IMG/VR virus record: IMGVR_UViG_3300009151_000077
Span: 1 to 61,461 of that record
Origin: a virus
Direction: 5' to 3' (one strand)
DNA length: 61,461 bases
The notes beneath the pieces are model-generated. The model was not told the DNA's origin. It did not search any database and saw only the letters and a list, made by a program, of their open reading frames with translations. The translations under genes were made by a program, and so were the position numbers. Shown one piece after another: positions 1 through 61,461 of this stretch; position 1 is the first letter of the stretch, and each line of letters starts with the position of its first letter.

Positions 1-1
1 A

Positions 2-124
2 TCAGATAATCAATGTCACATTAACACAAATTTAGGAAATATATTTTTTGATACTTCGGTAAGTATTAATAATAAGTTTTTTAATAACATTAATGAATGG
101 ATTATTGATTTATATAATGTATAG
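2..124 (+). CDS. C-terminal end of an unidentified protein (partial)
   Basis: The second frame is open from the window edge to a TAG at 122-124 and gives about 40 residues with natural-looking composition (Asn/Ile/Phe rich, ending in LYNV). The start lies outside the window. Nothing identifies the product. It sits directly before the lysis cassette promoter, so it is probably the last gene of the preceding + strand unit. Joining the window end to the window start does not place the tail fibre in this frame, so it need not be the end of that fibre. Confidence 0.4.
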   Translation, partial: SDNQCHINTNLGNIFFDTSVSINNKFFNNINEWIIDLYNV

Positions 125-135
125 CATTTTTTACT

Positions 136-143
136 TATCTTTG
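136..143 (+). promoter_or_regulatory. Bacteroidota -7 box (TATCTTTG) of the lysis cassette
   Basis: An exact match to the TAnnTTTG consensus ends five bases before the ATG at 149. The transcript would start at or next to the start codon, so the spanin mRNA is probably leaderless. No clear -33 TTTG element is visible at the usual spacing. Confidence 0.6.
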
Positions 144-148
144 TATCT

Positions 149-637
149 ATGAAGTATTTACCAATCTTACTTATACTATTGTTTTCATGTTCGATGGAAA
201 AGAAACTTGCTAAGTACTGCCCACTGTGCGTTCAAAAGGACAGTACATCAGTGGTTACTCAAGTTAGAGATACTACAATTATTATTCCTGGTGAGACTAT
301 ATATATACAAGATACTTTATACTGCGACTCACTTGGCCACGTTATTTCAAAGTTAGGTGACAGATTAAGAGACAAGGACGGTAAGATCATCACACTAGAG
401 ACAAGGCTAAAGAACAATGTATACACATCTAAGGCAGAGGTACGTACAATATATAAAAAAATAAAGGGTAACACTGTGTACTCAACAAAATTAGTTACGA
501 AGACACTCAAGCCAGAGAAGATTAAGTATATCCCATGGTGGGTAAACTTTTTAGCTGTAGTCGGAGGAATTGTAATGATTATAATCTTAGTGTATGTTAC
601 CATACAGATTATTAAAAAGTCAGTAATGCCGATATGA
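149..637 (+). CDS. u-spanin-like lysis lipoprotein
   Basis: 162 aa. The N-terminus is a short hydrophobic signal ending in the lipobox LFSC, with the acylated Cys at residue 14. The C-terminus has one strong transmembrane segment at about 131-153 followed by a short KK-containing tail. A lipoprotein signal at one end and an inner-membrane helix at the other is the topology of unimolecular spanins such as phage T1 gp11, which link outer and inner membrane and fuse them in the last step of lysis. The middle carries a predicted coiled-coil-like stretch at about 60-95. The next genes are a holin and an endolysin, which supports the role. No sequence homology to T1 gp11 is claimed. Confidence 0.72.
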   Translation: MKYLPILLILLFSCSMEKKLAKYCPLCVQKDSTSVVTQVRDTTIIIPGETIYIQDTLYCDSLGHVISKLGDRLRDKDGKIITLETRLKNNVYTSKAEVRTIYKKIKGNTVYSTKLVTKTLKPEKIKYIPWWVNFLAVVGGIVMIIILVYVTIQIIKKSVMPI

Positions 638-1098
638 AAGTTCAACTATTAATCTTATTGGCTTCAGTTCGAACAAGCTTTCCTAAGTTGCTAGCAGTTC
701 TTTGGACATTCTTTTTACCTGTAAGCAACTTATTATTTTTAGTTGGGTTTTGTATATTCTTGGATACAGTCTTTGGATTATGGAAAGCTAAGAAGTTAAA
801 AGAGAAAATAACAAGCAGAAAATTATCTACTATAATATCAAAGATGATGCTATATCAGATAACAATTATACTATTTTTCTTGATAGATAAGTTTATCTTG
901 AATGCAATAATGTTACAATTCTTTTCGGTGCCTTTAATGTTAACTAAAATAATTGCACTTATACTTATAAGCATAGAGATATTTAGCATTGATGAGAACT
1001 ATCGTGCTATACATAAATACGGACTGTGGTATGCATTTAAGAAGGCAGTAGGCCGTGCAAAAGAAATTAAAACAGAAATCGATGGACTCAAAGATTAA
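634..1098 (+). CDS. phage holin, holin_4-like
   Basis: 154 aa with about three hydrophobic helices (about 29-50, 70-88, 95-115), a DTVFGLWKAKK segment after the first helix and a charged C-terminal tail. These features match holins of the toxin-secretion/phage-lysis type (Pfam holin_4 group), which permeabilise the inner membrane to release or activate endolysin. The start overlaps the spanin stop by four bases and the end overlaps the endolysin start, so the cassette looks translationally coupled. Confidence 0.75.
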   Translation: MKVQLLILLASVRTSFPKLLAVLWTFFLPVSNLLFLVGFCIFLDTVFGLWKAKKLKEKITSRKLSTIISKMMLYQITIILFFLIDKFILNAIMLQFFSVPLMLTKIIALILISIEIFSIDENYRAIHKYGLWYAFKKAVGRAKEIKTEIDGLKD

Positions 1099-1651
1099 TC
1101 AATTCGTTCACTTTATCCGCAAATGGGAGGGAGGGCTCAGCCGTAATTCAAACGACTCGGCATCATCACATCCTTGTCCTACTCCATTCAACGGTCATAC
1201 TGGTTGGCATACAAACGCTGGAATTACGTACCAGTCTTGGTCTCATGTATTTAATCATGACCATGATGATAGATTTTTTTCTATGAATTCTGAGGACTGG
1301 TTTAAGGTATTCAAAGGATCTTACTGGGATGGAGTAAAAGCTGATAAAATTGCAGATATTACCGTAGCTATATTCTTAACTGAAATAGCTTGGGGCAGCG
1401 GTCCATTACAGGCTATTAAGACAGCACAGAAGTGTGTAAATGAATTATCAGATGACATAAGTGTTGATGGTGTTATGGGTCCTAAGACAATAGCAGCTAT
1501 CAACTCAATTGACCCAAAGAAATTCTTGAATCAATTATTTATCGATAGAGAGATATTCTTTAGAGCTATAAGCAAGGGAAAGAATTCAGTATTCCTTAAG
1601 GGATGGTTAAATAGATTGAGAGATTTTAAAAATACATTTTATGAGGTTTAG
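1082..1651 (+). CDS. endolysin, GH108-like muramidase with C-terminal peptidoglycan-binding region
   Basis: 189 aa from the ATG at 1082; an upstream in-frame ATG at 1055 would only add nine Lys-rich residues inside the holin gene. KWEGG near the N-terminus (Glu at residue 16) matches the catalytic Glu-Gly-Gly of the glycoside hydrolase 108 family. It is followed by a GITYQSW segment and a C-terminal DGVMGPKTIAAIN stretch typical of PG_binding_3-type repeats. It would cut the glycan strands of peptidoglycan after holin triggering. No signal peptide is seen, so release through the holin is expected. Confidence 0.85.
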   Translation: MDSKINQFVHFIRKWEGGLSRNSNDSASSHPCPTPFNGHTGWHTNAGITYQSWSHVFNHDHDDRFFSMNSEDWFKVFKGSYWDGVKADKIADITVAIFLTEIAWGSGPLQAIKTAQKCVNELSDDISVDGVMGPKTIAAINSIDPKKFLNQLFIDREIFFRAISKGKNSVFLKGWLNRLRDFKNTFYEV

Positions 1652-1793
1652 AAATCATTGGTCAATGGATGTATTCGGATCTATTTGTTTTAGACTAACA
1701 ATAGGACCAATTAGATTTATATCTTTAGATATAGACATCTATAGGAATTTTTATTCATTTACTTTAATTAACTTTACAATTAGAAATAGATGA
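1641..1793 (+). CDS. small basic ORF between the lysis genes and the next operon
   Basis: 50 aa, starting inside the endolysin stop region (ATG at 1641) and ending TGA at 1791-1793, where the next ATG overlaps it as ATGA. The protein is rich in Arg, Ile and Phe and has no recognisable motif. The tight coupling on both sides is the only support for translation. Confidence 0.4.
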   Translation: MRFRNHWSMDVFGSICFRLTIGPIRFISLDIDIYRNFYSFTLINFTIRNR

Positions 1794-1924
1794 AAAAGCA
1801 ATCAGAAGTTAAGGCGATGGATAAGAAGTTCATTAGCAGGCCAGGTGTGCATGCTAAGACTAAAACATCTAAATTAAAAACGTCTAAGAATTATAAAAAA
1901 CAATATAAAGGTCAAGGAAAATGA
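1790..1924 (+). CDS. 44-aa Lys-rich phage protein
   Basis: Starts at ATGA overlapping the previous stop and ends TGA overlapping the ATG at 1921, so it is coupled on both sides. The protein is strongly basic, with RPGVHAKTKTSKLK followed by a Lys/Tyr-rich tail ending in GQGK. Small proteins with this type of sequence recur in phages of Bacteroidota, from memory; the function is unknown. A nucleic-acid-binding or virion role is possible but unproven. Confidence 0.6.
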   Translation: MKKQSEVKAMDKKFISRPGVHAKTKTSKLKTSKNYKKQYKGQGK

Positions 1925-2319
1925 AGCAACAAAGTTATAATGTAGTACCGCCTACAGTAGACAGTACAGTATTTGGATCTAAATCTGGTAATACTGTTAA
2001 TTTTAATGTACAGTCTTTATTGGCATTAAATGCATCTCCAGAAGTAGTAGATACTAATTTACTTACACTGTATACAATTACTAGAACTAACACGTACTTT
2101 ACTGGAACAGCATCGGTATCATTTGCTATTACAATGCCAGCGGCTAGTTCTGCGTTAGACGGTGCTAAGTATGTTGTCATGTCAACTGTATCAAGAGCTA
2201 GTACTACATGGATATCTTCAGGTGCTACGTTTGTTGGATTGCCTACGTCATTAGTGGCTAATACACCAGTGTGTTTACAGTATAGTCACTCAGATACTAA
2301 GTGGTATATATCTATGTAA
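1921..2319 (+). CDS. unknown beta-rich protein, possibly virion-associated
   Basis: 132 aa, Ser/Thr/Val rich, with a pattern of short alternating hydrophobic strands and no charged clusters. It ends with a WYISM strand as in many small phage beta-barrel or fibre-associated domains. The ATG overlaps the preceding stop. The function is not recognised; position between lysis and packaging genes and composition suggest a structural protein. Confidence 0.55.
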   Translation: MKQQSYNVVPPTVDSTVFGSKSGNTVNFNVQSLLALNASPEVVDTNLLTLYTITRTNTYFTGTASVSFAITMPAASSALDGAKYVVMSTVSRASTTWISSGATFVGLPTSLVANTPVCLQYSHSDTKWYISM

Positions 2320-2330
2320 CATATTTTTAC

Positions 2331-2338
2331 TATATTTG
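2331..2338 (+). promoter_or_regulatory. -7 box TATATTTG before the packaging operon
   Basis: Exact TAnnTTTG match. The 20 bases ending at the ATG (2343-2362) are identical to those ending at the ATG of the scaffold gene (8304-8323), an A/T-only leader built from AAATT repeats. The shared leader suggests common control of translation for the two operons. Confidence 0.6.
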
Positions 2339-2359
2339 TTACAAATTAAATTAAATAAA

Positions 2360-2605
2360 ATGTCAGAAAAGAAAATTACAACAGAAGAGTTAGACCAACT
2401 CAAGTCATTAAATCAGTCTTACAGAGACTTAAAATTCCAGGTAGCTGATATCGAGGTAACTTTTGAAAGATTAAAGTCACAGAAGATTTCCACATTAGCT
2501 AATCTTGAAACATCTGCATACGATCTATCTTCTTTCCAAGAAGAAATAATGAAAAAGTATGGCAAGGACATCAAAATCAATCTAAACACTGGTGAATATA
2601 ATTAG
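2360..2605 (+). CDS. short coiled-coil protein
   Basis: 81 aa from the ATG at 2360, chosen over an upstream in-frame ATG because it follows the promoter and the A-rich leader. Heptad-like Leu/Ile spacing at about 8-50 predicts a coiled coil; the rest is charged. No family is recognised. It opens the operon leading to the large terminase, so a packaging or head-assembly accessory role is possible. Confidence 0.6.
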   Translation: MSEKKITTEELDQLKSLNQSYRDLKFQVADIEVTFERLKSQKISTLANLETSAYDLSSFQEEIMKKYGKDIKINLNTGEYN

Positions 2606-2813
2606 AAAAATATCTATAGGTCCTGACTACATGAAGTGCATGCACTATGTAGTTGGACAAGAGGTCTTAGACAGAACGTATAGAATTGAATCTATACTAT
2701 CTGAAAAGGATGGGTCTATATGTATATGGATAATTAAAGATGGAGAGATAATAAAGTGGAAACAATTCTCCAGTACAATGCCAATTTCAATAGAATTTAA
2801 AATAGATTTTTAA
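2592..2813 (+). CDS. unknown small protein upstream of the terminase
   Basis: 73 aa, overlapping the previous gene by 14 bases and touching the next ATG. It contains MHYVVGQEVLD followed by alternating strands, which looks like a small beta domain. An internal start at residue 14 is possible. Function unknown. Confidence 0.5.
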   Translation: MNIIRKISIGPDYMKCMHYVVGQEVLDRTYRIESILSEKDGSICIWIIKDGEIIKWKQFSSTMPISIEFKIDF

Positions 2814-3373
2814 TGAAGTCACCCTACTGTTTTATCATCAAGCCATTTGATGGAAGACGGTATGACAATTTAAGAAAGTATGGTGACATAAACTTCATCA
2901 TAAGTTCTTCTCAAGATGATCATACTGTGTCCAACAGATTCGCAATAGTTGAGTCTACACCAATATATTATGACGGCCCTGTACTTCCAGGAGACTTAGT
3001 AGTTGTTCACCATAACGTGTTCAAGTTCTACTATGACATGAAGGGTAGACAGAAGAGCAGCTGGCATCATTTAATTGATGACTGCTTTATCATTGAGCCA
3101 GAGCAGATGTACCTATACAAAAGAGGCACTGAAAACTGGAAGGCTACGCCTCCTTTTTTATTCATAAGACCTATAGACTCAGAGGATAAGATGTTTACAA
3201 ATTTAGGTAGATTTGAAGAGCTTTGGGGTGAGATCGTATATAAGAACGATGACTTTACTTCGGCTGAGGTGGGTGATGTTGTTTCATTTACTCCAGAGAG
3301 TGAGTATGAATTCAAGATAGATGACGAGGTTCTTTACAGAATGTATAACAAGAACATATGTCTAAAAAAATAG
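2813..3373 (+). CDS. tandem GroES-fold-like protein
   Basis: 186 aa, not recognised by name. Two halves each resemble the chaperonin-10 layout. The first has a strand CFIIKPF, then VLPGDLVVVHHN, then a closing strand ending MYLYK. The second has PFLFIRPID, GEIVYKN, EVGDVVSFTPESEYEF, and a closing segment KIDDEVLYRMYNKNIC. The VGD-hydrophobic-KID-E-hydrophobic spacing is that of GroES, where VGD and the IDNEE strand close the beta barrel. A mobile-loop motif is not obvious, so binding to GroEL is uncertain. It lies just upstream of the terminase, while a canonical GroES-like gene lies at 57 kb. Confidence 0.5.
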   Translation: MKSPYCFIIKPFDGRRYDNLRKYGDINFIISSSQDDHTVSNRFAIVESTPIYYDGPVLPGDLVVVHHNVFKFYYDMKGRQKSSWHHLIDDCFIIEPEQMYLYKRGTENWKATPPFLFIRPIDSEDKMFTNLGRFEELWGEIVYKNDDFTSAEVGDVVSFTPESEYEFKIDDEVLYRMYNKNICLKK

Positions 3374-3633
3374 AAATATTAGAAGCTGGTAAGAAGGCAA
3401 TTGATGAGCTTATTAAGGTACTTAAGTCTCCAATAATCACTCATGCAGACGATGATCTGTCAGCAGATAAGTTAAAGAATGCTGCTGCATCAAAGAGGCT
3501 TGCGTTTGAGGATGCATTGTCTATGCTTTATAAGATTGAGGAGGAGGAGAATAGGGAGAACGATGTGCCAGTTAAGGACATAAGCATGCAGGGATTTGCT
3601 GAAGGTAGAGCTAAGATAAAGAATGGAAAATAA
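3358..3633 (+). CDS. small helical protein next to the large terminase
   Basis: 91 aa, helical and acidic, with a Lys-rich segment and an EEEEN stretch. It overlaps the previous gene by 16 bases and the terminase start by 11. Position would suit a small terminase, but the protein is short and no helix-turn-helix is evident, so that assignment is not made. Confidence 0.55.
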   Translation: MSKKIEILEAGKKAIDELIKVLKSPIITHADDDLSADKLKNAAASKRLAFEDALSMLYKIEEEENRENDVPVKDISMQGFAEGRAKIKNGK

Positions 3634-5845
3634 GCTATATAGTGTAATTCAAGACTATATTCCAAAGAATGTGGTCACTACCAAGAACAGACACAAGAGC
3701 TGGGCTTATGGGTACAATAGTGACTACGATGTAATAGTAATATCTAAGGATGGTACTATTGGTGAGGTATATGAAATAAATAGCATAAAGGTTGCACTAC
3801 CATCAATACCATCAGAGATTGACGACATCAACAATAGATGGACTCCACATGAGTACGACAAGGATCTATTAAGAATTAAGACAATATTTGATTGGAACAG
3901 AAGAGACAATAAATTCAAGTCTCAATACATAGACTACATAGAGAGAGAGTTTAACAGAAGAGACTCTGGATATTGGTTTATCAACAACAAGAAAAAAACA
4001 TACATAACAGGTACGCACTACATGTACTTGCAGTGGACCAAGATTGACATCGGTCTGCCTGACTTCCGTGAATCAAATAGAATATTTTATATATTCTGGG
4101 AGGCATGTAAGGCGGACGATAGGTCGTTTGGTATATGTTACCTAAAAAATAGACGATCTGGATTTTCATTTATGTCATCTGGAGAGATCGGTAATACAGG
4201 TACCATAGTTCGTGACTCTAGGATAGGTATACTATCTAAAACTGGTAACGATGCCAAGAAGATGTTTACTGATAAGGTAGTCCCAATAGTAAGAAACTAC
4301 CCGTTCTTCTTTAAGCCCGTTCAAGATGGTATGGACAATCCAAAGACCGAACTATCTTTTAGGGTTCCAGCCAGCAAAATTACAAGAAAAAACATTGACG
4401 AGGAGAAGAATAATGACATCGATGGACTAGATACTACTATTGACTGGAAAAACACAGCAGACAACAGCTATGACGGTGAGAAGCTACTTCTACTCGTGCA
4501 TGATGAATCTGGTAAGTGGTTAAAGCCTGACAACATCCTAAATAACTGGAGGGTAACTAAGACTTGTCTTCGATTGGGAAGTAGGATCATCGGTAAGTGC
4601 ATGATGGGTTCAACATCAAATGCACTATCAAAGGGTGGTGACAACTTCAAGAAACTTTACAACGACAGCGACCCTAGATCTAGATCTGCCAACGGTCAGA
4701 CAAAGAGCGGTCTGTATTCTTTATTCATTCCAATGGAGTGGAACTATGAGGGTTATATAGATGAGTTCGGTTGGCCTGTACTAGATGATACATCCAAAGA
4801 GGTGATCGGTATAGACGGATCTAAGATATTAAACAGTGTTATTACATATTGGAATAATGAAGTATCTTCGTTAAAGTCTGATGCAGATGCACTAAATGAA
4901 TTTTATAGACAATTTCCTAGAACGGAGTCTCATGCTTTTAGAGATGAGTCCAGACAGTCTATCTTCAATTTGACGAAGATATATCAACAGATAGACTACA
5001 ATGACTCTTTGATAAAAGAGAGATTCCTGACTAGGGGATACTTCCATTGGTTAAACGGAGAGAAAGACTCTAAGGTAGTATGGACTCCAGACCCAAAGGG
5101 TAGGTTCAATGTATCGTGGGTACCAGAGGTATCATTGAGAAATAATGTGATAATAAGGAACGGTAAGAAGTTTCCAGGTAATGAGGGTATGGGTGCATTT
5201 GGTTGTGACCCCTATGACATATCAGGAGTAGTTGGTGGTGGTGGATCTAACGGTGCACTTCATGGGATGACTAAGTTCCATATGAATAACGGACCAACAA
5301 ATGAATTCTTCTTGGAGTATGTAGCAAGACCACAGACAGCGGAGATATTCTTTGAGGACGTTCTGATGGCTTGTATATTTTATGGTATGCCAATACTTGC
5401 TGAGAACAATAAGGCAAGACTATTGTATCATTTTAAAAACAGAGGTTATAGGGGTTACTCTATGAACAGACCAGATAAAAACCTTAACAAGCTATCTAAG
5501 ACAGAGTTGGAACTCGGTGGTATACCTAACTCATCTGAGGACGTAAAGCAGGCTCACGCCTCTTCTATCGAATCATATATTGAGGAGTACGTAGGACTTG
5601 ACACTGAGGGTACGTATAGAGATTCTAGCAACATGGGATCAATGTATTTCACTAGAACTCTTGAGGACTGGGCTAGATTTGACATTAATAATAGAACTAA
5701 TTTTGATGCCTCTATTAGCTCTGGTTTGGCCATTATGGCTACACGAAAATATATGTTTGTACCAGAGAAGAAAGAATCAAAAATAAGTATTAAATTTGTA
5801 ACATACGATAATCGTGGAACAAGAAGCGAAATTATAAAAAAATAA
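3623..5845 (+). CDS. terL: terminase large subunit
   Basis: 740 aa. The ATPase domain has a Walker A-like KNRRSGFS at about 175-182 in place of the classical GxxxxGKT, as in several terminase families that use an Arg/Ser-rich loop, and a Walker B LLLLVHDES at about 288-296 with the catalytic acidic pair. The C-terminal RNase H-like nuclease half begins near FGCDPYD (Asp at about 529) and contains further conserved acidic residues. The protein packages DNA through the portal and cuts concatemers. Its size and place directly before the portal gene fit crAss-like and related phages. Confidence 0.88.
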   Translation: MENKLYSVIQDYIPKNVVTTKNRHKSWAYGYNSDYDVIVISKDGTIGEVYEINSIKVALPSIPSEIDDINNRWTPHEYDKDLLRIKTIFDWNRRDNKFKSQYIDYIEREFNRRDSGYWFINNKKKTYITGTHYMYLQWTKIDIGLPDFRESNRIFYIFWEACKADDRSFGICYLKNRRSGFSFMSSGEIGNTGTIVRDSRIGILSKTGNDAKKMFTDKVVPIVRNYPFFFKPVQDGMDNPKTELSFRVPASKITRKNIDEEKNNDIDGLDTTIDWKNTADNSYDGEKLLLLVHDESGKWLKPDNILNNWRVTKTCLRLGSRIIGKCMMGSTSNALSKGGDNFKKLYNDSDPRSRSANGQTKSGLYSLFIPMEWNYEGYIDEFGWPVLDDTSKEVIGIDGSKILNSVITYWNNEVSSLKSDADALNEFYRQFPRTESHAFRDESRQSIFNLTKIYQQIDYNDSLIKERFLTRGYFHWLNGEKDSKVVWTPDPKGRFNVSWVPEVSLRNNVIIRNGKKFPGNEGMGAFGCDPYDISGVVGGGGSNGALHGMTKFHMNNGPTNEFFLEYVARPQTAEIFFEDVLMACIFYGMPILAENNKARLLYHFKNRGYRGYSMNRPDKNLNKLSKTELELGGIPNSSEDVKQAHASSIESYIEEYVGLDTEGTYRDSSNMGSMYFTRTLEDWARFDINNRTNFDASISSGLAIMATRKYMFVPEKKESKISIKFVTYDNRGTRSEIIKK

Positions 5846-8274
5846 TGGATAAATCACCAATTATAATCAATCAATATCCGTTCCCTAATCAAATGGCCTC
5901 TGAAGAAGAGAAGGCTACTGAAAAGTACGGATTACAGGTTGGTAAGGCTATTGAAGGAGAATGGTTTAAAAGGAAAAATAATACCTGTAGGTTTTATGAC
6001 CAATGGGGTGAGTTCCATCGACTTAGATTATATGCTAGGGGAGAACAGTCTGTACAGAAGTACAAGAACGAGTTGTCTATAAATGGTGACATGTCTATGT
6101 TAAACTTAGACTGGACTCCAATACCTATCATCCCTAAGTTTGTTGACATAGTTGTTAACGGTATGTCTGATAGATTATTCGAAATAAAGGCTGAGTCTCA
6201 AGATGTTATGTCTGCTGAGAAGAAGAACATATTCCAAGATATGATCGAGTCTGATATGGCAGCAAAAGACTTTTTAACTATTACTAAGGAGCAGTTTGGT
6301 ATTGACGCATTTAATGTTGATCCAGCTGAACTTCCAGAGAATGATGAGGAATTGTCATTATATATGCAGTTAAAGTATAAGCCAAGTATAGAAATAGCAC
6401 AAGAGGTAGCTATCGATACGTTGCTTAAGATGAATGACTACTCAGAGACTAGAAAGCTAGTTGACTATGACCTAACTACTATTGGTATAGGATGTGTTAA
6501 GCATTCATTCTTACCTAATGATGGAGTTAAGATTGACTATGTTGATCCTGCTAACTTAATACATAGCTACACAGAGAAGGTAGACTTTTCTGATTGTTAC
6601 TATTTTGGTGAGGCTAAACAGGTTCACTACACTGAGTTATTAAAAATAAACCCAAACTTAACTGACGAGCAATTAACAGAGATTAAAAATGCTGGATCTG
6701 CTTGGACTAGTTATTTCCCTATAGTTAAAAACTATCACGATGATGCTTTTTTAAATGAGGTTGTTACACTATTATACTTTAACTATAAGACATCTAAACA
6801 CTTTGTTTGGAAAAAGAAAATACTAGAGAATGGTGGTGAAAAAGTAATAAGAAAGGATGAGTCATTTAATCCTCCAATTGAGGAAGGTATGATGTATGAG
6901 AAAGTAGAGGCGGTAAGAGATGTGTGGTATGATGGTATATTGATTGCTGGTTCAAACATTATGCTTAAGTGGGAGCTTATGCGTAATATGGTTAGGCCTA
7001 AGTCTGCAACACAGATGGCATTGCCTAACTATGTATTACATGCTCCTAGAATGTACAAGGGGATGAAGGAGTCTTTAGTTAGACGAATGATTCCATTTGC
7101 AGATCAGATACAATTGACTCACTTGAAACTTCAGCAGGTTATGGCTAGAGTTGTACCTGATGGTGTATTCATTGATGCAGATGGTATCAATGAGGTTGAT
7201 TTAGGTACTGGTGCAGCATACAATCCAGAGGATGCATTGAAGTTATACTTCCAGACTGGTAGTGTTATTGGTAGAAGTTATACTCAAGATGGTGACTTTA
7301 ATAATGCAAGAGTTCCAATAACTGAGTTAAACTCAAACAGTGGACAAGCTAAAATGGCTGCATTAATTAATAACTATAACCACTATCTAAATATGATTAG
7401 AGACGTGACGGGTATTAATGAGGCTAGAGATGGTACATCACCACATCCAGATGCATTGGTAGGGGTTCAGAAATTAGCTGCTATGAATTCAAATACAGCT
7501 ACTAGACACATACTAGAGTCTGGACTTAGTATTACTAAACGTCTTGCTACATGTGTATCAATTAGAATTGCAGATATATTAGAGTACTCTGACTTTGCTG
7601 AAGAATTTGCTATGCAAATTGGTAAGTATAACATATCTATATTAGATGAGATTAAAGACTTATATCTTCATGACTTTGGTATATTTATTGAATTATCTCC
7701 AGATGAAGAGCAAAGAGCTAATCTTGAGGCTAACATACAGATGGCATTGCAACAACAAACCATTGATCTTGAGGATGCTATTGACATAAGAAATATCAAG
7801 AACATTAAACTTGGTAACGAGTTACTTAAGGTTAAGAGACGTAAGAGAATGGAGAAACAGCAAGCAGATAAGCAGATGGAGTATCAAATGCAGATGCAGA
7901 CAAACATGCAGTCTCAACAAGCAGCATCTGAATCTAAGGCTCAATTACTTCAAATGGAATCTCAGTCTAAGATACAAATTAAAGAGGCAGAGGCTATGTA
8001 TGCTATACAGCAAATGCAAGCTGAGGCTAACTTAAAGAAGGAGTTGATGGCTATAGAGTTTGACTACAACATGCAGTTAAAGGGAATAGAGTCTGATCAG
8101 TTGATGACTAGAGAGAAAGAAAAAGAAAAGGCAAAAGATAATAGAGTTGACTTACAAGCTACTAGACAGTCAGACTTAATCAACCAAAGAAAAAATAATT
8201 TACCTCCTTTGAATTTCGAGAGTACAGATGACTCATTGGATGGATTTGATTTAGAGTCATTTGGACCTAAATAA
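5845..8274 (+). CDS. portal protein
   Basis: 809 aa. It follows the terminase with TAATG overlap. The N-terminal half has aromatic-rich clip/stem-like regions; a long Gln/Met/Lys-rich helical stretch at about 660-760 would form the crown or barrel inside the capsid. The C-terminus is acidic (SLDGFDLESFGPK). Large portals with extended helical C-termini occur in podoviruses and crAss-like phages. The portal ring forms the packaging vertex and binds the connector proteins encoded at 12-14 kb. Confidence 0.82.
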   Translation: MDKSPIIINQYPFPNQMASEEEKATEKYGLQVGKAIEGEWFKRKNNTCRFYDQWGEFHRLRLYARGEQSVQKYKNELSINGDMSMLNLDWTPIPIIPKFVDIVVNGMSDRLFEIKAESQDVMSAEKKNIFQDMIESDMAAKDFLTITKEQFGIDAFNVDPAELPENDEELSLYMQLKYKPSIEIAQEVAIDTLLKMNDYSETRKLVDYDLTTIGIGCVKHSFLPNDGVKIDYVDPANLIHSYTEKVDFSDCYYFGEAKQVHYTELLKINPNLTDEQLTEIKNAGSAWTSYFPIVKNYHDDAFLNEVVTLLYFNYKTSKHFVWKKKILENGGEKVIRKDESFNPPIEEGMMYEKVEAVRDVWYDGILIAGSNIMLKWELMRNMVRPKSATQMALPNYVLHAPRMYKGMKESLVRRMIPFADQIQLTHLKLQQVMARVVPDGVFIDADGINEVDLGTGAAYNPEDALKLYFQTGSVIGRSYTQDGDFNNARVPITELNSNSGQAKMAALINNYNHYLNMIRDVTGINEARDGTSPHPDALVGVQKLAAMNSNTATRHILESGLSITKRLATCVSIRIADILEYSDFAEEFAMQIGKYNISILDEIKDLYLHDFGIFIELSPDEEQRANLEANIQMALQQQTIDLEDAIDIRNIKNIKLGNELLKVKRRKRMEKQQADKQMEYQMQMQTNMQSQQAASESKAQLLQMESQSKIQIKEAEAMYAIQQMQAEANLKKELMAIEFDYNMQLKGIESDQLMTREKEKEKAKDNRVDLQATRQSDLINQRKNNLPPLNFESTDDSLDGFDLESFGPK

Positions 8275-8292
8275 ATATATGTAAATAATATA

Positions 8293-8300
8293 TAACTTTG
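8293..8300 (+). promoter_or_regulatory. -7 box TAACTTTG before scaffold and capsid
   Basis: Exact TAnnTTTG match 20 bases upstream of the ATG at 8321, followed by the same 20-base A/T leader as at 2343-2362. A promoter here would allow high expression of scaffold and capsid independently of terminase and portal. Confidence 0.6.
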
Positions 8301-8320
8301 TAAAAATTAAATTAAATAAA

Positions 8321-9412
8321 ATGGAAGGAGAATTTAAAGTAAGAGCGGTAGAGTTCGAAGAAAAAGGTGTCGTTGAAATTGAGAATCAATTGCTAAAGGA
8401 GCATGAGGAAAAATTAAACGGTACCTCAGAAGCTGAGACTATTGATACTTCAAACTTACAACCAGCAGTAGAAGAAAATACTGTTGAAGAAATGGATGAT
8501 AATAAAGTTCTTTCATATCTTGGTAAAAGATGGAATCGAGAGATTACATCGCTAGACGAATTGGCAGATCAACGTAGGGATAACGAAGAGTTACCTGAAG
8601 ATGTATCTACCTTTTTAAAATATAAAAAAGAAACTGGAAGAAGCATCCAAGACTTTATTCAATTGAATAAGGATTATGATGCTGAAGAACCAGACTCTTT
8701 GTTGTTTGAATATTATAAGAATCAAAATGCGGATTTAGATTCTGAAGATATTAGATTTGATATAGAAAGCAATTTTTCATATGATTCAGATTTTGATGAT
8801 GAAAAAGATATCAAGAAAAAACAAATAGCAAAGAAAAAAGAGCTTGCTAAAGCTAAGAAGTATTTCAACGAATTGAAAGAACAGTACAAAGTTCCACTTG
8901 AGTCAAGGGATTCTTTTGTTCCACAAGAAGAAAGAGATAATTATGATGCTTACAAGAAATATAGAGAGTCTTCCTCTCTCAACGATGAAGAGCAACAGAA
9001 GAGGTCTAGATACTTCGCTGATAAAACAAATGAATTGTTCTCTGATAAGTTCGAAGGTTTCGGATTTAATATTGATGAGAACAAAAAGTTAGTATATAAA
9101 CCAGCTGAATCAAAAACCTTATTGCAGGAACAAGCAAATTTAAATAGCTTCGTATCGAAGTTTTTAAATGATGATGGTTACCTTGCTGATGCTGAGTCCT
9201 TTCACCGTGCTATATCTGTAGCCTCAAATCCAGAAAAATTTGCTAAGTTCTTTTATGAGCAAGGTAAGTCAGAAGCAATTGATGGTGTATCTAGGGAATC
9301 AAAGAATATTGACATGACTAGACAAACTACTCAAATTACTCCTAGTACTGGAATGCAGGTTAGAGTTTTAGATCAAGAGCGTGGAAGCAGATTAGTAATA
9401 AAAAAACGTTAA
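8321..9412 (+). CDS. probable capsid scaffolding protein
   Basis: 363 aa, highly charged, with acidic N-terminal half and Lys/Glu-rich coiled-coil-like segment at about 165-200; it ends in a basic tail (VIKKR), typical of scaffolds that bind the capsid shell through a basic C-terminus. It lies between portal and major capsid genes, the usual place. No protease motif is seen. The call rests on composition and position. Confidence 0.65.
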   Translation: MEGEFKVRAVEFEEKGVVEIENQLLKEHEEKLNGTSEAETIDTSNLQPAVEENTVEEMDDNKVLSYLGKRWNREITSLDELADQRRDNEELPEDVSTFLKYKKETGRSIQDFIQLNKDYDAEEPDSLLFEYYKNQNADLDSEDIRFDIESNFSYDSDFDDEKDIKKKQIAKKKELAKAKKYFNELKEQYKVPLESRDSFVPQEERDNYDAYKKYRESSSLNDEEQQKRSRYFADKTNELFSDKFEGFGFNIDENKKLVYKPAESKTLLQEQANLNSFVSKFLNDDGYLADAESFHRAISVASNPEKFAKFFYEQGKSEAIDGVSRESKNIDMTRQTTQITPSTGMQVRVLDQERGSRLVIKKR

Positions 9413-9433
9413 ACAATTTAAAAACTTAAAAAA

Positions 9434-10876
9434 ATGGCTGGTACATTATCAACGAGCCCAGGTGTAGCAATTACACCTAGCTCAGTAAAGGCAACATTGC
9501 CTACAAATTATATTACAAACTTTAACTTCTTGAATCAGTATCTTCCAGATACATATGAGCAAGAATTTGAGCGTTACGGTAATAGATCAATTGCATCTTT
9601 CTTACGTATGGTAGGTGCAGAACTTCCTTCTAACTCTGACATGATCAAGTGGGCAGAACAAGGTCGTTTACATACAAAATACACAGATGTGTTTACTGCT
9701 CAAGCAGCAGGTGCTATTGGTACACCTGTAGTTTATAGTATGCAATCAGGTGTTATTTGTAACTTTAGAGTTGGTCAAACTGTATTTATTTCTCAGAACG
9801 CTGGTACTGCATCAAATAAAGGTGTTATTACTGCAGTAGCTACTAACGGAAGTACATTTACAGTTGCTTATTATGAAGCTGCTCAAAATATCGTTGCTGG
9901 TTCATCTACTACTAATTTATGTACTGTATTTGTTTACGGTTCTGAATTTTCTAAGGGTACTGCTGGTATGGTTGGATCTAACGAAGCTCAAGATTTATTC
10001 TTTAGTAACAAACCAATTATCATTAAGGACAAGTATACTGTATCTGGTTCAGATATGGCACAAGTTGGATGGGTTGAGGTAACTACTGAAAATGGAGCTA
10101 CTGGATACTTATGGTATATTAAGTCAGAGCACGAAACTCGTCTTCGTTTTGAAGATTATTTAGAGATGGCTATGGTTGAAGGTACTCCTGCTGCTACAGC
10201 TTCTGGAGCATTGGCTGAATTATCTAAGTCTACTAATGCTGCCCCTGGATCTGGAGCTGGTACAACTGCTGCTGGTACAGAAGGTATGTTCAATGCTATT
10301 GAAACTCGTGGTAACGTATGGTCAGGTGGTACTCCATCTTCATTGGGTGACTTTGATACAATCGTACAACGTCTTGACAAGCAAGGAGCTATCGCTGAAA
10401 ACGCATTGTTCTTGAATCGTCAATTCTCTTTTGATATCGATGATATGTTAGCTGCTCAAAACTCTTACGGAGCTGGTGGAACTTCTTACGGATTGTTCGA
10501 CAACTCAGAAGAGATGGCACTTAACTTAGGTTTCTCTGGATTTAAGCGTGGATACGAATTCTACAAGACTGATTGGAAGTACTTAAACGATGCTACACTT
10601 AGAGGTGGTTTAGTTGGTGGTGCAGTTAACGGTGTATTAGTTCCAGCTGGAACAATGAGTGTATACGATCAAGTATTAGGTAAAAATGCTCGTAGACCGT
10701 TCTTACACGTTCGTTACCGTGCTTCAGAAACTGAAGACAGACGTTACAAGACTTGGATTACAGGTTCAGCAGGTGGTGCACAAACAAGTGATTTAGATGC
10801 AATGGAGGTTAACTTCTTGTCTGAAAGAGCTTTATGTACATTAGGTGCAAATAACTTCTTTATCTTTAAAGGATAA
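9434..10876 (+). CDS. major capsid protein, HK97-fold likely
   Basis: 480 aa, Gly/Ala/Thr rich. N-terminal arm, then a long helix region around GNRSIASFLRMVGAEL, an inserted beta-rich domain at about 90-160, and the RYRASETEDRRYKTWITGSAGG stretch near the end. Position after the scaffold and before an intrinsic terminator, length and composition fit crAss-like capsid proteins. Arginine is mostly CGT here, while neighbours use AGA, which suggests selection for high expression. Confidence 0.82.
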   Translation: MAGTLSTSPGVAITPSSVKATLPTNYITNFNFLNQYLPDTYEQEFERYGNRSIASFLRMVGAELPSNSDMIKWAEQGRLHTKYTDVFTAQAAGAIGTPVVYSMQSGVICNFRVGQTVFISQNAGTASNKGVITAVATNGSTFTVAYYEAAQNIVAGSSTTNLCTVFVYGSEFSKGTAGMVGSNEAQDLFFSNKPIIIKDKYTVSGSDMAQVGWVEVTTENGATGYLWYIKSEHETRLRFEDYLEMAMVEGTPAATASGALAELSKSTNAAPGSGAGTTAAGTEGMFNAIETRGNVWSGGTPSSLGDFDTIVQRLDKQGAIAENALFLNRQFSFDIDDMLAAQNSYGAGGTSYGLFDNSEEMALNLGFSGFKRGYEFYKTDWKYLNDATLRGGLVGGAVNGVLVPAGTMSVYDQVLGKNARRPFLHVRYRASETEDRRYKTWITGSAGGAQTSDLDAMEVNFLSERALCTLGANNFFIFKG

Positions 10877-10890
10877 GAATAATTGATATA

Positions 10891-10920
10891 GAGGGGGATA
10901 TAATGTCTCCCTCTTTATTT
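10891..10920 (+). terminator. intrinsic terminator after the capsid gene
   Basis: An eight-pair stem GAGGGGGA/TCTCCCTC (one G-U pair) with a seven-base loop is followed by a T-rich run. The downstream gene has no TAnnTTTG box, so partial read-through probably sets its lower expression. Confidence 0.75.
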
Positions 10921-10945
10921 TTAATTTTAATTTAAATTATATAAA

Positions 10946-11710
10946 ATGGAAAAAATCAAAAGAGTAAAATTAGATTCTAAGGATAGGATTTATTTATTAA
11001 GAGGAGAAGCTTCTCCACTAAGCTATTATATAGCATCAAAAGACACACCAAGAAAGAGATTGCTTTACTATAATGAAGAGACAAACTCTAATCATGCACT
11101 TCGGTATGCAAGAAATTCTAATACACCATTTCAAGAAGAACAAGATGCAAATGTTATTTTGGAGCCTATTGTTTTTGAGGATGGGGTATTAAATGTTCCA
11201 AAAAATAATCCTGTACTTCAAGAGTTCTTACATTATCATCCAAATAATGGTAATGAATTTTATGAATTCGATAATGAAAAAGATGCACAAGAAGATATGA
11301 TAATGTTGTACGATCAACTTGATGCTCAATTAGCAGCAAGAGATTTAGATATTTCAACACTTGAATCAGTTGCAAGATTATTAATGGGTGCAAATGTAGA
11401 TTCAATGAAGACCGCTGAATTAAAGAGAGATGTGATGTTATTTGCAAAGAGATATCCTCAAGATTTTATGGAAGCTATTAATGATCCATCATTAAAAATG
11501 AACAATATAGCCGCTAGAGCTATTGCTGATGGTTACTTATCATATAGAAATAACAAGAAAGAAATATTCTTTAATTTAAAAGATAATAAAAAGAAACTTT
11601 TAACTATTCCTTATGGTGATGATCCATTATATGTATTATCATCTTATCTTCAATCAGATGAGGGAATGGATTTATATAAATTTTTAGAAAATACTTTTTC
11701 CGAAAATTAG
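10946..11710 (+). CDS. unknown head-region protein
   Basis: 254 aa, largely helical and charged, with no motif recognised. It lies between the capsid terminator and the promoter of the 106-aa protein, so it probably depends on read-through. It could be a head completion or internal protein. Confidence 0.6.
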   Translation: MEKIKRVKLDSKDRIYLLRGEASPLSYYIASKDTPRKRLLYYNEETNSNHALRYARNSNTPFQEEQDANVILEPIVFEDGVLNVPKNNPVLQEFLHYHPNNGNEFYEFDNEKDAQEDMIMLYDQLDAQLAARDLDISTLESVARLLMGANVDSMKTAELKRDVMLFAKRYPQDFMEAINDPSLKMNNIAARAIADGYLSYRNNKKEIFFNLKDNKKKLLTIPYGDDPLYVLSSYLQSDEGMDLYKFLENTFSEN

Positions 11711-11718
11711 TATATTTG
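11711..11718 (+). promoter_or_regulatory. -7 box TATATTTG of a monocistronic gene
   Basis: Exact consensus starting right after the preceding stop codon; leader of about 25-29 bases to the ATG at 11748. With the terminator at 12093 it makes the 106-aa gene its own transcription unit. Confidence 0.6.
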
Positions 11719-11747
11719 CATAGTTATTAACTATTAAACATTTTAAA

Positions 11748-12068
11748 ATGAACAGAAAATTTTTACAATTTACTATTGGAGCTGCTGATGCACTTCCAAA
11801 AGCTTTAATCTCTGCTAATGCAGATTATTTAATTACAATGCCGACTACAGCTACATTATTGCTTATCGCTATTGGAGGAGTTGCAACTGCTGATGTAATT
11901 ACTATTACATTTACTACTGCTGATGCTACTTATGCATCTCACTATGCAGTTGTTAATGCTTTAGCTAATGCTAATAGCTCTTCATCTAATCCAGATGCAG
12001 TTATTACTCCAGCTTTACCAATGGTAGGAGCAACTCAACAATTAATTACTTCTGTAGCTATTTCATAA
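11748..12068 (+). CDS. small Ala/Thr-rich virion protein (decoration-like)
   Basis: 106 aa, almost free of charged residues after the first six, rich in Ala, Thr, Ile and Val, predicted as beta strands. It has its own promoter and terminator directly downstream of the capsid region, as expected for an abundant small structural protein. A capsid decoration or cement role is inferred; no family was recognised. Confidence 0.55.
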   Translation: MNRKFLQFTIGAADALPKALISANADYLITMPTTATLLLIAIGGVATADVITITFTTADATYASHYAVVNALANANSSSSNPDAVITPALPMVGATQQLITSVAIS

Positions 12069-12092
12069 TAGCATTGATTAATTTGAACATGA

Positions 12093-12121
12093 AAGGGCAC
12101 TTAGATTAAGTGCCTTTTTTT
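12093..12121 (+). terminator. intrinsic terminator
   Basis: Perfect eight-base stem GGCACTTA/TAAGTGCC with a three-base loop, flanked by A and T runs that extend the pairing, followed by seven T residues. Confidence 0.85.
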
Positions 12122-12124
12122 ATT

Positions 12125-12132
12125 TATCTTTG
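12125..12132 (+). promoter_or_regulatory. -7 box TATCTTTG of the connector/tail operon
   Basis: Exact consensus within the T-rich tail of the preceding terminator, 15 bases before the ATG at 12148. It would drive the long unit from the connector gene to the tail proteins. Confidence 0.65.
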
Positions 12133-12147
12133 TAAAAAGCATCAAAG

Positions 12148-12858
12148 ATGATCAACGAAGTTAGAAATACCGTACTATCTATAATTAGCAAAGACAATAG
12201 GGGATATATAACACCCCTAGAGTTCAATCTATTTGCAAGACAAGCACAGTTAGAAATATTTGAACAGTACATGTATAACTATAGCAATGCTATGGTTAAA
12301 CAAAATGCTAGAATGCATGGTGAGGGATACTCTAATATTGTACAAAATAATGCTGAGGTTATAGATAACTTTTCAGTATTCTCTGTATTAAATACAGCTG
12401 GTCCAGGTCAGTTTTACATTCCTGGTAATTATTTCTTCATTGAAAAGTTATTGTATAATAACAATAAAGAGATAGAAAGAGTTGAACATCAGAAGTTAAC
12501 TAACTTGCTTAACTCTAACATGACTGCTCCTACTGTAAACTATCCAGCATATACATTGACAGAGGGATATGGAAATAATCAATACGTTAATATATATCCT
12601 ACATCAATAACAACTAATGTACAGATACGATATATAAGATTTCCTAAGGTTCCTGTATGGACATATGCAACAACTCCAAATGGAGAGGCATTCTTTGATC
12701 CTAGTTCACCTTCATATCAAGACTTTGAGTTACCAGAGAGCGATCTACCTAACTTAGTTATAAAGATACTTGAGTACGCTGGAATATCTATTAGAGATAA
12801 TTATGTAGTATCAGCAGCAAAAACAGAAGAACTTCAAGACGCTCAACAAAACCAATAA
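12148..12858 (+). CDS. connector (head-tail adaptor or ring) protein, probable
   Basis: 236 aa. The N-terminal helices (INEVRNTVLSIISKDNRGYI, then LFARQAQLEIFEQYM) followed by a beta-rich half and a C-terminal helix ending in Gln-rich residues resemble connector proteins of short-tailed phages that bind below the portal. It is the first of two such genes before the large tail protein. The assignment is by layout and pattern. Confidence 0.6.
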   Translation: MINEVRNTVLSIISKDNRGYITPLEFNLFARQAQLEIFEQYMYNYSNAMVKQNARMHGEGYSNIVQNNAEVIDNFSVFSVLNTAGPGQFYIPGNYFFIEKLLYNNNKEIERVEHQKLTNLLNSNMTAPTVNYPAYTLTEGYGNNQYVNIYPTSITTNVQIRYIRFPKVPVWTYATTPNGEAFFDPSSPSYQDFELPESDLPNLVIKILEYAGISIRDNYVVSAAKTEELQDAQQNQ

Positions 12859-12861
12859 CAC

Positions 12862-13770
12862 ATGTCATATATAAATAACTATCAGTACTACACAAATAAC
12901 GGTAATATCCCAGAGGATACTAACTGGGGTTCTTATCAATATGTAAGTCTGTATGACCTAGTGAACAACTTTATGTTGATGTATGTTGGAAATGATAAGC
13001 TAGTAAATAATGTTGATAGATATACTATATTATTTCACGCTAAGAGAGCCATACAAGAACTAAACTATGATGCACTAAGAAACATAAGGGCACTAGAGTT
13101 AGAGATCGGTGATGAGCTTAAAATGATACTTCCTCCAGACTATGTAAACTATGTTCGTATATCAATGTTAAGAAATAATGTTCTTATACCATTGGTTGAA
13201 AATAGAACCGCTATGACTGCTACGGCATACTTGCAAGATAATAACTTAGATATAGTATTTGATTCAAATGGATCGGTAGTTATATCTGAGTCAAAGTTAG
13301 ATATACTAAGACAAGAAAAGCAATTATATACAGGTGGTGGTTTATATCACAACAACTACGGTTGGAACTACAATGGAGACTGGTTTTTTAGTTATTCTAT
13401 TGGCCAAAGATACGGTATGAGTCCAGAAGATTCAAACGTAAACCCAAAGTTCACAATCAACAAGGTGGCAGGCGTCATTGATTTTTCTACTGGAGTTGAG
13501 AATTCATTCATAGTTCTAGAGTATGTCTCTGACGGAATGGAGAATGGAGACGAAACTAAAATAACTATCAACAAGTTAGCTGAGGAGTACATATACTCAT
13601 ACTTAAAGTACGCTATACTTAATAATAAGTATGGAGTGCAAGAGTATGCAATAGCTAGAGTTAAGAAAGAAAAGACAGCCGCTCTTAGAAATACTAAAAT
13701 AAGATTAAGCAACTTACACCCATCACGTCTTCTTATGAGCTTAAGGGGTAAGGATAAATGGATTAAATAA
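12862..13770 (+). CDS. second connector/ring-like tail protein
   Basis: 302 aa. An N-terminal helical stretch (RYTILFHAKRAIQELNYDAL), a central beta region LPPDYVNYVRISML, an acidic loop region and a C-terminal helical segment form the pattern seen in gp4/gp11-like adaptor or ring proteins. It follows the 236-aa connector by three bases and precedes the 1347-aa tail protein by two. Confidence 0.6.
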   Translation: MSYINNYQYYTNNGNIPEDTNWGSYQYVSLYDLVNNFMLMYVGNDKLVNNVDRYTILFHAKRAIQELNYDALRNIRALELEIGDELKMILPPDYVNYVRISMLRNNVLIPLVENRTAMTATAYLQDNNLDIVFDSNGSVVISESKLDILRQEKQLYTGGGLYHNNYGWNYNGDWFFSYSIGQRYGMSPEDSNVNPKFTINKVAGVIDFSTGVENSFIVLEYVSDGMENGDETKITINKLAEEYIYSYLKYAILNNKYGVQEYAIARVKKEKTAALRNTKIRLSNLHPSRLLMSLRGKDKWIK

Positions 13771-13772
13771 TT

Positions 13773-16700
13773 ATGGCTGAGCAACTAGATTCCACGACAA
13801 TCAAAATGTTTGTCGCTGGTAAAATGAATCAAGATATTGACGAGAGGCTTCTTCCTGACGGAGAGTATAGAGATGCATTAAATGTAACTTTAGATACCTC
13901 ATCTGGATCAAATATTGGATCAGTTCAGAATTCTCTTGGAAATACTAAAAAACTTTCCATTGCCTCTATATTATCAACGACTCCAATAAACGCAAAGACT
14001 ATTGGTGCTGTATCATATGAGGCTAAAAACTTAATGTATTGGTTTGTAACCTCAAATAATTTAGATGCAATTATAGAGTACAATGTATCTACAGGTCAAT
14101 CAACAAGAGTACTTGAGTGTACAAATGGAACTCTTAACTTTAGCAGTCAATATATTATAACTGGTGTAAACTACTTAGAGGGCGGAAACGGTAATACATA
14201 TTTATTTTGGACTGATAACTATAATCCACCTAGACGTATAAATATTGGTAGATGTAAGTCATATGGTTTAAATGATCCTAGAATAACTAGAGATATTGAC
14301 GTGGTACTTAGGCCTCCACTAAATGCACCGTATATACTTTTATCTAAAGACCCAGCTATATTGTCCAATAATCTAGAAGAAAAGTTTTTATACTTTAGCT
14401 ATAGATATAAGTACATTGATAATGAGTATAGTTCTATGGCTCCCTTTTCAGCTGTTGCTTTTCAAGCAGGTCCTTTAAATTTAGATTATGAGACAGGTGA
14501 CAATAAATCAATGCTTAATATATATAATAAAGCAGATATAACATTTGAGACTGGAAATGAATTTGTTAAAGAAATACAGCTATTAGTTAGAGATACTCGT
14601 AGCTTAAATGTTATGATTATAGACTCATTCAATAAATCTGATTTATTTATACTAAATAATAATACATATTCATTTACATTTAGAAATAATAAAACATATA
14701 CTCCATTGTCTAACGATCAAGTAACTAGATTATTTGATAATGTTCCTTTAAAAGCAAAGGCACAAGATTTAATAGGAAATAGACTTATATATGGAAATTA
14801 TTTACAATTTAGAAATATTTCATCTTCTGACGGTGCTAATATTAATATTGATTATACCGTAGGATTTGTATCATATCCAGTAAATAATGCATTAAATCCT
14901 AAGCAAACATTTAGAAGCGATAGAGACTATGAGGTTGGAATTGTATATGGAGATGATTACGGCAGACTTACAACTGTATTAACTACTAATAGAAGCAATG
15001 CTATTAATTCATTAAGCAGTTCTGTATATATACCACCTACTAATTCTGATACTGCTAATAGTTTAACAGTAAACATAAAAAACTCACCTCCAGCTTGGGC
15101 AACTAACTATAGATTAGTAGTCAAACAAGCAAAACAAACATACTATAATATATTTCCAAAAGGATTCTACGCAAGTGGACCGTTTAGGTATTTTCTTATA
15201 AATGAATCTGATAGAGATAAATTTAGTGTAGGTGATTATATTATATTTAAAACTGCAAATAATGGGCCTACTCATATTAATAAACAATTTAAAATACTTG
15301 AGTTTGAATTAAAGTCAGCTGGATTTATAACAAATGCATTAGAAGGATTATATTTTAAAATAAAAGTAGAGTATTCAGATACATTTTTAAATGCATCTAC
15401 AATTCAAAATATATCTTATACTAATCAAGGTATAAATAATCCTAGTAATAATGGTTCAGCTGTTGGGTTAACTGTTCCAGTATTACAAAATACATATGGA
15501 ACAGCAAATCCACCAACTTGGTTAAATCCATGGCCTTCTTACATATCCTCGCCTATATTTTATGGGTCTTCAACTAGTAATCAAAATGCTATATCTATAA
15601 ATTTTACAAATGTATTTAATATTGGATCTACATCATATAATGGATATAAAGGACAGTATTTTGGATTTAAAGATTTAAGATATACTATTGAGATAAGATC
15701 TAATAATACATATAATTATACTTCTGATTTAACGGGGCAATCTGGATGGCAAATTGTTGATATACCAATAGTTCCAAATGCAATAGATTTTATAAAACTT
15801 CCTTTAGGAATAAATGGATCTGCAAATGGTGCATCTGATTTAGCTTTTGTAATAAAATGGGGAAGTACTATATCATTATCAATAGGGGATAAATTTAAAA
15901 TTAGCTGTAGATCTAAAAATGGTGATAATTATTTTCCAGGAGCTACTAATAATTGTGGGTTGCTTGATACAGATTGGGGTAAAACAGGTGGTTTTGCAAT
16001 TGTAAATGGAGATTATAATGGTGCCATATTTCCTGGTGCTGTTATAAAAATACAAATAGTAGAAGATAGATATAATTCAAGTCCATATGTAACTGTGCAA
16101 TCATTTGTATCTCAATATTATTATAAAAATATTGAAGAGTGGTTTGTTGAGTCTCTTGAGTTTTTAAACTTTATACAGAATAATCAAAATGGAGTTAATA
16201 TATTTTCAAAAGGTATATGGTTTAGAAATACCGTTGGAGTTGGACAGGCTCCTGCTGGCGTAAGTTCAAATGTATCAAATTATTATCCAACTGCTGGAAA
16301 TGCTAGTCCTACAAACTATGTATATAACCTATATAATGGATTTAATACAAAAATGTTTATTCGTGGATTTGGAGGAAGAGATGGTCAAAATAAACAAAAT
16401 GTAATTAGAGTTTCTTTAACCATAGATCAATCTCCTCCAAATAAAATAGTAGTATGTGAAACTATACCGAAAGAAAATGATGCAGATATATACCACGAGT
16501 TAAGTTACACCTATCCAATTATAAATGGAAGACATATTTCTAGATGGCAATATGATACAAAAGCTCCAATGTCTTCTGGACTAGGTACACGTTTAACACA
16601 GACTTCAAAAAAATATCCTCATTATTTTACACAAGGAGAAACTATATATGTAAAGTCACCTGGTGTATTTGCTGGTGCTATGTATGTTACTTTTGTTCCA

Positions 16701-17816
16701 AATAGATATGAAGTATGTGTTAGTTTATTTGCATTCCCTGGTGGGCCTACAATACCTGGATCTGTAGCTTATGCTTTTGGAGAGCAAGATCAAACGTCAG
16801 TAACTAATGGAGCAATAATTCACATAAATCATCCAGAGTCAAAGAATAGTAACTACAACGCATTTTGTTTTGGTACTGGGCTTGAGTCTTATAGAATAAA
16901 GGATGACTATGCAAATGCAACAATGGAGTATAGCACTAGAGTATTAACAGTTATAGAAGATTATAAACAAGAAAGTAAGTTTGCTTCATTAGCATATAGT
17001 GGTCTATACAGCGGAAGCTCATCAGTTAATAGATTAAATGAATTTAATTTATCATTAGCTAACTTTAAAAATTTAGATAAAGAATATGGTCCAGTGCAAA
17101 AAATGCATGCTAGAGACACTGATTTACTCGTGTTTCATCAAGACAAAGTTACTTCTGTATTATACGGTAAGAATTTATTGGTCGATGCATTAGGTGGAGG
17201 TCAGGTAGCATCTATACCAGAAGTGTTAGGAAATCAAATTGCATTTCCAGGTGAATATGGAATAAGCAGTAATCCTGAAAGTATGGCTATATGGAGTAAT
17301 GATATTTACTTTACAGATGCTAAGAGAGGTGTAGTTTTAAAACTTACTGGAGATAGACTAGAAGAGATATCTGCCAATGGAATGAAAGATTATTTTAGAG
17401 ATTTAATGAGAGACAATCCAAATAAACAAAAGCTTGGTGCGTATGATCCATATAATAGATCATATGTTCTTTCTGTAAATGAAACATCTACCCTTCCTTG
17501 CGAGCTATCTATAACTCCAACTCAAAGGATAATAAATAGTGCTCCAGGAGGACTAAGTGCATTTTTATTTGCAATTGAGTCTAACCAACCGTCATGGACA
17601 ATAGCAGTTCAAGACAATGGATATGGAACAAACTGGGTAAATTTGATTACTTTAAGTGGATCTTATAATCAGTTAATTTATGCAAATGTTGCTGGTAATG
17701 TTAATAATTTACCAAGAAGTATTAAATTTGTAGTAACTTATTGTGGAGGCACCAAGGTATTTACTCTTAATCAAGGTACAGTGAGTCCAGTATCAGTAAC
17801 GCCTGTAATTATTTAA
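13773..17816 (+). CDS. large tail tube/nozzle or stabilisation-like protein
   Basis: 1347 aa. The N-terminus starts with FVAGKMNQDIDERLLPDGEY and a region of repeated beta blades (about 60-250) as in nozzle and stabilisation proteins of P22- and T7-like tails; the C-terminal 100 residues form a separate beta domain. Crassvirales have a protein of similar place and size (the muzzle). It would extend the short tail below the ring proteins. No enzymatic motif is seen. Homology to the muzzle is an inference. Confidence 0.6.
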   Translation: MAEQLDSTTIKMFVAGKMNQDIDERLLPDGEYRDALNVTLDTSSGSNIGSVQNSLGNTKKLSIASILSTTPINAKTIGAVSYEAKNLMYWFVTSNNLDAIIEYNVSTGQSTRVLECTNGTLNFSSQYIITGVNYLEGGNGNTYLFWTDNYNPPRRINIGRCKSYGLNDPRITRDIDVVLRPPLNAPYILLSKDPAILSNNLEEKFLYFSYRYKYIDNEYSSMAPFSAVAFQAGPLNLDYETGDNKSMLNIYNKADITFETGNEFVKEIQLLVRDTRSLNVMIIDSFNKSDLFILNNNTYSFTFRNNKTYTPLSNDQVTRLFDNVPLKAKAQDLIGNRLIYGNYLQFRNISSSDGANINIDYTVGFVSYPVNNALNPKQTFRSDRDYEVGIVYGDDYGRLTTVLTTNRSNAINSLSSSVYIPPTNSDTANSLTVNIKNSPPAWATNYRLVVKQAKQTYYNIFPKGFYASGPFRYFLINESDRDKFSVGDYIIFKTANNGPTHINKQFKILEFELKSAGFITNALEGLYFKIKVEYSDTFLNASTIQNISYTNQGINNPSNNGSAVGLTVPVLQNTYGTANPPTWLNPWPSYISSPIFYGSSTSNQNAISINFTNVFNIGSTSYNGYKGQYFGFKDLRYTIEIRSNNTYNYTSDLTGQSGWQIVDIPIVPNAIDFIKLPLGINGSANGASDLAFVIKWGSTISLSIGDKFKISCRSKNGDNYFPGATNNCGLLDTDWGKTGGFAIVNGDYNGAIFPGAVIKIQIVEDRYNSSPYVTVQSFVSQYYYKNIEEWFVESLEFLNFIQNNQNGVNIFSKGIWFRNTVGVGQAPAGVSSNVSNYYPTAGNASPTNYVYNLYNGFNTKMFIRGFGGRDGQNKQNVIRVSLTIDQSPPNKIVVCETIPKENDADIYHELSYTYPIINGRHISRWQYDTKAPMSSGLGTRLTQTSKKYPHYFTQGETIYVKSPGVFAGAMYVTFVPNRYEVCVSLFAFPGGPTIPGSVAYAFGEQDQTSVTNGAIIHINHPESKNSNYNAFCFGTGLESYRIKDDYANATMEYSTRVLTVIEDYKQESKFASLAYSGLYSGSSSVNRLNEFNLSLANFKNLDKEYGPVQKMHARDTDLLVFHQDKVTSVLYGKNLLVDALGGGQVASIPEVLGNQIAFPGEYGISSNPESMAIWSNDIYFTDAKRGVVLKLTGDRLEEISANGMKDYFRDLMRDNPNKQKLGAYDPYNRSYVLSVNETSTLPCELSITPTQRIINSAPGGLSAFLFAIESNQPSWTIAVQDNGYGTNWVNLITLSGSYNQLIYANVAGNVNNLPRSIKFVVTYCGGTKVFTLNQGTVSPVSVTPVII

Positions 17817-17818
17817 AT

Positions 17819-20641
17819 ATGAAAACAAATCAATCATTCGAGTATACAGGCAGCGATCAGTATGATATTAATAATGTTATACTAGGTGACAATGCTATAG
17901 TATTATTTGATTCATTGACTGGTGTTGGTGGCATAGACTACATGCCGTATAACGGATCTATGGTTACAGTAAAGGCTGGTGATCCATCAACCGATTATAG
18001 AAATCTATCTCCAACATTAAATAATAAGTTAAAATATCTAGTATCTGATATTGAGTATACAGAGTCAGACAAGAGTACAATACTTGCGTTATCTACAGAC
18101 ATACCAGTAACATTAAGTGGTGGTATATACGAGGGTACATTTTTATTTGAGAACCCTAATAACTATGAATATTTATACTTGCTTTGGGACTATACAGATA
18201 GTGCAGATGGCGGAACTATATCATATAGAGGACAAGCAAGTGATAGATATATTAATTTTGATTTAGGCACGGGAATAGGTATAACTGGAATAAATTATAA
18301 TGCTATAAATCAACCAGTTAGATTTCAAATAAAGTGGGGTGATACAGTAGTATCTGACTCCAAGTATGTAGGACTTAATACTTTATCTAATTATGATGAC
18401 CTAATAGCTAATGGAGTAAGTCCAGAAGATATAGGTTTACAGTTTCCATATGATGGAACAGTAAATAATGGAATGGGTAGTTTAAAATTTATAAAGTTTT
18501 TATCTGGTGGTGACTATGACAAGGCTAGCATAATTGTATCGTCTCCACTTGTTGATTCAGTATGGATAATTAATACAATAAAGACATATCTAAATGAATT
18601 CTATATAGACATAGCTGATGGAGTTGAGTCTGATGTTTGTGCTCAATGTCCTACCGAATTATACTATCATAACGGAAGTAATTTGTTGCCAACTAGTGGA
18701 GATATAATATATACAATTGCTGATGGATCTGTTGTCTATAATGGTAATAATACTCTTCACATAGTAGACTCTGTGTACTGTTCACATCCATCTACATATT
18801 TACTTATAGATGAAAATGGATTAGTAAGTTCAGTTAGCAATTGCAATTGCTATGAACCAGCACCTCCATTTATATATCAAGAGGATATATTCTTTAATAT
18901 TGGTAATCCTGTATATGTGTCATTAAGTTCTACTGGAAACCCTACATCATGGACCATTATATCTACATGTTTATCTTATGTACTTGATGGTGGATCATCG
19001 TCTACATTATTTGAGTTTACAGATTGTGATGGAAATTTAGTTGAAACAACAGTATCGGCAAATGTACAAAGAACCGTATGCTCTACATCAATTCCAGTAA
19101 TAACTAGAGGATTTGGTAGCGTAACTGCAAATGGAGTATGTGATACTAATATATTTCCAGTTGGATTATCTTTTAATAATGGAGTTCTTAATGGAAGTGT
19201 AAATGAGGCAACTAGTTTTTCATTCCTTGTAAAAGCATCAAATTGTTTTGGAGATGGTTATAGAACTATAAATGTATTCATAGGTCAAGAAAGTAATTTA
19301 AACCCAGTACTTATTGACGTTGAGCAGTTTAAAGACTTACAGTCAGACTGTTGCTCAATAACAGCTAGCTTTACATTGCTGTATTTTTCTGGTAAGTCAA
19401 GTATACCTAATGTTGGAGATAGAATTTTTATGGACCATGAGGGTAATAATATACTTAGTGGGGGTAATAGATGGTACTACATAGACAAATCTGACTACGT
19501 AATTAAGGTGGACTCAAATGGGTATGTAAATCAAACATATGTATGTCCTGGAAGTACAACTACCACCACTACAACAACAACCACAACACTTCCGATTGGA
19601 GACTATTACAATGCATCATTGTGTTCAGATTCAACTGTAAGTGTAGTTCTTTTAGACACTACATCAACTACTATAATTGCAGGTGATATTGTTAGAAGTG
19701 AAGATGGAAACTGCTGGAGAGTAACTGGTACAGCATCTGCTTCTTTTCCATATTATTTTATGTATGATCCAGTAACAATATATGCTGACTGTACCACATG
19801 TACAGGCACAACAACTACAACTACTACAACTACTACAACATTAAGTCCAACGATAACACCATTTAATATAAATACACATGGTAATTCATCTGACTATACT
19901 TGTTGTAATGCTGGAGGAGAAGATATGATTACATTATATCATAGTGGACCTGACTACACACCAGCCATAAATGATTTTGTGTATACTGACTCTATGGGTG
20001 CTCATTTATTTAATGGTGGTTTTATGTGGTACTGGGTTGATTCAAATTATGCTATAAATATAGCAGATACAGGTCAAGTGCTACGTTCAAATGACTGTAT
20101 TGTTGTTACAACTACTACCAGCACAACTACCGTACCTACATATTATTATAACGCAGAGATGTGTAATAATCCTGGGCCAGTTTATCTTCTTTCTTACAAT
20201 AACTTTACTGAGATAGAGATAGGAACTATAGTAAAAGATAGCATGGGTAATTGTTATGAGTTATTGTCTAGTGCGTCACCTGGTTCACCAGATGGTGAGA
20301 TATACTTTCAATTTAACAATTGCTTTGACTGTGTTGGAACTACAACGACAACTACTACAAGCACTACAACGACAACAACTACAAGTACTACAACAACAAG
20401 CACTACAACTATTTCACCTAAATTCCAGGTGTTGTGTAAGGATAGTTCATTTGCACTGGTTTGTGGTGCTGACATTAACACATTTTATGTTGATGGACCA
20501 CTTGGAGAGATAGGTTATAATATATACTCAAACGAATTCTCAAGCGACTTAGCTCCAGCTAATTATTATATGAAATATGACGTGTCTACTGCATATGAAT
20601 GGGACGGTTCAGCTTGGACTGGAAACTTTAAAAACTGTTAA
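17819..20641 (+). CDS. tail adhesin with Cys-rich modules joined by poly-Thr linkers
   Basis: 940 aa. The first 500 residues are beta-rich. The C-terminal part has at least four short modules with paired Cys (for example CTTCTG, CFDC) separated by Thr tracts beginning at about residues 580, 664, 763 and 841; the last is about 25 residues of Thr with few Ser. Such mucin-like linkers make extended stalks. The next gene, coupled by TAATG, is a glycosyltransferase, which suggests the Thr tracts are glycosylated. A receptor-binding or surface-attachment role is inferred. Confidence 0.6.
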   Translation: MKTNQSFEYTGSDQYDINNVILGDNAIVLFDSLTGVGGIDYMPYNGSMVTVKAGDPSTDYRNLSPTLNNKLKYLVSDIEYTESDKSTILALSTDIPVTLSGGIYEGTFLFENPNNYEYLYLLWDYTDSADGGTISYRGQASDRYINFDLGTGIGITGINYNAINQPVRFQIKWGDTVVSDSKYVGLNTLSNYDDLIANGVSPEDIGLQFPYDGTVNNGMGSLKFIKFLSGGDYDKASIIVSSPLVDSVWIINTIKTYLNEFYIDIADGVESDVCAQCPTELYYHNGSNLLPTSGDIIYTIADGSVVYNGNNTLHIVDSVYCSHPSTYLLIDENGLVSSVSNCNCYEPAPPFIYQEDIFFNIGNPVYVSLSSTGNPTSWTIISTCLSYVLDGGSSSTLFEFTDCDGNLVETTVSANVQRTVCSTSIPVITRGFGSVTANGVCDTNIFPVGLSFNNGVLNGSVNEATSFSFLVKASNCFGDGYRTINVFIGQESNLNPVLIDVEQFKDLQSDCCSITASFTLLYFSGKSSIPNVGDRIFMDHEGNNILSGGNRWYYIDKSDYVIKVDSNGYVNQTYVCPGSTTTTTTTTTTTLPIGDYYNASLCSDSTVSVVLLDTTSTTIIAGDIVRSEDGNCWRVTGTASASFPYYFMYDPVTIYADCTTCTGTTTTTTTTTTTLSPTITPFNINTHGNSSDYTCCNAGGEDMITLYHSGPDYTPAINDFVYTDSMGAHLFNGGFMWYWVDSNYAINIADTGQVLRSNDCIVVTTTTSTTTVPTYYYNAEMCNNPGPVYLLSYNNFTEIEIGTIVKDSMGNCYELLSSASPGSPDGEIYFQFNNCFDCVGTTTTTTTSTTTTTTTSTTTTSTTTISPKFQVLCKDSSFALVCGADINTFYVDGPLGEIGYNIYSNEFSSDLAPANYYMKYDVSTAYEWDGSAWTGNFKNC

Positions 20642-21561
20642 TGCGTCAACTACGTTTTTTATCAGCACAGCCAGCGATTGATTATTATGCTTGGCAGGTT
20701 GAGGTGTACCTACATAATTTTTTAGGTCTTGGATATAATGGAAACTACATAGACGTAGTGGCTGGATATCAAGGAGATATACCAGAATCTTGGCTTAAAC
20801 TTCAGAGAAGGTTCCCGTATGTTAGATTCTTTTTCTATGAAGACACTATGGGTGAATGTAATTACATACCAGCTATACAAGGACACCTGCTTAAAAAACA
20901 CTTTAAGGCTCATCCATATCTTAAGGATGATGCTATATTCTTTCATGACGCTGACTTCTTATTCACAAAGTATATGAACTTCACAAAGTTCATTAGTGAT
21001 GATAATTGGTACTTCTCAGACACTATATCATACATAGGGCATGATTATATAGTTAGCAAGGGAGAAGAGGTCTTAGATGCGATGTGTGAAGTTATTGGGA
21101 TAGATAAGTCTATTGTAAAACAAAATCAAAATAATAGCGGAGGGGCACAGAAGTTATTTAAGAATATAGATCACACCTATTGGGAAATGGTTGAGGACTA
21201 TTCAATAAAGTTATTCAACGTACTTATCAATAAACAGCATATTAAAAAAGAAAACGACCCTAACGGAATACAGTCTTGGACAGCAAGCATGTGGGCAGAG
21301 TTGTGGGTAGGATGGAAGTTAGGTCATAATGTAATCGTTCCAAAGGAGTTTGATTTTTGCTGGGCTACGTGCTCACCATCTAGATGGAAAGAAGTTAATT
21401 TCTTTCATAATGCTGGAGTAATGAATGACAAACTTGGTATGTTTTATAAGGCCAAGTACATGGATTCATACCCATATGAGGTTGATGATAATGTGTTAAA
21501 TAATAGGTGTTCATACATGTACTATCACATATTAAAATCTATCAATAGTTGTTTGATCTAA
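20641..21561 (+). CDS. glycosyltransferase, possibly protein O-glycosyltransferase
   Basis: 306 aa. FFHDADFLF at about 100-108 is a DxD-type metal/nucleotide-sugar motif of a GT-A fold. NNSGGAQ near 167, then IQSWTASMWAELW and DFCWATCSPSRWKEVNFFHN in the C-terminal half, recall plant-type hydroxyproline/serine O-glycosyltransferases (HPAT/SERGT-like); that link is from memory and moderate. Its start overlaps the stop of the poly-Thr adhesin, a probable substrate. No signal peptide or membrane segment, so it would act in the host cytoplasm during virion assembly. Confidence 0.7.
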   Translation: MRQLRFLSAQPAIDYYAWQVEVYLHNFLGLGYNGNYIDVVAGYQGDIPESWLKLQRRFPYVRFFFYEDTMGECNYIPAIQGHLLKKHFKAHPYLKDDAIFFHDADFLFTKYMNFTKFISDDNWYFSDTISYIGHDYIVSKGEEVLDAMCEVIGIDKSIVKQNQNNSGGAQKLFKNIDHTYWEMVEDYSIKLFNVLINKQHIKKENDPNGIQSWTASMWAELWVGWKLGHNVIVPKEFDFCWATCSPSRWKEVNFFHNAGVMNDKLGMFYKAKYMDSYPYEVDDNVLNNRCSYMYYHILKSINSCLI

Positions 21562-21567
21562 TTTTCG

Positions 21568-21575
21568 TAAATTTG
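21568..21575 (+). promoter_or_regulatory. -7 box TAAATTTG, leaderless configuration
   Basis: Exact consensus ending five bases before the ATG at 21580. The predicted start of transcription coincides with the start codon. Confidence 0.55.
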
Positions 21576-21579
21576 TACT

Positions 21580-22404
21580 ATGAGCGTTAAAACTATATCA
21601 TATTCTGAATATGTTGAAGGATGGACTTCATTTTGGTCATATGTGCCAGATTGGATGATTCATGTAAATAATTCAATGTATTCATTTAAGAATGGAGACC
21701 TATATTTACATAATGACGAATCTGTATCTTATAATAGAACAACATTTTACGGTGTAAAATATGGATGTATGGTAAGGACCATATTTAATGAGGACCCAAT
21801 ATCCATAAAAATGTATAAGACTGTATCATTAAATGGTACTGATGCTTGGGATACAAGTTTACAAACAGACTTGCAAGCAGGTGCAATAGATAGTTCGTGG
21901 TATTCATTAAAGGAAGGTCAATTATTTTCTTTTATTAGAAACTATGACTTGATAACATCTAATCCTAATGCTATAACTAATATATCACAAATAGACGGAA
22001 GGTCTATATACATTCAAGGAGTTGGAGTTACAGCTGCATCAGCCGTGGCAAATCAAGTAAGTATACTTGGACAAGGTATTGATACTCAGCCAAATATAAA
22101 TAACGGTGACTATATATATGCTATGGCTAGTTCATTATCTAATCCATCACAATTATCTGGAGCCATGACTTATATTGGTAGGGCTATTGATTTTATTCCA
22201 GGTATTCTGTTTGGTTATGGAGTATTGAACTTCCAGACTAATATTTCAGCACCTGCTGGAGTGCATTTAGTGTGTGTTAAAAATACTATATCAGAGTCAT
22301 ATGGACTTAGAGGATACTTCATGGATATAACACTTACAAATGATAATTCAGAGTTTATTGAATTATTTGATGTACAGGCATCTGTATTCAAAAGTTTTCC
22401 TTAA
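21580..22404 (+). CDS. unknown structural protein
   Basis: 274 aa, beta-rich, with many Tyr, Ser and Asn residues and a C-terminal domain that looks like a small jelly-roll. It lies between the glycosyltransferase and the GNAT gene in the tail module and has its own promoter. Function is not recognised; a tail or fibre accessory protein is the best guess. Confidence 0.5.
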   Translation: MSVKTISYSEYVEGWTSFWSYVPDWMIHVNNSMYSFKNGDLYLHNDESVSYNRTTFYGVKYGCMVRTIFNEDPISIKMYKTVSLNGTDAWDTSLQTDLQAGAIDSSWYSLKEGQLFSFIRNYDLITSNPNAITNISQIDGRSIYIQGVGVTAASAVANQVSILGQGIDTQPNINNGDYIYAMASSLSNPSQLSGAMTYIGRAIDFIPGILFGYGVLNFQTNISAPAGVHLVCVKNTISESYGLRGYFMDITLTNDNSEFIELFDVQASVFKSFP

Positions 22405-22409
22405 ATTTG
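22402..22409 (+). promoter_or_regulatory. -7 box TAAATTTG, leaderless configuration
   Basis: Exact consensus overlapping the preceding stop codon and ending four bases before the ATG at 22414. Same geometry as at 136 and 21568. Confidence 0.55.
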
Positions 22410-22413
22410 TATT

Positions 22414-22815
22414 ATGGAAGTGCGATTCTTAATCGAAGAAGATTACGACAAACTATCTAAGTGGTGGAAGGATTGGAGATGGACAGCACCTCCAAAAGAT
22501 ATGCTACCTCAAGATGGTTTAGGTGGTTTAATGGTATCAAGTAATGGCAGAGAAGTATGTGCTGGATTTGTATACTTTACAAATTCAAAAACAGCTTGGA
22601 TTGAGTTTATAGTTTCTGACTTTAACTACAGAGAGAGTGACAGGAAGGAAGCTATTGAGTTTTTAATTAATTCACTTATAGATATTACAAAAGATGTTAA
22701 TAACTGTAAGTATATATACACATCTTTAAAGAGCCAAAGTCTTATTGAAAGATATAAGAGTTGTGGTTTTGTTGAGGGTAGTACGCATTGTACGGAAATG
22801 ATAAAAATAATATAA
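22414..22815 (+). CDS. GNAT-family N-acetyltransferase-like protein
   Basis: 133 aa with the GNAT order: N-terminal strand and helix (RFLIEEDYDKLSKWWK), a central strand WIEFIVSDFNYR before the acetyl-CoA site, a helix, and a C-terminal SLIERYKSCGF motif typical of the fold. The pyrophosphate loop is degenerate. GNAT proteins of this size are common inside structural modules of phages; the substrate is unknown, possibly a virion or host protein. Confidence 0.7.
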   Translation: MEVRFLIEEDYDKLSKWWKDWRWTAPPKDMLPQDGLGGLMVSSNGREVCAGFVYFTNSKTAWIEFIVSDFNYRESDRKEAIEFLINSLIDITKDVNNCKYIYTSLKSQSLIERYKSCGFVEGSTHCTEMIKII

Positions 22816-22816
22816 A

Positions 22817-23503
22817 ATGCCAGCAGTAACATCAGCCATTGTGGCTTTAGGGGGTTTAGGTCTTAGTGCCGCTCAAGCTATCACAGCAAACAAAAAAATG
22901 GGTATAGCTCAAAAAGCATCCCAAAAAGCATCTGAGTACCTTAATGGTATTAAAGAGCAAAATCAATTTAAAGCCGTACAGGTACCAACACTTGGATTTG
23001 ATCTAGCTCAACAAGCATCAGCACAGAGAGACACTCAAGAACTTAAGGTTATACAAGGAGTTGGTGCTGAGGCTGCAATTGGTGGTGTTGGTCAAGTTGC
23101 TCAGGCTGGAGTACAAGAAGATTTACAGTTAGCTTCTACTGCACAAAATGCTCAATATGAAAGAAATCTTCAAGAAGCAAATGCAGGTCAAGGAATTGAA
23201 GGAAGGAGAGCAGAGAGAGAGTTTAACATAGGTATGGGTGCTAAGCAGGATGCTGAGTTAAGAAGAGCTGAGGCACAAAGTAGAAAAACACAAGCTATTA
23301 ATGGAATAGTTTCTTCTGCTGGATCAGCAATAAAAGCTGGTTCTAAATTAGCTCCTTTATATAGTATAAAAGATCCAACTAAGAGAGCTCAAGCAAAAGC
23401 CGACTTTCTTTATGATCAAAATAAATCAGCAGGATTAGGAGGAATTAGTGCAGAGACTATTGCTTCAGTATTAAAATTACTACAAGGTAAAGGAGAAGAA
23501 TAA
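22817..23503 (+). CDS. internal virion (ejection) protein, probable
   Basis: 228 aa, starting with an Ala/Gly-rich hydrophobic segment (residues 3-22) that could insert in a membrane, followed by long Gln/Ala/Arg-rich helices and a second Gly/Ala segment near 170. This is the composition of T7 gp14-like ejection proteins. The next two genes encode larger internal proteins. Confidence 0.6.
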   Translation: MPAVTSAIVALGGLGLSAAQAITANKKMGIAQKASQKASEYLNGIKEQNQFKAVQVPTLGFDLAQQASAQRDTQELKVIQGVGAEAAIGGVGQVAQAGVQEDLQLASTAQNAQYERNLQEANAGQGIEGRRAEREFNIGMGAKQDAELRRAEAQSRKTQAINGIVSSAGSAIKAGSKLAPLYSIKDPTKRAQAKADFLYDQNKSAGLGGISAETIASVLKLLQGKGEE

Positions 23504-23504
23504 C

Positions 23505-24977
23505 ATGGCAAATAAAGACTACAGTACATACATTCCTACAGAATTACCAGATTGGGCAAAGTTAACTAATGGGTTAATTGATACAATTGATAAGATAGGA
23601 TCTGATAGACAAGCACAAAGGGATTCATTAGATAAAATGATGACTGATGCTAATTATTTAATGGATAAGCAAGAGTTGTTCACTAATCAAAATCTAAATG
23701 AATTTGTATTAAGTGGTGCAGATGGAGCGAGGACACTTATATCACAGTGGAATAAAGAATTAAAGGCTGGTAAGTTAAGTCCTAAAGAATATAAAAATAG
23801 AATGAATAACATCAATGAAGGATGGTCCACTCTTGCAAATTCAGCTAAAACATTTGATGCTGCAAATAGTGAATTCTTAAAAAGACAAACTCCAGGGGAA
23901 GATGGTAAATTACCAGCTGGATCTCAATTTGAGCAAACATTGGCACAAGTACATGCAGAAATAGGAAATTTAAAAGATAAAAAAGTATTCTTTGATCCAT
24001 TAACTGGAAAACCATACACCGCAAAGATAACAGATCAAGGTATAGACCCAAGCACCATGACTCCTAGCGTTAGATTTTCATTGCCTAATAATTTATTTGA
24101 TAATAGAATAGATGTTGATGCTATAATAGCAGCTGGGACTAAAAATTTTGGAGATGTAAAAATAGAAAAAGGAAATATAACAACATCAGATCCTACTCAA
24201 AGGGATGCGGTTAATTCAGCAATTATATCTTTGCAGCAAGGGGTATTAAGTAATGATAGATATGTATCTCAAGTATTAGCTCATTACTCTACTAATCATT
24301 ATGACTATTATGAGACAGAAGATGAGAAAAAAAATATGGTTTTATCTATGGCTGATACTGATATAAGAGCAAGAAAATTATCAGGCAAACCTGACTACAC
24401 TAAAGAAGAACTTGATAATTTATATTCTAATTTAGAAAAAAAGCTAATAAGATATGCACCAGATAATACTGGAGTATACCAGCCAATAATAACAGAAGAG
24501 CAAAGATTAGAAGCGGAAAAAATAGTTTTAGATAAAATAAAAGCTAATTTAAATTATGAAGTATCAATAGACGAGCCTAACTACGGTGGCGGTGGCGGCG
24601 GCGGAGGTGGCGGCGGAGATAAAACTGAAGATGTTCCATCAATGCCTAAAAAAGCACTTAAAGCTTGGATGTCTAGAGATGTAAATGCATTGTCACAATT
24701 AACAGGAGGTGAGTATACATTTAAATGGGTTGATGGAGGTCTTGGAGTAATAGAAAAAGGTAGTAAAAAAGTTAGTAAAGTAGTTACTAAAGTTGAAAAC
24801 CTATTTAAAGAATTTAATTATGGATCTTCTGGAAAAGTAGATGAGTGGCAAAATCTAGTAAAAGAAGCCTATGGAGCAATTCCTAAAGGTACAAGGGCAG
24901 AATTTATTAAGAACGGATGGACTTCAGCTCAAATAAATGAACAAGTTAAAAAGGGTAACATTGTAATTACAAAATAA
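23505..24977 (+). CDS. internal virion protein with poly-Gly linker, probable
   Basis: 490 aa, mainly helical. An uninterrupted run of Gly at about residues 363-373 separates a long helical N-terminal part from a 115-residue C-terminal basic domain. It sits between the small and the giant internal proteins. No enzyme motif is visible; a role in DNA ejection is inferred from context. Confidence 0.6.
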   Translation: MANKDYSTYIPTELPDWAKLTNGLIDTIDKIGSDRQAQRDSLDKMMTDANYLMDKQELFTNQNLNEFVLSGADGARTLISQWNKELKAGKLSPKEYKNRMNNINEGWSTLANSAKTFDAANSEFLKRQTPGEDGKLPAGSQFEQTLAQVHAEIGNLKDKKVFFDPLTGKPYTAKITDQGIDPSTMTPSVRFSLPNNLFDNRIDVDAIIAAGTKNFGDVKIEKGNITTSDPTQRDAVNSAIISLQQGVLSNDRYVSQVLAHYSTNHYDYYETEDEKKNMVLSMADTDIRARKLSGKPDYTKEELDNLYSNLEKKLIRYAPDNTGVYQPIITEEQRLEAEKIVLDKIKANLNYEVSIDEPNYGGGGGGGGGGGDKTEDVPSMPKKALKAWMSRDVNALSQLTGGEYTFKWVDGGLGVIEKGSKKVSKVVTKVENLFKEFNYGSSGKVDEWQNLVKEAYGAIPKGTRAEFIKNGWTSAQINEQVKKGNIVITK

Positions 24978-24987
24978 ATAATTAAAT

Positions 24988-27900
24988 ATGTCAGATAATA
25001 ATATACCTTCACCAGCAGAATTTTATGGTAAAAAAAAACCATCAAGTACTAATAATATACCATCTCCAGAAGAATTTTACGGTACTTCATTAAAAAAAAA
25101 AGGGGTATCACAATCACAATTAGAGGAAGCGTCTACTTCATCGGATATATCAGACAACCAGGGAGATCAGCCTTCGGAGTCTTTAGGAGATGGTGATATA
25201 TATACATATAATGGTAGCACATATAAGAAGAGAGGCAACAAGTGGTATAAACTATCTGGTGGAAAATATGTACCTCTTACAGATGGTAATGTAGCTCAGA
25301 GAGTAGAGATATTAAACTCTAAGGCCAAAAAGTCAGTAGATAGATGGGCCAATGTTACTGAAGAGAATACAAACGCTAAGCCAAAATATAGAAAGGATGA
25401 CTATATAGATGAGGTTCAGAACACAGATTTCAATAGAACTGGTGATTCAAGAGCAATTCATGAAGAGGCATTACAAATGCAAAGAGAAGATATAGCTCAG
25501 AAAGAAGAAGAAAAATCTAGAAATAATAATCTTCTTCAAAATGAAGGTGTTTATACTGGATATCCTGGTAAAGATGGTAAGATTTATAAAATAATAGATA
25601 ATCATTGGTTTGAAGTAGATGCTCCTGATCCAAAATTTGAAACATTAACTCAGCCAGGAGGAGAAAATATATATAGAAAAATTGAACCAAAATCAGATAT
25701 TGATTTATATAATAAAGACCAGAAATGGAAACCTATAGATGATCAAAATAGATTAAAGTCACTTAATAAATATTTCAAAAAAGAAGCATCCTTAGACTCT
25801 ATGGATCAGGTATTTACTAATTATGACGATAGTGAAGAAAAAAAAGACAATTTATATAAAATAGATGATGGTGAGTGGAAGAGATTAATTCCAGGAGCTT
25901 CAGAGTATAGTACTGTTCTAGATGAAAATGCAATAAATGCATTAAATAGTAGGTACAATAAAAATATTGAATATAAAGATAAATCATCTGATAAAAAACA
26001 AGACTTAAAATTAAAATTTGTAGATATTAATTCTTCACTTACTGGTAAAACAGAAGAAGAAGCAGTAAGGATTTTAGAAGATAAATATGGAGATTATGGT
26101 TTCCAATTTTCACAAGAAGGGTTATTCAATATTGATAGAGTAAGAGTTAAAGCAGCAAATGGTAAGGAAATAACTGTAGAATTTGATGAAAAGAATTCAG
26201 AAGAGGCATTAAAGCTTAGAAATTTTATTGAACAAAATGCATCTAATAAAAGCAAATACAATTTATTAAATGTAATAGATAAAAAAGTTTCCGCCATAGG
26301 TGAGTCATATAATGATAAATATAATATATCTAGAGCAATACCTACTGATAATTCAAAGACGAGAGAAGAAAAGGAAAAGTATTACAATTCAGAAGAATAC
26401 AAAAAAATATTCAAGTCTTTATCTATAGATGAAATGGATGAAGAGGTTAGAAGAAGAGAAAGAGAATATCCTGTAACTAAAGGAAATATTTATAATATAT
26501 ATAAGCAAGAAAAAGAAAAGAAGTATAACTTAAATGATAAAAAAATAAAATCATTATACGAACAACTTAATATAGCTGAAAATTCTGGAAACAAACAACT
26601 TAAAAAAGAAGTTAAAAGTAAAATAGATACATACTTATCTGATGAAGTAATTAAAAATCAGGTTATGGATTATAATATTCATTTAAATGATTTAGTTGAT
26701 TCTGGAAAAAAATTAAAAACAGATATAAAACAATATGAATTATTGGTATCTGACTTTAATAAATCATATGCATCAATGTCCACAGAAGAGGTTGAAAAGC
26801 AGAAAAAAATATTAGAAAATAAAGCAGAGCAACTTGAAATAAGAAGAGATAATATATCTACTTCATTTAAAAACATAGAAGGATCACAGAAAAAAATAAA
26901 TATATTAGCTGGTGAGTACATCAGTTCAAAGGCAAAGATGGGTTCTTTTGGAGGTGCAATTGTAAATTCATTTTTAACTGGTGCTGTCAAAATAATTGAA
27001 CCAATGGTTTCTGCGTCATCATCTGGATATGATGTTGCGTTTGGAGTTAAAGAATCTATATCTCCAGAAGAAGAAAAATACTATAAAGATAAAGGATATA
27101 GTTATGAAGATATTCAAAATATAAAAAGAAACGAAAGATATAAAAGCGAAAAAGATAAGAGAAGAGAAGCTGTCATAGGAACAATAGGAAGCGAAACAAC
27201 AAAAGAATACATTAGTTCAAAAGATAATGGTTTTTTTGAGAAAGCATTATATGGTGTTGCTGAGTCAGCACCTGCAATGTTAGCCTCCTTAACTGGATCA
27301 TCAGCCGCAAGCTTTGGTGCTTTAGCATCACAATCATATAGCTCTATAGAAGATGAAATGCTTGGTGATGAAGATTTTAAAACTACTACTGCATTAGATA
27401 GATCTTCAATAGCAATACCATATGCATTGCTTATGGGTGTACTTGAAAATTATGGATTGAAAAACGCACTTAAAGGATCATCATTAACAAGTGGAATACT
27501 TAAAGGGGTTATATCTAGATCATTAAAGAAAATGCCATCTGGTGCTGAAAAAGAAGTTCTTCAACAAATAATAGATAAAGAAGTTAAAAATGTAATAGCA
27601 AAGGGAGCTATAAAAATAGTTAATGGTGCACTTGCTGAATTTGAAACTGGTGCTACTCAATCATTAGTATTAGATATTGGTTTAAAAGAAATATACAATC
27701 AATATAAAGATAAAACTAAAAACTTAACGGGAGGTGAGTCTTTTGATACACCAGATTCATTTGCTGAAGGAGCATCAAGGGTATGGGAAGATGGTTTAAT
27801 GGAAGCTATAGGTGGTGTTACTATATCTACATTTTCTAATGTTTCAACTGGAATTGTTACAGGAAATATTTCATTATACGATGAGAAAGATTTAAAATTC

Positions 27901-30900
27901 CTTGATGAAATATCTACCGATACTGAATTTAAAAAAATAATTGTAGCTAATTTAAAATCAGATATATTAAAAGGCAAAATAACTAAATCTGAAGCTGAAG
28001 CAAAACTTCAGAAAATGAACGAATTTTCAGGTATAATTCAAAACATGCCTGATGGACTTACCTCTGAACAACAAATAGAGTCTATTAATTTAATAGCTGA
28101 GAAAAAAAGATTAGAAAAAGAAATAGAAGGAAAAGATCCTTCTCTAGTAGATGCTCAAAAAAATAGAGTATCTGAGATAAATGAACAACTTAAAACAATA
28201 AGTAACAATGCCACTAAAAAAACCACAGAACAACAGCAAGGTAGCCAAGCAGAAGGCGGTGTCAGCCAATATCAAGGAGCTGGTGAAGGACAACAAAAAG
28301 ACGGGAATGCAGAAGGGGGACAACGGGAAGCCAAGGTCAATGAAGCAGATAGTGGCAATAGCACTATCCCAAGCAAAGTACAAGAAGAAGTAGCAACATA
28401 TAGAGCTGAAGAACAAGCTGAGCTTCTTAAAGCTATACCTAAAATAGAAAGCTATAAAGTTGATGGAAAGTTAGATAAAACTCTAATGCCTAAAACTGTA
28501 TTAGCTAAATATAATAAGATATACAATAAGTATGATAAATTAATAAGCCCTCTATTAGAAGCTACAACTGAAATAAAAATTGATAAGCAAAGTATTTCTA
28601 CTAATACTACAGAAGAAGTAGATAGAGTGAAATCACTTTCTATTGAGTCAGAGGATGGAGCTACATTTAATCTTGATGGTAAGAAGTATGACGGTCCTGG
28701 ATTAGTTGTTCCTGTAATTAGTATGAATACAACAATAGAAGATATAACTCCAGAGATGATATCTAAATTTGTTGAAGAACATGCTGATAAGATTGGAGAT
28801 TTTGGTACAGTAAAAGTTGGTATATATAAGTTTCCTAATAGTAATCAAGTATCTATAGACCTTAACATACTTGCACCTGAATCATCTAGAGATCAAGCAA
28901 TTGAGTTTGGAAAAATGTCTGGTCAAGAGTCTCTATTTGACATGAGTACATTTGAGAATGTTAAGACTGGTGCAACAGGAGAGAATCCAATGCAGTTTAC
29001 ACCACAGCAGTTTAAAGAAATTGCTAAGGCGTTGAAGGAAGGCAGGATGCCAAATGTATTTGGTACTCAAGAGGATACTAAAAATAATAGTAAGGAATCT
29101 ACAGCTAAGTCTGAAACTAATAAAGCAGACTATAAGCAAAACTTAGTTACTGCTGAAAATTCAAGAGAGGTAGCATCAAGACAAAAAACACCAATAAGAC
29201 AAAGGATAGCTAAAACAGTATCATTAGTAATGAGAGCTTTGCCTGGTGTTAAGATATATCTTCATAACAATGAAGCAGAGATGCATCAAGCCTTGGCAGA
29301 TTCTAGTGGTAAATCTTTAGAAGAAGTATCTAAACAGATAGGTAATTCAGCTGGGTCTCATATTTCAGGAGAGATTCATATAAATATGAATACCGCAAGG
29401 GAAAATACATTAATGCATGAGGCATTCCATGAGGCAATACTAAGGTCTGGAAAATCGGTTAAGACTATTATTAATTTTGCTAATGGACTTAAAAATATTG
29501 TATTAGATAAAGATGTTAAGGCTAAGTTAGATGATTTTGTTTCTATGTATAATTTAGATTCTAACAAAATTGAAGATCTTGAATACATTGATGAACAAAT
29601 AATATTAGAAAATAAAAGAAGAATAGCTGACGGAAAATTAGCTATGAATGCAAAAGAATCAGCTGATTATATTGACTATATAACTGAATCAACAAAATCT
29701 GAGGAAATGCTAGCAGAACTTGGTTCTATTATGGCTGAAGCGGAGACCGAACTAACAACTACAAAGCTGCATCAGTTCTTAAACCTAATTAATAGAATAG
29801 CTAAGAGCTTACGCTTACCTGTAATATTGAAGTCTACAGCAACTACACAAGAGGCCGTTGACTTTATTAATACTATGGCTACAAGTCTTAGGACTGGTGA
29901 GGAGATTGTAGGAGATAATGAAGGTGACGGTAAAATTAGAAGGCAAGCCACAGAAATCATGAAGGGAAATGAATCCCTAGAGAAGTTTGGTTTAAAAAAA
30001 GGAAAAAATATAACTAGAAAAATTGGCGAAGCCCTTGAAGCTAGACAACGTTCTAAATACGGTACAATTGCTCAAAAAGATAACTCTGCTGAAGCTCGTA
30101 AAAAAATATCTAACTGGATGGTTGATGAAGTAAAATACTTTGTCGAAATTATGGGTGATAAAAGTGGTAAAGGTTGGTATGGTGAGTTGTATCAAAAGTC
30201 ATTAGATAGAATGTCTAAGATTTTCCCTGAAATGAAAACAGATCAAAATGCAAGAGATTTGTTTACAATGTTGGTGGCAATTACATCTGATGGGCAAAAA
30301 GTAATGAGTAATTTTAAATTAGCAGCTTCTGCTTATGATTACTATAAGAAAAATGGAGTAATGCCTACCACTCTTCCAGGTCAAAGAGTAGCTTCTTTTG
30401 AAGCAAATCTAAAAAGAATAAATGAATTACTTATTGATTATAATGGTGATGTAGCCGCTATCAAAGAAAATTTGATGGAAGTTAAATCTATTCAAGAGAT
30501 AAATAAAGAGAGAAAGAAAGAAGGTTTAGAAGCGTTATCAACCAATTGGCCAGTTACGTTTAAGGCTCCATTCGCAGCATCTGTTTTTGGACCTAAACTA
30601 GGCATGTTCTTTTCTAATTTATCTGGAAACGAATCATATCCAACTTTAGATCGTTGGTGGTCTAGAACATTTAATAGATATAGAGGTACATTGATACCTG
30701 AATTAAAAAGTGGATTTACTAAAAAAGGTGAAGCTATTGGTCTTGATAGATTTAAGATATTGCTTGAAAGTCCATCTATGAGTAATGAAGAAGCACTATT
30801 AGCGTCTAAGTCTTACCGTGATTCATATGCCGCTAAAGGATACAAGAATGGAACTGAAGTAGAGAAAGCAGCAAATACAATATACAAAAATGCTTTTGAA

Positions 30901-33900
30901 AATCTTAATGATGCTCCATTCACTAAAAATGATCGTCAATTTATGTATGACACTATATCTGACGCTGTTAATAAATTAAATAAGCAGGAATATGATCTAA
31001 GTATTGCAGATGTTCAGGCTATTCTTTGGTATTTCGAAAAAAACTTATACAAAACATTAGGAGTTCAAGCAAAAATTGAAGGAATCAGTTATGAAGATGC
31101 CGCAAATTATACATATGATAAGTGGAAAGAGGCTGGTAATAAGTTTAACTACGAGATTAATCAATCTGAAGAAGGTCAATCTGTAGAGGATGAGGATATA
31201 GATGATACTGAACAACCATCCAAAATAAAACAGCAGAAGACCTTACAAGAAGAATTACCATTATATAAATTTGGAAATGAAATAACTACAACTATAGATC
31301 AAGATAAACCTATATCTGTTTTACCATTACCAGAAAGATATATGGATGGATATGAAGAAGCTACTGGTAAAAAATTAACTCAAAAAGATAAACAAAGTTT
31401 CCTATATAAATTAGGAAGAGATCATAAATATAAAAAAGGAGGCGTATATATTGATATATCAAATCTAGAAAATAAAGACACGGTAAATGGATATGTAGCT
31501 TCATCTGGAGAAATAAATATTGATCCAAAAACAGGAAGAGCTAGCCTTAATATATCTGAAAATATTTCAAGTCCTGAAGAAAGTTCTATTGGAAAGATTA
31601 TTAAAACAAATTTATTCAAGAAGAAAGCTGGATGGAATTGGACTTCAGATTCTGATAAATCAAGATATGATAAAGTAGAAACTTTAGTGTCTGTTGAAAT
31701 TGGAAGCAAACACGTTTATACCCTTGGTTTTAAATCAACTACACCAATACAGTTAAAAAATTATTCAGAATCTAAAAGCGAGCCTAGGTTAAGACCTACT
31801 ACAAAAGGACAATTATTTTTAGGTAATTATGTTGGAAATATTACAATAAGAGGTAAAAAACATCCTGTATATGATAATGTATACTCATACGATCAGAATG
31901 ATTATCAAACTTTAGATAGATTAAATTATAAATATTTAAAGCCTGAAGGACTACAAAGTTTTTATCCAGAACAAAGAAATGCAACATATAAAGAGCTAAA
32001 ATACAATCCATCAATAACACTAAAAGATAGATTAACAGATGCTGATCAATACATATTTGACAAACTAGGAATTAAGAATGCTGAATATGTATCTGGTGGA
32101 GTAGAAGCTTCTATTTATGATATAGGTGCTGGAAAAGTTATAAGAATATCTAAAAACCCTAGTAATTTTTCAAATAATCTTGTAAATAAAAAAATAGAAG
32201 GAGTTATTCCAGTTTATGCAACAGGTAAGGTTATTCTTCCTAAGAGAATGTTTGGTCTAGAAGATTACACGGGGCAAGTTATAAAAACAGAATCCAGAGA
32301 AGGTGGCTTAAAAGAAACCGAACCATTATATTATTCAATACTTAAAAAAGGAGATTCGTTAAATGTTAAAGAAGATTTAAATGCAATTTTAAATAAGCTT
32401 ATTAACTATATAACAAAAACACTTGATAAAAATATACGTTTTACTGATTCTATAGAAGATCAATTAACTATATTAAATGAACAAGAATTAGATGAATTTA
32501 AAAATAATCTTGACGATAAACAATTAAAAGATTTAAATAGAATAATAGAAATAAAAAACAATCTTAAAAAAATAGGAGTAAAAGAAAGAGACTCGCATAC
32601 TGGAAATTATGTTAGAAATTCAAATGGAGATCTTGAGGCAGTTGACCTTCAGTATGTTCGTTTTGATGAAGGATCTGAATTTAAAAAGACAGAAGAGAAA
32701 AATGTAATAAAACTACAAAAGACTCCACAAGAAACAAGAATGGATAATGAGTCTGAGTCTGTATTCAAGAAGTCATTAGATCGTGGAACAACTTGGGCTA
32801 AAGCTACTCAGAATGCACTAGACTACATACAGAAGTCAAAGTGGTATCAAGATGCAAACGACATAGATAGAGAGCAAAAGGTAAGGGACTTTAAGCAGTC
32901 TAAAAATCAAAAACTAAAGAAGGCACCATCTGTAGCTAAGATAATGGGAACTCCTAAGCCTAACATGGTCACTGTGAACGAGGTAGTTGCATTTAAGGAC
33001 CAACTAAGAAAAGAAGCCAAGGCAGCTAGAGAGGCCAAGGCTGACCTTAACTCAAAAAGAAAGTCATTAGGTGACGCCATCAAGGGAATGGTTAAGCTTG
33101 GAAAATTGAAGGCTACTCAAGCAGTCACAATCATCAAAAGAGTTAGTCAAGTAAACCTTGACAACCCAGTTATGGTTGAAAGACTTATTGACTATGCGTC
33201 AAGAGTATTTGAAAGAGCAGACTACCAAGAGAGATTAGACAGAGCATTCTCTTACAGAAGAGCGATCAGACGATTGTTGAAGTCAGATAACCAAGCACAG
33301 GTTATTGGTATGGCTAATCAGTTTACAAAGATAGATCCATCTATGGTTGAAAATATAGATGAGTATATCGCTATGGCTGATATAGTTAAGAATGCAGTGG
33401 CTCCTTCAAGAGCAAAAAAGTTCACTCTTGATAAGGAGAATTACTTTGATACTGATTCTGCAAAAGGTTTTGATATGGTATTAAGACAAGCTGCAAACAT
33501 AGAGACTGTATCAAACTTTGTTAAAGATGTACTTGAAAAACAAGAACAAAAATTAAAGGATGAGCTATTAGCTACTAATAATGATCTATTAGAATCTGGA
33601 GTTATATCTGCTGATATGACAGCAAAAGAGATACAAGAAATTGTAAACGCAATGAAAGATCCAGAATATAAAATGGATAGCCTAGAAAAAGAAAAGTACA
33701 TGAAGGCTTATCTATCAAAAAGATTTGAATCATTGGCATCAATTATTACAAATATTGTATACAATCCTAGAAACGAAAATCCACTTACTGGTGAGAAGAT
33801 GGCAATAGATGAAAAAGATAGAGCTATAATATTGAATTTACTAAAGGTAGATCTATCAGAGATGTCAAATAAAGATTCTATATTTATTGTTGAGGCAATG

Positions 33901-36576
33901 GATAACTTTATAACCAATGGAATAACTAGTAAATTAGAGGGTGCATTATCAACATACGAAGGAGAGCTTGGTTTAAAGAAAGAAATAAAATCTGGTAAAG
34001 TAGCTAGAGCATTGAAGCTTTACTTTAGCCCTAAAATAGGAAGATACTCTTCTGTAGAATTTACTCCACTACCACTTATGATAGAGAGGATGTTTAGTGG
34101 AGTTACAAGCGGAATAAGTGTAATGAAATCTATGGGACTTAATATTATTATTAATGGTGTTAATAAAGCAAATAATATTCATAACAAAATAATAAATGAA
34201 TACTACGATAAATTCATAAAGAATAGTAAAACATTTCATAATCCTGAAAATGTATACGAAAGAGGTATGCTTTCATTCTTAAAAAGAAATGTTACTGGAT
34301 CATTAGCAGAAATGAAGGCCGAAACAAATAGAAGGATTAATTTAATAACACAAAGTATTGATGTTTTAAGTAACTATGGAGATGAGTCTCAAAAAGCTAT
34401 GGCTGAAATTTATCAAAAATTATTTGATAAGTTAGGCGTAAGCACTGGAGACATAGACATAATTAACGCAAGAGCATCAAAAGAAAATAGAGAAGCTGTA
34501 GATTGGTGGATTAATGAGTGGTCTAAGCAATATAAAGATCTTGCTGATATAAGTTTATCTGTATATAATTATGACCTTGGAAGTGATTTAAACTATACTC
34601 CAGATCAATTCAAAACACTTAAGACAGAATCAATTGATAAAAACTTATTAGAGCGTAATTCATCGTTCTTAATAAGCATGGATAAAGTAACAGATAAGAA
34701 TAAGACAGGTGTTTTAATAGAATCAACTAGACCTACTAACATGGAGAAAGGTAGATATGTAAGTCTTGACTTTGATTCAAACAACTCAAACTCATTGAAG
34801 GGTGCATTAGTTGATATCAATACAGCCGCTGGAATAAGACAAGTTGATGGATTCTTAAATTCAGATCTATTAAATAAATTAATACCTACGGCTAAAGATA
34901 GAGATGCACTTAAAATAAGAGTAAACAGATACATAAGAAGAGCTAAAGGTAAAATAACCGTTCCTACAGATTTATATAAAGATGTTGATACTGTGCTTAA
35001 TTTTGCCGCGAGCCTTGGAGTTGGTAAGGCACTAGGTGGTGTACTACAGTCAGTAAAACAAACAATACCTATTGCACTAAGTACAGCTATAAACACTGGT
35101 AAGTTTAATGTAGCTGGAGTTGAATTCAATCAATGGCTTAATAAGACTGGAATGCCAATATCAAATAGAGGCATCGAGTCATTATCTACTATAGATTCTA
35201 TAGACAGAAGAATGGAAGCTAAAGGAACTAAGATTAAAGATTCATTAAAATGGATTGCAGAAAAACAACAGCTATATATAAAGTTTTTCTTGTCAAGACC
35301 AGATGTATTTATTGCAAGATCAGGTTTCGAGTCTTATTACTTACAGTATATGGGAGAGAAGTCTATAGACTGGGCCAATCATGAACCAAATCAAGACGCA
35401 TTAAACTATGCTCAATCTATGGTTGATAGACAGCAAAATATATCTGACCCAATGCTTGGCGGAGAGTTCTTAACATCTGAGGAATCAGTTAAAAGAATAG
35501 CTAAAAAAGTGTTATTCCCATTTGCTTCTTTTGCTTTAAATCAAAAGGCTAGATTAAATTCAGACTTAATAAATTTAGCATCTAAAACAACTAGCGAACA
35601 AGATAAAAAAATAGCAGCTAAATCAGCTATAGCTACGGTTGCTGAAATGGTTGCATACAGAGCTATGTCTGCTGCTATTGGTTATTCATTCTACAAGGCT
35701 GCTGAAATGGTAATCAATGGGTTTATAGGTGATGATGATGATGAAGATAAAGATCAAGATAAAAAATGGTGGATAAGTGCATCTAAGTTTCCAATTAAGT
35801 CAATGATAACTGACCTTGTATCTCCAGTACAGATGGCAGATCAATACGTTACTATGGGAACTGATTTCCTTTTATCTCTTGTTACTGGAGATACTAAGGC
35901 TGAGTTAGATGAGTCTGTTAAACAAGAAAATGAAATAAGAGCACTTAAGGATCAAGATCGAATGACTCCAAATCAAGAGGAAGACTTTAGACAAAAAGTA
36001 AAAGATAAGAGTACCTTTCAAGTTGGAAGTCAGTACGATCTTGTTAATGGATTTGGTATGGTTTCAATTGCATCAGACTTATACAAAAAGATATACTATG
36101 ACTATACTTTAGCTATGACTGGAGAGTTTGAGGATGAGTATAAAGGAAATATAACTACTAAGAAAATAAGACCAGTTGAGCAAGACTTAATGAAAAATAC
36201 TCTTATGTTCTCTGCATTATATGCCGCAGGTATTCTTCCAAAAGAATCAGATCAGATCGTTACAAAGGTTGTTAACATGGTTAAGAAGAACGCCATGTCA
36301 GAATCTGAGTATGAAAAATATAGTGAGTTCAAAACAGAATTTAAGCGTGAGCCAAGTCCATTTGAGATGGGAATGATTAAATCTGAAAAGAAGTACCAAT
36401 ATATATCTGACGATGTAAACTGGGTAAATACTAAGGGTGGATTAACATTAAGTCAAGGTAGAGAGTACGTTAAAATAATCAATACACTTGGTGAGGTTGA
36501 TAACAGTACTCTACTTGAGATAAAGGCTGGTAAGACAGCTGATCAAATAGTTAAGTCCATGAGGGCAAAGTTATAA
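24988..36576 (+). CDS. giant internal virion / polyvalent protein with metalloprotease-like and kinase-like motifs
   Basis: 3862 aa, about 19% of the window. N-terminus: two copies of NNIPSPxEFYG (residues 4-14 and 22-32), then repeated Tyr/Trp beta units. A Gln/Gly/Glu linker at about 1070-1140 is overprinted by another gene. HEAFHEA at about 1477-1483 is an HExxH zinc-protease motif. At about 2366-2390 a Gly-rich loop and VIRISK, and at about 2535-2555 DSHTGN followed by VDLQ, give a protein-kinase/aminoglycoside-kinase-like active site. The last 400 residues hold hydrophobic helices and an acidic DDDDEDKDQD loop. Place in the operon and size suit a virion protein injected with the DNA. No RNA polymerase DxDxD motif was found. 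Confidence 0.75.
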   Translation: MSDNNIPSPAEFYGKKKPSSTNNIPSPEEFYGTSLKKKGVSQSQLEEASTSSDISDNQGDQPSESLGDGDIYTYNGSTYKKRGNKWYKLSGGKYVPLTDGNVAQRVEILNSKAKKSVDRWANVTEENTNAKPKYRKDDYIDEVQNTDFNRTGDSRAIHEEALQMQREDIAQKEEEKSRNNNLLQNEGVYTGYPGKDGKIYKIIDNHWFEVDAPDPKFETLTQPGGENIYRKIEPKSDIDLYNKDQKWKPIDDQNRLKSLNKYFKKEASLDSMDQVFTNYDDSEEKKDNLYKIDDGEWKRLIPGASEYSTVLDENAINALNSRYNKNIEYKDKSSDKKQDLKLKFVDINSSLTGKTEEEAVRILEDKYGDYGFQFSQEGLFNIDRVRVKAANGKEITVEFDEKNSEEALKLRNFIEQNASNKSKYNLLNVIDKKVSAIGESYNDKYNISRAIPTDNSKTREEKEKYYNSEEYKKIFKSLSIDEMDEEVRRREREYPVTKGNIYNIYKQEKEKKYNLNDKKIKSLYEQLNIAENSGNKQLKKEVKSKIDTYLSDEVIKNQVMDYNIHLNDLVDSGKKLKTDIKQYELLVSDFNKSYASMSTEEVEKQKKILENKAEQLEIRRDNISTSFKNIEGSQKKINILAGEYISSKAKMGSFGGAIVNSFLTGAVKIIEPMVSASSSGYDVAFGVKESISPEEEKYYKDKGYSYEDIQNIKRNERYKSEKDKRREAVIGTIGSETTKEYISSKDNGFFEKALYGVAESAPAMLASLTGSSAASFGALASQSYSSIEDEMLGDEDFKTTTALDRSSIAIPYALLMGVLENYGLKNALKGSSLTSGILKGVISRSLKKMPSGAEKEVLQQIIDKEVKNVIAKGAIKIVNGALAEFETGATQSLVLDIGLKEIYNQYKDKTKNLTGGESFDTPDSFAEGASRVWEDGLMEAIGGVTISTFSNVSTGIVTGNISLYDEKDLKFLDEISTDTEFKKIIVANLKSDILKGKITKSEAEAKLQKMNEFSGIIQNMPDGLTSEQQIESINLIAEKKRLEKEIEGKDPSLVDAQKNRVSEINEQLKTISNNATKKTTEQQQGSQAEGGVSQYQGAGEGQQKDGNAEGGQREAKVNEADSGNSTIPSKVQEEVATYRAEEQAELLKAIPKIESYKVDGKLDKTLMPKTVLAKYNKIYNKYDKLISPLLEATTEIKIDKQSISTNTTEEVDRVKSLSIESEDGATFNLDGKKYDGPGLVVPVISMNTTIEDITPEMISKFVEEHADKIGDFGTVKVGIYKFPNSNQVSIDLNILAPESSRDQAIEFGKMSGQESLFDMSTFENVKTGATGENPMQFTPQQFKEIAKALKEGRMPNVFGTQEDTKNNSKESTAKSETNKADYKQNLVTAENSREVASRQKTPIRQRIAKTVSLVMRALPGVKIYLHNNEAEMHQALADSSGKSLEEVSKQIGNSAGSHISGEIHINMNTARENTLMHEAFHEAILRSGKSVKTIINFANGLKNIVLDKDVKAKLDDFVSMYNLDSNKIEDLEYIDEQIILENKRRIADGKLAMNAKESADYIDYITESTKSEEMLAELGSIMAEAETELTTTKLHQFLNLINRIAKSLRLPVILKSTATTQEAVDFINTMATSLRTGEEIVGDNEGDGKIRRQATEIMKGNESLEKFGLKKGKNITRKIGEALEARQRSKYGTIAQKDNSAEARKKISNWMVDEVKYFVEIMGDKSGKGWYGELYQKSLDRMSKIFPEMKTDQNARDLFTMLVAITSDGQKVMSNFKLAASAYDYYKKNGVMPTTLPGQRVASFEANLKRINELLIDYNGDVAAIKENLMEVKSIQEINKERKKEGLEALSTNWPVTFKAPFAASVFGPKLGMFFSNLSGNESYPTLDRWWSRTFNRYRGTLIPELKSGFTKKGEAIGLDRFKILLESPSMSNEEALLASKSYRDSYAAKGYKNGTEVEKAANTIYKNAFENLNDAPFTKNDRQFMYDTISDAVNKLNKQEYDLSIADVQAILWYFEKNLYKTLGVQAKIEGISYEDAANYTYDKWKEAGNKFNYEINQSEEGQSVEDEDIDDTEQPSKIKQQKTLQEELPLYKFGNEITTTIDQDKPISVLPLPERYMDGYEEATGKKLTQKDKQSFLYKLGRDHKYKKGGVYIDISNLENKDTVNGYVASSGEINIDPKTGRASLNISENISSPEESSIGKIIKTNLFKKKAGWNWTSDSDKSRYDKVETLVSVEIGSKHVYTLGFKSTTPIQLKNYSESKSEPRLRPTTKGQLFLGNYVGNITIRGKKHPVYDNVYSYDQNDYQTLDRLNYKYLKPEGLQSFYPEQRNATYKELKYNPSITLKDRLTDADQYIFDKLGIKNAEYVSGGVEASIYDIGAGKVIRISKNPSNFSNNLVNKKIEGVIPVYATGKVILPKRMFGLEDYTGQVIKTESREGGLKETEPLYYSILKKGDSLNVKEDLNAILNKLINYITKTLDKNIRFTDSIEDQLTILNEQELDEFKNNLDDKQLKDLNRIIEIKNNLKKIGVKERDSHTGNYVRNSNGDLEAVDLQYVRFDEGSEFKKTEEKNVIKLQKTPQETRMDNESESVFKKSLDRGTTWAKATQNALDYIQKSKWYQDANDIDREQKVRDFKQSKNQKLKKAPSVAKIMGTPKPNMVTVNEVVAFKDQLRKEAKAAREAKADLNSKRKSLGDAIKGMVKLGKLKATQAVTIIKRVSQVNLDNPVMVERLIDYASRVFERADYQERLDRAFSYRRAIRRLLKSDNQAQVIGMANQFTKIDPSMVENIDEYIAMADIVKNAVAPSRAKKFTLDKENYFDTDSAKGFDMVLRQAANIETVSNFVKDVLEKQEQKLKDELLATNNDLLESGVISADMTAKEIQEIVNAMKDPEYKMDSLEKEKYMKAYLSKRFESLASIITNIVYNPRNENPLTGEKMAIDEKDRAIILNLLKVDLSEMSNKDSIFIVEAMDNFITNGITSKLEGALSTYEGELGLKKEIKSGKVARALKLYFSPKIGRYSSVEFTPLPLMIERMFSGVTSGISVMKSMGLNIIINGVNKANNIHNKIINEYYDKFIKNSKTFHNPENVYERGMLSFLKRNVTGSLAEMKAETNRRINLITQSIDVLSNYGDESQKAMAEIYQKLFDKLGVSTGDIDIINARASKENREAVDWWINEWSKQYKDLADISLSVYNYDLGSDLNYTPDQFKTLKTESIDKNLLERNSSFLISMDKVTDKNKTGVLIESTRPTNMEKGRYVSLDFDSNNSNSLKGALVDINTAAGIRQVDGFLNSDLLNKLIPTAKDRDALKIRVNRYIRRAKGKITVPTDLYKDVDTVLNFAASLGVGKALGGVLQSVKQTIPIALSTAINTGKFNVAGVEFNQWLNKTGMPISNRGIESLSTIDSIDRRMEAKGTKIKDSLKWIAEKQQLYIKFFLSRPDVFIARSGFESYYLQYMGEKSIDWANHEPNQDALNYAQSMVDRQQNISDPMLGGEFLTSEESVKRIAKKVLFPFASFALNQKARLNSDLINLASKTTSEQDKKIAAKSAIATVAEMVAYRAMSAAIGYSFYKAAEMVINGFIGDDDDEDKDQDKKWWISASKFPIKSMITDLVSPVQMADQYVTMGTDFLLSLVTGDTKAELDESVKQENEIRALKDQDRMTPNQEEDFRQKVKDKSTFQVGSQYDLVNGFGMVSIASDLYKKIYYDYTLAMTGEFEDEYKGNITTKKIRPVEQDLMKNTLMFSALYAAGILPKESDQIVTKVVNMVKKNAMSESEYEKYSEFKTEFKREPSPFEMGMIKSEKKYQYISDDVNWVNTKGGLTLSQGREYVKIINTLGEVDNSTLLEIKAGKTADQIVKSMRAKL
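28208..28393 (+). CDS. overprinted small protein, DUF6496-like
   Basis: 61 aa in the +1 frame inside the giant gene. It reads as a real protein: NIKELVKDNKKTG, then SMKQIVAIALSQAKYKKK, matching the K-Q-x-V-A-I-A-L-S-x-A signature of the small DUF6496 family found in phages and bacteria. In the main frame the same bases encode a low-complexity Gln/Gly/Glu/Ala linker. Codons in the small frame favour AAG, GTG and GCC and the stretch is visibly richer in GC than its surroundings. Likely a small gene inserted into the giant gene that happened to leave the long frame open. Start ATG 28208; expression is unproven. Confidence 0.6.
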   Translation: MPLKKPQNNSKVAKQKAVSANIKELVKDNKKTGMQKGDNGKPRSMKQIVAIALSQAKYKKK

Positions 36577-36713
36577 CACCAGTGCAACATATCAACCTGT
36601 TGCTGTAAAAAGAATGGATGGTAAGCAAGTTCAATACGAACCCTTACCATCTTTTTTTTGTATATATAGTCCTCGACTACTGCACACATTTGTTCTACTG
36701 TGATACTTTCCAT
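36543..36713 (-). CDS. 56-aa ORF antisense to the late terminator
   Basis: Runs from ATG at 36713 to TGA at 36543 and overlaps the last 34 bases of the giant gene and its terminator on the opposite strand. A perfect -7 box ends three bases upstream of its ATG. The peptide has an amphipathic N-terminal helix, a KKK stretch and an aromatic C-terminal half. It could be a true leaderless gene, or the promoter could make an antisense RNA. Confidence 0.4.
   Translation of the reverse strand: MESITVEQMCAVVEDYIYKKKMVRVRIELAYHPFFLQQQVDMLHWCYNFALMDLTI
36617..36659 (+). terminator. intrinsic terminator of the late operon
   Basis: Nine-base perfect stem GATGGTAAG/CTTACCATC with an inner four-base stem GTTC/GAAC and eight T residues. 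It ends the + strand unit 41 bases after the giant gene. Confidence 0.85.
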
Positions 36714-36716
36714 ACA

Positions 36717-36724
36717 CAAATATA
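36717..36724 (-). promoter_or_regulatory. -7 box TATATTTG on the - strand
   Basis: Exact consensus, with a TTG 20 bases upstream that could act as -33 element. It points into the 3' end of the late operon. Confidence 0.5.
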
Positions 36725-36996
36725 GTTACAATACACATACAAAACAAGGGTAATGTGTTATATACTTTACAAATTGTAGGTGATTTGTTACTTATAAGTT
36801 ACATTATAACCAACCCTTTTACCAACCTTATACCAACCTTATTGCATGAATATTCTGGAAAAATTCATGCACTTTATATACTTATAGTGGAAAATTTCCA
36901 TCACTAAATCGGTTATATTCAGATTATGGTGGAAAATTCTAACAATGTACAGTAAAGCTTATTTATTGTCATTTGTTTGTTCAAGATTTTTTACAT
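36725..36996. other. non-coding convergence region with iterons and inverted repeats
   Basis: No gene is visible in these 270 bases. Three copies of ACCAACC followed by a T-rich stretch start at 36809, 36821 and 36832 (11-12-base spacing). A perfect inverted repeat GCATGAAT/ATTCATGC spans 36844-36870, and AT-rich segments with repeated GTGGAAAAT follow. Iteron arrays of this kind bind initiator or regulator proteins; a secondary origin, a terminus or an operator are all possible. Confidence 0.45.
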
Positions 36997-37031
36997 AAAA
37001 AAACCCCAACAATCCGAAGACTGATGAGGTT
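36997..37031 (-). terminator. intrinsic terminator of the early operon
   Basis: On the - strand a stem of about 12 pairs (one mismatch, two wobble pairs) with a UUCG tetraloop is followed by seven T residues, 20 bases after the stop of the metallophosphoesterase gene. Confidence 0.75.
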
Positions 37032-37050
37032 GATTTTATTATGATTGCGA

Positions 37051-38154
37051 TTAAAATAAGTGGGTAAGTCTGGCTACCTGACCGTGCTCCTTGTGGTGTA
37101 TAAATGCCTCAACTGCTTGAGGTGAATGCTGATACCCAGAACGATGGTGCCAACTGTCTGTTCCTGAGGGACTTCTAAGTGTCTCTACATTTACTGACAT
37201 AAAATCTTTCGAAGATTTATGGTGAACATGATGCCCATAAATATATCTGTGTTTGCACTCGTGCCATGACGCACCAGACTCATGTGCCATAAGTAGTGGA
37301 AGATTAGAAATCTTAGCACCATCCATGTGTGTTGACCCTATTAAATTCTCACCATACACAGAATACTTTCTGTGGCTCATGTCATTATTAAATGTGACAT
37401 TTTTTGATTTAATAAACCAAGCTTCAACACATTGCAACAACATAAACCCAGACATGAAGTCATGGTTACTTGGATTGTATACAACCTCTACGTCAGCTAT
37501 CTGACAAAGCGTTTCAATGATGTCTACAAGTAACTTCTTTGCTGTTACAAAGTTATCGTACCACATACCATCTGTATCCTGTGGTGTGCCTGATGTTGTC
37601 TGTCTTCTTGGATTGTCTATGTGAAGTATATCGTTACCAGTAATGAATATAATCTTGTCTATATTAAAACCACTAGACTTATTCAATATGCCAGTCAGTC
37701 CTTCCTTAACTCTTTTAACTGCTATCTGAGAGTTATACTCCTCACCAGTTTCGAATGATGAACACAGCTTGCCTATGTGTATGTCAGCTGGATCAAACAC
37801 CAAGCAATGACCGTCCTTGATCTTCTCTCTTTTAATTTTCTTATAGCTAGGAGCCCAGGACTTTACCTCTTGTATTAAATCATTTTGAAATTGATTAAGG
37901 TCAATCTTATTGGATGCATTTATTGAGAACTGTTTTCCCTTGTACCAATAATAATTTACAGATCCTGGATCAATTCCAACATTATTACATTCCTCATACA
38001 GTGCCCTATTGTTAATATATAGATTGACGTTTTTTCTTATGGAGTCGCTATACTCAAGTCCAAATTCTTTACAGATTATCCTAGATATCTCTGTCTTGTT
38101 TGTTTGACCACTATTAAATAATTCAATAGATCTGTCATAATAAATAGTCTTCAT
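37051..38154 (-). CDS. calcineurin-like metallophosphoesterase (SbcD/Mre11-like nuclease)
   Basis: 367 aa. Metal-binding motifs appear in order: DPADIHIGK, ITGNDILH, NPSNHDF, STHMDG and GHHVHH, which together give the binuclear phosphoesterase site. The first 60 residues form a helix-turn-helix-like region (NKTEISRIICKEFGLEY). Related phage proteins are annotated as DNA repair exonucleases. It is the last gene of the early - strand unit. Nuclease activity on DNA is probable but the substrate is not shown by sequence. Confidence 0.8.
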   Translation of the reverse strand: MKTIYYDRSIELFNSGQTNKTEISRIICKEFGLEYSDSIRKNVNLYINNRALYEECNNVGIDPGSVNYYWYKGKQFSINASNKIDLNQFQNDLIQEVKSWAPSYKKIKREKIKDGHCLVFDPADIHIGKLCSSFETGEEYNSQIAVKRVKEGLTGILNKSSGFNIDKIIFITGNDILHIDNPRRQTTSGTPQDTDGMWYDNFVTAKKLLVDIIETLCQIADVEVVYNPSNHDFMSGFMLLQCVEAWFIKSKNVTFNNDMSHRKYSVYGENLIGSTHMDGAKISNLPLLMAHESGASWHECKHRYIYGHHVHHKSSKDFMSVNVETLRSPSGTDSWHHRSGYQHSPQAVEAFIHHKEHGQVARLTHLF

Positions 38155-38305
38155 GTGTTTTCTGGAGGTCCTTCAGGACTTTAATTAAATTTAAAATATT
38201 TGATTTTAATTCATCGGTATTCTCATCTATTAGAGCTTCGTAAATACTGTCTGTTAGATCATTAATCTCTGACATTGTGCTGTTAACGTAGTTTACTATA
38301 CTCAT
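38135..38305 (-). CDS. small helical protein coupled to the phosphoesterase
   Basis: 56 aa, from ATG 38305 to TGA 38135, overlapping the phosphoesterase start by 20 bases. Acidic, helical, with Leu spacing that suggests a short coiled coil. It is preceded by a TATATTTG box at 38334-38341. Confidence 0.6.
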   Translation of the reverse strand: MSIVNYVNSTMSEINDLTDSIYEALIDENTDELKSNILNLIKVLKDLQKTHEDYLL

Positions 38306-38333
38306 CTGTTTTTTTATTTAATATAAAGATCAG

Positions 38334-38341
38334 CAAATATA
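38334..38341 (-). promoter_or_regulatory. -7 box TATATTTG for the 56-aa protein and phosphoesterase
   Basis: Exact consensus on the - strand, leader of about 22-28 bases, A-rich before the ATG at 38305. Confidence 0.5.
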
Positions 38342-38349
38342 AAAATAAA

Positions 38350-38604
38350 TTAATACTTATAACATACATTAGATAAAAAAAATACATTTTTTATTTCATA
38401 CGTCATGTTGTACTTGTGTATATCCTTCGTGTTTGCTATCTTCTCTATAGTATTAATAAACAGTGGTTTTAAGTCTTGGTCTAATGTTATAGGTTGTTTC
38501 TCAACACTACGATACACCTTATGCAACCTGCTTGTATTAGATATTGGTACTAGCGATACTCTAATGTCCGCACAATATACTGCCCTTAAAGGTCTGCTAA
38601 CCAC
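38350..38604 (-). CDS. unknown protein, 84 aa
   Basis: Mixed alpha/beta composition, no motif recognised. It overlaps the end of the upstream gene by 19 bases, in line with the compact early operon. An internal start is possible. Confidence 0.45.
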   Translation of the reverse strand: MVSRPLRAVYCADIRVSLVPISNTSRLHKVYRSVEKQPITLDQDLKPLFINTIEKIANTKDIHKYNMTYEIKNVFFLSNVCYKY

Positions 38605-38867
38605 TCTCTAAATATTATTCCCATGTTAACTAACTCAGTATAAAACTCCATCAGATCATCGTCAGACTCATTGACTACTCTCTTGTTAAGTGAGTATCCC
38701 ATCTTATCTACCTCTGCAATAAAATCATTTCCTGCCTTCTTTACTTGTCTTTTATACACATGTGGGTACTCATCCTTGATGTCCTCCATGAAGTCCATCA
38801 TCACTGGTAAAATAGCTACCAAGCACGCCAGCTTTTTCTCGTTGGTTATAGATTTCTTTTTCGTCAT
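38586..38867 (-). CDS. unknown helical protein, 93 aa
   Basis: Starts with a Lys-rich segment then a hydrophobic helix (LACLVAILPVMMDFM), followed by charged helices. Not a clear membrane protein. It overlaps the preceding helix-turn-helix gene by 98 bases in another frame, so its true start may be internal. Function unknown. Confidence 0.45.
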   Translation of the reverse strand: MTKKKSITNEKKLACLVAILPVMMDFMEDIKDEYPHVYKRQVKKAGNDFIAEVDKMGYSLNKRVVNESDDDLMEFYTELVNMGIIFREWLADL

Positions 38868-39129
38868 TGCTTAATTTTTTAAATGAATAATCTTTTTCTT
38901 TTAACATTTCATTTTCAGTGAAGTATGCCTGATCCTTGTGCCCAAATGATGCGACACTTTTATTTATAGAGAAAAATAAATGTATGAGTAACTTATTGAT
39001 TTTTAATTCTTTAGATATTTTCTTTATGCTGTATCCAGAGTTCATCATACTTTGTATTTCATCATACTTGTCAAGTATCAATTTCTCTCTTGCCACTCCC
39101 GTCTTGTATATACGCTTTGATTCCATGAT
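38770..39129 (-). CDS. helix-turn-helix protein
   Basis: 119 aa if started at the ATG at 39129 (an upstream ATG at 39183 lies deep inside the nuclease gene). MNSGYSIKKISKELKINKLL is a helix-turn-helix of the resolvase/Trp-repressor type. The rest is charged. It probably binds DNA, as an early regulator or a packaging or replication accessory factor. Confidence 0.55.
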   Translation of the reverse strand: MMESKRIYKTGVAREKLILDKYDEIQSMMNSGYSIKKISKELKINKLLIHLFFSINKSVASFGHKDQAYFTENEMLKEKDYSFKKLSNDEKEIYNQREKAGVLGSYFTSDDGLHGGHQG

Positions 39130-39343
39130 TGTGAAGTTCTTTAATTCTATAAATTTGTAAGGGTCTAGGTTTACATCCGTCACGCTTAACCTCTATAAAC
39201 TCAACATCTGAGTTCTTTGGTATAGCTATCAGATCAGGTATACCTGGCTTGTTAGTCATTGATAATTTTATAACATAAAATCCGTCAGCTTCTAACTTCT
39301 TTATTATCTTTGATTGTATCTGTTGCTCTGTCATTGAATACAC
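39071..39343 (-). CDS. VRR-NUC-like nuclease
   Basis: Up to 90 aa; the start may be the internal ATG at 39331. GIPDLIAI followed by FIEVKRDGCKPRPLQIYRI is the PD-(D/E)XK core of the VRR-NUC family (Asp of PDL, Glu-x-Lys of EVK, Gln of the following helix). The length is that of phage single-domain VRR-NUC proteins, which cleave branched DNA. It sits among replication genes. Confidence 0.8.
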   Translation of the reverse strand: MYSMTEQQIQSKIIKKLEADGFYVIKLSMTNKPGIPDLIAIPKNSDVEFIEVKRDGCKPRPLQIYRIKELHNHGIKAYIQDGSGKREIDT

Positions 39344-39542
39344 AATAGTGCTTATCTAAATGATTAGTAAGCTTGCTTAAGTCAGCAAATCTAATGAAAT
39401 TCATTTCACTATCCAACACTTTTACTTCTTTTATTTTAATACAACCATTATCAAATATGTACTTTGATATCTGTAGTATGTTAGTAGCAGGTACTTTTAG
39501 GTCAAATGTTTTTATTAACAATTGGACCATAGGGTCATTCAT
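39285..39542 (-). CDS. unknown protein, 85 aa
   Basis: The start at 39542 overlaps the upstream stop as TAATG, preferred over the longer version from 39578. No motif recognised. Coupled between the 105-aa gene and the nuclease. Confidence 0.5.
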   Translation of the reverse strand: MNDPMVQLLIKTFDLKVPATNILQISKYIFDNGCIKIKEVKVLDSEMNFIRFADLSKLTNHLDKHYCVFNDRATDTIKDNKEVRS

Positions 39543-39859
39543 TATAGCCACTTTACCTCCTCTAGTACTATATTCCAATATGTAATAGAGTCATCATCAC
39601 AGTAGTTCATTATCTCTTTTATACAGATTATAATACACTGCTGTGCTACCTCCCAGCTTGCATCAATTACCATAGTCATTTCTTCCTTAAGGCTTAATGC
39701 TTTCTCTCTTGGTGTCATAGGGTGGCCCCACTTCAACATGTTAGACTCTTGCTCCATCTTTATTCTGCTGTTGCATATTAGCTTAGTTATCAGATTAAGA
39801 TCGTGGTCATCATCGCATAATATTCTTATGTCTCTTTTTAATTTTTCTACTTTAGTCAT
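39542..39859 (-). CDS. unknown helical protein, 105 aa
   Basis: Helical, with several Cys and a Trp-rich C-terminus. First gene after a 180-base non-coding gap, so it probably starts a sub-operon with the VRR-NUC gene. No function recognised. Confidence 0.5.
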   Translation of the reverse strand: MTKVEKLKRDIRILCDDDHDLNLITKLICNSRIKMEQESNMLKWGHPMTPREKALSLKEEMTMVIDASWEVAQQCIIICIKEIMNYCDDDSITYWNIVLEEVKWL

Positions 39860-39991
39860 ATTATTTTTAGTTAATTATGGTGATTAATACTTAATTTACA
39901 TACTTTGCGTGCATTTTACTTAATTTGCACTCAGTTTTATCATTTCTATTTAATTAATGTGGTAACTTTTACCCCTTATCCTTTATTAAAA

Positions 39992-40051
39992 TGTCACATA
40001 TATTATCCAAAATTGTGACAAAAAGCCATAAATGACTAATATATTAGTCAT
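39992..40051. repeat. two inverted repeats in the 39.86-40.04 kb gap
   Basis: TGTCACA/TGTGACA (39992-40020) and a perfect 20-base palindrome ATGACTAATATATTAGTCAT (40032-40051) lie close together; the palindrome overlaps the stop codon of the 79-aa gene. Neither is followed by a T run, so they look more like dimer-binding operators than terminators. The rest of the gap shows nothing clear. Confidence 0.45.
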
Positions 40052-40283
40052 CTAGATTTAAATTATTATCTTCTAATATTTCTCTAAGTTTTGTTCTCAG
40101 TCTATCAGCTACATCAATTTCTTCTGAAGTAGCTTCTCTATTACCAATGTACCCATGTTTTACAGTACTCCTAAGTTCTTGATCAAGATCCCATACTACA
40201 CCTTTCCACTTGTATCCATCTAATGCTGTTCTAGCATCATTACTTTCTTCTTCAGAGTGAAACTCCAGAATTATTTTTCCCAT
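40044..40283 (-). CDS. unknown phage protein, 79 aa
   Basis: Starts with a strand GKIILEFHSEEE, then ARTALDGYKWKGVVWDLDQELRS, a sequence type that recurs in phages from many hosts (from memory, without known function). Acidic C-terminus. Overlaps the upstream gene by 32 bases. Confidence 0.65.
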   Translation of the reverse strand: MGKIILEFHSEEESNDARTALDGYKWKGVVWDLDQELRSTVKHGYIGNREATSEEIDVADRLRTKLREILEDNNLNLDD

Positions 40284-40512
40284 ACTTTCTAATTATTTTA
40301 AAAGTTCTTTTTATATCAGAATCAAGTTTTATTTCTTCATCATTTCTTATTGGATACCAAGCAATTGTATATCCATGATTAGAATTATAATCTTCTTCTT
40401 TTACTATATTACCATTTACGGACTCAAGATATATCCAAGGTAAGTTTCCTTTGATAGTGATTATAATACCTATCTTATCAAGTCTATTCTTTAATACTTT
40501 TAGCGTGTCCAT
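40252..40512 (-). CDS. unknown protein, 86 aa
   Basis: Small alpha/beta protein with several Trp and Tyr residues (GNLPWIYLESVNG). Coupled to both neighbours by overlaps of about 30 bases. No family recognised. Confidence 0.5.
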   Translation of the reverse strand: MDTLKVLKNRLDKIGIIITIKGNLPWIYLESVNGNIVKEEDYNSNHGYTIAWYPIRNDEEIKLDSDIKRTFKIIRKYGKNNSGVSL

Positions 40513-40879
40513 CCTTTCTATATTTAATTTCTTTATCCATTAGTTCAAGATGCCAATCATCTCCACCGTAATCAAGCACTGCTTTTAGATAGTTATCTGA
40601 CATATCAGCTATAGTTATCCAAGTTAATGGAATTTCACCATACTTACCACGGCTACCTCTTGCTGCATGTTTCCTGACAATCTCAAAGTCATCATCTAAA
40701 TAGATGTAGTTGAGTTCAATCTTATCCATATCCATTGCACCATATCTCTCGTACTCATTACCTCCATCTACCATAGCATTGTTTGGACAGTCACATGTTA
40801 CATAGTCGTGCCTATGTCTACTTACTAATACCTCGTTGCACTCAAGGCACTTTATCGAGTTGTATACTATCTGTCTCAT
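40484..40879 (-). CDS. zinc-ribbon phage protein (DUF7695-like)
   Basis: 131 aa. SIKCLECNEVLVSRHRHDYV followed by CDC forms a Cys-x2-Cys...Cys-x-Cys zinc ribbon, and DGGNEYERYG matches the small phage family often listed as DUF7695. The C-terminal two thirds is acidic and unassigned. The ribbon may bind nucleic acid or only stabilise the fold. Confidence 0.6.
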   Translation of the reverse strand: MRQIVYNSIKCLECNEVLVSRHRHDYVTCDCPNNAMVDGGNEYERYGAMDMDKIELNYIYLDDDFEIVRKHAARGSRGKYGEIPLTWITIADMSDNYLKAVLDYGGDDWHLELMDKEIKYRKDGHAKSIKE

Positions 40880-42137
40880 AATTTTTCTTAAATATATTTA
40901 ATGTATAGTTCTTCTTACTTTTAACAGCACTATATATTTTGTCTTCTATCCCTCCCCTTGAGAAGATCCAGTAGACCTTGTTATATAGCCTGTCAATTGT
41001 TGTCATACGATCCCTGGCCTGCCAGTAAGACACTGCACTAAAGTCGATGTTGTAAAACACTAAGTACTTAGCATTCTTAAGACTTATCCCCTCACGACCA
41101 GATACTATCTGTAGTGCTATGGACTTGTCTGTTGCGTTAAATTCATCTAGGTCTGATGTAAGGTTGTCTGGACCAAATGTATCCATTAGAGCGTCTAATT
41201 CAGCCTTGAACTTGTAGAAGATTCCGATCTTAGTTCCTTCAAATCTATTCATAATGAACTCAGCCTTTGAGTAGTCTATCACCATCCTGTTCTCACTCTC
41301 AAACTTAACCGTACCACTCCACAGCTGATGTAACTTCTGCATTAACTTCACTGGAGTGTCACCAAGTATTACCTCGTTTGAACCCTCCACAACCAAGTCA
41401 CGCTCTAGCTTCTTCACAATCATCTTTGTCTTATCGCTCATCTCAACATATAGTACCTCCTCGTCAATGTCTGTGCTGAACCCAGCCTCCTTTTGAGTGT
41501 ATGATATTACATGGCTTGATATGCTTCCCATTATCTTTGTCTCGTTTCCCTTTGAGTACTCGTTTATCATCAACCCATTTATCTTCTTCTGGAACTTGTG
41601 AACGTAGTCATCTGCCCATCTATAGAAGTTAATGTATTGCCTAAACGGATTCATTGGGTGCACGTAGAACTGATGGTATATCTGAGAGTAAGACTCTGGT
41701 GTCAGTGTACCTGTCATTAGTATTAGGTTGCATCCAGTGTTCATGTAGATCAACTGCTTAACCTGTTTAGCTCTTAAGCTTGGTTTAGGAAATGCGGACA
41801 TGGTGTGTGACTCATCACATATAATGAAGTCGTAGTATGTCTGATTGATCTTGTGGATGCTCTCGTAGTTAGTAATTGTAATACTAAACGGTGGTTGCAT
41901 GGTGTCGTAGTCCGACTGTATAGATGATATAGCTTTCTTCTTTGTTAGAAACAATACATTCTTAGCTCCAGATAACCTACACACCTCCATTGATGTGTAG
42001 GTCTTTCCAAGTCTAACCTCCATTGCTAAGCAAAGTATCTTATAGTTTTCAATTATCTTTGCACCTCTTATTGAGATGTCACTCTGATAAGGTCTTAGCT
42101 CCATTGGTAAGTTTTTGTATGCATTCATTAACTTCAT
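40842..42137 (-). CDS. SF2 (SNF2-like) helicase
   Basis: 431 aa. Motif I EVRLGKT (Gly-Lys-Thr), motif II CDESH (DEAH-like), motif III LMTGT, and motifs V/VI in QIVSGREGISLKNAKY and SYWQARDRM with the arginine finger. Shorter than most SNF2 proteins but complete in motif order. It would remodel DNA-protein complexes or unwind DNA in replication or recombination. It follows the 99-aa gene with an overlap and lies next to the primase-helicase operon. Confidence 0.82.
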   Translation of the reverse strand: MKLMNAYKNLPMELRPYQSDISIRGAKIIENYKILCLAMEVRLGKTYTSMEVCRLSGAKNVLFLTKKKAISSIQSDYDTMQPPFSITITNYESIHKINQTYYDFIICDESHTMSAFPKPSLRAKQVKQLIYMNTGCNLILMTGTLTPESYSQIYHQFYVHPMNPFRQYINFYRWADDYVHKFQKKINGLMINEYSKGNETKIMGSISSHVISYTQKEAGFSTDIDEEVLYVEMSDKTKMIVKKLERDLVVEGSNEVILGDTPVKLMQKLHQLWSGTVKFESENRMVIDYSKAEFIMNRFEGTKIGIFYKFKAELDALMDTFGPDNLTSDLDEFNATDKSIALQIVSGREGISLKNAKYLVFYNIDFSAVSYWQARDRMTTIDRLYNKVYWIFSRGGIEDKIYSAVKSKKNYTLNIFKKNYETDSIQLDKVP

Positions 42138-42378
42138 TTATATCTTTCTTATGAAGTGTCTCATCATACCTTAACCAGTTCAACTGACGCTTAAGTCTGT
42201 CAATAGAAAATTCAGGTGTATGGTCTAATGCTCCTCCATTTAAAAAAATGATAGATGACTCGAAATCTTTTTTCTTAGCCGTTAACTTATCATGCATATG
42301 ATAGCTGGGATTGGATAACTTTAATAAGTCATTTGTATTTGACATCCCTTGTTTTAATACTTCTAATACGAACTCCAT
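42079..42378 (-). CDS. unknown protein upstream of the helicase, 99 aa
   Basis: Helical, charged, no motif recognised. Overlaps the helicase start by 59 bases, which suggests coupling. Confidence 0.5.
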   Translation of the reverse strand: MEFVLEVLKQGMSNTNDLLKLSNPSYHMHDKLTAKKKDFESSIIFLNGGALDHTPEFSIDRLKRQLNWLRYDETLHKKDINEVNECIQKLTNGAKTLSE

Positions 42379-42380
42379 AA

Positions 42381-42617
42381 TTATAAAGATTGTTTAATTG
42401 CTGCTTTATCAGGAAAAGCTTCAAAATCACGTAGTTTTAAATTTAATGATTCATTAAGCTTATTTCCCATCATGGTATTATCATCTATCTTTTTTTGTAA
42501 TACAGACATCTCTTTATTAAGCTTATTCATTTCTTCATTTTGCTTGTAGATGTCACTCTCGATACTTTTTAATTCAGAATATAATATTCTTCCTTGTTCC
42601 CATTGTTCTTCTGTCAT
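42381..42617 (-). CDS. coiled-coil protein, 78 aa
   Basis: Almost one continuous coiled coil (Leu/Ile/Met at heptad positions from about residue 8 to 55). Lies between primase-helicase and helicase genes, with 10 bases to the former. Possibly a dimerisation or adaptor factor. Confidence 0.55.
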   Translation of the reverse strand: MTEEQWEQGRILYSELKSIESDIYKQNEEMNKLNKEMSVLQKKIDDNTMMGNKLNESLNLKLRDFEAFPDKAAIKQSL

Positions 42618-42627
42618 TGTTTTTGTT

Positions 42628-44979
42628 TTAAAAATTTAACTCTAAATGTTCATCTTTCTTGGCGATGAACTCTACCATTTTACCCATTGCGTTTCTAAAT
42701 ATTCTAGGCTTCGATCCAAACTTAAACTCACCGTATGCATCTAACCACTTGTAGAACTTGTTATGTGATATCTTATATCTACCATAGTTCCCGTAGTCTG
42801 GATACTCGTCAGTAAAGTTGTTGTGTATCGTCTGTCCTATTGATATAGCTCCAAGCTTTGTCTCACCATTGTCCTCAGCGGTTGCCCACTCCCAAAAATC
42901 AGTGCTAGTTTCGGCTATAAATTTACGAGTTTTTAAGTTCATGAACTCACTCTTTATCAATCCACTAGACAAGTATGTCTGTATGTTTTGTATCATGTAG
43001 TTATCAAACTTAGTCCATTCTTGCTTAGTCCAACCAGCAAATAACATGTGACCGAACTCGCTCTCTGGTGTGAACGACTTGTTGTAGTGCTGCTTGAATT
43101 CTAGATCCCACTTACGTCTCTCGAATGAGTTACCTGCACCCTTGATGGCATAGTTTGTCGTTATGACAATCTTTGGTGCGTCCTCAAACGGTATGTGTAT
43201 CTCGTCCTTGTTCTTCTTCTCTAGTGTTATACCCTCAGTAATAATACTGAACAGTCGCTCGAAGTCAAAGTTCTTACTAACGTCATCGAATACTAGTGTC
43301 TGTGTATCTACCTGCACACGTTGGTATGGGAATGACTTCTGGAAACTGAATCCCTTGCCGTCAATTATTACCATCTTCTTCATGTGGCTGATAGACTTAA
43401 CAAATATACCCTTGCCCGTACCACCCTCTGGGTTGTCACTTATCACCTCGTCATTAAGTATGACAGCTGGACAGTAACTCGCTGGCTTGTGGCTGTGCAT
43501 TAGGTAACCTAGTGTCGACTCCATTGACCTTGTCCTCTCAGAACTACCTCCAGAAATATTTTTTATGAAGGTGTTAAACTCACAATCATCGCTTGATGAC
43601 ATAACAAAGTTACGACCGATCTTCTGCTTCTCCCACACGTAACCATTGAGCTCTCGGTAGTCTATTATCTCTACATTGTCTCTTGTTACCTTGACCGCAC
43701 AGTTGTTGTAGTATATGTACGAGTCATCTATCGTGTCAACCATGAACATTGGCTCTACCTTAGATACGTAGTTCAAGAATGTCTCTTGGAAGAACTTCGT
43801 GTTGATAGCAAAGAAGTTGTACACAGACATATCGTCAATCCCAAGCAAGTACTCAAGGACAAAGTCCTTTATAACCTCCTCGTTTACATCAGATATCGTG
43901 TTGTCAAGTACCCTAACAAATACAAAGTTGTTCGACTCAGCTGGGTAGTACTTATAGAAACCATTGATTCTCAAGTACTCCCTAAACAGGTGTGGTACAA
44001 GATCAATCTTGCCCTTGCTTGTCTTGGTCCAGAATGTATTGCTGTCAGCTGTCTCGATCAAGTAGTCGATCACATCAACACCATGCTTAGACTTGATGTC
44101 ATTGCTCGGAACGCCCATCTTCATGTCGTTCTTTATGCTGACCGTCTTATCTATGTCCTCGTAGAACTTGGTGCCGTGTGATGCGGTGTTGCGGTATGCA
44201 GACCATATGATAGTGCCGATCTCCTTCTCCATGTCTCCATCGTCATAAGACATCAGTACCGACTTGGCCTCATCTTGAGGTATGCCAAACTCATTTAGTG
44301 CTGACGCTAGGATGAATAGGTTATTGTTTCTCTGACCCTTGATCATTCCGTAGCTTTTGTTCCACCATATTGTTAGGCGTCTAGTAATCTCGTTAGTGTC
44401 ATTTATAGTAATCTTAGGTCTAACGTACACAGCTTCAGATGAATCAGATTCCATGTCCTCCCAAGTTGATGACAGCTCATTTACATGTATGTCCTCGTCA
44501 TACGACTCGTAACACACACGTGAAATATTTTTACAGCTTACGTCAAACTCATCACAATCATAATATTTTTTAAGTGATGCAAAGTATTTCTTATGATTCA
44601 TTGGGTCCTTTGGTATCCTTACTAGGACCTTAAGACCGTCTCCAGATGGTGACGTGAACACGCAGTAGCTGTACTCATCCTCCATCAGTACCACTCGCTT
44701 GTTGTACAGGTCCTGCTCGTTCTTAAATCCATCGAAGTCTATGCATATAAATCCGCTGTGCTCTATTATCGCATTGTCAGATCGTTTGCTAAAGGTACCA
44801 GAGAAACATATCGCTGGTAACTTCTTCTTCTTTTCGTTACGCTCGTCCTTGGTAGATGCATTCCTAACATCTAGTACCTTGTCCCTTGAGGCACCATTTC
44901 TTATCCTATCTATTGCCATAGAAATATCCTTATAGAACGGTGCCGCAGTGTCGTTGATTGTTCTAAAGTATGTTATCAT
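42628..44979 (-). CDS. primase-helicase with VirE N-terminal (BT4734-like) domain and SF3 helicase
   Basis: 783 aa. The N-terminal 180 residues match the VirE-N/BT4734-like primase module: GFICIDFDGF (Asp pair) and SPSGDGLKVLVRIP. The C-terminal half is an SF3 helicase: Walker A GGTGKGIFV, Walker B TLVFDDVSK, motif C KIVITTNYAIKG, then an arginine-rich NSFERRKW sensor. Such fusions are the main replication proteins of many Bacteroidota phages and plasmids. It overlaps the MazG-like gene as ATGA. No DNA polymerase was found, so host polymerase or a gene outside the window must complete replication. Confidence 0.85.
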   Translation of the reverse strand: MITYFRTINDTAAPFYKDISMAIDRIRNGASRDKVLDVRNASTKDERNEKKKKLPAICFSGTFSKRSDNAIIEHSGFICIDFDGFKNEQDLYNKRVVLMEDEYSYCVFTSPSGDGLKVLVRIPKDPMNHKKYFASLKKYYDCDEFDVSCKNISRVCYESYDEDIHVNELSSTWEDMESDSSEAVYVRPKITINDTNEITRRLTIWWNKSYGMIKGQRNNNLFILASALNEFGIPQDEAKSVLMSYDDGDMEKEIGTIIWSAYRNTASHGTKFYEDIDKTVSIKNDMKMGVPSNDIKSKHGVDVIDYLIETADSNTFWTKTSKGKIDLVPHLFREYLRINGFYKYYPAESNNFVFVRVLDNTISDVNEEVIKDFVLEYLLGIDDMSVYNFFAINTKFFQETFLNYVSKVEPMFMVDTIDDSYIYYNNCAVKVTRDNVEIIDYRELNGYVWEKQKIGRNFVMSSSDDCEFNTFIKNISGGSSERTRSMESTLGYLMHSHKPASYCPAVILNDEVISDNPEGGTGKGIFVKSISHMKKMVIIDGKGFSFQKSFPYQRVQVDTQTLVFDDVSKNFDFERLFSIITEGITLEKKNKDEIHIPFEDAPKIVITTNYAIKGAGNSFERRKWDLEFKQHYNKSFTPESEFGHMLFAGWTKQEWTKFDNYMIQNIQTYLSSGLIKSEFMNLKTRKFIAETSTDFWEWATAEDNGETKLGAISIGQTIHNNFTDEYPDYGNYGRYKISHNKFYKWLDAYGEFKFGSKPRIFRNAMGKMVEFIAKKDEHLELNF

Positions 44980-45191
44980 TTGCTTAGTTCCTTTTTTAAT
45001 TTAGTTAAGTATAATATATTGTCCATCTGCTCCTCTATAGCGTGGTCTATCCATTCGGTTACAGACAGATCATCTCTGTCCATTGTGTTGTTATACTTCT
45101 TTATTCCCTTTATCGACCTTTCTTTAAATCGAAAAATTACAGAGTCGACAATGCTGTCAACCTGCTCGTGTGTTGAATTTGAATACCACAT
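44976..45191 (-). CDS. MazG-like / all-alpha NTP pyrophosphohydrolase-like small protein
   Basis: 71 aa. KYNNTMDRDDLSVTEWIDHA followed by IEEQMDNILYLTKLK matches the small phage proteins related to all-alpha NTP-pyrophosphohydrolases (MazG-like): Glu-Glu-x-x-Asp helix and an aromatic Leu helix. Only part of the MazG metal site is visible, so activity is uncertain. Its ATGA overlap with the primase gene suggests coupled expression. Confidence 0.55.
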   Translation of the reverse strand: MWYSNSTHEQVDSIVDSVIFRFKERSIKGIKKYNNTMDRDDLSVTEWIDHAIEEQMDNILYLTKLKKELSK

Positions 45192-45215
45192 ATATATAAA
45201 ATTAAAGATTACTTA

Positions 45216-45248
45216 AAAAGAGGGTAGGCCATCCATAACTGCCTACCC
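45216..45248 (-). terminator. intrinsic terminator downstream of the tRNA-like RNA
   Basis: Perfect eight-base stem GGGTAGGC/GCCTACCC with an 11-base loop, followed on the - strand by TCTTTTT. It separates the tRNA-like element from the MazG-like and primase genes, which lack a clear TAnnTTTG box. Confidence 0.7.
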
Positions 45249-45305
45249 AGAGTTTTTCCAAATATGGTTGGTTAACCACAGAACTCTAACTGTACCTATG
45301 AAGTG

Positions 45306-45357
45306 AAGTCGGGACAGGACTCGAACCTGTACACGTGACCATCTCACATCCCGACTT
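45306..45357 (-). ncRNA. tRNA-like RNA lacking an anticodon arm
   Basis: Perfect acceptor-like stem AAGTCGGG/CCCGACTT (8 pairs), a complete T-arm with 5-pair stem ACAGG/CCTGT and a TTCGAGT loop, and a single short D-arm-like hairpin GTGA/TCAC with GG in its loop, two bases after the acceptor strand as in a tRNA. There is no room for an anticodon arm: only 52 bases in total. No CCA is encoded. Acceptor plus T-arm is the minimal RNase P substrate, so it may be a processing signal in the early transcript; a decayed tRNA or a decoy are alternatives. Confidence 0.65.
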
Positions 45358-45367
45358 ATTGACCTAT

Positions 45368-45508
45368 TTAATTGTTACTAATTGTTATTTCAAAATGATA
45401 CATAAGAAATGCAATTCTAATACACTTATCTTCAAAGTCAATTGCTATCATTGGAGTAATAGATATTACATTCCATGCTTTATAACTGTTAATTAATTTT
45501 GCTTTCAT
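45368..45508 (-). CDS. small ORF, 46 aa
   Basis: From ATG 45508 to TAA 45368, ending just before the tRNA-like RNA. Hydrophobic core, no motif. Coupled spacing (12 bases) to the upstream 60-aa gene is the only support. Confidence 0.45.
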   Translation of the reverse strand: MKAKLINSYKAWNVISITPMIAIDFEDKCIRIAFLMYHFEITISNN

Positions 45509-45520
45509 TTTTAATATTAT

Positions 45521-45703
45521 TTAGTTGTTTGGAATAAAATTAATTGTCATAGACACTAACTGTCCATCTTCCTGTTTTGTGTACTCTACTGAGTCAACAC
45601 TTACTAAATTTATTCCCATATGATTAGGAAATACATCTACTGGTATTGGGCAGTAAGCATCATTCATTACCACATCTTCAATCATTACTTTTTCTTTTGT
45701 CAT
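45521..45703 (-). CDS. unknown protein, 60 aa
   Basis: Acidic small beta-like protein with an A-rich start region (MTKEK) typical of host-type initiation sites. No family recognised. Confidence 0.45.
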   Translation of the reverse strand: MTKEKVMIEDVVMNDAYCPIPVDVFPNHMGINLVSVDSVEYTKQEDGQLVSMTINFIPNN

Positions 45704-45730
45704 AATTATTAGATTTAAATTATTACTAAA

Positions 45731-45904
45731 CTATTTTTTTTTCATCTTACTCTCAAACCAGTAACCTATGAACATTGGCATTGATATCCATCCTAACAAT
45801 ACAGACCATACGATGTTGAACATCTGTCTACTTGTGCCAATGTTTGGCTCATGGACCACACCAAATGTAAACACGGTGGAGAATAAGTAATACAGTAACC
45901 ACAT
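45731..45904 (-). CDS. small membrane protein, 57 aa
   Basis: Two hydrophobic segments (about 2-18 and 33-50) and a KMKKK C-terminus. ATG 45904 lies two bases after the stop of the SSB-like gene. An inner-membrane role in the early phase, such as host takeover or exclusion, is possible. Confidence 0.5.
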   Translation of the reverse strand: MWLLYYLFSTVFTFGVVHEPNIGTSRQMFNIVWSVLLGWISMPMFIGYWFESKMKKK

Positions 45905-45906
45905 GA

Positions 45907-46233
45907 TTAAAAAGGTAAGTCCTCGTCAGCATTGTCACCAACAGGTGTCTGCTTAACTGATTCGATCATACCCTCTACTCTCCATGCCTCTAAGTTATTG
46001 AAGTACTTTCCGTTGTACTCCCTACCTCTGATTCTGAATGATACCTCAACCTCTTGACCCTCAGCAATCTGATCTAACTTGTCGCAGTTAGTCTGTGTCA
46101 GTTGGAATGCAATATCCTGTGGATACTTCTCGTCTGGAACATTTAATACAAACTCACGCTTTTGGAACTTGTCAGTAATCTGAACCGTGTCGTTGATCAC
46201 CTTGATCAACCCTTTCATTTTGAATTCACTCAT
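45907..46233 (-). CDS. SSB-like protein (DUF3127-like)
   Basis: 108 aa. A single OB-like domain (QKREFVLNVPDEKYPQDIAF, then QEVEVSFRIRGREYNGKYFN) matches the DUF3127 family of single-strand DNA-binding-like proteins. The C-terminal tail DEDLPF copies the acidic tip of bacterial SSB that recruits partner proteins. It follows the exonuclease gene by a four-base overlap, so the two probably work together in recombination or replication. Confidence 0.78.
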   Translation of the reverse strand: MSEFKMKGLIKVINDTVQITDKFQKREFVLNVPDEKYPQDIAFQLTQTNCDKLDQIAEGQEVEVSFRIRGREYNGKYFNNLEAWRVEGMIESVKQTPVGDNADEDLPF

Positions 46234-47000
46234 TTGTTTTTTGATTTTAGTAAATTATAATACTCATTTGCATACTTCTCGGCAGCAGCTAACCGTTTGT
46301 CCATCTTGACAATATCATCGCTCGTAAGCTTTACAGGAACTATCGTAGCTCGAAGTTCGTCGTCTAGGTCCTCCATGTAGTGCAGGCTGTCATGCTCATA
46401 GTCTGGTTTCAACGCCTCGGGGGTTGTCGTAAGAATAAATGCAACCTCACCGTCTGACCAGTCATCTCCCGTCATCTTAGTTAGCATGTACAAATAGTGT
46501 TTTACTTGCCACTCATAGCCACTATCGTATGCCTTCTTAATTGTTTTAGGGAACGTCTTCTTTGACCATGAGGACTTCAAGTCGATCACCTTCCTTCTTT
46601 CACAATCAACAACGTCTGGGTGACCACCCGATATGCCGTACTCAAGCTCGTAGAAGTTATCGAACGACTCCTGTTTATGGTAGTCCGTGAAGAAGATGCG
46701 GTTGTATATCTCGCATGACTCTGCCTCAACGTCCCATCCCTTCTGAGTCTTCGAGTTGGAGAAGTTCTCCTCGTACTCGTACACTTGCCTATCGATGATG
46801 TCCTCGATCAAGCCCTTGGCACCTGTGCTCAGCTCTACCGAATCCATCTTTAGCTCTAACTTGTCACGGTCCTTAGCCTGTGCCTCTGTTAGCTTGACCT
46901 TAGACTTAAGGTCGTTTAGCTTTGCCAATTGGATGTCAGTCAGTCCGTCATCTCCCAAGAACAATGGTGCACATGACGATGATCTAATTCTTAACTTCAT
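46230..47000 (-). CDS. PD-(D/E)XK exonuclease (YqaJ/lambda-exo-like)
   Basis: 256 aa. GISGGHPDVVDCERRKVIDLKSSWS contains the Asp and Asp-x-Lys of the PD-(D/E)XK core, and QVKHYLYMLTKM the following Gln/Tyr helix, as in viral alkaline exonucleases. An N-terminal coiled coil (residues 20-55) precedes it. It lies between a 161-aa OB-like protein and an SSB-like protein, a typical single-strand annealing recombination set. Confidence 0.75.
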   Translation of the reverse strand: MKLRIRSSSCAPLFLGDDGLTDIQLAKLNDLKSKVKLTEAQAKDRDKLELKMDSVELSTGAKGLIEDIIDRQVYEYEENFSNSKTQKGWDVEAESCEIYNRIFFTDYHKQESFDNFYELEYGISGGHPDVVDCERRKVIDLKSSWSKKTFPKTIKKAYDSGYEWQVKHYLYMLTKMTGDDWSDGEVAFILTTTPEALKPDYEHDSLHYMEDLDDELRATIVPVKLTSDDIVKMDKRLAAAEKYANEYYNLLKSKNK

Positions 47001-47469
47001 TGAGTACCTCCATCTGTTCGTTAGTAATAGTGTAAGCTTTCTTGATCTTATCGATCGTTGTTCTGCCCGACTCTAAAGCCTCAACAGCCTTGGCAAGTTG
47101 TGCGTCTGATAGTGTAGGTAACTCCTTCTTAGGCAATGGTCTGGTGCTAAATCGCAACGCATCAACCAATCCTTGTGGACTCTTTACCTTCTCTGTCATC
47201 ATGACAATCTGCTTGCCTATGTATTCGTCGGGGTTAAAGGAATTAAAGAATGTCTCAAGACGCTTGAAGTTTGACCTATTGCATATCATTGGCTTGTCAA
47301 ATTCTTTTAGCTTGATGAACACCTTGTCCTCCTTGCCCATCTCTCCGACAAATACATCTTGATATATTCGATCGATCGTGACAATCTTTGGCTCGTATTT
47401 TCCATTCACTTCCAAGTCCCACGAGCCTAGGTACTTGTTGTCTTTCATTAGATTTCTCCAGTGTGCCAT
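46984..47469 (-). CDS. probable recombination-associated protein
   Basis: 161 aa. The first 110 residues have a beta-barrel-like pattern (WDLEVNGKYEPKIVTIDRI, then KVFIKLKEF) and the last 50 are helical. Similar proteins accompany the exonuclease in other Bacteroidota phages, by memory. It may be the annealase or a DNA-binding partner; no RecT or Erf motif is visible. Overlaps the exonuclease start by 17 bases. Confidence 0.5.
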   Translation of the reverse strand: MAHWRNLMKDNKYLGSWDLEVNGKYEPKIVTIDRIYQDVFVGEMGKEDKVFIKLKEFDKPMICNRSNFKRLETFFNSFNPDEYIGKQIVMMTEKVKSPQGLVDALRFSTRPLPKKELPTLSDAQLAKAVEALESGRTTIDKIKKAYTITNEQMEVLNEVKN

Positions 47470-47491
47470 ATATATTTATTTAATTAGGGGG

Positions 47492-47890
47492 TTACAAAGA
47501 TTGTAATATTTCTTTTAAACGCAATGAATAATCATCTTTTTTTATCAACAATTTGCGTTTTCGCTCTGTTAAGTACTCTAAATTGTACAGAGTTGGCTCT
47601 AGATGTGCATAGTGCATCAGCATTATTATCTTCTCTAGCTTGTTGTGGCATACATCTACGTTTACCTTATAACATCCTGCTAGCCATCCGATGCTTTCGA
47701 ATATGTACATCTGCTCGTCTGTAATCTTTTCGTACTTGTCGTTTGATGTCATGGTGTTCATGACCTCAGTCCGATTGTCCTTATCGAATACCTCTATCTT
47801 AACTCCGTGGTCTATGTACCAAGAGCTGTGACCCGTTCGGTATACTTTGTTCTCCGATTCTAGGTCTTTCCATGCTTTATTTTGGGACAT
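47492..47890 (-). CDS. unknown protein, 132 aa
   Basis: Basic C-terminal half with Leu-rich helices; the middle holds KVNVDVCHNKLEKIIMLM. No motif recognised. Adjacent to the exported protein gene with a 14-base overlap. Confidence 0.5.
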   Translation of the reverse strand: MSQNKAWKDLESENKVYRTGHSSWYIDHGVKIEVFDKDNRTEVMNTMTSNDKYEKITDEQMYIFESIGWLAGCYKVNVDVCHNKLEKIIMLMHYAHLEPTLYNLEYLTERKRKLLIKKDDYSLRLKEILQSL

Positions 47891-48263
47891 ATCGAAGCAT
47901 TTTATTTTCTACTATAAAGTACTCTGTGTACTTATTTTCTTGGTATATTACAGATACTCTGTAGTCACCTGTTTTTAGTCTTGACGTGATTAGTATGTAC
48001 ACTTTATTTGTGTTAAACTGATCGACCCAATTCATGAATATAACTACGTCTGATTCTCTAACTATGCTTTTCTTTGTGGTGTCGTAGTCATTTTCATCTA
48101 ACATTTTAAACGTTTTGTGTATGGCTTCTTCCCTAGTCTTTGCCGACGTGTAGTAAACCTTGTCTCCACCGCTGTATTGTATTGTGTCAAATCCAGTAAA
48201 GACTTGAGCGAATGATGTTACCGACATTCCGAGGAATAACATCGTGATTTTAATTGTTTTCAT
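47877..48263 (-). CDS. exported protein of unknown function, 128 aa
   Basis: A clear Sec signal peptide: MKTIK, hydrophobic core MLFLGMSVTSFA, cleavage after A19 before Gln. The mature part is a small beta-rich domain with charged loops. It would reach the periplasm during early infection. Superinfection exclusion or envelope modification is possible. Confidence 0.6.
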   Translation of the reverse strand: MKTIKITMLFLGMSVTSFAQVFTGFDTIQYSGGDKVYYTSAKTREEAIHKTFKMLDENDYDTTKKSIVRESDVVIFMNWVDQFNTNKVYILITSRLKTGDYRVSVIYQENKYTEYFIVENKMLRYVPK

Positions 48264-48274
48264 ATAATTTAAAT

Positions 48275-48442
48275 TTAAGTTAGTAATTCAGACATCGCCT
48301 CAAACATCGTAGCGACTACGAATACGGATGATATCATTAGTGTAGCTATAAATATTATCATTACCCATCTGATGTTTATAAAAAACCTAGGTAGTAAACA
48401 TGACAGCAGTAGCACCGACATGGAAATTAAAAAATTAGTCAT
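48275..48442 (-). CDS. small membrane protein, 55 aa
   Basis: Two transmembrane segments (about 3-18 and 27-45) with little between them. Overlaps the preceding 51-aa gene by eight bases. Unknown role. Confidence 0.5.
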   Translation of the reverse strand: MTNFLISMSVLLLSCLLPRFFINIRWVMIIFIATLMISSVFVVATMFEAMSELLT

Positions 48443-48590
48443 CGTTCAAGTGTTTTAAAAATTTATCCCTCTCCTCTCTGCTATTCGCAGTCCTTACGTG
48501 GACCCAACATATATAGAGGACCCTCCTCTGTATATAATACACACAGTTTCCAAAGAAATCTATGCCTGCAATACATCTGTAATGTTTCAT
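48435..48590 (-). CDS. small Cys/Arg-rich protein, 51 aa
   Basis: Starts at ATG 48590, four bases into the end of the previous gene. Cys, Tyr and Arg rich with an acidic/basic C-terminal helix. No zinc motif is complete. Confidence 0.45.
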   Translation of the reverse strand: MKHYRCIAGIDFFGNCVYYIQRRVLYICWVHVRTANSREERDKFLKHLNDD

Positions 48591-48787
48591 TTTGTTTGTT
48601 GTTTATAGTCAATAATAAATCCGATAGCAACGATTATGTTCATGCCCAATGATGCTAGTATCTCCTTGATGTCGGAGTAGACATGTATGCTCAAGTGTAT
48701 GTGACCCACCATCCAAAATGGTATCGATAAGTTCTGGCTCACCCATACAATAGCGTACCTTATAAATCTAGTTCTCATGCATGTCAT
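48587..48787 (-). CDS. small membrane protein, 66 aa
   Basis: Hydrophobic stretches at about 10-32 and 44-60 and a KQQTK end. Probably two membrane passes. Coupled to both neighbours by short overlaps. Confidence 0.45.
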   Translation of the reverse strand: MTCMRTRFIRYAIVWVSQNLSIPFWMVGHIHLSIHVYSDIKEILASLGMNIIVAIGFIIDYKQQTK

Positions 48788-48953
48788 GTATTACTATCTG
48801 TATAACCGATAAGTCGATCGATGTTACACTCGTGTCGGGGTCAACGAAGAACATGTTGAAGTAGTGCATAGCATCGTCCTTGTTGTCTGCCCATACCCTG
48901 TCGACGTAGTCGTCAGTACCCGATAGGGTGTAATTAATTCTGAATGATTTCAT
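48768..48953 (-). CDS. unknown protein, 61 aa
   Basis: Begins with an INYTLSGTDD strand and WADNKDDAMHYFNMFF helix, a small alpha/beta layout repeated in the neighbouring 44-aa protein. Acidic. Function unknown. Confidence 0.45.
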   Translation of the reverse strand: MKSFRINYTLSGTDDYVDRVWADNKDDAMHYFNMFFVDPDTSVTSIDLSVIQIVIHDMHEN

Positions 48954-49084
48954 AGCTTGCAGATATATATAACGTTATTACTATCGCCAAATTTTCTCAA
49001 GGCTTCAGCGTAACTCCTTGCGTCTATGTTCACTCCCGAACATAGGTTGTCTGATATTGTGTAGCAGATGTGGTATCTTGTCAT
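48950..49084 (-). CDS. unknown protein, 44 aa
   Basis: From ATG 49084 to TGA 48950, overlapping both neighbours by four bases (ATGA). Strand-helix-strand pattern (YHICYTIS, SYAEALRKFG, NVIYICK), like the gene after it. Confidence 0.5.
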   Translation of the reverse strand: MTRYHICYTISDNLCSGVNIDARSYAEALRKFGDSNNVIYICKL

Positions 49085-49344
49085 AGCTCTAGTTCTATAT
49101 GGTTAATAACTTGGTATTCGTAGTCAACGTCGTTGTTGTATGGATATGCCTGTATGATATACTGCAACCATTCACGTTCGTTCGTGAATTCATACTTCGG
49201 CATGTAGTCTAAGTGCACGTCAAATTTTCCCTCAGAAAATTCAATTGTTTGCCACTCGTCTAGTTCTTCGAATTGTATGCAGTGTGTTTCGACTCCGTGA
49301 GTCAGCTCTACATATCGGATGATAGGATTGATTTTTGCTTTCAT
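49081..49344 (-). CDS. unknown acidic protein, 87 aa
   Basis: Acidic, aromatic-rich alpha/beta protein, no motif. It is the first gene after the AT-rich non-coding region and its leader resembles the shared leaders of the 50-53 kb genes. Confidence 0.5.
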   Translation of the reverse strand: MKAKINPIIRYVELTHGVETHCIQFEELDEWQTIEFSEGKFDVHLDYMPKYEFTNEREWLQYIIQAYPYNNDVDYEYQVINHIELEL

Positions 49345-49698
49345 AGTGTTGGTTTTTGTTAAGTTGTGTTAAAAAATGTTGGTTAATGTTGGTTTAATGT
49401 TGATTTGAAATTTTGTAAGCCTTGGTACGACTAGGTTAGTGTTAGAATGTTAATTTTTACCCTTTAGTAGAGAAAAAAAAATAAAATATATATATATATA
49501 GTATATAGTATTACTATATACTGTAATTATTTTAATTTCACGCTAGTTTTAGCTTTAAAATCAACATTTCAACACAAAGTCAATGATAGTAAGGGTTTCG
49601 TGAAAAAAAATCAACACTAAATCAACACGAGTTAACACTAGTATTTGTTAAACGATTGATTGATAGGTTGTTAGCTGATTTGATTTCAACACTCACAA
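49345..49698. other. AT-rich non-coding region, candidate replication origin
   Basis: No gene in about 350 bases. TGTTGG/TGTTGA repeats start at 49347, 49377, 49387 and 49398 on the left; inverted copies (TCAACA) occur at 49561, 49611, 49622 and 49686 on the right. Between them lie an alternating AT run and a nine-base inverted repeat AGTATATAG/CTATATACT (49500-49522). Flanking inverted iterons around an easily melted core is the plan of many phage origins; a promoter/operator complex is the alternative. Confidence 0.5.
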
Positions 49699-50055
49699 TC
49701 ACAGGTTGATTGTCGAGCCGTCGTTCAGATTAAAGATTGCTTTTTGGTTGTTCTGTAGTCCAACGAAGACAGCCTTGCTCTCATTGTCATATACCCTTGA
49801 GATATCTAGATAGAGCCATCCATCGTCGACCCATCCACCAAGGAAGTTCTCGTCGACTGATAGCTCTAGACCTTTCTCTGCGATGAATTGATTGATTGTC
49901 TGTTCGATCGATTGGCGGGTCTCGTCTATTGGTGTATGAGAGCCTCCCTTTAGGCTGACCACATAGCCAGATGTTGGGGCTGTTCCTAAGGCTAAGTTAA
50001 ATGTAGCTCCACCATTCTGAATGATGGAGTCTACGAAGTCGTGTAGGTTGTTCAT
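49699..50055 (-). CDS. unknown protein, 118 aa
   Basis: N-terminal helix then Gly/Ala/Thr-rich strands and an acidic C-terminal half with WVDDGWLYLDISR. It reads like a small host-modifying early protein but no family is recognised. Preceded by the shared leader. Confidence 0.5.
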   Translation of the reverse strand: MNNLHDFVDSIIQNGGATFNLALGTAPTSGYVVSLKGGSHTPIDETRQSIEQTINQFIAEKGLELSVDENFLGGWVDDGWLYLDISRVYDNESKAVFVGLQNNQKAIFNLNDGSTINL

Positions 50056-50066
50056 GTTTATAGGTT

Positions 50067-50297
50067 TTAAAGGTTAATATTTTCATCATTTAGTTCAAGA
50101 GATTTCTCGTAGTCAGAAAGAAATTTCTCGTAATCAGAAAGTAATTTTATTAGATTTGTCGTTTGCAATTCATTGAATGTATTACTTAATGTCTTAATAA
50201 ATCTATCAGCGTTATTTTTTCTTACTGCTCTTTCAAATGCTTCAAGCACCTCTCCGTTGTCAAATTGAAATAGATTTTTTCTTTCTTGGTTGTTCAT
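50067..50297 (-). CDS. unknown helical protein, 76 aa
   Basis: Helical, ending in a short internal duplication (DYEKFLSDYEKSLE). The last codons (INL, stop) are formed by the shared leader of the next gene. Confidence 0.5.
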   Translation of the reverse strand: MNNQERKNLFQFDNGEVLEAFERAVRKNNADRFIKTLSNTFNELQTTNLIKLLSDYEKFLSDYEKSLELNDENINL

Positions 50298-50324
50298 AAG
50301 TTCTAGGTTTTAAAGATTAGTTAA

Positions 50325-50474
50325 TTATTTTAATTCTTCAGCGTTCCAAATTCTTCGATGTTCATTGGTTTGAAATAACATACCAATGTAATCGGTCGTC
50401 TTGTCGAATGGAATATCTCCACCGCAAAAATTATTATTCCTTACCAGAATTTCGTGGGCTTGTTCTTGTGTCAT
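50325..50474 (-). CDS. unknown protein, 49 aa
   Basis: From ATG 50474 to TAA 50325. Helical N-terminus (QEQAHEILVRNNN) and an aromatic C-terminus. Flanked on both sides by shared leaders. Confidence 0.5.
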   Translation of the reverse strand: MTQEQAHEILVRNNNFCGGDIPFDKTTDYIGMLFQTNEHRRIWNAEELK

Positions 50475-50485
50475 AAGTTCTAGGT

Positions 50486-50710
50486 TTAAAAGGTTAGTGT
50501 ATCAATCTCATCGTAAAGTTCTACATACTCTAGTGGGAATCTTTCCTTTAGTGATTGTATTAATTTTGCATGGCTGTATACCTCATAGCCATCTCGCTCT
50601 GCGTTAACGATTGGTTGGATGACCTCTGCGATTTGGCTATCGTCTAGTGTTGTTACTAGGTAGAAGTCCTCTTCTGACCATGCTGTTGTGCTGATTCTAA
50701 TTACTCTCAT
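50486..50710 (-). CDS. unknown protein, 74 aa
   Basis: Alpha/beta pattern with an acidic end, no motif. Preceded by a shared leader at 50711-50733. Confidence 0.5.
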   Translation of the reverse strand: MRVIRISTTAWSEEDFYLVTTLDDSQIAEVIQPIVNAERDGYEVYSHAKLIQSLKERFPLEYVELYDEIDTLTF

Positions 50711-50722
50711 GTTTTCTAGGTT

Positions 50723-50929
50723 TTATTGGTTAATATATCTCTCGTTAAATTGTTCTTGAGTCACCTCAGTATTGTCGATGCCCAAGTTGTATGCTATCTC
50801 TGCAACGTATTCTTTGTTATCGGGATTCAATATGCTATCGGGCCAATATCCTGTGCATGTTTCGGTTTCTTTTACTATAGCACATCCGCTTAATATTATT
50901 GTTGCTATTAAAATTAATATCGCTTTCAT
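50723..50929 (-). CDS. small early lipoprotein
   Basis: 68 aa. MKAILILIATIILSGCAIVK is a type II signal peptide with lipobox LSGC (Cys at residue 16). The mature part is about 52 residues, acidic. Small phage lipoproteins often block superinfection by inactivating the receptor (as T5 Llp); that is the leading hypothesis. Its last residues INQ plus stop come from the next gene's shared leader. Confidence 0.7.
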   Translation of the reverse strand: MKAILILIATIILSGCAIVKETETCTGYWPDSILNPDNKEYVAEIAYNLGIDNTEVTQEQFNERYINQ

Positions 50930-50941
50930 AGGTTCTAGGTT

Positions 50942-51199
50942 TTAAAGTTCGTACTCGTTTCCATCCTCATCATAATACATATCGTCATCAATCTCTTCCC
51001 ACTCTGTGTAGTAATATTCTTCTTGCTCATATGCTTCGTTAAGTATGAATTCATCAGATAGACCTTCCATACCACCACGGCTTCTAAGCCAATCAATTAA
51101 GTGTTGCTCCTCAGAGAAGTATAATTCTCCATCTCCAACAACAAATCCTTCGTTCATACCACGTCCCGTAGCATCACATTTTCTTGCATATCTTTCCAT
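50942..51199 (-). CDS. unknown acidic protein, 85 aa
   Basis: Starts RYARKCDATGRGMNEGFVV, a sequence type that recurs in small proteins of Bacteroidota phages (from memory), and ends in a Glu/Asp/Tyr-rich tail. One Cys only, so not a classical zinc finger. Confidence 0.55.
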   Translation of the reverse strand: MERYARKCDATGRGMNEGFVVGDGELYFSEEQHLIDWLRSRGGMEGLSDEFILNEAYEQEEYYYTEWEEIDDDMYYDEDGNEYEL

Positions 51200-51220
51200 A
51201 AGTTCTAAGTTTTAGTTGGT

Positions 51221-51402
51221 TTAAAAAAAAGATTTTGTTGACACTTCCTCGTGAGTGTATTCCGATACAAAATCTAATAAAAATCTTAAGCAATCGATAG
51301 GTGGTTTCGAATGTGTACTTCTTCCTTTGCTAGCCAACACATTCTAGATACTCTTGGGTTTGTTGCATTAGTATCCATAGCAATAAATAATGATGGTACC
51401 AT
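51221..51402 (-). pseudogene. possible broken or frameshifted small gene
   Basis: Two short frames overlap: 38 aa from ATG 51402 to 51286, and 39 aa that is open from a GTG at 51340 to TAA 51221 and has natural composition (SKGRSTHSKPPIDCLRFLLD). A -1 shift near 51330 would join them into one protein of about 60 residues. Either a decayed gene or two very small ones. Confidence 0.3.
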
Positions 51403-51434
51403 GCCCCATCACTCGGCATTTTTTACTTGGTTAG

Positions 51435-51959
51435 TTACATTTTAAGCATTGTGGTCTCTGTCCCATCGTCTCCATGTTCTGGAAATTCTCTATTAAATTT
51501 ATCTTGATGTGTTTCCCAAAATCTAATGTCAGACAACCAAGATATTGAGAACTTTTCTAGTCCTGCTTCAATGCACATGTCGTAAACTTTCTCCGTATCT
51601 CTAGCTGTAGGGAAGTTCTTATCGAAGGAATACATGTCATTTAATACTTCGTTACGTCCTGTGTCATCTCCTACTACATAACCTCCACCACTTGTAGTTA
51701 CTAGTTCAACGGCATGTCGATTAGTTCTTGCCCATGCATATCTTTTATTAGACATGTCTTCTTTTGCCTTAGCTGTTGAGCCTTGTATAAAGCAAGCCTT
51801 AAAGGTTTTTAGTAACTCTACCTCTGTCATGGTAAAGTCTACGAGGATTGTCTCGTGCTCTAGCACACACTCTAACGTTACTCTGTTACCTACTATCTCG
51901 TGTACCTTGTGGTCACGACCTTGCATTTTTCTGTGGTTTACATTTACGATTGCTCTCAT
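51435..51959 (-). CDS. unknown protein, 174 aa
   Basis: Mixed alpha/beta protein, beta-rich in the first 70 residues (VGNRVTLECVLEHETILVDF) and helical later. No motif recognised. It is the longest gene of the 50-53 kb cassette region and carries the shared leader. Confidence 0.55.
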   Translation of the reverse strand: MRAIVNVNHRKMQGRDHKVHEIVGNRVTLECVLEHETILVDFTMTEVELLKTFKACFIQGSTAKAKEDMSNKRYAWARTNRHAVELVTTSGGGYVVGDDTGRNEVLNDMYSFDKNFPTARDTEKVYDMCIEAGLEKFSISWLSDIRFWETHQDKFNREFPEHGDDGTETTMLKM

Positions 51960-51983
51960 TGTTTCTAAGTTTTAATTGGTTAA

Positions 51984-52157
51984 TTAATCTTGACAAGCAT
52001 ACAACACTTGAATCAAGCTATCGTATAAGAACATCCCGTTGTATGTCTCAAAGCCAAATCGATTGATAGTGATGTCGCTGTCATTTAATTGTAGTGTGGT
52101 GTAAGTTCCCGTGCGTTGACCATAGCTGTCTTCAACGCATACATAGTAAGTTTTCAT
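51984..52157 (-). CDS. unknown protein downstream of hammerhead copy 1, 57 aa
   Basis: From ATG 52157 to TAA 51984. Beta-rich (YYVCVEDSYG, TLQLNDSDITIN). The start codon lies 22 bases after the predicted ribozyme cleavage site, so its mRNA would begin with the UUAACC leader. Confidence 0.55.
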   Translation of the reverse strand: MKTYYVCVEDSYGQRTGTYTTLQLNDSDITINRFGFETYNGMFLYDSLIQVLYACQD

Positions 52158-52173
52158 GGTTTCTAATTTATTT

Positions 52174-52225
52174 GGTTAAGACGGCACGAATGCCGTTTCG
52201 ATTATTTAAATCTCATCAGTTAACC
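52174..52225 (-). ncRNA. hammerhead ribozyme, type I, copy 1
   Basis: Stem I GGUUAA/UUAACC closes the structure. Core CUGAUGA, stem II GAUU/AAUC with a five-base loop, GAAA, stem III of six pairs with a UUCG tetraloop, and a GUC cleavage triplet. All invariant core bases are present. Cleavage is predicted between 52180 and 52179 (- strand reading), 22 bases before the start codon of the next gene. Confidence 0.92.
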
Positions 52226-52228
52226 TTG

Positions 52229-52402
52229 TTACCATCCTCCATATGGCTCTACCTCTAAGTCGTTAAAATTCATTATTGAATCAGATAGTGACCACTCGTA
52301 CCATGCGACAAGCACATCGTTACCTAATACCTCAACTACTTCTCCTACTCCGTGACCATAGTTGAATTCTCCTACTATGTCTCCTACTTTTAATACGTTC
52401 AT
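52229..52402 (-). CDS. SH3-like small protein, 57 aa
   Basis: From ATG 52402 to TAA 52229. LKVGDIVGEF, then VGEVVEVLGNDVLVAWYEW, is the pattern of a small SH3/KOW-like beta barrel. It stops four bases before hammerhead copy 1 and has the shared leader in front. Confidence 0.55.
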   Translation of the reverse strand: MNVLKVGDIVGEFNYGHGVGEVVEVLGNDVLVAWYEWSLSDSIMNFNDLEVEPYGGW

Positions 52403-52414
52403 AATTTCTAAGTT

Positions 52415-52597
52415 TTATTGGTTAATAAAATCTTGTGGGCTCATCTTGATCAAGTCCTCTTCTCTGAAGTTCTTAAGGTCTTGTAACTTGCTTCTATCTA
52501 CATCTATTATCCCGTGTACAGGGTGTTTGATGTCGTTGATGCCTACGAAGTTGATGTTACGAATCAACTGCTCTCTGATTTCAAGTTCTCTTGTCAT
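52415..52597 (-). CDS. unknown protein, 60 aa
   Basis: Charged, with VGINDIKHPVHGIIDVDRSK in the middle. The last three residues INQ and the stop are provided by the shared leader of the next gene. No family recognised. Confidence 0.5.
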   Translation of the reverse strand: MTRELEIREQLIRNINFVGINDIKHPVHGIIDVDRSKLQDLKNFREEDLIKMSPQDFINQ

Positions 52598-52624
52598 AAT
52601 TTCTAAGTTTTATATGGTTAATGA

Positions 52625-52732
52625 TTATCTCCAACCTCTTACACGTAATCGGTTAGTTCTTACTAATGTGCCCTCAAAGAAGAAGCCCCAAATCTCGAAT
52701 GCTCCCTCGATTCTAATGATTTTGCTAGTCAT
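52625..52732 (-). CDS. small basic protein downstream of hammerhead copy 2, 35 aa
   Basis: From ATG 52732 to TAA 52625, aromatic N-terminal half and Arg-rich C-terminus. The start lies 24 bases after the predicted cleavage site of hammerhead copy 2. Confidence 0.5.
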   Translation of the reverse strand: MTSKIIRIEGAFEIWGFFFEGTLVRTNRLRVRGWR

Positions 52733-52750
52733 AATTTCTAGGTTTTTATT

Positions 52751-52807
52751 GGTTAAGACAGCACCTTGCGAGTGCTGTTTCGTCTCATAAAGACTCATCA
52801 GTTAACC
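52751..52807 (-). ncRNA. hammerhead ribozyme, type I, copy 2
   Basis: Stem I GGUUAA/UUAACC, core CUGAUGA, stem II GUCU/AGAC with a five-base loop, GAAA, stem III ACAGCAC/GUGCUGU (seven pairs), GUC triplet. Predicted cleavage between 52757 and 52756 (- strand reading). Complete core. Confidence 0.92.
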
Positions 52808-52811
52808 TGTG

Positions 52812-52916
52812 TTAAAATGAACATGAAGTTCCGTGCACGATAGCATTGTAAACGACTACTGCTACTACTAACATTAAGCCTAAAGCAAATGTTAAGGGGG
52901 CTGTTAAGTTTTTCAT
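52812..52916 (-). CDS. single-pass membrane peptide, 34 aa
   Basis: From ATG 52916 to TAA 52812. One hydrophobic segment (residues 8-26) and a short Cys-containing end. It lies between hammerheads 3 and 2, with its start 23 bases after the predicted cleavage site of copy 3. Confidence 0.55.
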   Translation of the reverse strand: MKNLTAPLTFALGLMLVVAVVVYNAIVHGTSCSF

Positions 52917-52933
52917 TGTGTTAGGTATTTGTT

Positions 52934-52983
52934 GGTTAAGACGCCTCACGGCGTTTCGGTCATTAAGACCTCATCAGTTAACC
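52934..52983 (-). ncRNA. hammerhead ribozyme, type I, copy 3
   Basis: Stem I GGUUAA/UUAACC, core CUGAUGA, stem II GGUC/GACC with a five-base loop, GAAA, stem III ACGCC/GGCGU with a GUGA (GNRA) tetraloop, GUC triplet. Predicted cleavage between 52940 and 52939 (- strand reading). The three copies share core and stem I but differ in stems II and III with compensated pairs. Confidence 0.93.
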
Positions 52984-52988
52984 TTGTT

Positions 52989-53207
52989 GCAAGCCACGTG
53001 AAACTGCTTGCCCTCTATTAATCCCTACTAGTGTTGTTATTCTAGTGGTTCCGACACACAACCACCCGAGTAGTGTATTGTGTGCCCTAGGTATGTCCTA
53101 GTCTTGTGCTATCTTATTGACCTCCTCACCGATTGCAGTCTCAAATAGTATCGTATGTCAAATTGTCATGGTGACCTCTCGTCAGCTGAGCCGTTGCCCT
53201 CTGCAAT
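52989..53207 (-). other. structured non-coding leader upstream of hammerhead copy 3
   Basis: No ORF of note. Consecutive perfect hairpins: GCAAGC/GCTTGC (52989-53011), ACTAG/CTAGT (53027-53046), CACACAA/TTGTGTG (53055-53084), CTAGG/CCTAG (53087-53101), and a long-range pair ATTGCAG/CTGCAAT (53132-53207). The - strand reading would form the 5' end of the early transcript. Could be a structured 5' leader or a small RNA gene. Confidence 0.45.
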
Positions 53208-53717
53208 ACTAATGCTAAAACTTTGAATAAGTAACACTTTTTTTGAAAGTTTTTTTTGCTTGACATGTTAAAACAGCGGATTATTTGTTGCATTGCTTTG
53301 ATAATCAACACGTTACACGACGAAAAAAAAGATGAAAAAAGTTTGTTTTTTTTTGTTACGTGATGATATAACCTCCCCTATGAAGACATGAATTGCTATC
53401 AGATTGGCTTTCCTGTTGGCTCGATTGGTCGCTCGATTGGTCGGTCGGTCGGTCACCTTGTCAGTCATTCTATTTAACATAATGCAAATTATATGACAGC
53501 CTCATCGAGCAGTCGAGCGGACGGCAGGCTTGTTACCTGTGTAATATACAGCACAGGAGGGCGGACGGGGTGACCATGGAAAAGCTAGAAAATCCGACCT
53601 CAATTTCTGAAAACGGAGACCCCCCCCTTCGATTGGAAAGCGTTTCCCCCTAGCGAGCGATCACGTCAGATGGGGGTATTACCCAAAACCTATGAATATC
53701 TAACCCCAAATTTTTAA
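53208..53717. other. non-coding divergence region between the - and + units
   Basis: About 500 bases without a gene. It holds A/T homopolymer runs (53240-53350), a tandem repeat CTCGATTGGTCG twice at 53420-53443 continuing into GGTC units, a hairpin CCTGTG/CACAGG (53536-53557), copies of GGTGACC and its complement at 53170, 53451 and 53569, and a run of eight C near 53625. Promoters for the early genes should lie here, but no exact TAnnTTTG box was found on the - strand. Confidence 0.4.
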
Positions 53718-53745
53718 TATCTTTGTAAAATAAATAGTATATTTG
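53718..53745 (+). promoter_or_regulatory. two -7 boxes, TATCTTTG and TATATTTG
   Basis: Exact consensus boxes at 53718-53725 and 53738-53745. The second ends four bases before the ATG at 53750, again a leaderless arrangement; the first would give a 20-25-base leader. Confidence 0.6.
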
Positions 53746-53749
53746 TATC

Positions 53750-53887
53750 ATGAAGATATACATAGAAAATAGGTTACCATACGGCTTAAATTTAGGAATA
53801 GAATTATTCCAACCTGACGATCTATTTGACGAGTATGAGCTTGAGATTAATTTGTTAATAATAAAAATAGTATTAGTATGGCACTAA
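53750..53887 (+). CDS. small acidic ORF, 45 aa
   Basis: First gene of the right-hand + strand unit, from ATG 53750 to TAA 53887, overlapping the 512-aa gene by 10 bases. Acidic centre (FQPDDLFDEYELE) and hydrophobic C-terminus. Function unknown. Confidence 0.5.
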   Translation: MKIYIENRLPYGLNLGIELFQPDDLFDEYELEINLLIIKIVLVWH

Positions 53888-55416
53888 AGTTTGGAAGAAA
53901 GACTGGAATTACATCATATGTTGATGGTAAAGGTCAGGTACATTATACCGAAGAAGAGTATGATGCATATCAAAACGCAGTATCTGCGGAGAAGCAAAGA
54001 AGAAGTGATTATGACGCAAGTGTTTCTAGCTACCAAAGTGCTCTTGATTTATATGAGAACGGTCCTAAAAAAACTCCATCGGCTACCGAAGGTATTAAAC
54101 TTAAAGGAAAGTCAAAAGGCAAAGATATTGCTTTTGAAGAGGGTCAGGCTATAAGTCCAAAGGAACAGAATAGAATTATGGATGAGCGTATAAAATCTGG
54201 AGAATATGTAAAACTAAGTGATAAATCAATAGACCCTACCACTAGGTCTTATATGTCTCAGATGACAGGTGTTTTTGGAAAAATGGATGCTGCTGATTAT
54301 GATTCAGAATCTTACGTACCAAAAGGAACAAAGGTAAATAAATGGTCAGATGTATATGGTGAAAACTTTAATCCTGTTGAGTTTCACAAAGCAGGAAAAG
54401 AGGGAAACCTGGATGAGTATATGAAGAAAAATAACCTTAAAGAAGGACAATTTTTCATGCCAAATATTTCACCTCAACGTAAGTATAAAACTCCAAAAGC
54501 TCCTGGAAAGTATGTAGAGAATCCTCCTATTAAGGACATAAGTCCAGACGCTGTTGACTGGAAGCCAATGGCTAATATGCCTGCTAAGAAAGCTTTTATA
54601 ACTCAAAAAACAGGTAATCTTAAAGGAAGTCCTACTGCTCCAGAAGAGTGGTCTTCTCCCATTTTGAAAGAGAGATCTAAAACAAAGGGTACTAGATTAT
54701 ATCAAGAAAAAAATGGTTTGCGTGCTGGAATGACTAATGCGGCTACTGTAGGTAAATCTAAACCTAATAAATTACAATATAACAGAGAAGCAAAAACATC
54801 AGCCGCGTACTTTGGAAATAATGTATTTGAAGGTGAAGTAACAGGTAAGAATGCTTCGGAGTTAAAAGACATGAAAAAGGCTACAAAGCAGACACGTAAT
54901 GAAGCTTTAGCTCGTGGCAGTTTTAATAGTGCTATTGAGCTTCAAAAGGATGTTAAGCAATTAAGACGTGCTGGAGAATATGCTAATAAAGGTGGTATTG
55001 CAAAACAATACGGAACTGGTAAAATAATTGAAGGTCAAGACTCAAAGTTAAAATACTTTACTCCTGAATTAACAAAAGGAGTTAAAAACGAAAGAGGTGT
55101 TGTTGAGCGTGATCCTGGAGCTATGGCTGGTTACAAAGAAGCTCAAGCATACAAAAAACAGCAAGTTTTTTCAGAAGGAATGTCAAACTTTAAAAGCTCA
55201 ACTGATAATATGGCGAATGCAAATAGTATGAGAAAGAAACAAGAATCATTATCTGGAACTGATTCATTTATTAATCCTACAAGAGCCATAAAGATGGAAA
55301 CAAAAGCTTCAAATTCTGGCATGACCAATAGAGAGGCAGGTAAAATTGCAAGATCACAAAGAAAAGAAGAGATAAATATCATGAAAGCTCTTGATAAAAA
55401 GATGAAAATAAACTAA
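53878..55416 (+). CDS. unknown basic protein, 512 aa, possibly virion cargo
   Basis: Lys/Ser/Gly-rich, mostly helical or disordered, no enzyme motif. The C-terminal 100 residues are Lys/Met-rich helices. It is the first large gene of the right-hand unit, ends at an intrinsic terminator and precedes the chaperonin operon. Composition resembles internal virion (cargo) proteins. Not recognised. Confidence 0.55.
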   Translation: MALKFGRKTGITSYVDGKGQVHYTEEEYDAYQNAVSAEKQRRSDYDASVSSYQSALDLYENGPKKTPSATEGIKLKGKSKGKDIAFEEGQAISPKEQNRIMDERIKSGEYVKLSDKSIDPTTRSYMSQMTGVFGKMDAADYDSESYVPKGTKVNKWSDVYGENFNPVEFHKAGKEGNLDEYMKKNNLKEGQFFMPNISPQRKYKTPKAPGKYVENPPIKDISPDAVDWKPMANMPAKKAFITQKTGNLKGSPTAPEEWSSPILKERSKTKGTRLYQEKNGLRAGMTNAATVGKSKPNKLQYNREAKTSAAYFGNNVFEGEVTGKNASELKDMKKATKQTRNEALARGSFNSAIELQKDVKQLRRAGEYANKGGIAKQYGTGKIIEGQDSKLKYFTPELTKGVKNERGVVERDPGAMAGYKEAQAYKKQQVFSEGMSNFKSSTDNMANANSMRKKQESLSGTDSFINPTRAIKMETKASNSGMTNREAGKIARSQRKEEINIMKALDKKMKIN

Positions 55417-55434
55417 TAAAATAAAATTAACAAC

Positions 55435-55463
55435 AAAACCCACTTTAATCGGTGGGTTTTTTG
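55435..55463 (+). terminator. intrinsic terminator
   Basis: Stem AAAACCCAC/GTGGGTTTT with an eight-base loop, followed by more T residues. Confidence 0.85.
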
Positions 55464-55484
55464 TTTTATATGCTAAAATTTTAT

Positions 55485-55492
55485 TAAATTTG
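55485..55492 (+). promoter_or_regulatory. -7 box TAAATTTG of the chaperonin operon
   Basis: Exact consensus, with a TTTG ending at 55463 about 21 bases upstream as a possible -33 element. Leader of about 12 bases to the ATG at 55509. Confidence 0.6.
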
Positions 55493-55508
55493 ACCAAAAT
55501 ATAATAAA

Positions 55509-57068
55509 ATGATAGTAAAACAAGTGCATTTTGGCGATGAGGGCCAAAAAAAGTTGAAAAACGGAATCAAAATTATCGCTGGGGCGGTAAAGAGCACCTT
55601 AGGTGCAAGAGGTCGGACTGTATTAATAGAGTCTGAGCACCATGTAGGTGGTTTAACAGTCACGAAGGACGGTGTAACGGTCGCAAAGTCGATCAACCTG
55701 TATGACCCAACTGAGAACCTGGCTGTAATGATGATGCGTCAGGCGGCAGACAAGACGGCAACTGTAGCTGGTGACGGTACAACAACATCAATCGTGTTAG
55801 CTGAGGCTATGATCGACTCTGCTGACAAGCACATGGGATTCAATGAGAACGTTATCGAGGTGATCCGTGAGATCAATGACATTACGGGAACAATTGTATC
55901 TAGACTTGAGAAGATGAGCAAGAAGGTGAGTGGCAAGAAGTTATTTGACGTGGCATCTATCAGTGCAAACAACGACAAGCAGATCGGTAAGATGATCTCT
56001 GATGCATTTAACGAGGTTGACATGGTAACTGTTGAGAACAGCATGAACTCGGAGACACATGTAGAGATTATTAGCGGAATGAAGATCGATCGTGGTTACA
56101 CATCGAAGTACTTCATCAACGAGCAGAAGAAGCAGGAGTGTATACTTGACAACCCATACATTTTAATTACAGATCACGAGATCAACAATTTATCCAACTT
56201 AGAGGCTATCTTAGCACCAATTGTAAGCCAAGGCAGGTCGTTATTGATCATCGGTACACTTGGACCAAACGCAATGAACACATTAAATGTGAACGTGGCA
56301 CAGGGCAAGATCAAGGCTTGTAACATTATCCCCCCATCGTTTGGATACAGGAAGAAGGACCTACTAGAAGATCTAGCTGTAGCACTTGGAGGTACGTACC
56401 TATCTGAGGACACTGGAGACGACTTAACGCTTGTTACTATGGCTGACTTAGGTAAGGCATCGAAAGTTGTTGTGAAGAAGAATATGACAGTATTTATGAA
56501 TGTCGCTGAGGTTAAGGAATCTATCGACATGAGGGTTGCTGACTTGAAGCATCAGATATGGGAGACAACTGACGCAAACGACAGAGAGTTCTTAAAGCAG
56601 AGAATTGCAAATATCTCTGGCGGTGTTGGTGTTATCTACGTTGGTGCGTTGAGCGACATTGAGCAGAAGGAGAAGAAGGACAGGATCGATGACGCTGTGT
56701 GTGCTGTTACTGCTGCGATGGACGAGGGTATATTACCTGGTGGTGGTATTGCATTACTTAACTGTATGGATTTGGTTATGGGTGACAGTGTTGCACAGAA
56801 CATTATGTTCGATATGTTGAGCTCACCATTTGATCAGATACTTTTAAACGCAGGCAAGGACCCATCGGCTATTAAGTTAGAGTTAGAGGGATTAGGCTTT
56901 GGTTATGACGTTAAGAACGAGGTATACGGAGACATGATGAAGATGGGTATCATTGACCCAACGAAGGTTACCAAGAACGCACTACTTAATGCTGTATCTG
57001 TGGCAACAACAATTATGAGTACAAACGCAATTATAACAAACATAAGAGACTATGAAGGTTCTAAATAA
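55509..57068 (+). CDS. groEL: phage-encoded GroEL-like chaperonin (HSP60)
   Basis: 519 aa, against about 540-550 for bacterial GroEL. Conserved: TVTKDGVTVAK at about 50-60 (catalytic Asp equivalent to D52), VAGDGTTT at about 86-93 (D87 equivalent), NISGGVGVIYVGA, KKDRIDDAVCAVTAAMDEGI (D398 equivalent), LPGGGIALLN and DPTKVTKNALLNAVSVA. The ATPase site is therefore intact. The Gly-Gly-Met tail of bacterial GroEL is missing. It would fold phage proteins, probably capsid or tail components, with the GroES encoded next to it. Confidence 0.95.
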   Translation: MIVKQVHFGDEGQKKLKNGIKIIAGAVKSTLGARGRTVLIESEHHVGGLTVTKDGVTVAKSINLYDPTENLAVMMMRQAADKTATVAGDGTTTSIVLAEAMIDSADKHMGFNENVIEVIREINDITGTIVSRLEKMSKKVSGKKLFDVASISANNDKQIGKMISDAFNEVDMVTVENSMNSETHVEIISGMKIDRGYTSKYFINEQKKQECILDNPYILITDHEINNLSNLEAILAPIVSQGRSLLIIGTLGPNAMNTLNVNVAQGKIKACNIIPPSFGYRKKDLLEDLAVALGGTYLSEDTGDDLTLVTMADLGKASKVVVKKNMTVFMNVAEVKESIDMRVADLKHQIWETTDANDREFLKQRIANISGGVGVIYVGALSDIEQKEKKDRIDDAVCAVTAAMDEGILPGGGIALLNCMDLVMGDSVAQNIMFDMLSSPFDQILLNAGKDPSAIKLELEGLGFGYDVKNEVYGDMMKMGIIDPTKVTKNALLNAVSVATTIMSTNAIITNIRDYEGSK

Positions 57069-57309
57069 ATATATCATCGTTGACAAATTAGTAGAAAAGA
57101 AGACCACATCTAGTGGTCTTTTAATGAGTGGAGACGAGTACAAGGACATGCGTTACCAGTACGGTAAGGTAATTAATTATGGTCCACTAGTGTCGGGTAT
57201 TGAGGTAGGGGACAAGATCATGTTCGACCGAGTAGCTGGTCACGAGGTAATAATAGATGAAACTAGAATGTTCATTCTTCAGGAGAAGGATGTTGTTTGC
57301 ATTCTCTAG
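57052..57309 (+). CDS. groES: phage-encoded GroES-like co-chaperonin
   Basis: 85 aa. Order of the chaperonin-10 fold: N-terminal strand KYIIVDKL, mobile loop with TSSGLLMSG, the GKVINYGP strand, VGDKIMFDR and the closing IIDETRMFILQEKDVVCIL. The hydrophobic loop tripeptide LLM replaces the bacterial IVL. It overlaps the end of the GroEL gene by 17 bases. The order GroEL then GroES is the reverse of the usual bacterial operon. Confidence 0.9.
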   Translation: MKVLNKYIIVDKLVEKKTTSSGLLMSGDEYKDMRYQYGKVINYGPLVSGIEVGDKIMFDRVAGHEVIIDETRMFILQEKDVVCIL

Positions 57310-57781
57310 CTTCTTTATTAATTCTTTTTATTGCTATGGCTAGGGTTTTCTGTGCAAATGTAGCGTTCGGTCGAAATACAATATTTCTCCTTGGCGATTC
57401 AGGTATAGGCTCTAGCCCTAGTAATTTTCTATAGATACTTGCTATCATCTTTTTACCTTTGAATGATACCTCGTACACATCAAACTCACCCTTCTTTCTT
57501 TCTCTCCACTTTGAGATAAATCCATCACGGAGCAGCTTGTCAAATCTAGCACGATCCCAACTCATAAACTTAGCGTACTCTTGGAACTTGGCTCTAGTAA
57601 ACAATTGCTCTGTATATAGAAACATCAGCATGTCTATGTCTGCCTGTGACTTTATACCGTAGTTGTGTATAGCCCACTTACGTATTATACCCCAGTTCTT
57701 TAAAAAATCAAATCGAGCATCTCGTCTCTGATAAATTTTATCTGGTCTTTTTCTTATTACTTTTTTTATTTTTGGAATCAT
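57272..57781 (-). CDS. winged-helix-like protein, probable regulator
   Basis: 169 aa from the ATG at 57781 (an upstream ATG at 57808 lies within the -7 box region of the opposing genes). The middle (RAKFQEYAKFMSWDRARFDK, then LLRDGFISKWRERKKGEFDV, then YEVSFKGKKMIASIYRKLLG) has the helix pattern and wing of MarR/PadR-like winged helices. Basic ends. It is the only - strand gene in the right-hand unit and its end overlaps the GroES gene tail to tail by 38 bases. Confidence 0.6.
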   Translation of the reverse strand: MIPKIKKVIRKRPDKIYQRRDARFDFLKNWGIIRKWAIHNYGIKSQADIDMLMFLYTEQLFTRAKFQEYAKFMSWDRARFDKLLRDGFISKWRERKKGEFDVYEVSFKGKKMIASIYRKLLGLEPIPESPRRNIVFRPNATFAQKTLAIAIKRINKEARECKQHPSPEE

Positions 57782-57786
57782 TTGAT

Positions 57787-57794
57787 TATATTTG
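57787..57794 (+). promoter_or_regulatory. -7 box TATATTTG for the + strand small-protein operon
   Basis: Exact consensus, leader of about 12-18 bases to the ATG at 57813. It lies inside the 5' leader of the opposing winged-helix gene. Confidence 0.6.
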
Positions 57795-57805
57795 TATTTT
57801 AAAAG

Positions 57806-57813
57806 CAAAGTTA
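57806..57813 (-). promoter_or_regulatory. -7 box TAACTTTG for the winged-helix gene
   Basis: Exact consensus on the - strand, transcription start expected near 57800, leader of about 20 bases. It lies inside the + strand leader, so the two promoters interleave and polymerase can hardly occupy both. Confidence 0.55.
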
Positions 57814-58157
57814 TGAAAAATAGAAAGACAATGGCAACTACTGTAGTCCCTATTAGAGAAAAAAAAATGATTTCTCCAATGGAGTCTTATATGTCGGAAA
57901 GCGAAAGATTAAATGCTATACCATTTAAGAACTCTTCAATTAACGTATTTGATAAGAAACGTTACGATATATCTAGAGAATTTGACGGACAGGAAGTGGA
58001 AGGTACATTAAGTGTTAGACCTACACTATCTGGAGGAACTATGCAGACAGAGAGATTTGATATGCCTGGTGGAGGAACTAATATGTCAAGAACTAGAATG
58101 AACGATATGGGTGAACCTATGAAAAGGGTTGTAAGAGATAAGAAAATTAATCAATAA
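57813..58157 (+). CDS. small disordered protein with RPTLSGG motif
   Basis: 114 aa from ATG 57813 (upstream ATG 57792 would place the start inside the promoter). Polar, Arg/Met/Gly-rich, with SVRPTLSGGTMQTERFDMPG in the middle. The next protein contains the same RP-x-L-x-GG motif twice, so the two genes are probably related. Function unknown; a virion-associated role is possible. Confidence 0.5.
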   Translation: MKNRKTMATTVVPIREKKMISPMESYMSESERLNAIPFKNSSINVFDKKRYDISREFDGQEVEGTLSVRPTLSGGTMQTERFDMPGGGTNMSRTRMNDMGEPMKRVVRDKKINQ

Positions 58158-58168
58158 AATACATAATT

Positions 58169-58777
58169 ATGAACAACAGGGAAATAAAAACTACTACAAA
58201 GATGGATGGTAATGATAATCCAACCGTTGGTACTGAATTAATTCAAAAATCTAGACCTAGACTTTTAGGAGGTAAAGTATTTGAAAATCAATACATTGAT
58301 AGATCATCAAATAATATGAAATCAGAAAAAACCGTAGTTGGCGGTAAAGGTAATATTATTTCTAGTCAAGTGACTGATTATAATAAAATTCCATTTAAGA
58401 ATAAGGCAATTGATGCTATTAATCGTGTGGATAGACACATAGGAAATTACTTAAATACAGTTGCATATGAAACAGCAAAAGAAATTAAAAATGCTGTACC
58501 AACATTAAAAACTGCAGCACATAGAGTAAAAAATATGGTTGATAAAAATCAATACAAAAAGGGAGATAATGTTTATATTGGATCTGGAAATCCAGATGTT
58601 CCTTGGGAAGGTGATCAAAAAAAATCTAGCAGACCTACATTATCTGGTGGAGACATTAGAAGAGACGTTATTAATATGGGTAATGGTAATAAAAAAATAA
58701 TTAAAACAAAATTTGATCAAAATCAAGATATTGTAAAACAAGTTACTAAACAAAAAAAAACAATTAAAAACAAATAA
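58169..58777 (+). CDS. basic protein with two RPxLxGG motifs
   Basis: 202 aa, Lys/Asn-rich. RPRLLGG near residue 30 and RPTLSGG near 155 flank a helical centre (about 75-125). Ends in a Lys-rich tail. Shares the motif with the preceding gene; origin by duplication is likely. Function unknown. Confidence 0.5.
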   Translation: MNNREIKTTTKMDGNDNPTVGTELIQKSRPRLLGGKVFENQYIDRSSNNMKSEKTVVGGKGNIISSQVTDYNKIPFKNKAIDAINRVDRHIGNYLNTVAYETAKEIKNAVPTLKTAAHRVKNMVDKNQYKKGDNVYIGSGNPDVPWEGDQKKSSRPTLSGGDIRRDVINMGNGNKKIIKTKFDQNQDIVKQVTKQKKTIKNK

Positions 58778-58779
58778 AA

Positions 58780-58938
58780 ATGAAAGCAAAAGCAAAAATG
58801 GTTACAGAAAAAAAGACTGGAGAGAAGTATGCTAGCAAAAAAGCTGAAATTAAGCACGAAAAAACTGAGTCTAAGAAGGAAATGGTTAAGGAGTACGGAA
58901 TGAAAGCTGCATTAGCTAAAATGACTAAGCGTAAGTAA
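58780..58938 (+). CDS. Lys-rich helical protein, 52 aa
   Basis: From ATG 58780 to TAA 58938, overlapping the next ATG (TAATG). More than a third of residues are Lys. Helical. Possibly DNA-binding or a virion component. Confidence 0.55.
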   Translation: MKAKAKMVTEKKTGEKYASKKAEIKHEKTESKKEMVKEYGMKAALAKMTKRK

Positions 58939-59237
58939 TGAAAGATCCTAGGTTAGAACGTGCTGGAGTCACTGGTTACAACCAACCTAAGAAAACCCCA
59001 AGTCACCCAACTAAGAGCCATGTTGTGGTTGCTAAGTCGGGTGACGAGGTTAAGCTTATTCGCTTTGGTCAACAAGGTGTTAAAACAAATCAAACGGTAG
59101 GTCAGCGTGAGGCGTTTAAGAGTCGTCATGCTAAAAATATCGAAAAGGGTAAAATGAGTGCTGCGTATTGGGCTAACAAGGTTAAGTGGAGTCCAAGCAA
59201 GACAGCATCTCCTAGTACTAAATGGAAGAAGGGATAA
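58938..59237 (+). CDS. DUF5872-like phage protein
   Basis: 99 aa. DPRLERAGVTGYNQPKKTP, THVVV-like segment SHVVVAKSGDEVKLIRFGQQ and FKSRHAKNIEKGKMSAAYWA are the recurring blocks of a small phage family often listed as DUF5872. Basic; probably a virion-associated or DNA-binding structural protein. Confidence 0.7.
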   Translation: MKDPRLERAGVTGYNQPKKTPSHPTKSHVVVAKSGDEVKLIRFGQQGVKTNQTVGQREAFKSRHAKNIEKGKMSAAYWANKVKWSPSKTASPSTKWKKG

Positions 59238-59428
59238 TGCTAATAATTAAAAGACATAAGGGTTTAGGTGACACGGTAGCTGCTATAACTAAGGCTACTG
59301 GTTTAGATAAGTTAGTCACTGAGGACTGCGGATGCAATAAGAGAAAGGAGGCATGGAATAATCCAGACCTATTAATAAATAAAATATTTTATGGGACAGA
59401 GCAAGACGTCGAAGTACTACGCAAGTAA
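59237..59428 (+). CDS. small CGC-motif protein, 63 aa
   Basis: ATG 59237 overlaps the previous stop (TAATG). GLGDTVAAITKATGLDKLV followed by DCGCNKRKEAWNNP is a small protein type seen in phages of Bacteroidota, by memory. The Cys pair may bind metal. Function unknown. Confidence 0.6.
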   Translation: MLIIKRHKGLGDTVAAITKATGLDKLVTEDCGCNKRKEAWNNPDLLINKIFYGTEQDVEVLRK

Positions 59429-59654
59429 TCCAGAGGCCGCTGAGAAACGTAGGGAGTATCAGAGAGAATTAAATAAGACAGATGCACAGAAGAAGTATCG
59501 TTCTGAACACAACAAAGCCAACCGAAAGGCAGGCACATATGGCAACGGTGACGGTGTGGATATGAGTTCGACAAAAAGTGGTAAATTTGTAAAAGAGAAA
59601 GCAAGTATAAATCGTGCTCGAAACGGTTCGAACGGTAAGAGCACAAAAAAATAA
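59391..59654 (+). CDS. small basic protein, 87 aa
   Basis: Helical N-terminal half rich in Arg/Lys/Glu (AAEKRREYQRELNKTDAQKK) and a Gly/Ser/Lys-rich C-terminal half. Overlaps the preceding gene by 38 bases. Not recognised beyond recurrent small phage proteins. Confidence 0.55.
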   Translation: MGQSKTSKYYASNPEAAEKRREYQRELNKTDAQKKYRSEHNKANRKAGTYGNGDGVDMSSTKSGKFVKEKASINRARNGSNGKSTKK

Positions 59655-59658
59655 AAAA

Positions 59659-59919
59659 ATGGCATATCAAAAATTACAGGCATCTAGAGCTGCCGCAGTT
59701 ACACCAAGTGAGGACTTTCCAATTCCATACGTTGGTGACCCATCAATCACTTGGCCTTGTGTACTATACACTGGTACAGGAGGAGACATTAAAGTTATGA
59801 CCGCTGGTGGTGACGAGGTTATTTTCTTCGGAACTGCACCTGGTTCATTCTTACCAATCCAAGTAATACAAGTATTTGAAGTTGATACAGCAGCTACAAA
59901 CATTATAGCACTCTGGTAA
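59659..59919 (+). CDS. small spike-base/decoration-like protein
   Basis: 86 aa from ATG 59659. RAAAVTPSEDFPIPY, CVLYTGTGGDIKVMTAGGDEV and FLPIQVIQVFEVDTAATNII are the blocks of small beta proteins listed as spike base proteins in other phages. It starts a group of three small beta-rich genes before the tail fibre. Confidence 0.65.
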   Translation: MAYQKLQASRAAAVTPSEDFPIPYVGDPSITWPCVLYTGTGGDIKVMTAGGDEVIFFGTAPGSFLPIQVIQVFEVDTAATNIIALW

Positions 59920-59920
59920 T

Positions 59921-60256
59921 ATGTCTATATCAATGTCTATATCTGCTGGAGTTGGTTCAATTACCAATGCTCCAATTCTTGGTGATCCCCCAATTAATAC
60001 AAGTATTCCTAATATAGGTAAAGCAATCATATTACAACCTGGTGTGACAATAACTTGCGATGAAGGTAAATGGGAAAATAATCCATATATCTTTCAATAT
60101 CAATGGTATCGTGATGGAGTAGTAATATTTGCACCTGAAATTCCAGAATATACATTGACCGCTGATGATGTAGGTAGAAATATTAGTTGTTTAGTTATAG
60201 CTATAAATGAATTTGGAAAAACACCTCAGTTTAGTAATTCAGTTTATATATCTTAA
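59921..60256 (+). CDS. Ig-like domain protein, 111 aa
   Basis: YQWYRDGVVI and YTLTADDVGRNISCLVIA with a Cys pair form the B-strand Cys-Trp core and F-strand of an immunoglobulin-like domain. Phages use such domains for weak adhesion to cell surfaces or mucus. Adjacent to spike-like and fibre genes. Confidence 0.65.
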   Translation: MSISMSISAGVGSITNAPILGDPPINTSIPNIGKAIILQPGVTITCDEGKWENNPYIFQYQWYRDGVVIFAPEIPEYTLTADDVGRNISCLVIAINEFGKTPQFSNSVYIS

Positions 60257-60258
60257 TA

Positions 60259-60591
60259 ATGACAGGAAAATTCAGTAATCAAGGAGACGTAAATCCAGCT
60301 GGCACCATAATACATGAGTGTCCGTTAAATAATATTACTGAAATTTCATACATGAGATTTAATAACTCTGATTCAGATTATATATTAACTGTATCTAAGT
60401 ATGATAATTCTGTAGATGCACATATTAGATTATACTCTAAAGCTTTAGCTCAAGGTGACACAATTACAGATAATATGTTGTACGTATTAAATACAGGTGA
60501 CTACATATACGTTGAGTGTAATGTTGCAGCTACTACATATATTATAACTGGTGAGGACATGCCAAATATAAATATGATCCGATGCAAGTAG
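60259..60591 (+). CDS. unknown small beta-rich protein, 110 aa
   Basis: Alternating strands, few helices, no motif. Overlaps the fibre start by 10 bases. Probably a small structural or fibre-associated protein. Confidence 0.5.
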   Translation: MTGKFSNQGDVNPAGTIIHECPLNNITEISYMRFNNSDSDYILTVSKYDNSVDAHIRLYSKALAQGDTITDNMLYVLNTGDYIYVECNVAATTYIITGEDMPNINMIRCK

Positions 60592-61461
60592 TTGATGGAG
60601 ATGGTAACGTATACGGTGAGGACAATTTAGAGATAAATGACGCAAGCGGTAAGCCTAAGACTACTGGCGGAGGTGGTGCCGTATGGGGTGGAATAACTGG
60701 AACTCTATCGGATCAGACTGATCTACAGACTGCATTAAATGCTAAACAAAATACATTAACCCCTGCTGCATTAACTAAGGTCGATGATACCAATGTAACC
60801 CTAACATTAGGTGGTAGTCCTTCCACGTCTTTATTACAAGCAACTAGTTTAACATTAGGATGGACAGGTACACTAGCTGATTCAAGGATAGCAAGTGCTT
60901 CAACTTGGAATGCAAAACAAAATGCAATAACTACTGGCACAACAGCACAATACTTTAGAGGTGATTTATCATTAGCTACATTTCCAACTATTGGCAGTTG
61001 GGGCACTTTAAACTACCCAACTTGGAGTACAGGAGCACCATTTGTAAAAATGACTGCTGCTGGTACATTTAGTCTTGATACTAATACATATCAACCTACT
61101 CTAATAAGTGGCACAAATATAAAGACAGTTAATAGTACTTCGCTTTTAGGTAGTGGTGATGTTGCAGTACAACCCACTTTAGTAAGTGGAACTTCAATTA
61201 AGACTATTAATAGCACTTCTTTATTAGGTAGTGGTAATATTATACTTGGTACTGGAACGGTTACATCAGTTAGTGGAACAACTCCAATTTCTGTATCTGG
61301 AGGCCCAGCTCCTGTTGTTTCAATTCAAGTAGCTAGCAGTTCTCAAAATGGTTATTTAGCTAATTCTGATTGGACTAGTTTTAATAATAAGCAATCACAA
61401 TTAGTAAGTGGAACAAATATTAAAACAGTAAATTCGAATACTTTATTAGGTAGTGGAGATG
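60582..61461 (+). CDS. tail fibre / receptor-binding protein (partial, N-terminal part)
   Basis: Open from ATG 60582 to the window end, at least 293 aa. A Gly-rich N-terminus, then a Thr/Ser/Gly-rich shaft with three copies of a 21-residue repeat starting LVSGT or LISGT and ending LLGSG plus two residues (at 61101, 61179 and 61401). This repeat shaft is typical of trimeric fibres of Bacteroidota phages. The C-terminal receptor-binding tip lies outside the window. Confidence 0.75.
   Translation, partial: MQVVDGDGNVYGEDNLEINDASGKPKTTGGGGAVWGGITGTLSDQTDLQTALNAKQNTLTPAALTKVDDTNVTLTLGGSPSTSLLQATSLTLGWTGTLADSRIASASTWNAKQNAITTGTTAQYFRGDLSLATFPTIGSWGTLNYPTWSTGAPFVKMTAAGTFSLDTNTYQPTLISGTNIKTVNSTSLLGSGDVAVQPTLVSGTSIKTINSTSLLGSGNIILGTGTVTSVSGTTPISVSGGPAPVVSIQVASSSQNGYLANSDWTSFNNKQSQLVSGTNIKTVNSNTLLGSGD

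Follow-up and report, generated by a model that had tools for sequence, protein, structure and literature searches.

Hammerhead ribozymes of types I-III have been described in prophages, where multiple copies, including a triple arrangement at ardA in Agrobacterium, flank single genes of one phage transcript (PMC3088659). In this 2011 study, Perreault et al. found that clustered prophage hammerheads cut polycistronic RNA in vitro and in E. coli, and processing of the operon into separate mRNAs by such clustered phage hammerheads was already proposed (PMC3088659). The purpose of prokaryotic hammerheads is nevertheless regarded as an open question (PMC6155905).

This work describes a fresh example of this already known kind, from an under-annotated family and with a clear architecture. 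The window (the whole stretch of DNA that was analysed) is IMG/VR virus record IMGVR_UViG_3300009151_000077, with a length of 61,461 b. As in the prophages, multiple copies flank single genes of one phage transcript and separation of mRNAs is the proposed role. Unlike in that study, the window virus record was not seen as a prophage, stem I is uniformly 6 bp with a 3' strand that is also the gene leader, the predicted cut lies 22-24 nt before each AUG, and contact is made via single flanking bases and no pseudoknot. We consider it probable (about 0.77) that the three elements function as type I hammerheads and cut a polycistronic early mRNA 22-24 nt before three small genes. This reading builds directly on sequence, structure, family-wide covariation and the positions of start and stop codons, from which we infer cleavage in the cell, an effect on translation or stability, and early timing.

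The virus appears to be a flavobacteria-type phage of flavobacteria-like hosts. Its TerL and portal proteins are 68% and 61% identical to those of their nearest relative, an unclassified podovirus from Manatee Spring, followed by Flavobacterium phages elemo (44% and 48%) and Cellulophaga phages. The hammerheads open a series of very small genes on the minus strand, and a non-coding region upstream of this series divides it from the rightward genes. Judged by its position and gene content rather than by timing data, the operon would be early. The three elements, all on the minus strand, are the following:

52934..52983, minus strand: hammerhead A, type I (E 5e-15; minimum free energy (MFE) -17.6, z -3.0), with stem I at 52983-52978/52939-52934, core CUGAUGA at 52977-52971, stem-loop II at 52970-52958, GAA at 52957-52955, stem III at 52954-52941 (GUGA loop), C17 at 52940 and the predicted cut between 52940 and 52939
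52751..52807, minus strand: hammerhead B, type I (E 6.5e-14; MFE -18.1, z -2.6), with the core at 52801-52795, stem-loop II at 52794-52782, stem III at 52778-52758, C17 at 52757 and the predicted cut between 52757 and 52756
52174..52225, minus strand: hammerhead C, type I (E 9e-17; MFE -12.8, z -2.3), with the core at 52219-52213, stem-loop II at 52212-52200, stem III at 52196-52181 (UUCG loop), C17 at 52180 and the predicted cut between 52180 and 52179

The earlier note had reported these coordinates, and direct reading and a descriptor scan agree on them exactly. Its structural description was likewise confirmed: the invariant core CUGAUGA / GAAA / GUC is complete in 3/3 elements, all share the 6-bp stem I GGUUAA/UUAACC, stems II and III differ yet are paired, and tetraloops close stem III of hammerhead C (UUCG) and of hammerhead A (GUGA). 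Each copy is laid out as 5'-GGUUAA-CUGAUGA-stem/loop II-GAA-stem III-C-UUAACC-3', with stems II and III closed by loops and stem I open in 3/3 copies, which is the type I topology. Scripted pairing gives 4, 5 and 4 bp for stem II and 5, 8 and 7 bp for stem III (copies at 52934, 52751 and 52174, in that order), and folding gives the 52174 copy a stem III of 6 bp with the UUCG loop. The minimum-energy fold is the hammerhead for each copy, with z between -2.3 and -3.0 against shuffles. A strict descriptor, which required the core and at least 4, 5 and 6 bp in stems II, III and I, respectively, matched three times on the minus strand of the window and not on the plus strand, and had no match in 3.7 Mb of Markov sequence (60 replicas of the window, in which 346 CUGAUGA cores were present). 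A covariance model built from relatives (R1) recovered hammerheads C, B and A with E = 9e-17, 6.5e-14 and 5e-15, respectively. By every computational test applied, the finding is confirmed as real and correctly named at the sequence level. As a separate observation, hammerhead B has within its CUGAUGA core an AUG that shares the reading frame of the following 35-aa gene (window 52625-52798, minus strand), and uncut RNA could yield a 57-aa, N-terminally extended product.

The covariance check against Rfam that the earlier note had proposed gave scores below the family thresholds, an outcome that proved uninformative. At gathering cut-offs, no model matched the window copies. When the region was searched alone, four sub-threshold matches to three hammerhead models appeared: Hammerhead_1 at 22.7 bits (cut-off 34), Hammerhead_3 at 26.5 (48.5) and RAGATH-1-hammerhead at 26.1 and 23.5 (56.3). 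Hammerhead_1 (RF00163, type I) shares the core and topology, and hammerhead C aligns with it end to end, but with one copy reaching 22.7 bits as the best score this model does not describe the window group. The RAGATH-1-hammerhead (RF03152) resembles the window copies in having the core with a short open stem I, but scores far below its cut-off and has an upstream hairpin that is not conserved in the window family. Zero copies were recognised at gathering in 14 family loci with dozens of covarying relatives either, so the gathering threshold was dropped as a judge of reality. Since current Rfam thresholds miss the whole group tested, the group is absent from phage annotation.

As the earlier note had stated, a tiny gene follows each hammerhead (34, 35 and 57 aa). 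These genes, and the leaders of neighbouring genes that have no hammerhead, are as follows:

52812..52916, minus strand: 34-aa ORF after hammerhead A, probably membrane-spanning (MKNLTAPLTFALGLMLVVAVVVYNAIVHG...), AUG 23 nt past the cut
52625..52732, minus strand: 35-aa ORF after hammerhead B (MTSKIIRIEGAFEIWGFF...), AUG 24 nt past the cut
51984..52157, minus strand: 57-aa ORF after hammerhead C (MKTYYVCVEDSYGQRTG...), AUG 22 nt past the cut
52595..52621, minus strand: hammerhead-free leader UUAACC...UUAGAAAUUAUG before ORF 52597-52415, with 24 nt from UUAACC to AUG, as in the ribozyme leaders
52400..52425, minus strand: hammerhead-free leader UUAACCAAUAAAACUUAGAAAUUAUG before ORF 52402-52229, including the stop UAA of the upstream gene
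51957..51983, minus strand: hammerhead-free leader UUAACCAAUUAAAACUUAGAAACAAUG before ORF 51959-51435
50708..50733, minus strand: hammerhead-free leader UUAACCAAUAAAACCUAGAAAACAUG before ORF 50710-50486; similar leaders lie at 50077 and 49106

The leader, consisting of UUAACC, an A-rich stretch and an AUG at 22-24 nt, is thus the same in neighbouring genes without a ribozyme. UUAACC is therefore primarily a leader sequence, with which the 3' strand of stem I coincides. A scan of positions 53000-53700 for the Bacteroidetes promoter motif gave no match, and a sigma-70 scan performed no better than shuffles. The non-coding region at 53400-53480 (minus strand) holds short repeats (GACCGACCGACC, CAATCGAGC) and A/T tracts and is a possible control region. 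Elsewhere, the window encodes a 3862-aa ORF (24988-36576, plus strand) and a GroEL-like chaperonin (55509-57068, plus strand; phrog_5725, E 6e-130).

In the proposed mechanism, a cut at C17↓U (↓, predicted cut) would leave the upstream mRNA with a 3' end capped by stems II and III of the ribozyme (2',3'-cyclic phosphate), and would give the downstream gene a short, unstructured 5'-OH leader that runs from UUAACCA... up to the AUG. The ribozyme would borrow the first six bases of this leader as the 3' strand of its stem I, and cutting would expose them. One long transcript may in this way become shorter, insulated and separate mRNAs with equal leaders, and ligand regulation would not be the role; at the first gene, cutting would shorten the 5' UTR. 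Several genes of the window operon have no ribozyme, and the genes downstream of hammerheads span many unrelated families with no specific regulated function visible. A tie to specific gene families was rejected, as the 283 downstream ORFs in the family fall into 220 clusters.

The wider family was delimited with sequence patterns and with a covariance model built on 49 copies. The pattern with the window's stem I occurs in at least 119 viral stretches in IMG/VR versus one MAG contig only in all GTDB species genomes, and host prophages were consequently rejected as the main home of this exact GGUUAA-type pattern. A second IMG/VR pattern left the outer four stem I pairs free. Among the matches listed, 62 of the 70 distinct ones found by this second pattern only have a stem I of at least 6 bp, against about seven with shuffled partners, and stem I differs from GGTT in 60 of these 62. 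The variation with preserved pairing that the earlier note had seen in three copies thus extends far past the window. Exactly six stem I pairs are found in 279/299 copies of the wider set, among the matches listed; in the wider set, an A precedes stem I in 92-100% and follows it in 84-99%, and loop II is 5 nt long and of the UNANU type. Double changes occur at 13/16 pairs, a count that is supportive only, as the rows were preselected for pairing. Stem I varies across the family and also inside one record.

Three copies within 0.8 kb had been called unusual, a view that does not hold: relatives reach nine clustered copies in about 4.3 kb, and a triple prophage arrangement was published in 2011. 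Single records carry up to 9, 8 and 7 clustered copies, though they were chosen for having a copy and do not indicate prevalence. The densest cluster found, with nine hammerheads, lies in a 51,152-b record (L130, copies at 4444-8722 of G022). Among 48 records with a related terminase, many of them fragments, the family is present in three and none was found in 45, which shows that the model is specific and the family patchy. GenBank record MW202828, with the closest terminase to that of the window phage, has no family copy, and this together with the patchy presence indicates that the function is dispensable.

Position is highly regular. An ORF follows 283/289 copies, with the AUG at a median of 23 nt past the cut (quartiles 21-27). 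The upstream stop mostly falls at -20..+6 of stem I, abutting or overlapping stem I or the core (54 at the UAA in stem I, 47 at the UGA of CUGA and 76 abutting). Homologs of the 57-aa ORF (58-60% identity) in L031 and L052 are preceded by hammerheads with unrelated stems II/III, a homolog of the 35-aa ORF in L107 (55% identity) also has a hammerhead in front, and a small hydrophobic ORF lies 3' of hammerheads in L071 and L056 as well. Two cultured phages carry the family design. Flavobacterium phage elemoC_14-1A, which has Flavobacterium sp. BAL314 as its laboratory host, contains stem I GGCAAA/UUUGUC in a copy near position 16,970 of its record, and in Pelagibacter phage HTVC019P stem I is GCAAAA/UUUUGC. 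With a fixed distance to the start codon, a leader shared with and without ribozyme, a junction that is kept while stems change and a cultured example, the family offers a sharp, testable answer on the purpose of such ribozymes. In L213 (2493-2561; HTVC019P 2944-3012), a family-type hammerhead with GUA at its predicted cut site lies between genes, ahead of those for MarR and integrase, and its stem I is immediately followed by an AUG. A core variant, CCGAUGA (U4 to C), recurs in L008 (2685, minus strand) and L123 (4275), in copies that are otherwise complete and lie before start codons.

The stop codon positions would also suit a translation-coupled switch, in which ribosomes terminating upstream cover stem I and the core, and cleavage occurs only when upstream translation is low. 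Hammerhead B begins 4 nt past the stop of the 34-aa ORF and hammerhead C 3 nt past the stop of ORF 52402-52229, so that window stops end 3-4 nt before stem I in both, and stops in the family lie very often in or beside stem I or the core. Tight phage gene packing and a constant core that closes two of three frames partly dictate where stops can lie, however, and hammerhead A has no convincing upstream gene; we consider such a switch unlikely.

Less probable still is a reversible cut-and-join process, in which a GUC>p fragment is ligated to the 5'-OH UUAACC of another copy to give shuffled leaders or circles. Ligation is the chemical reverse of cleavage, and stem I is identical in the three window copies while stems II and III differ, but the shared leader accounts for UUAACC, stem I differs among family members and even within one record, and the 2011 search for splicing and circular products was negative (PMC3088659). 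That the elements are relics, hammerhead-shaped sequences spread by recombination with no present function, would fit the patchy presence and the decayed or core-changed copies (CCGAUGA in L008 and L123, a core-less stem III in L118). Intact cores, compensation in every stem as well as in the tertiary contact, and conservation at homologous junctions speak against it and make it very improbable. Processing of the operon thus remains the preferred reading.

In minimal hammerheads stabilised by tertiary contacts, the +7 base forms a trans-Hoogsteen pair with loop II (PMC9217987). The present family is alike in that loop II would meet the base 7 nt past the cut, and unlike in that it is a natural phage family with mostly A(+7)-U(loop) and natural U-A swaps. 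The +7 base, just after stem I, is A and loop II position 5 is U in most copies. Where +7 is U, loop II position 5 is A in 10/10 copies versus 2/126 others (p = 1.6e-13, dereplicated), although shared ancestry is not removed by the shuffles and Fisher tests used. In a few cases the 5' flank and position 1 of the loop are swapped in this way too, and hammerhead B has A/G at +7 / loop II position 5. At the level of the family, A/U swapping thus supports a tertiary pair of nucleotide +7 with loop II. Geometry may explain part of the +7 U cases, in which stem I could grow to 7 bp by an A-U pair, but lengthening cannot account for copies in which an AUAUA loop goes with U on both sides. The pair probably aids fast folding.

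A search for ribozyme-free UUAACC leaders in other phages led to a second clade (L015, L017, L030, L032, L041, L058, L060, L078, L116, L120, L215 and L216), whose terminase type differs from that of the window phage. Here, one complete hammerhead is followed by two to five core-less downstream sites (solo sites) with the identical 12-mer GGUGUC↓UUAACC. Directly 5' of each solo site lies variable sequence, mostly a hairpin (GCCC-GAAA-GGGC, CCCC-AAAU-GGGG, CUACGGCAC...GUGCCGUAG), and 3' of it an AUG. Full hammerheads with two to five solo sites (hairpin-GGTGTC↓TTAACC-leader-ATG) are located as follows:

L078 5042-6853, minus strand: full hammerhead and solo sites
L120 11967-12660, minus strand: full hammerhead and solo sites
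L015 300-804: full hammerhead and solo sites
L032 3560-4558: full hammerhead and solo sites
L041 2629-4212: full hammerhead and solo sites
L215 7805-8835: full hammerhead and solo sites
L216 5042-6010: full hammerhead and solo sites

The 12-mer occurs 3-6 times per clade record and its reversed control not at all, and the covariance model finds a single full copy in each of these records. All 12 positions are invariant in 31 distinct solo sites, an invariance that the search imposed in part but not for GGU at -6 to -4, while the terminases are 16-23% different from that of L120 at the DNA level. Among 19 terminase relatives with enough upstream DNA, records with the ribozyme have 3-5 solo sites (7/7) and records without it have none (0/12). 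This joint gain or loss of enzyme and substrates suggests a natural trans-acting hammerhead.

Structure predictions give a possible route. In L078, the 5' fragment of the ribozyme is GGUUAACUGAUGAGGCUUUUAUAGCCGAAACACC... and the solo RNA is AAGCCCGAAAGGGCGGUGUCUUAACCAAC. Stem III of the enzyme (-10.9 kcal/mol) is predicted to be about as stable as an alternative hairpin ACCGCC/GGCGGU (-11.2), and pairing of the cleaved enzyme fragment with a solo site would, by prediction, give an exact two-strand hammerhead (-35.8 kcal/mol, against -30.3 for the two RNAs apart). After self-cleavage, the hairpin would free an ACACC arm; the arms ACACC and GGUUAA would then recognise the two to five core-less hairpin-GGUGUC↓UUAACC sites, which lie some 20 nt ahead of later genes, and a single RNA enzyme at the head of the gene run would process the whole operon. 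We give even odds that the L120 clade encodes a natural trans-acting hammerhead, with one ribozyme cutting several core-less sites. The solo sites could possibly descend from decayed hammerheads, of which L118 has an example, but exact retention of the 12-mer is not expected from decay. If true, this would be, to our knowledge, the first natural hammerhead with multiple substrates; a literature search outside subscription papers, for natural trans-acting hammerheads or a phage-wide survey, returned only the 2011 paper (PMC3088659) and does not prove novelty.

Trans cleavage within the window was rejected, as its UUAACC solo leaders have neither GUC nor any complement to an enzyme arm. Solo sites matching the phage's own arm in other phages (G-U allowed) numbered 87 versus 38-76 for swapped arms and are mostly due to chance, with a lone standout at L025:985, where GGAUGUC↓UUAACC can pair with the phage's own ACGUCC arm, one of the pairs being G-U. 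Enzyme-only halves were looked for in the solo clade and none was found, and phage C75C1, a cultured relative of this clade, has neither ribozyme nor solo sites. L322 (87% TerL) has neither as well and keeps UUAACC leaders at homologous genes (4221, 4428 and 4653, minus strand). L328 and L336 are further close relatives without ribozyme and solo sites, and L322 forms a natural knock-out pair. At L215 7742 and L216 4979, a GCCCGAAAGGGC hairpin is inserted in the ribozyme's stem II; this hairpin is also the one found before the solo sites.
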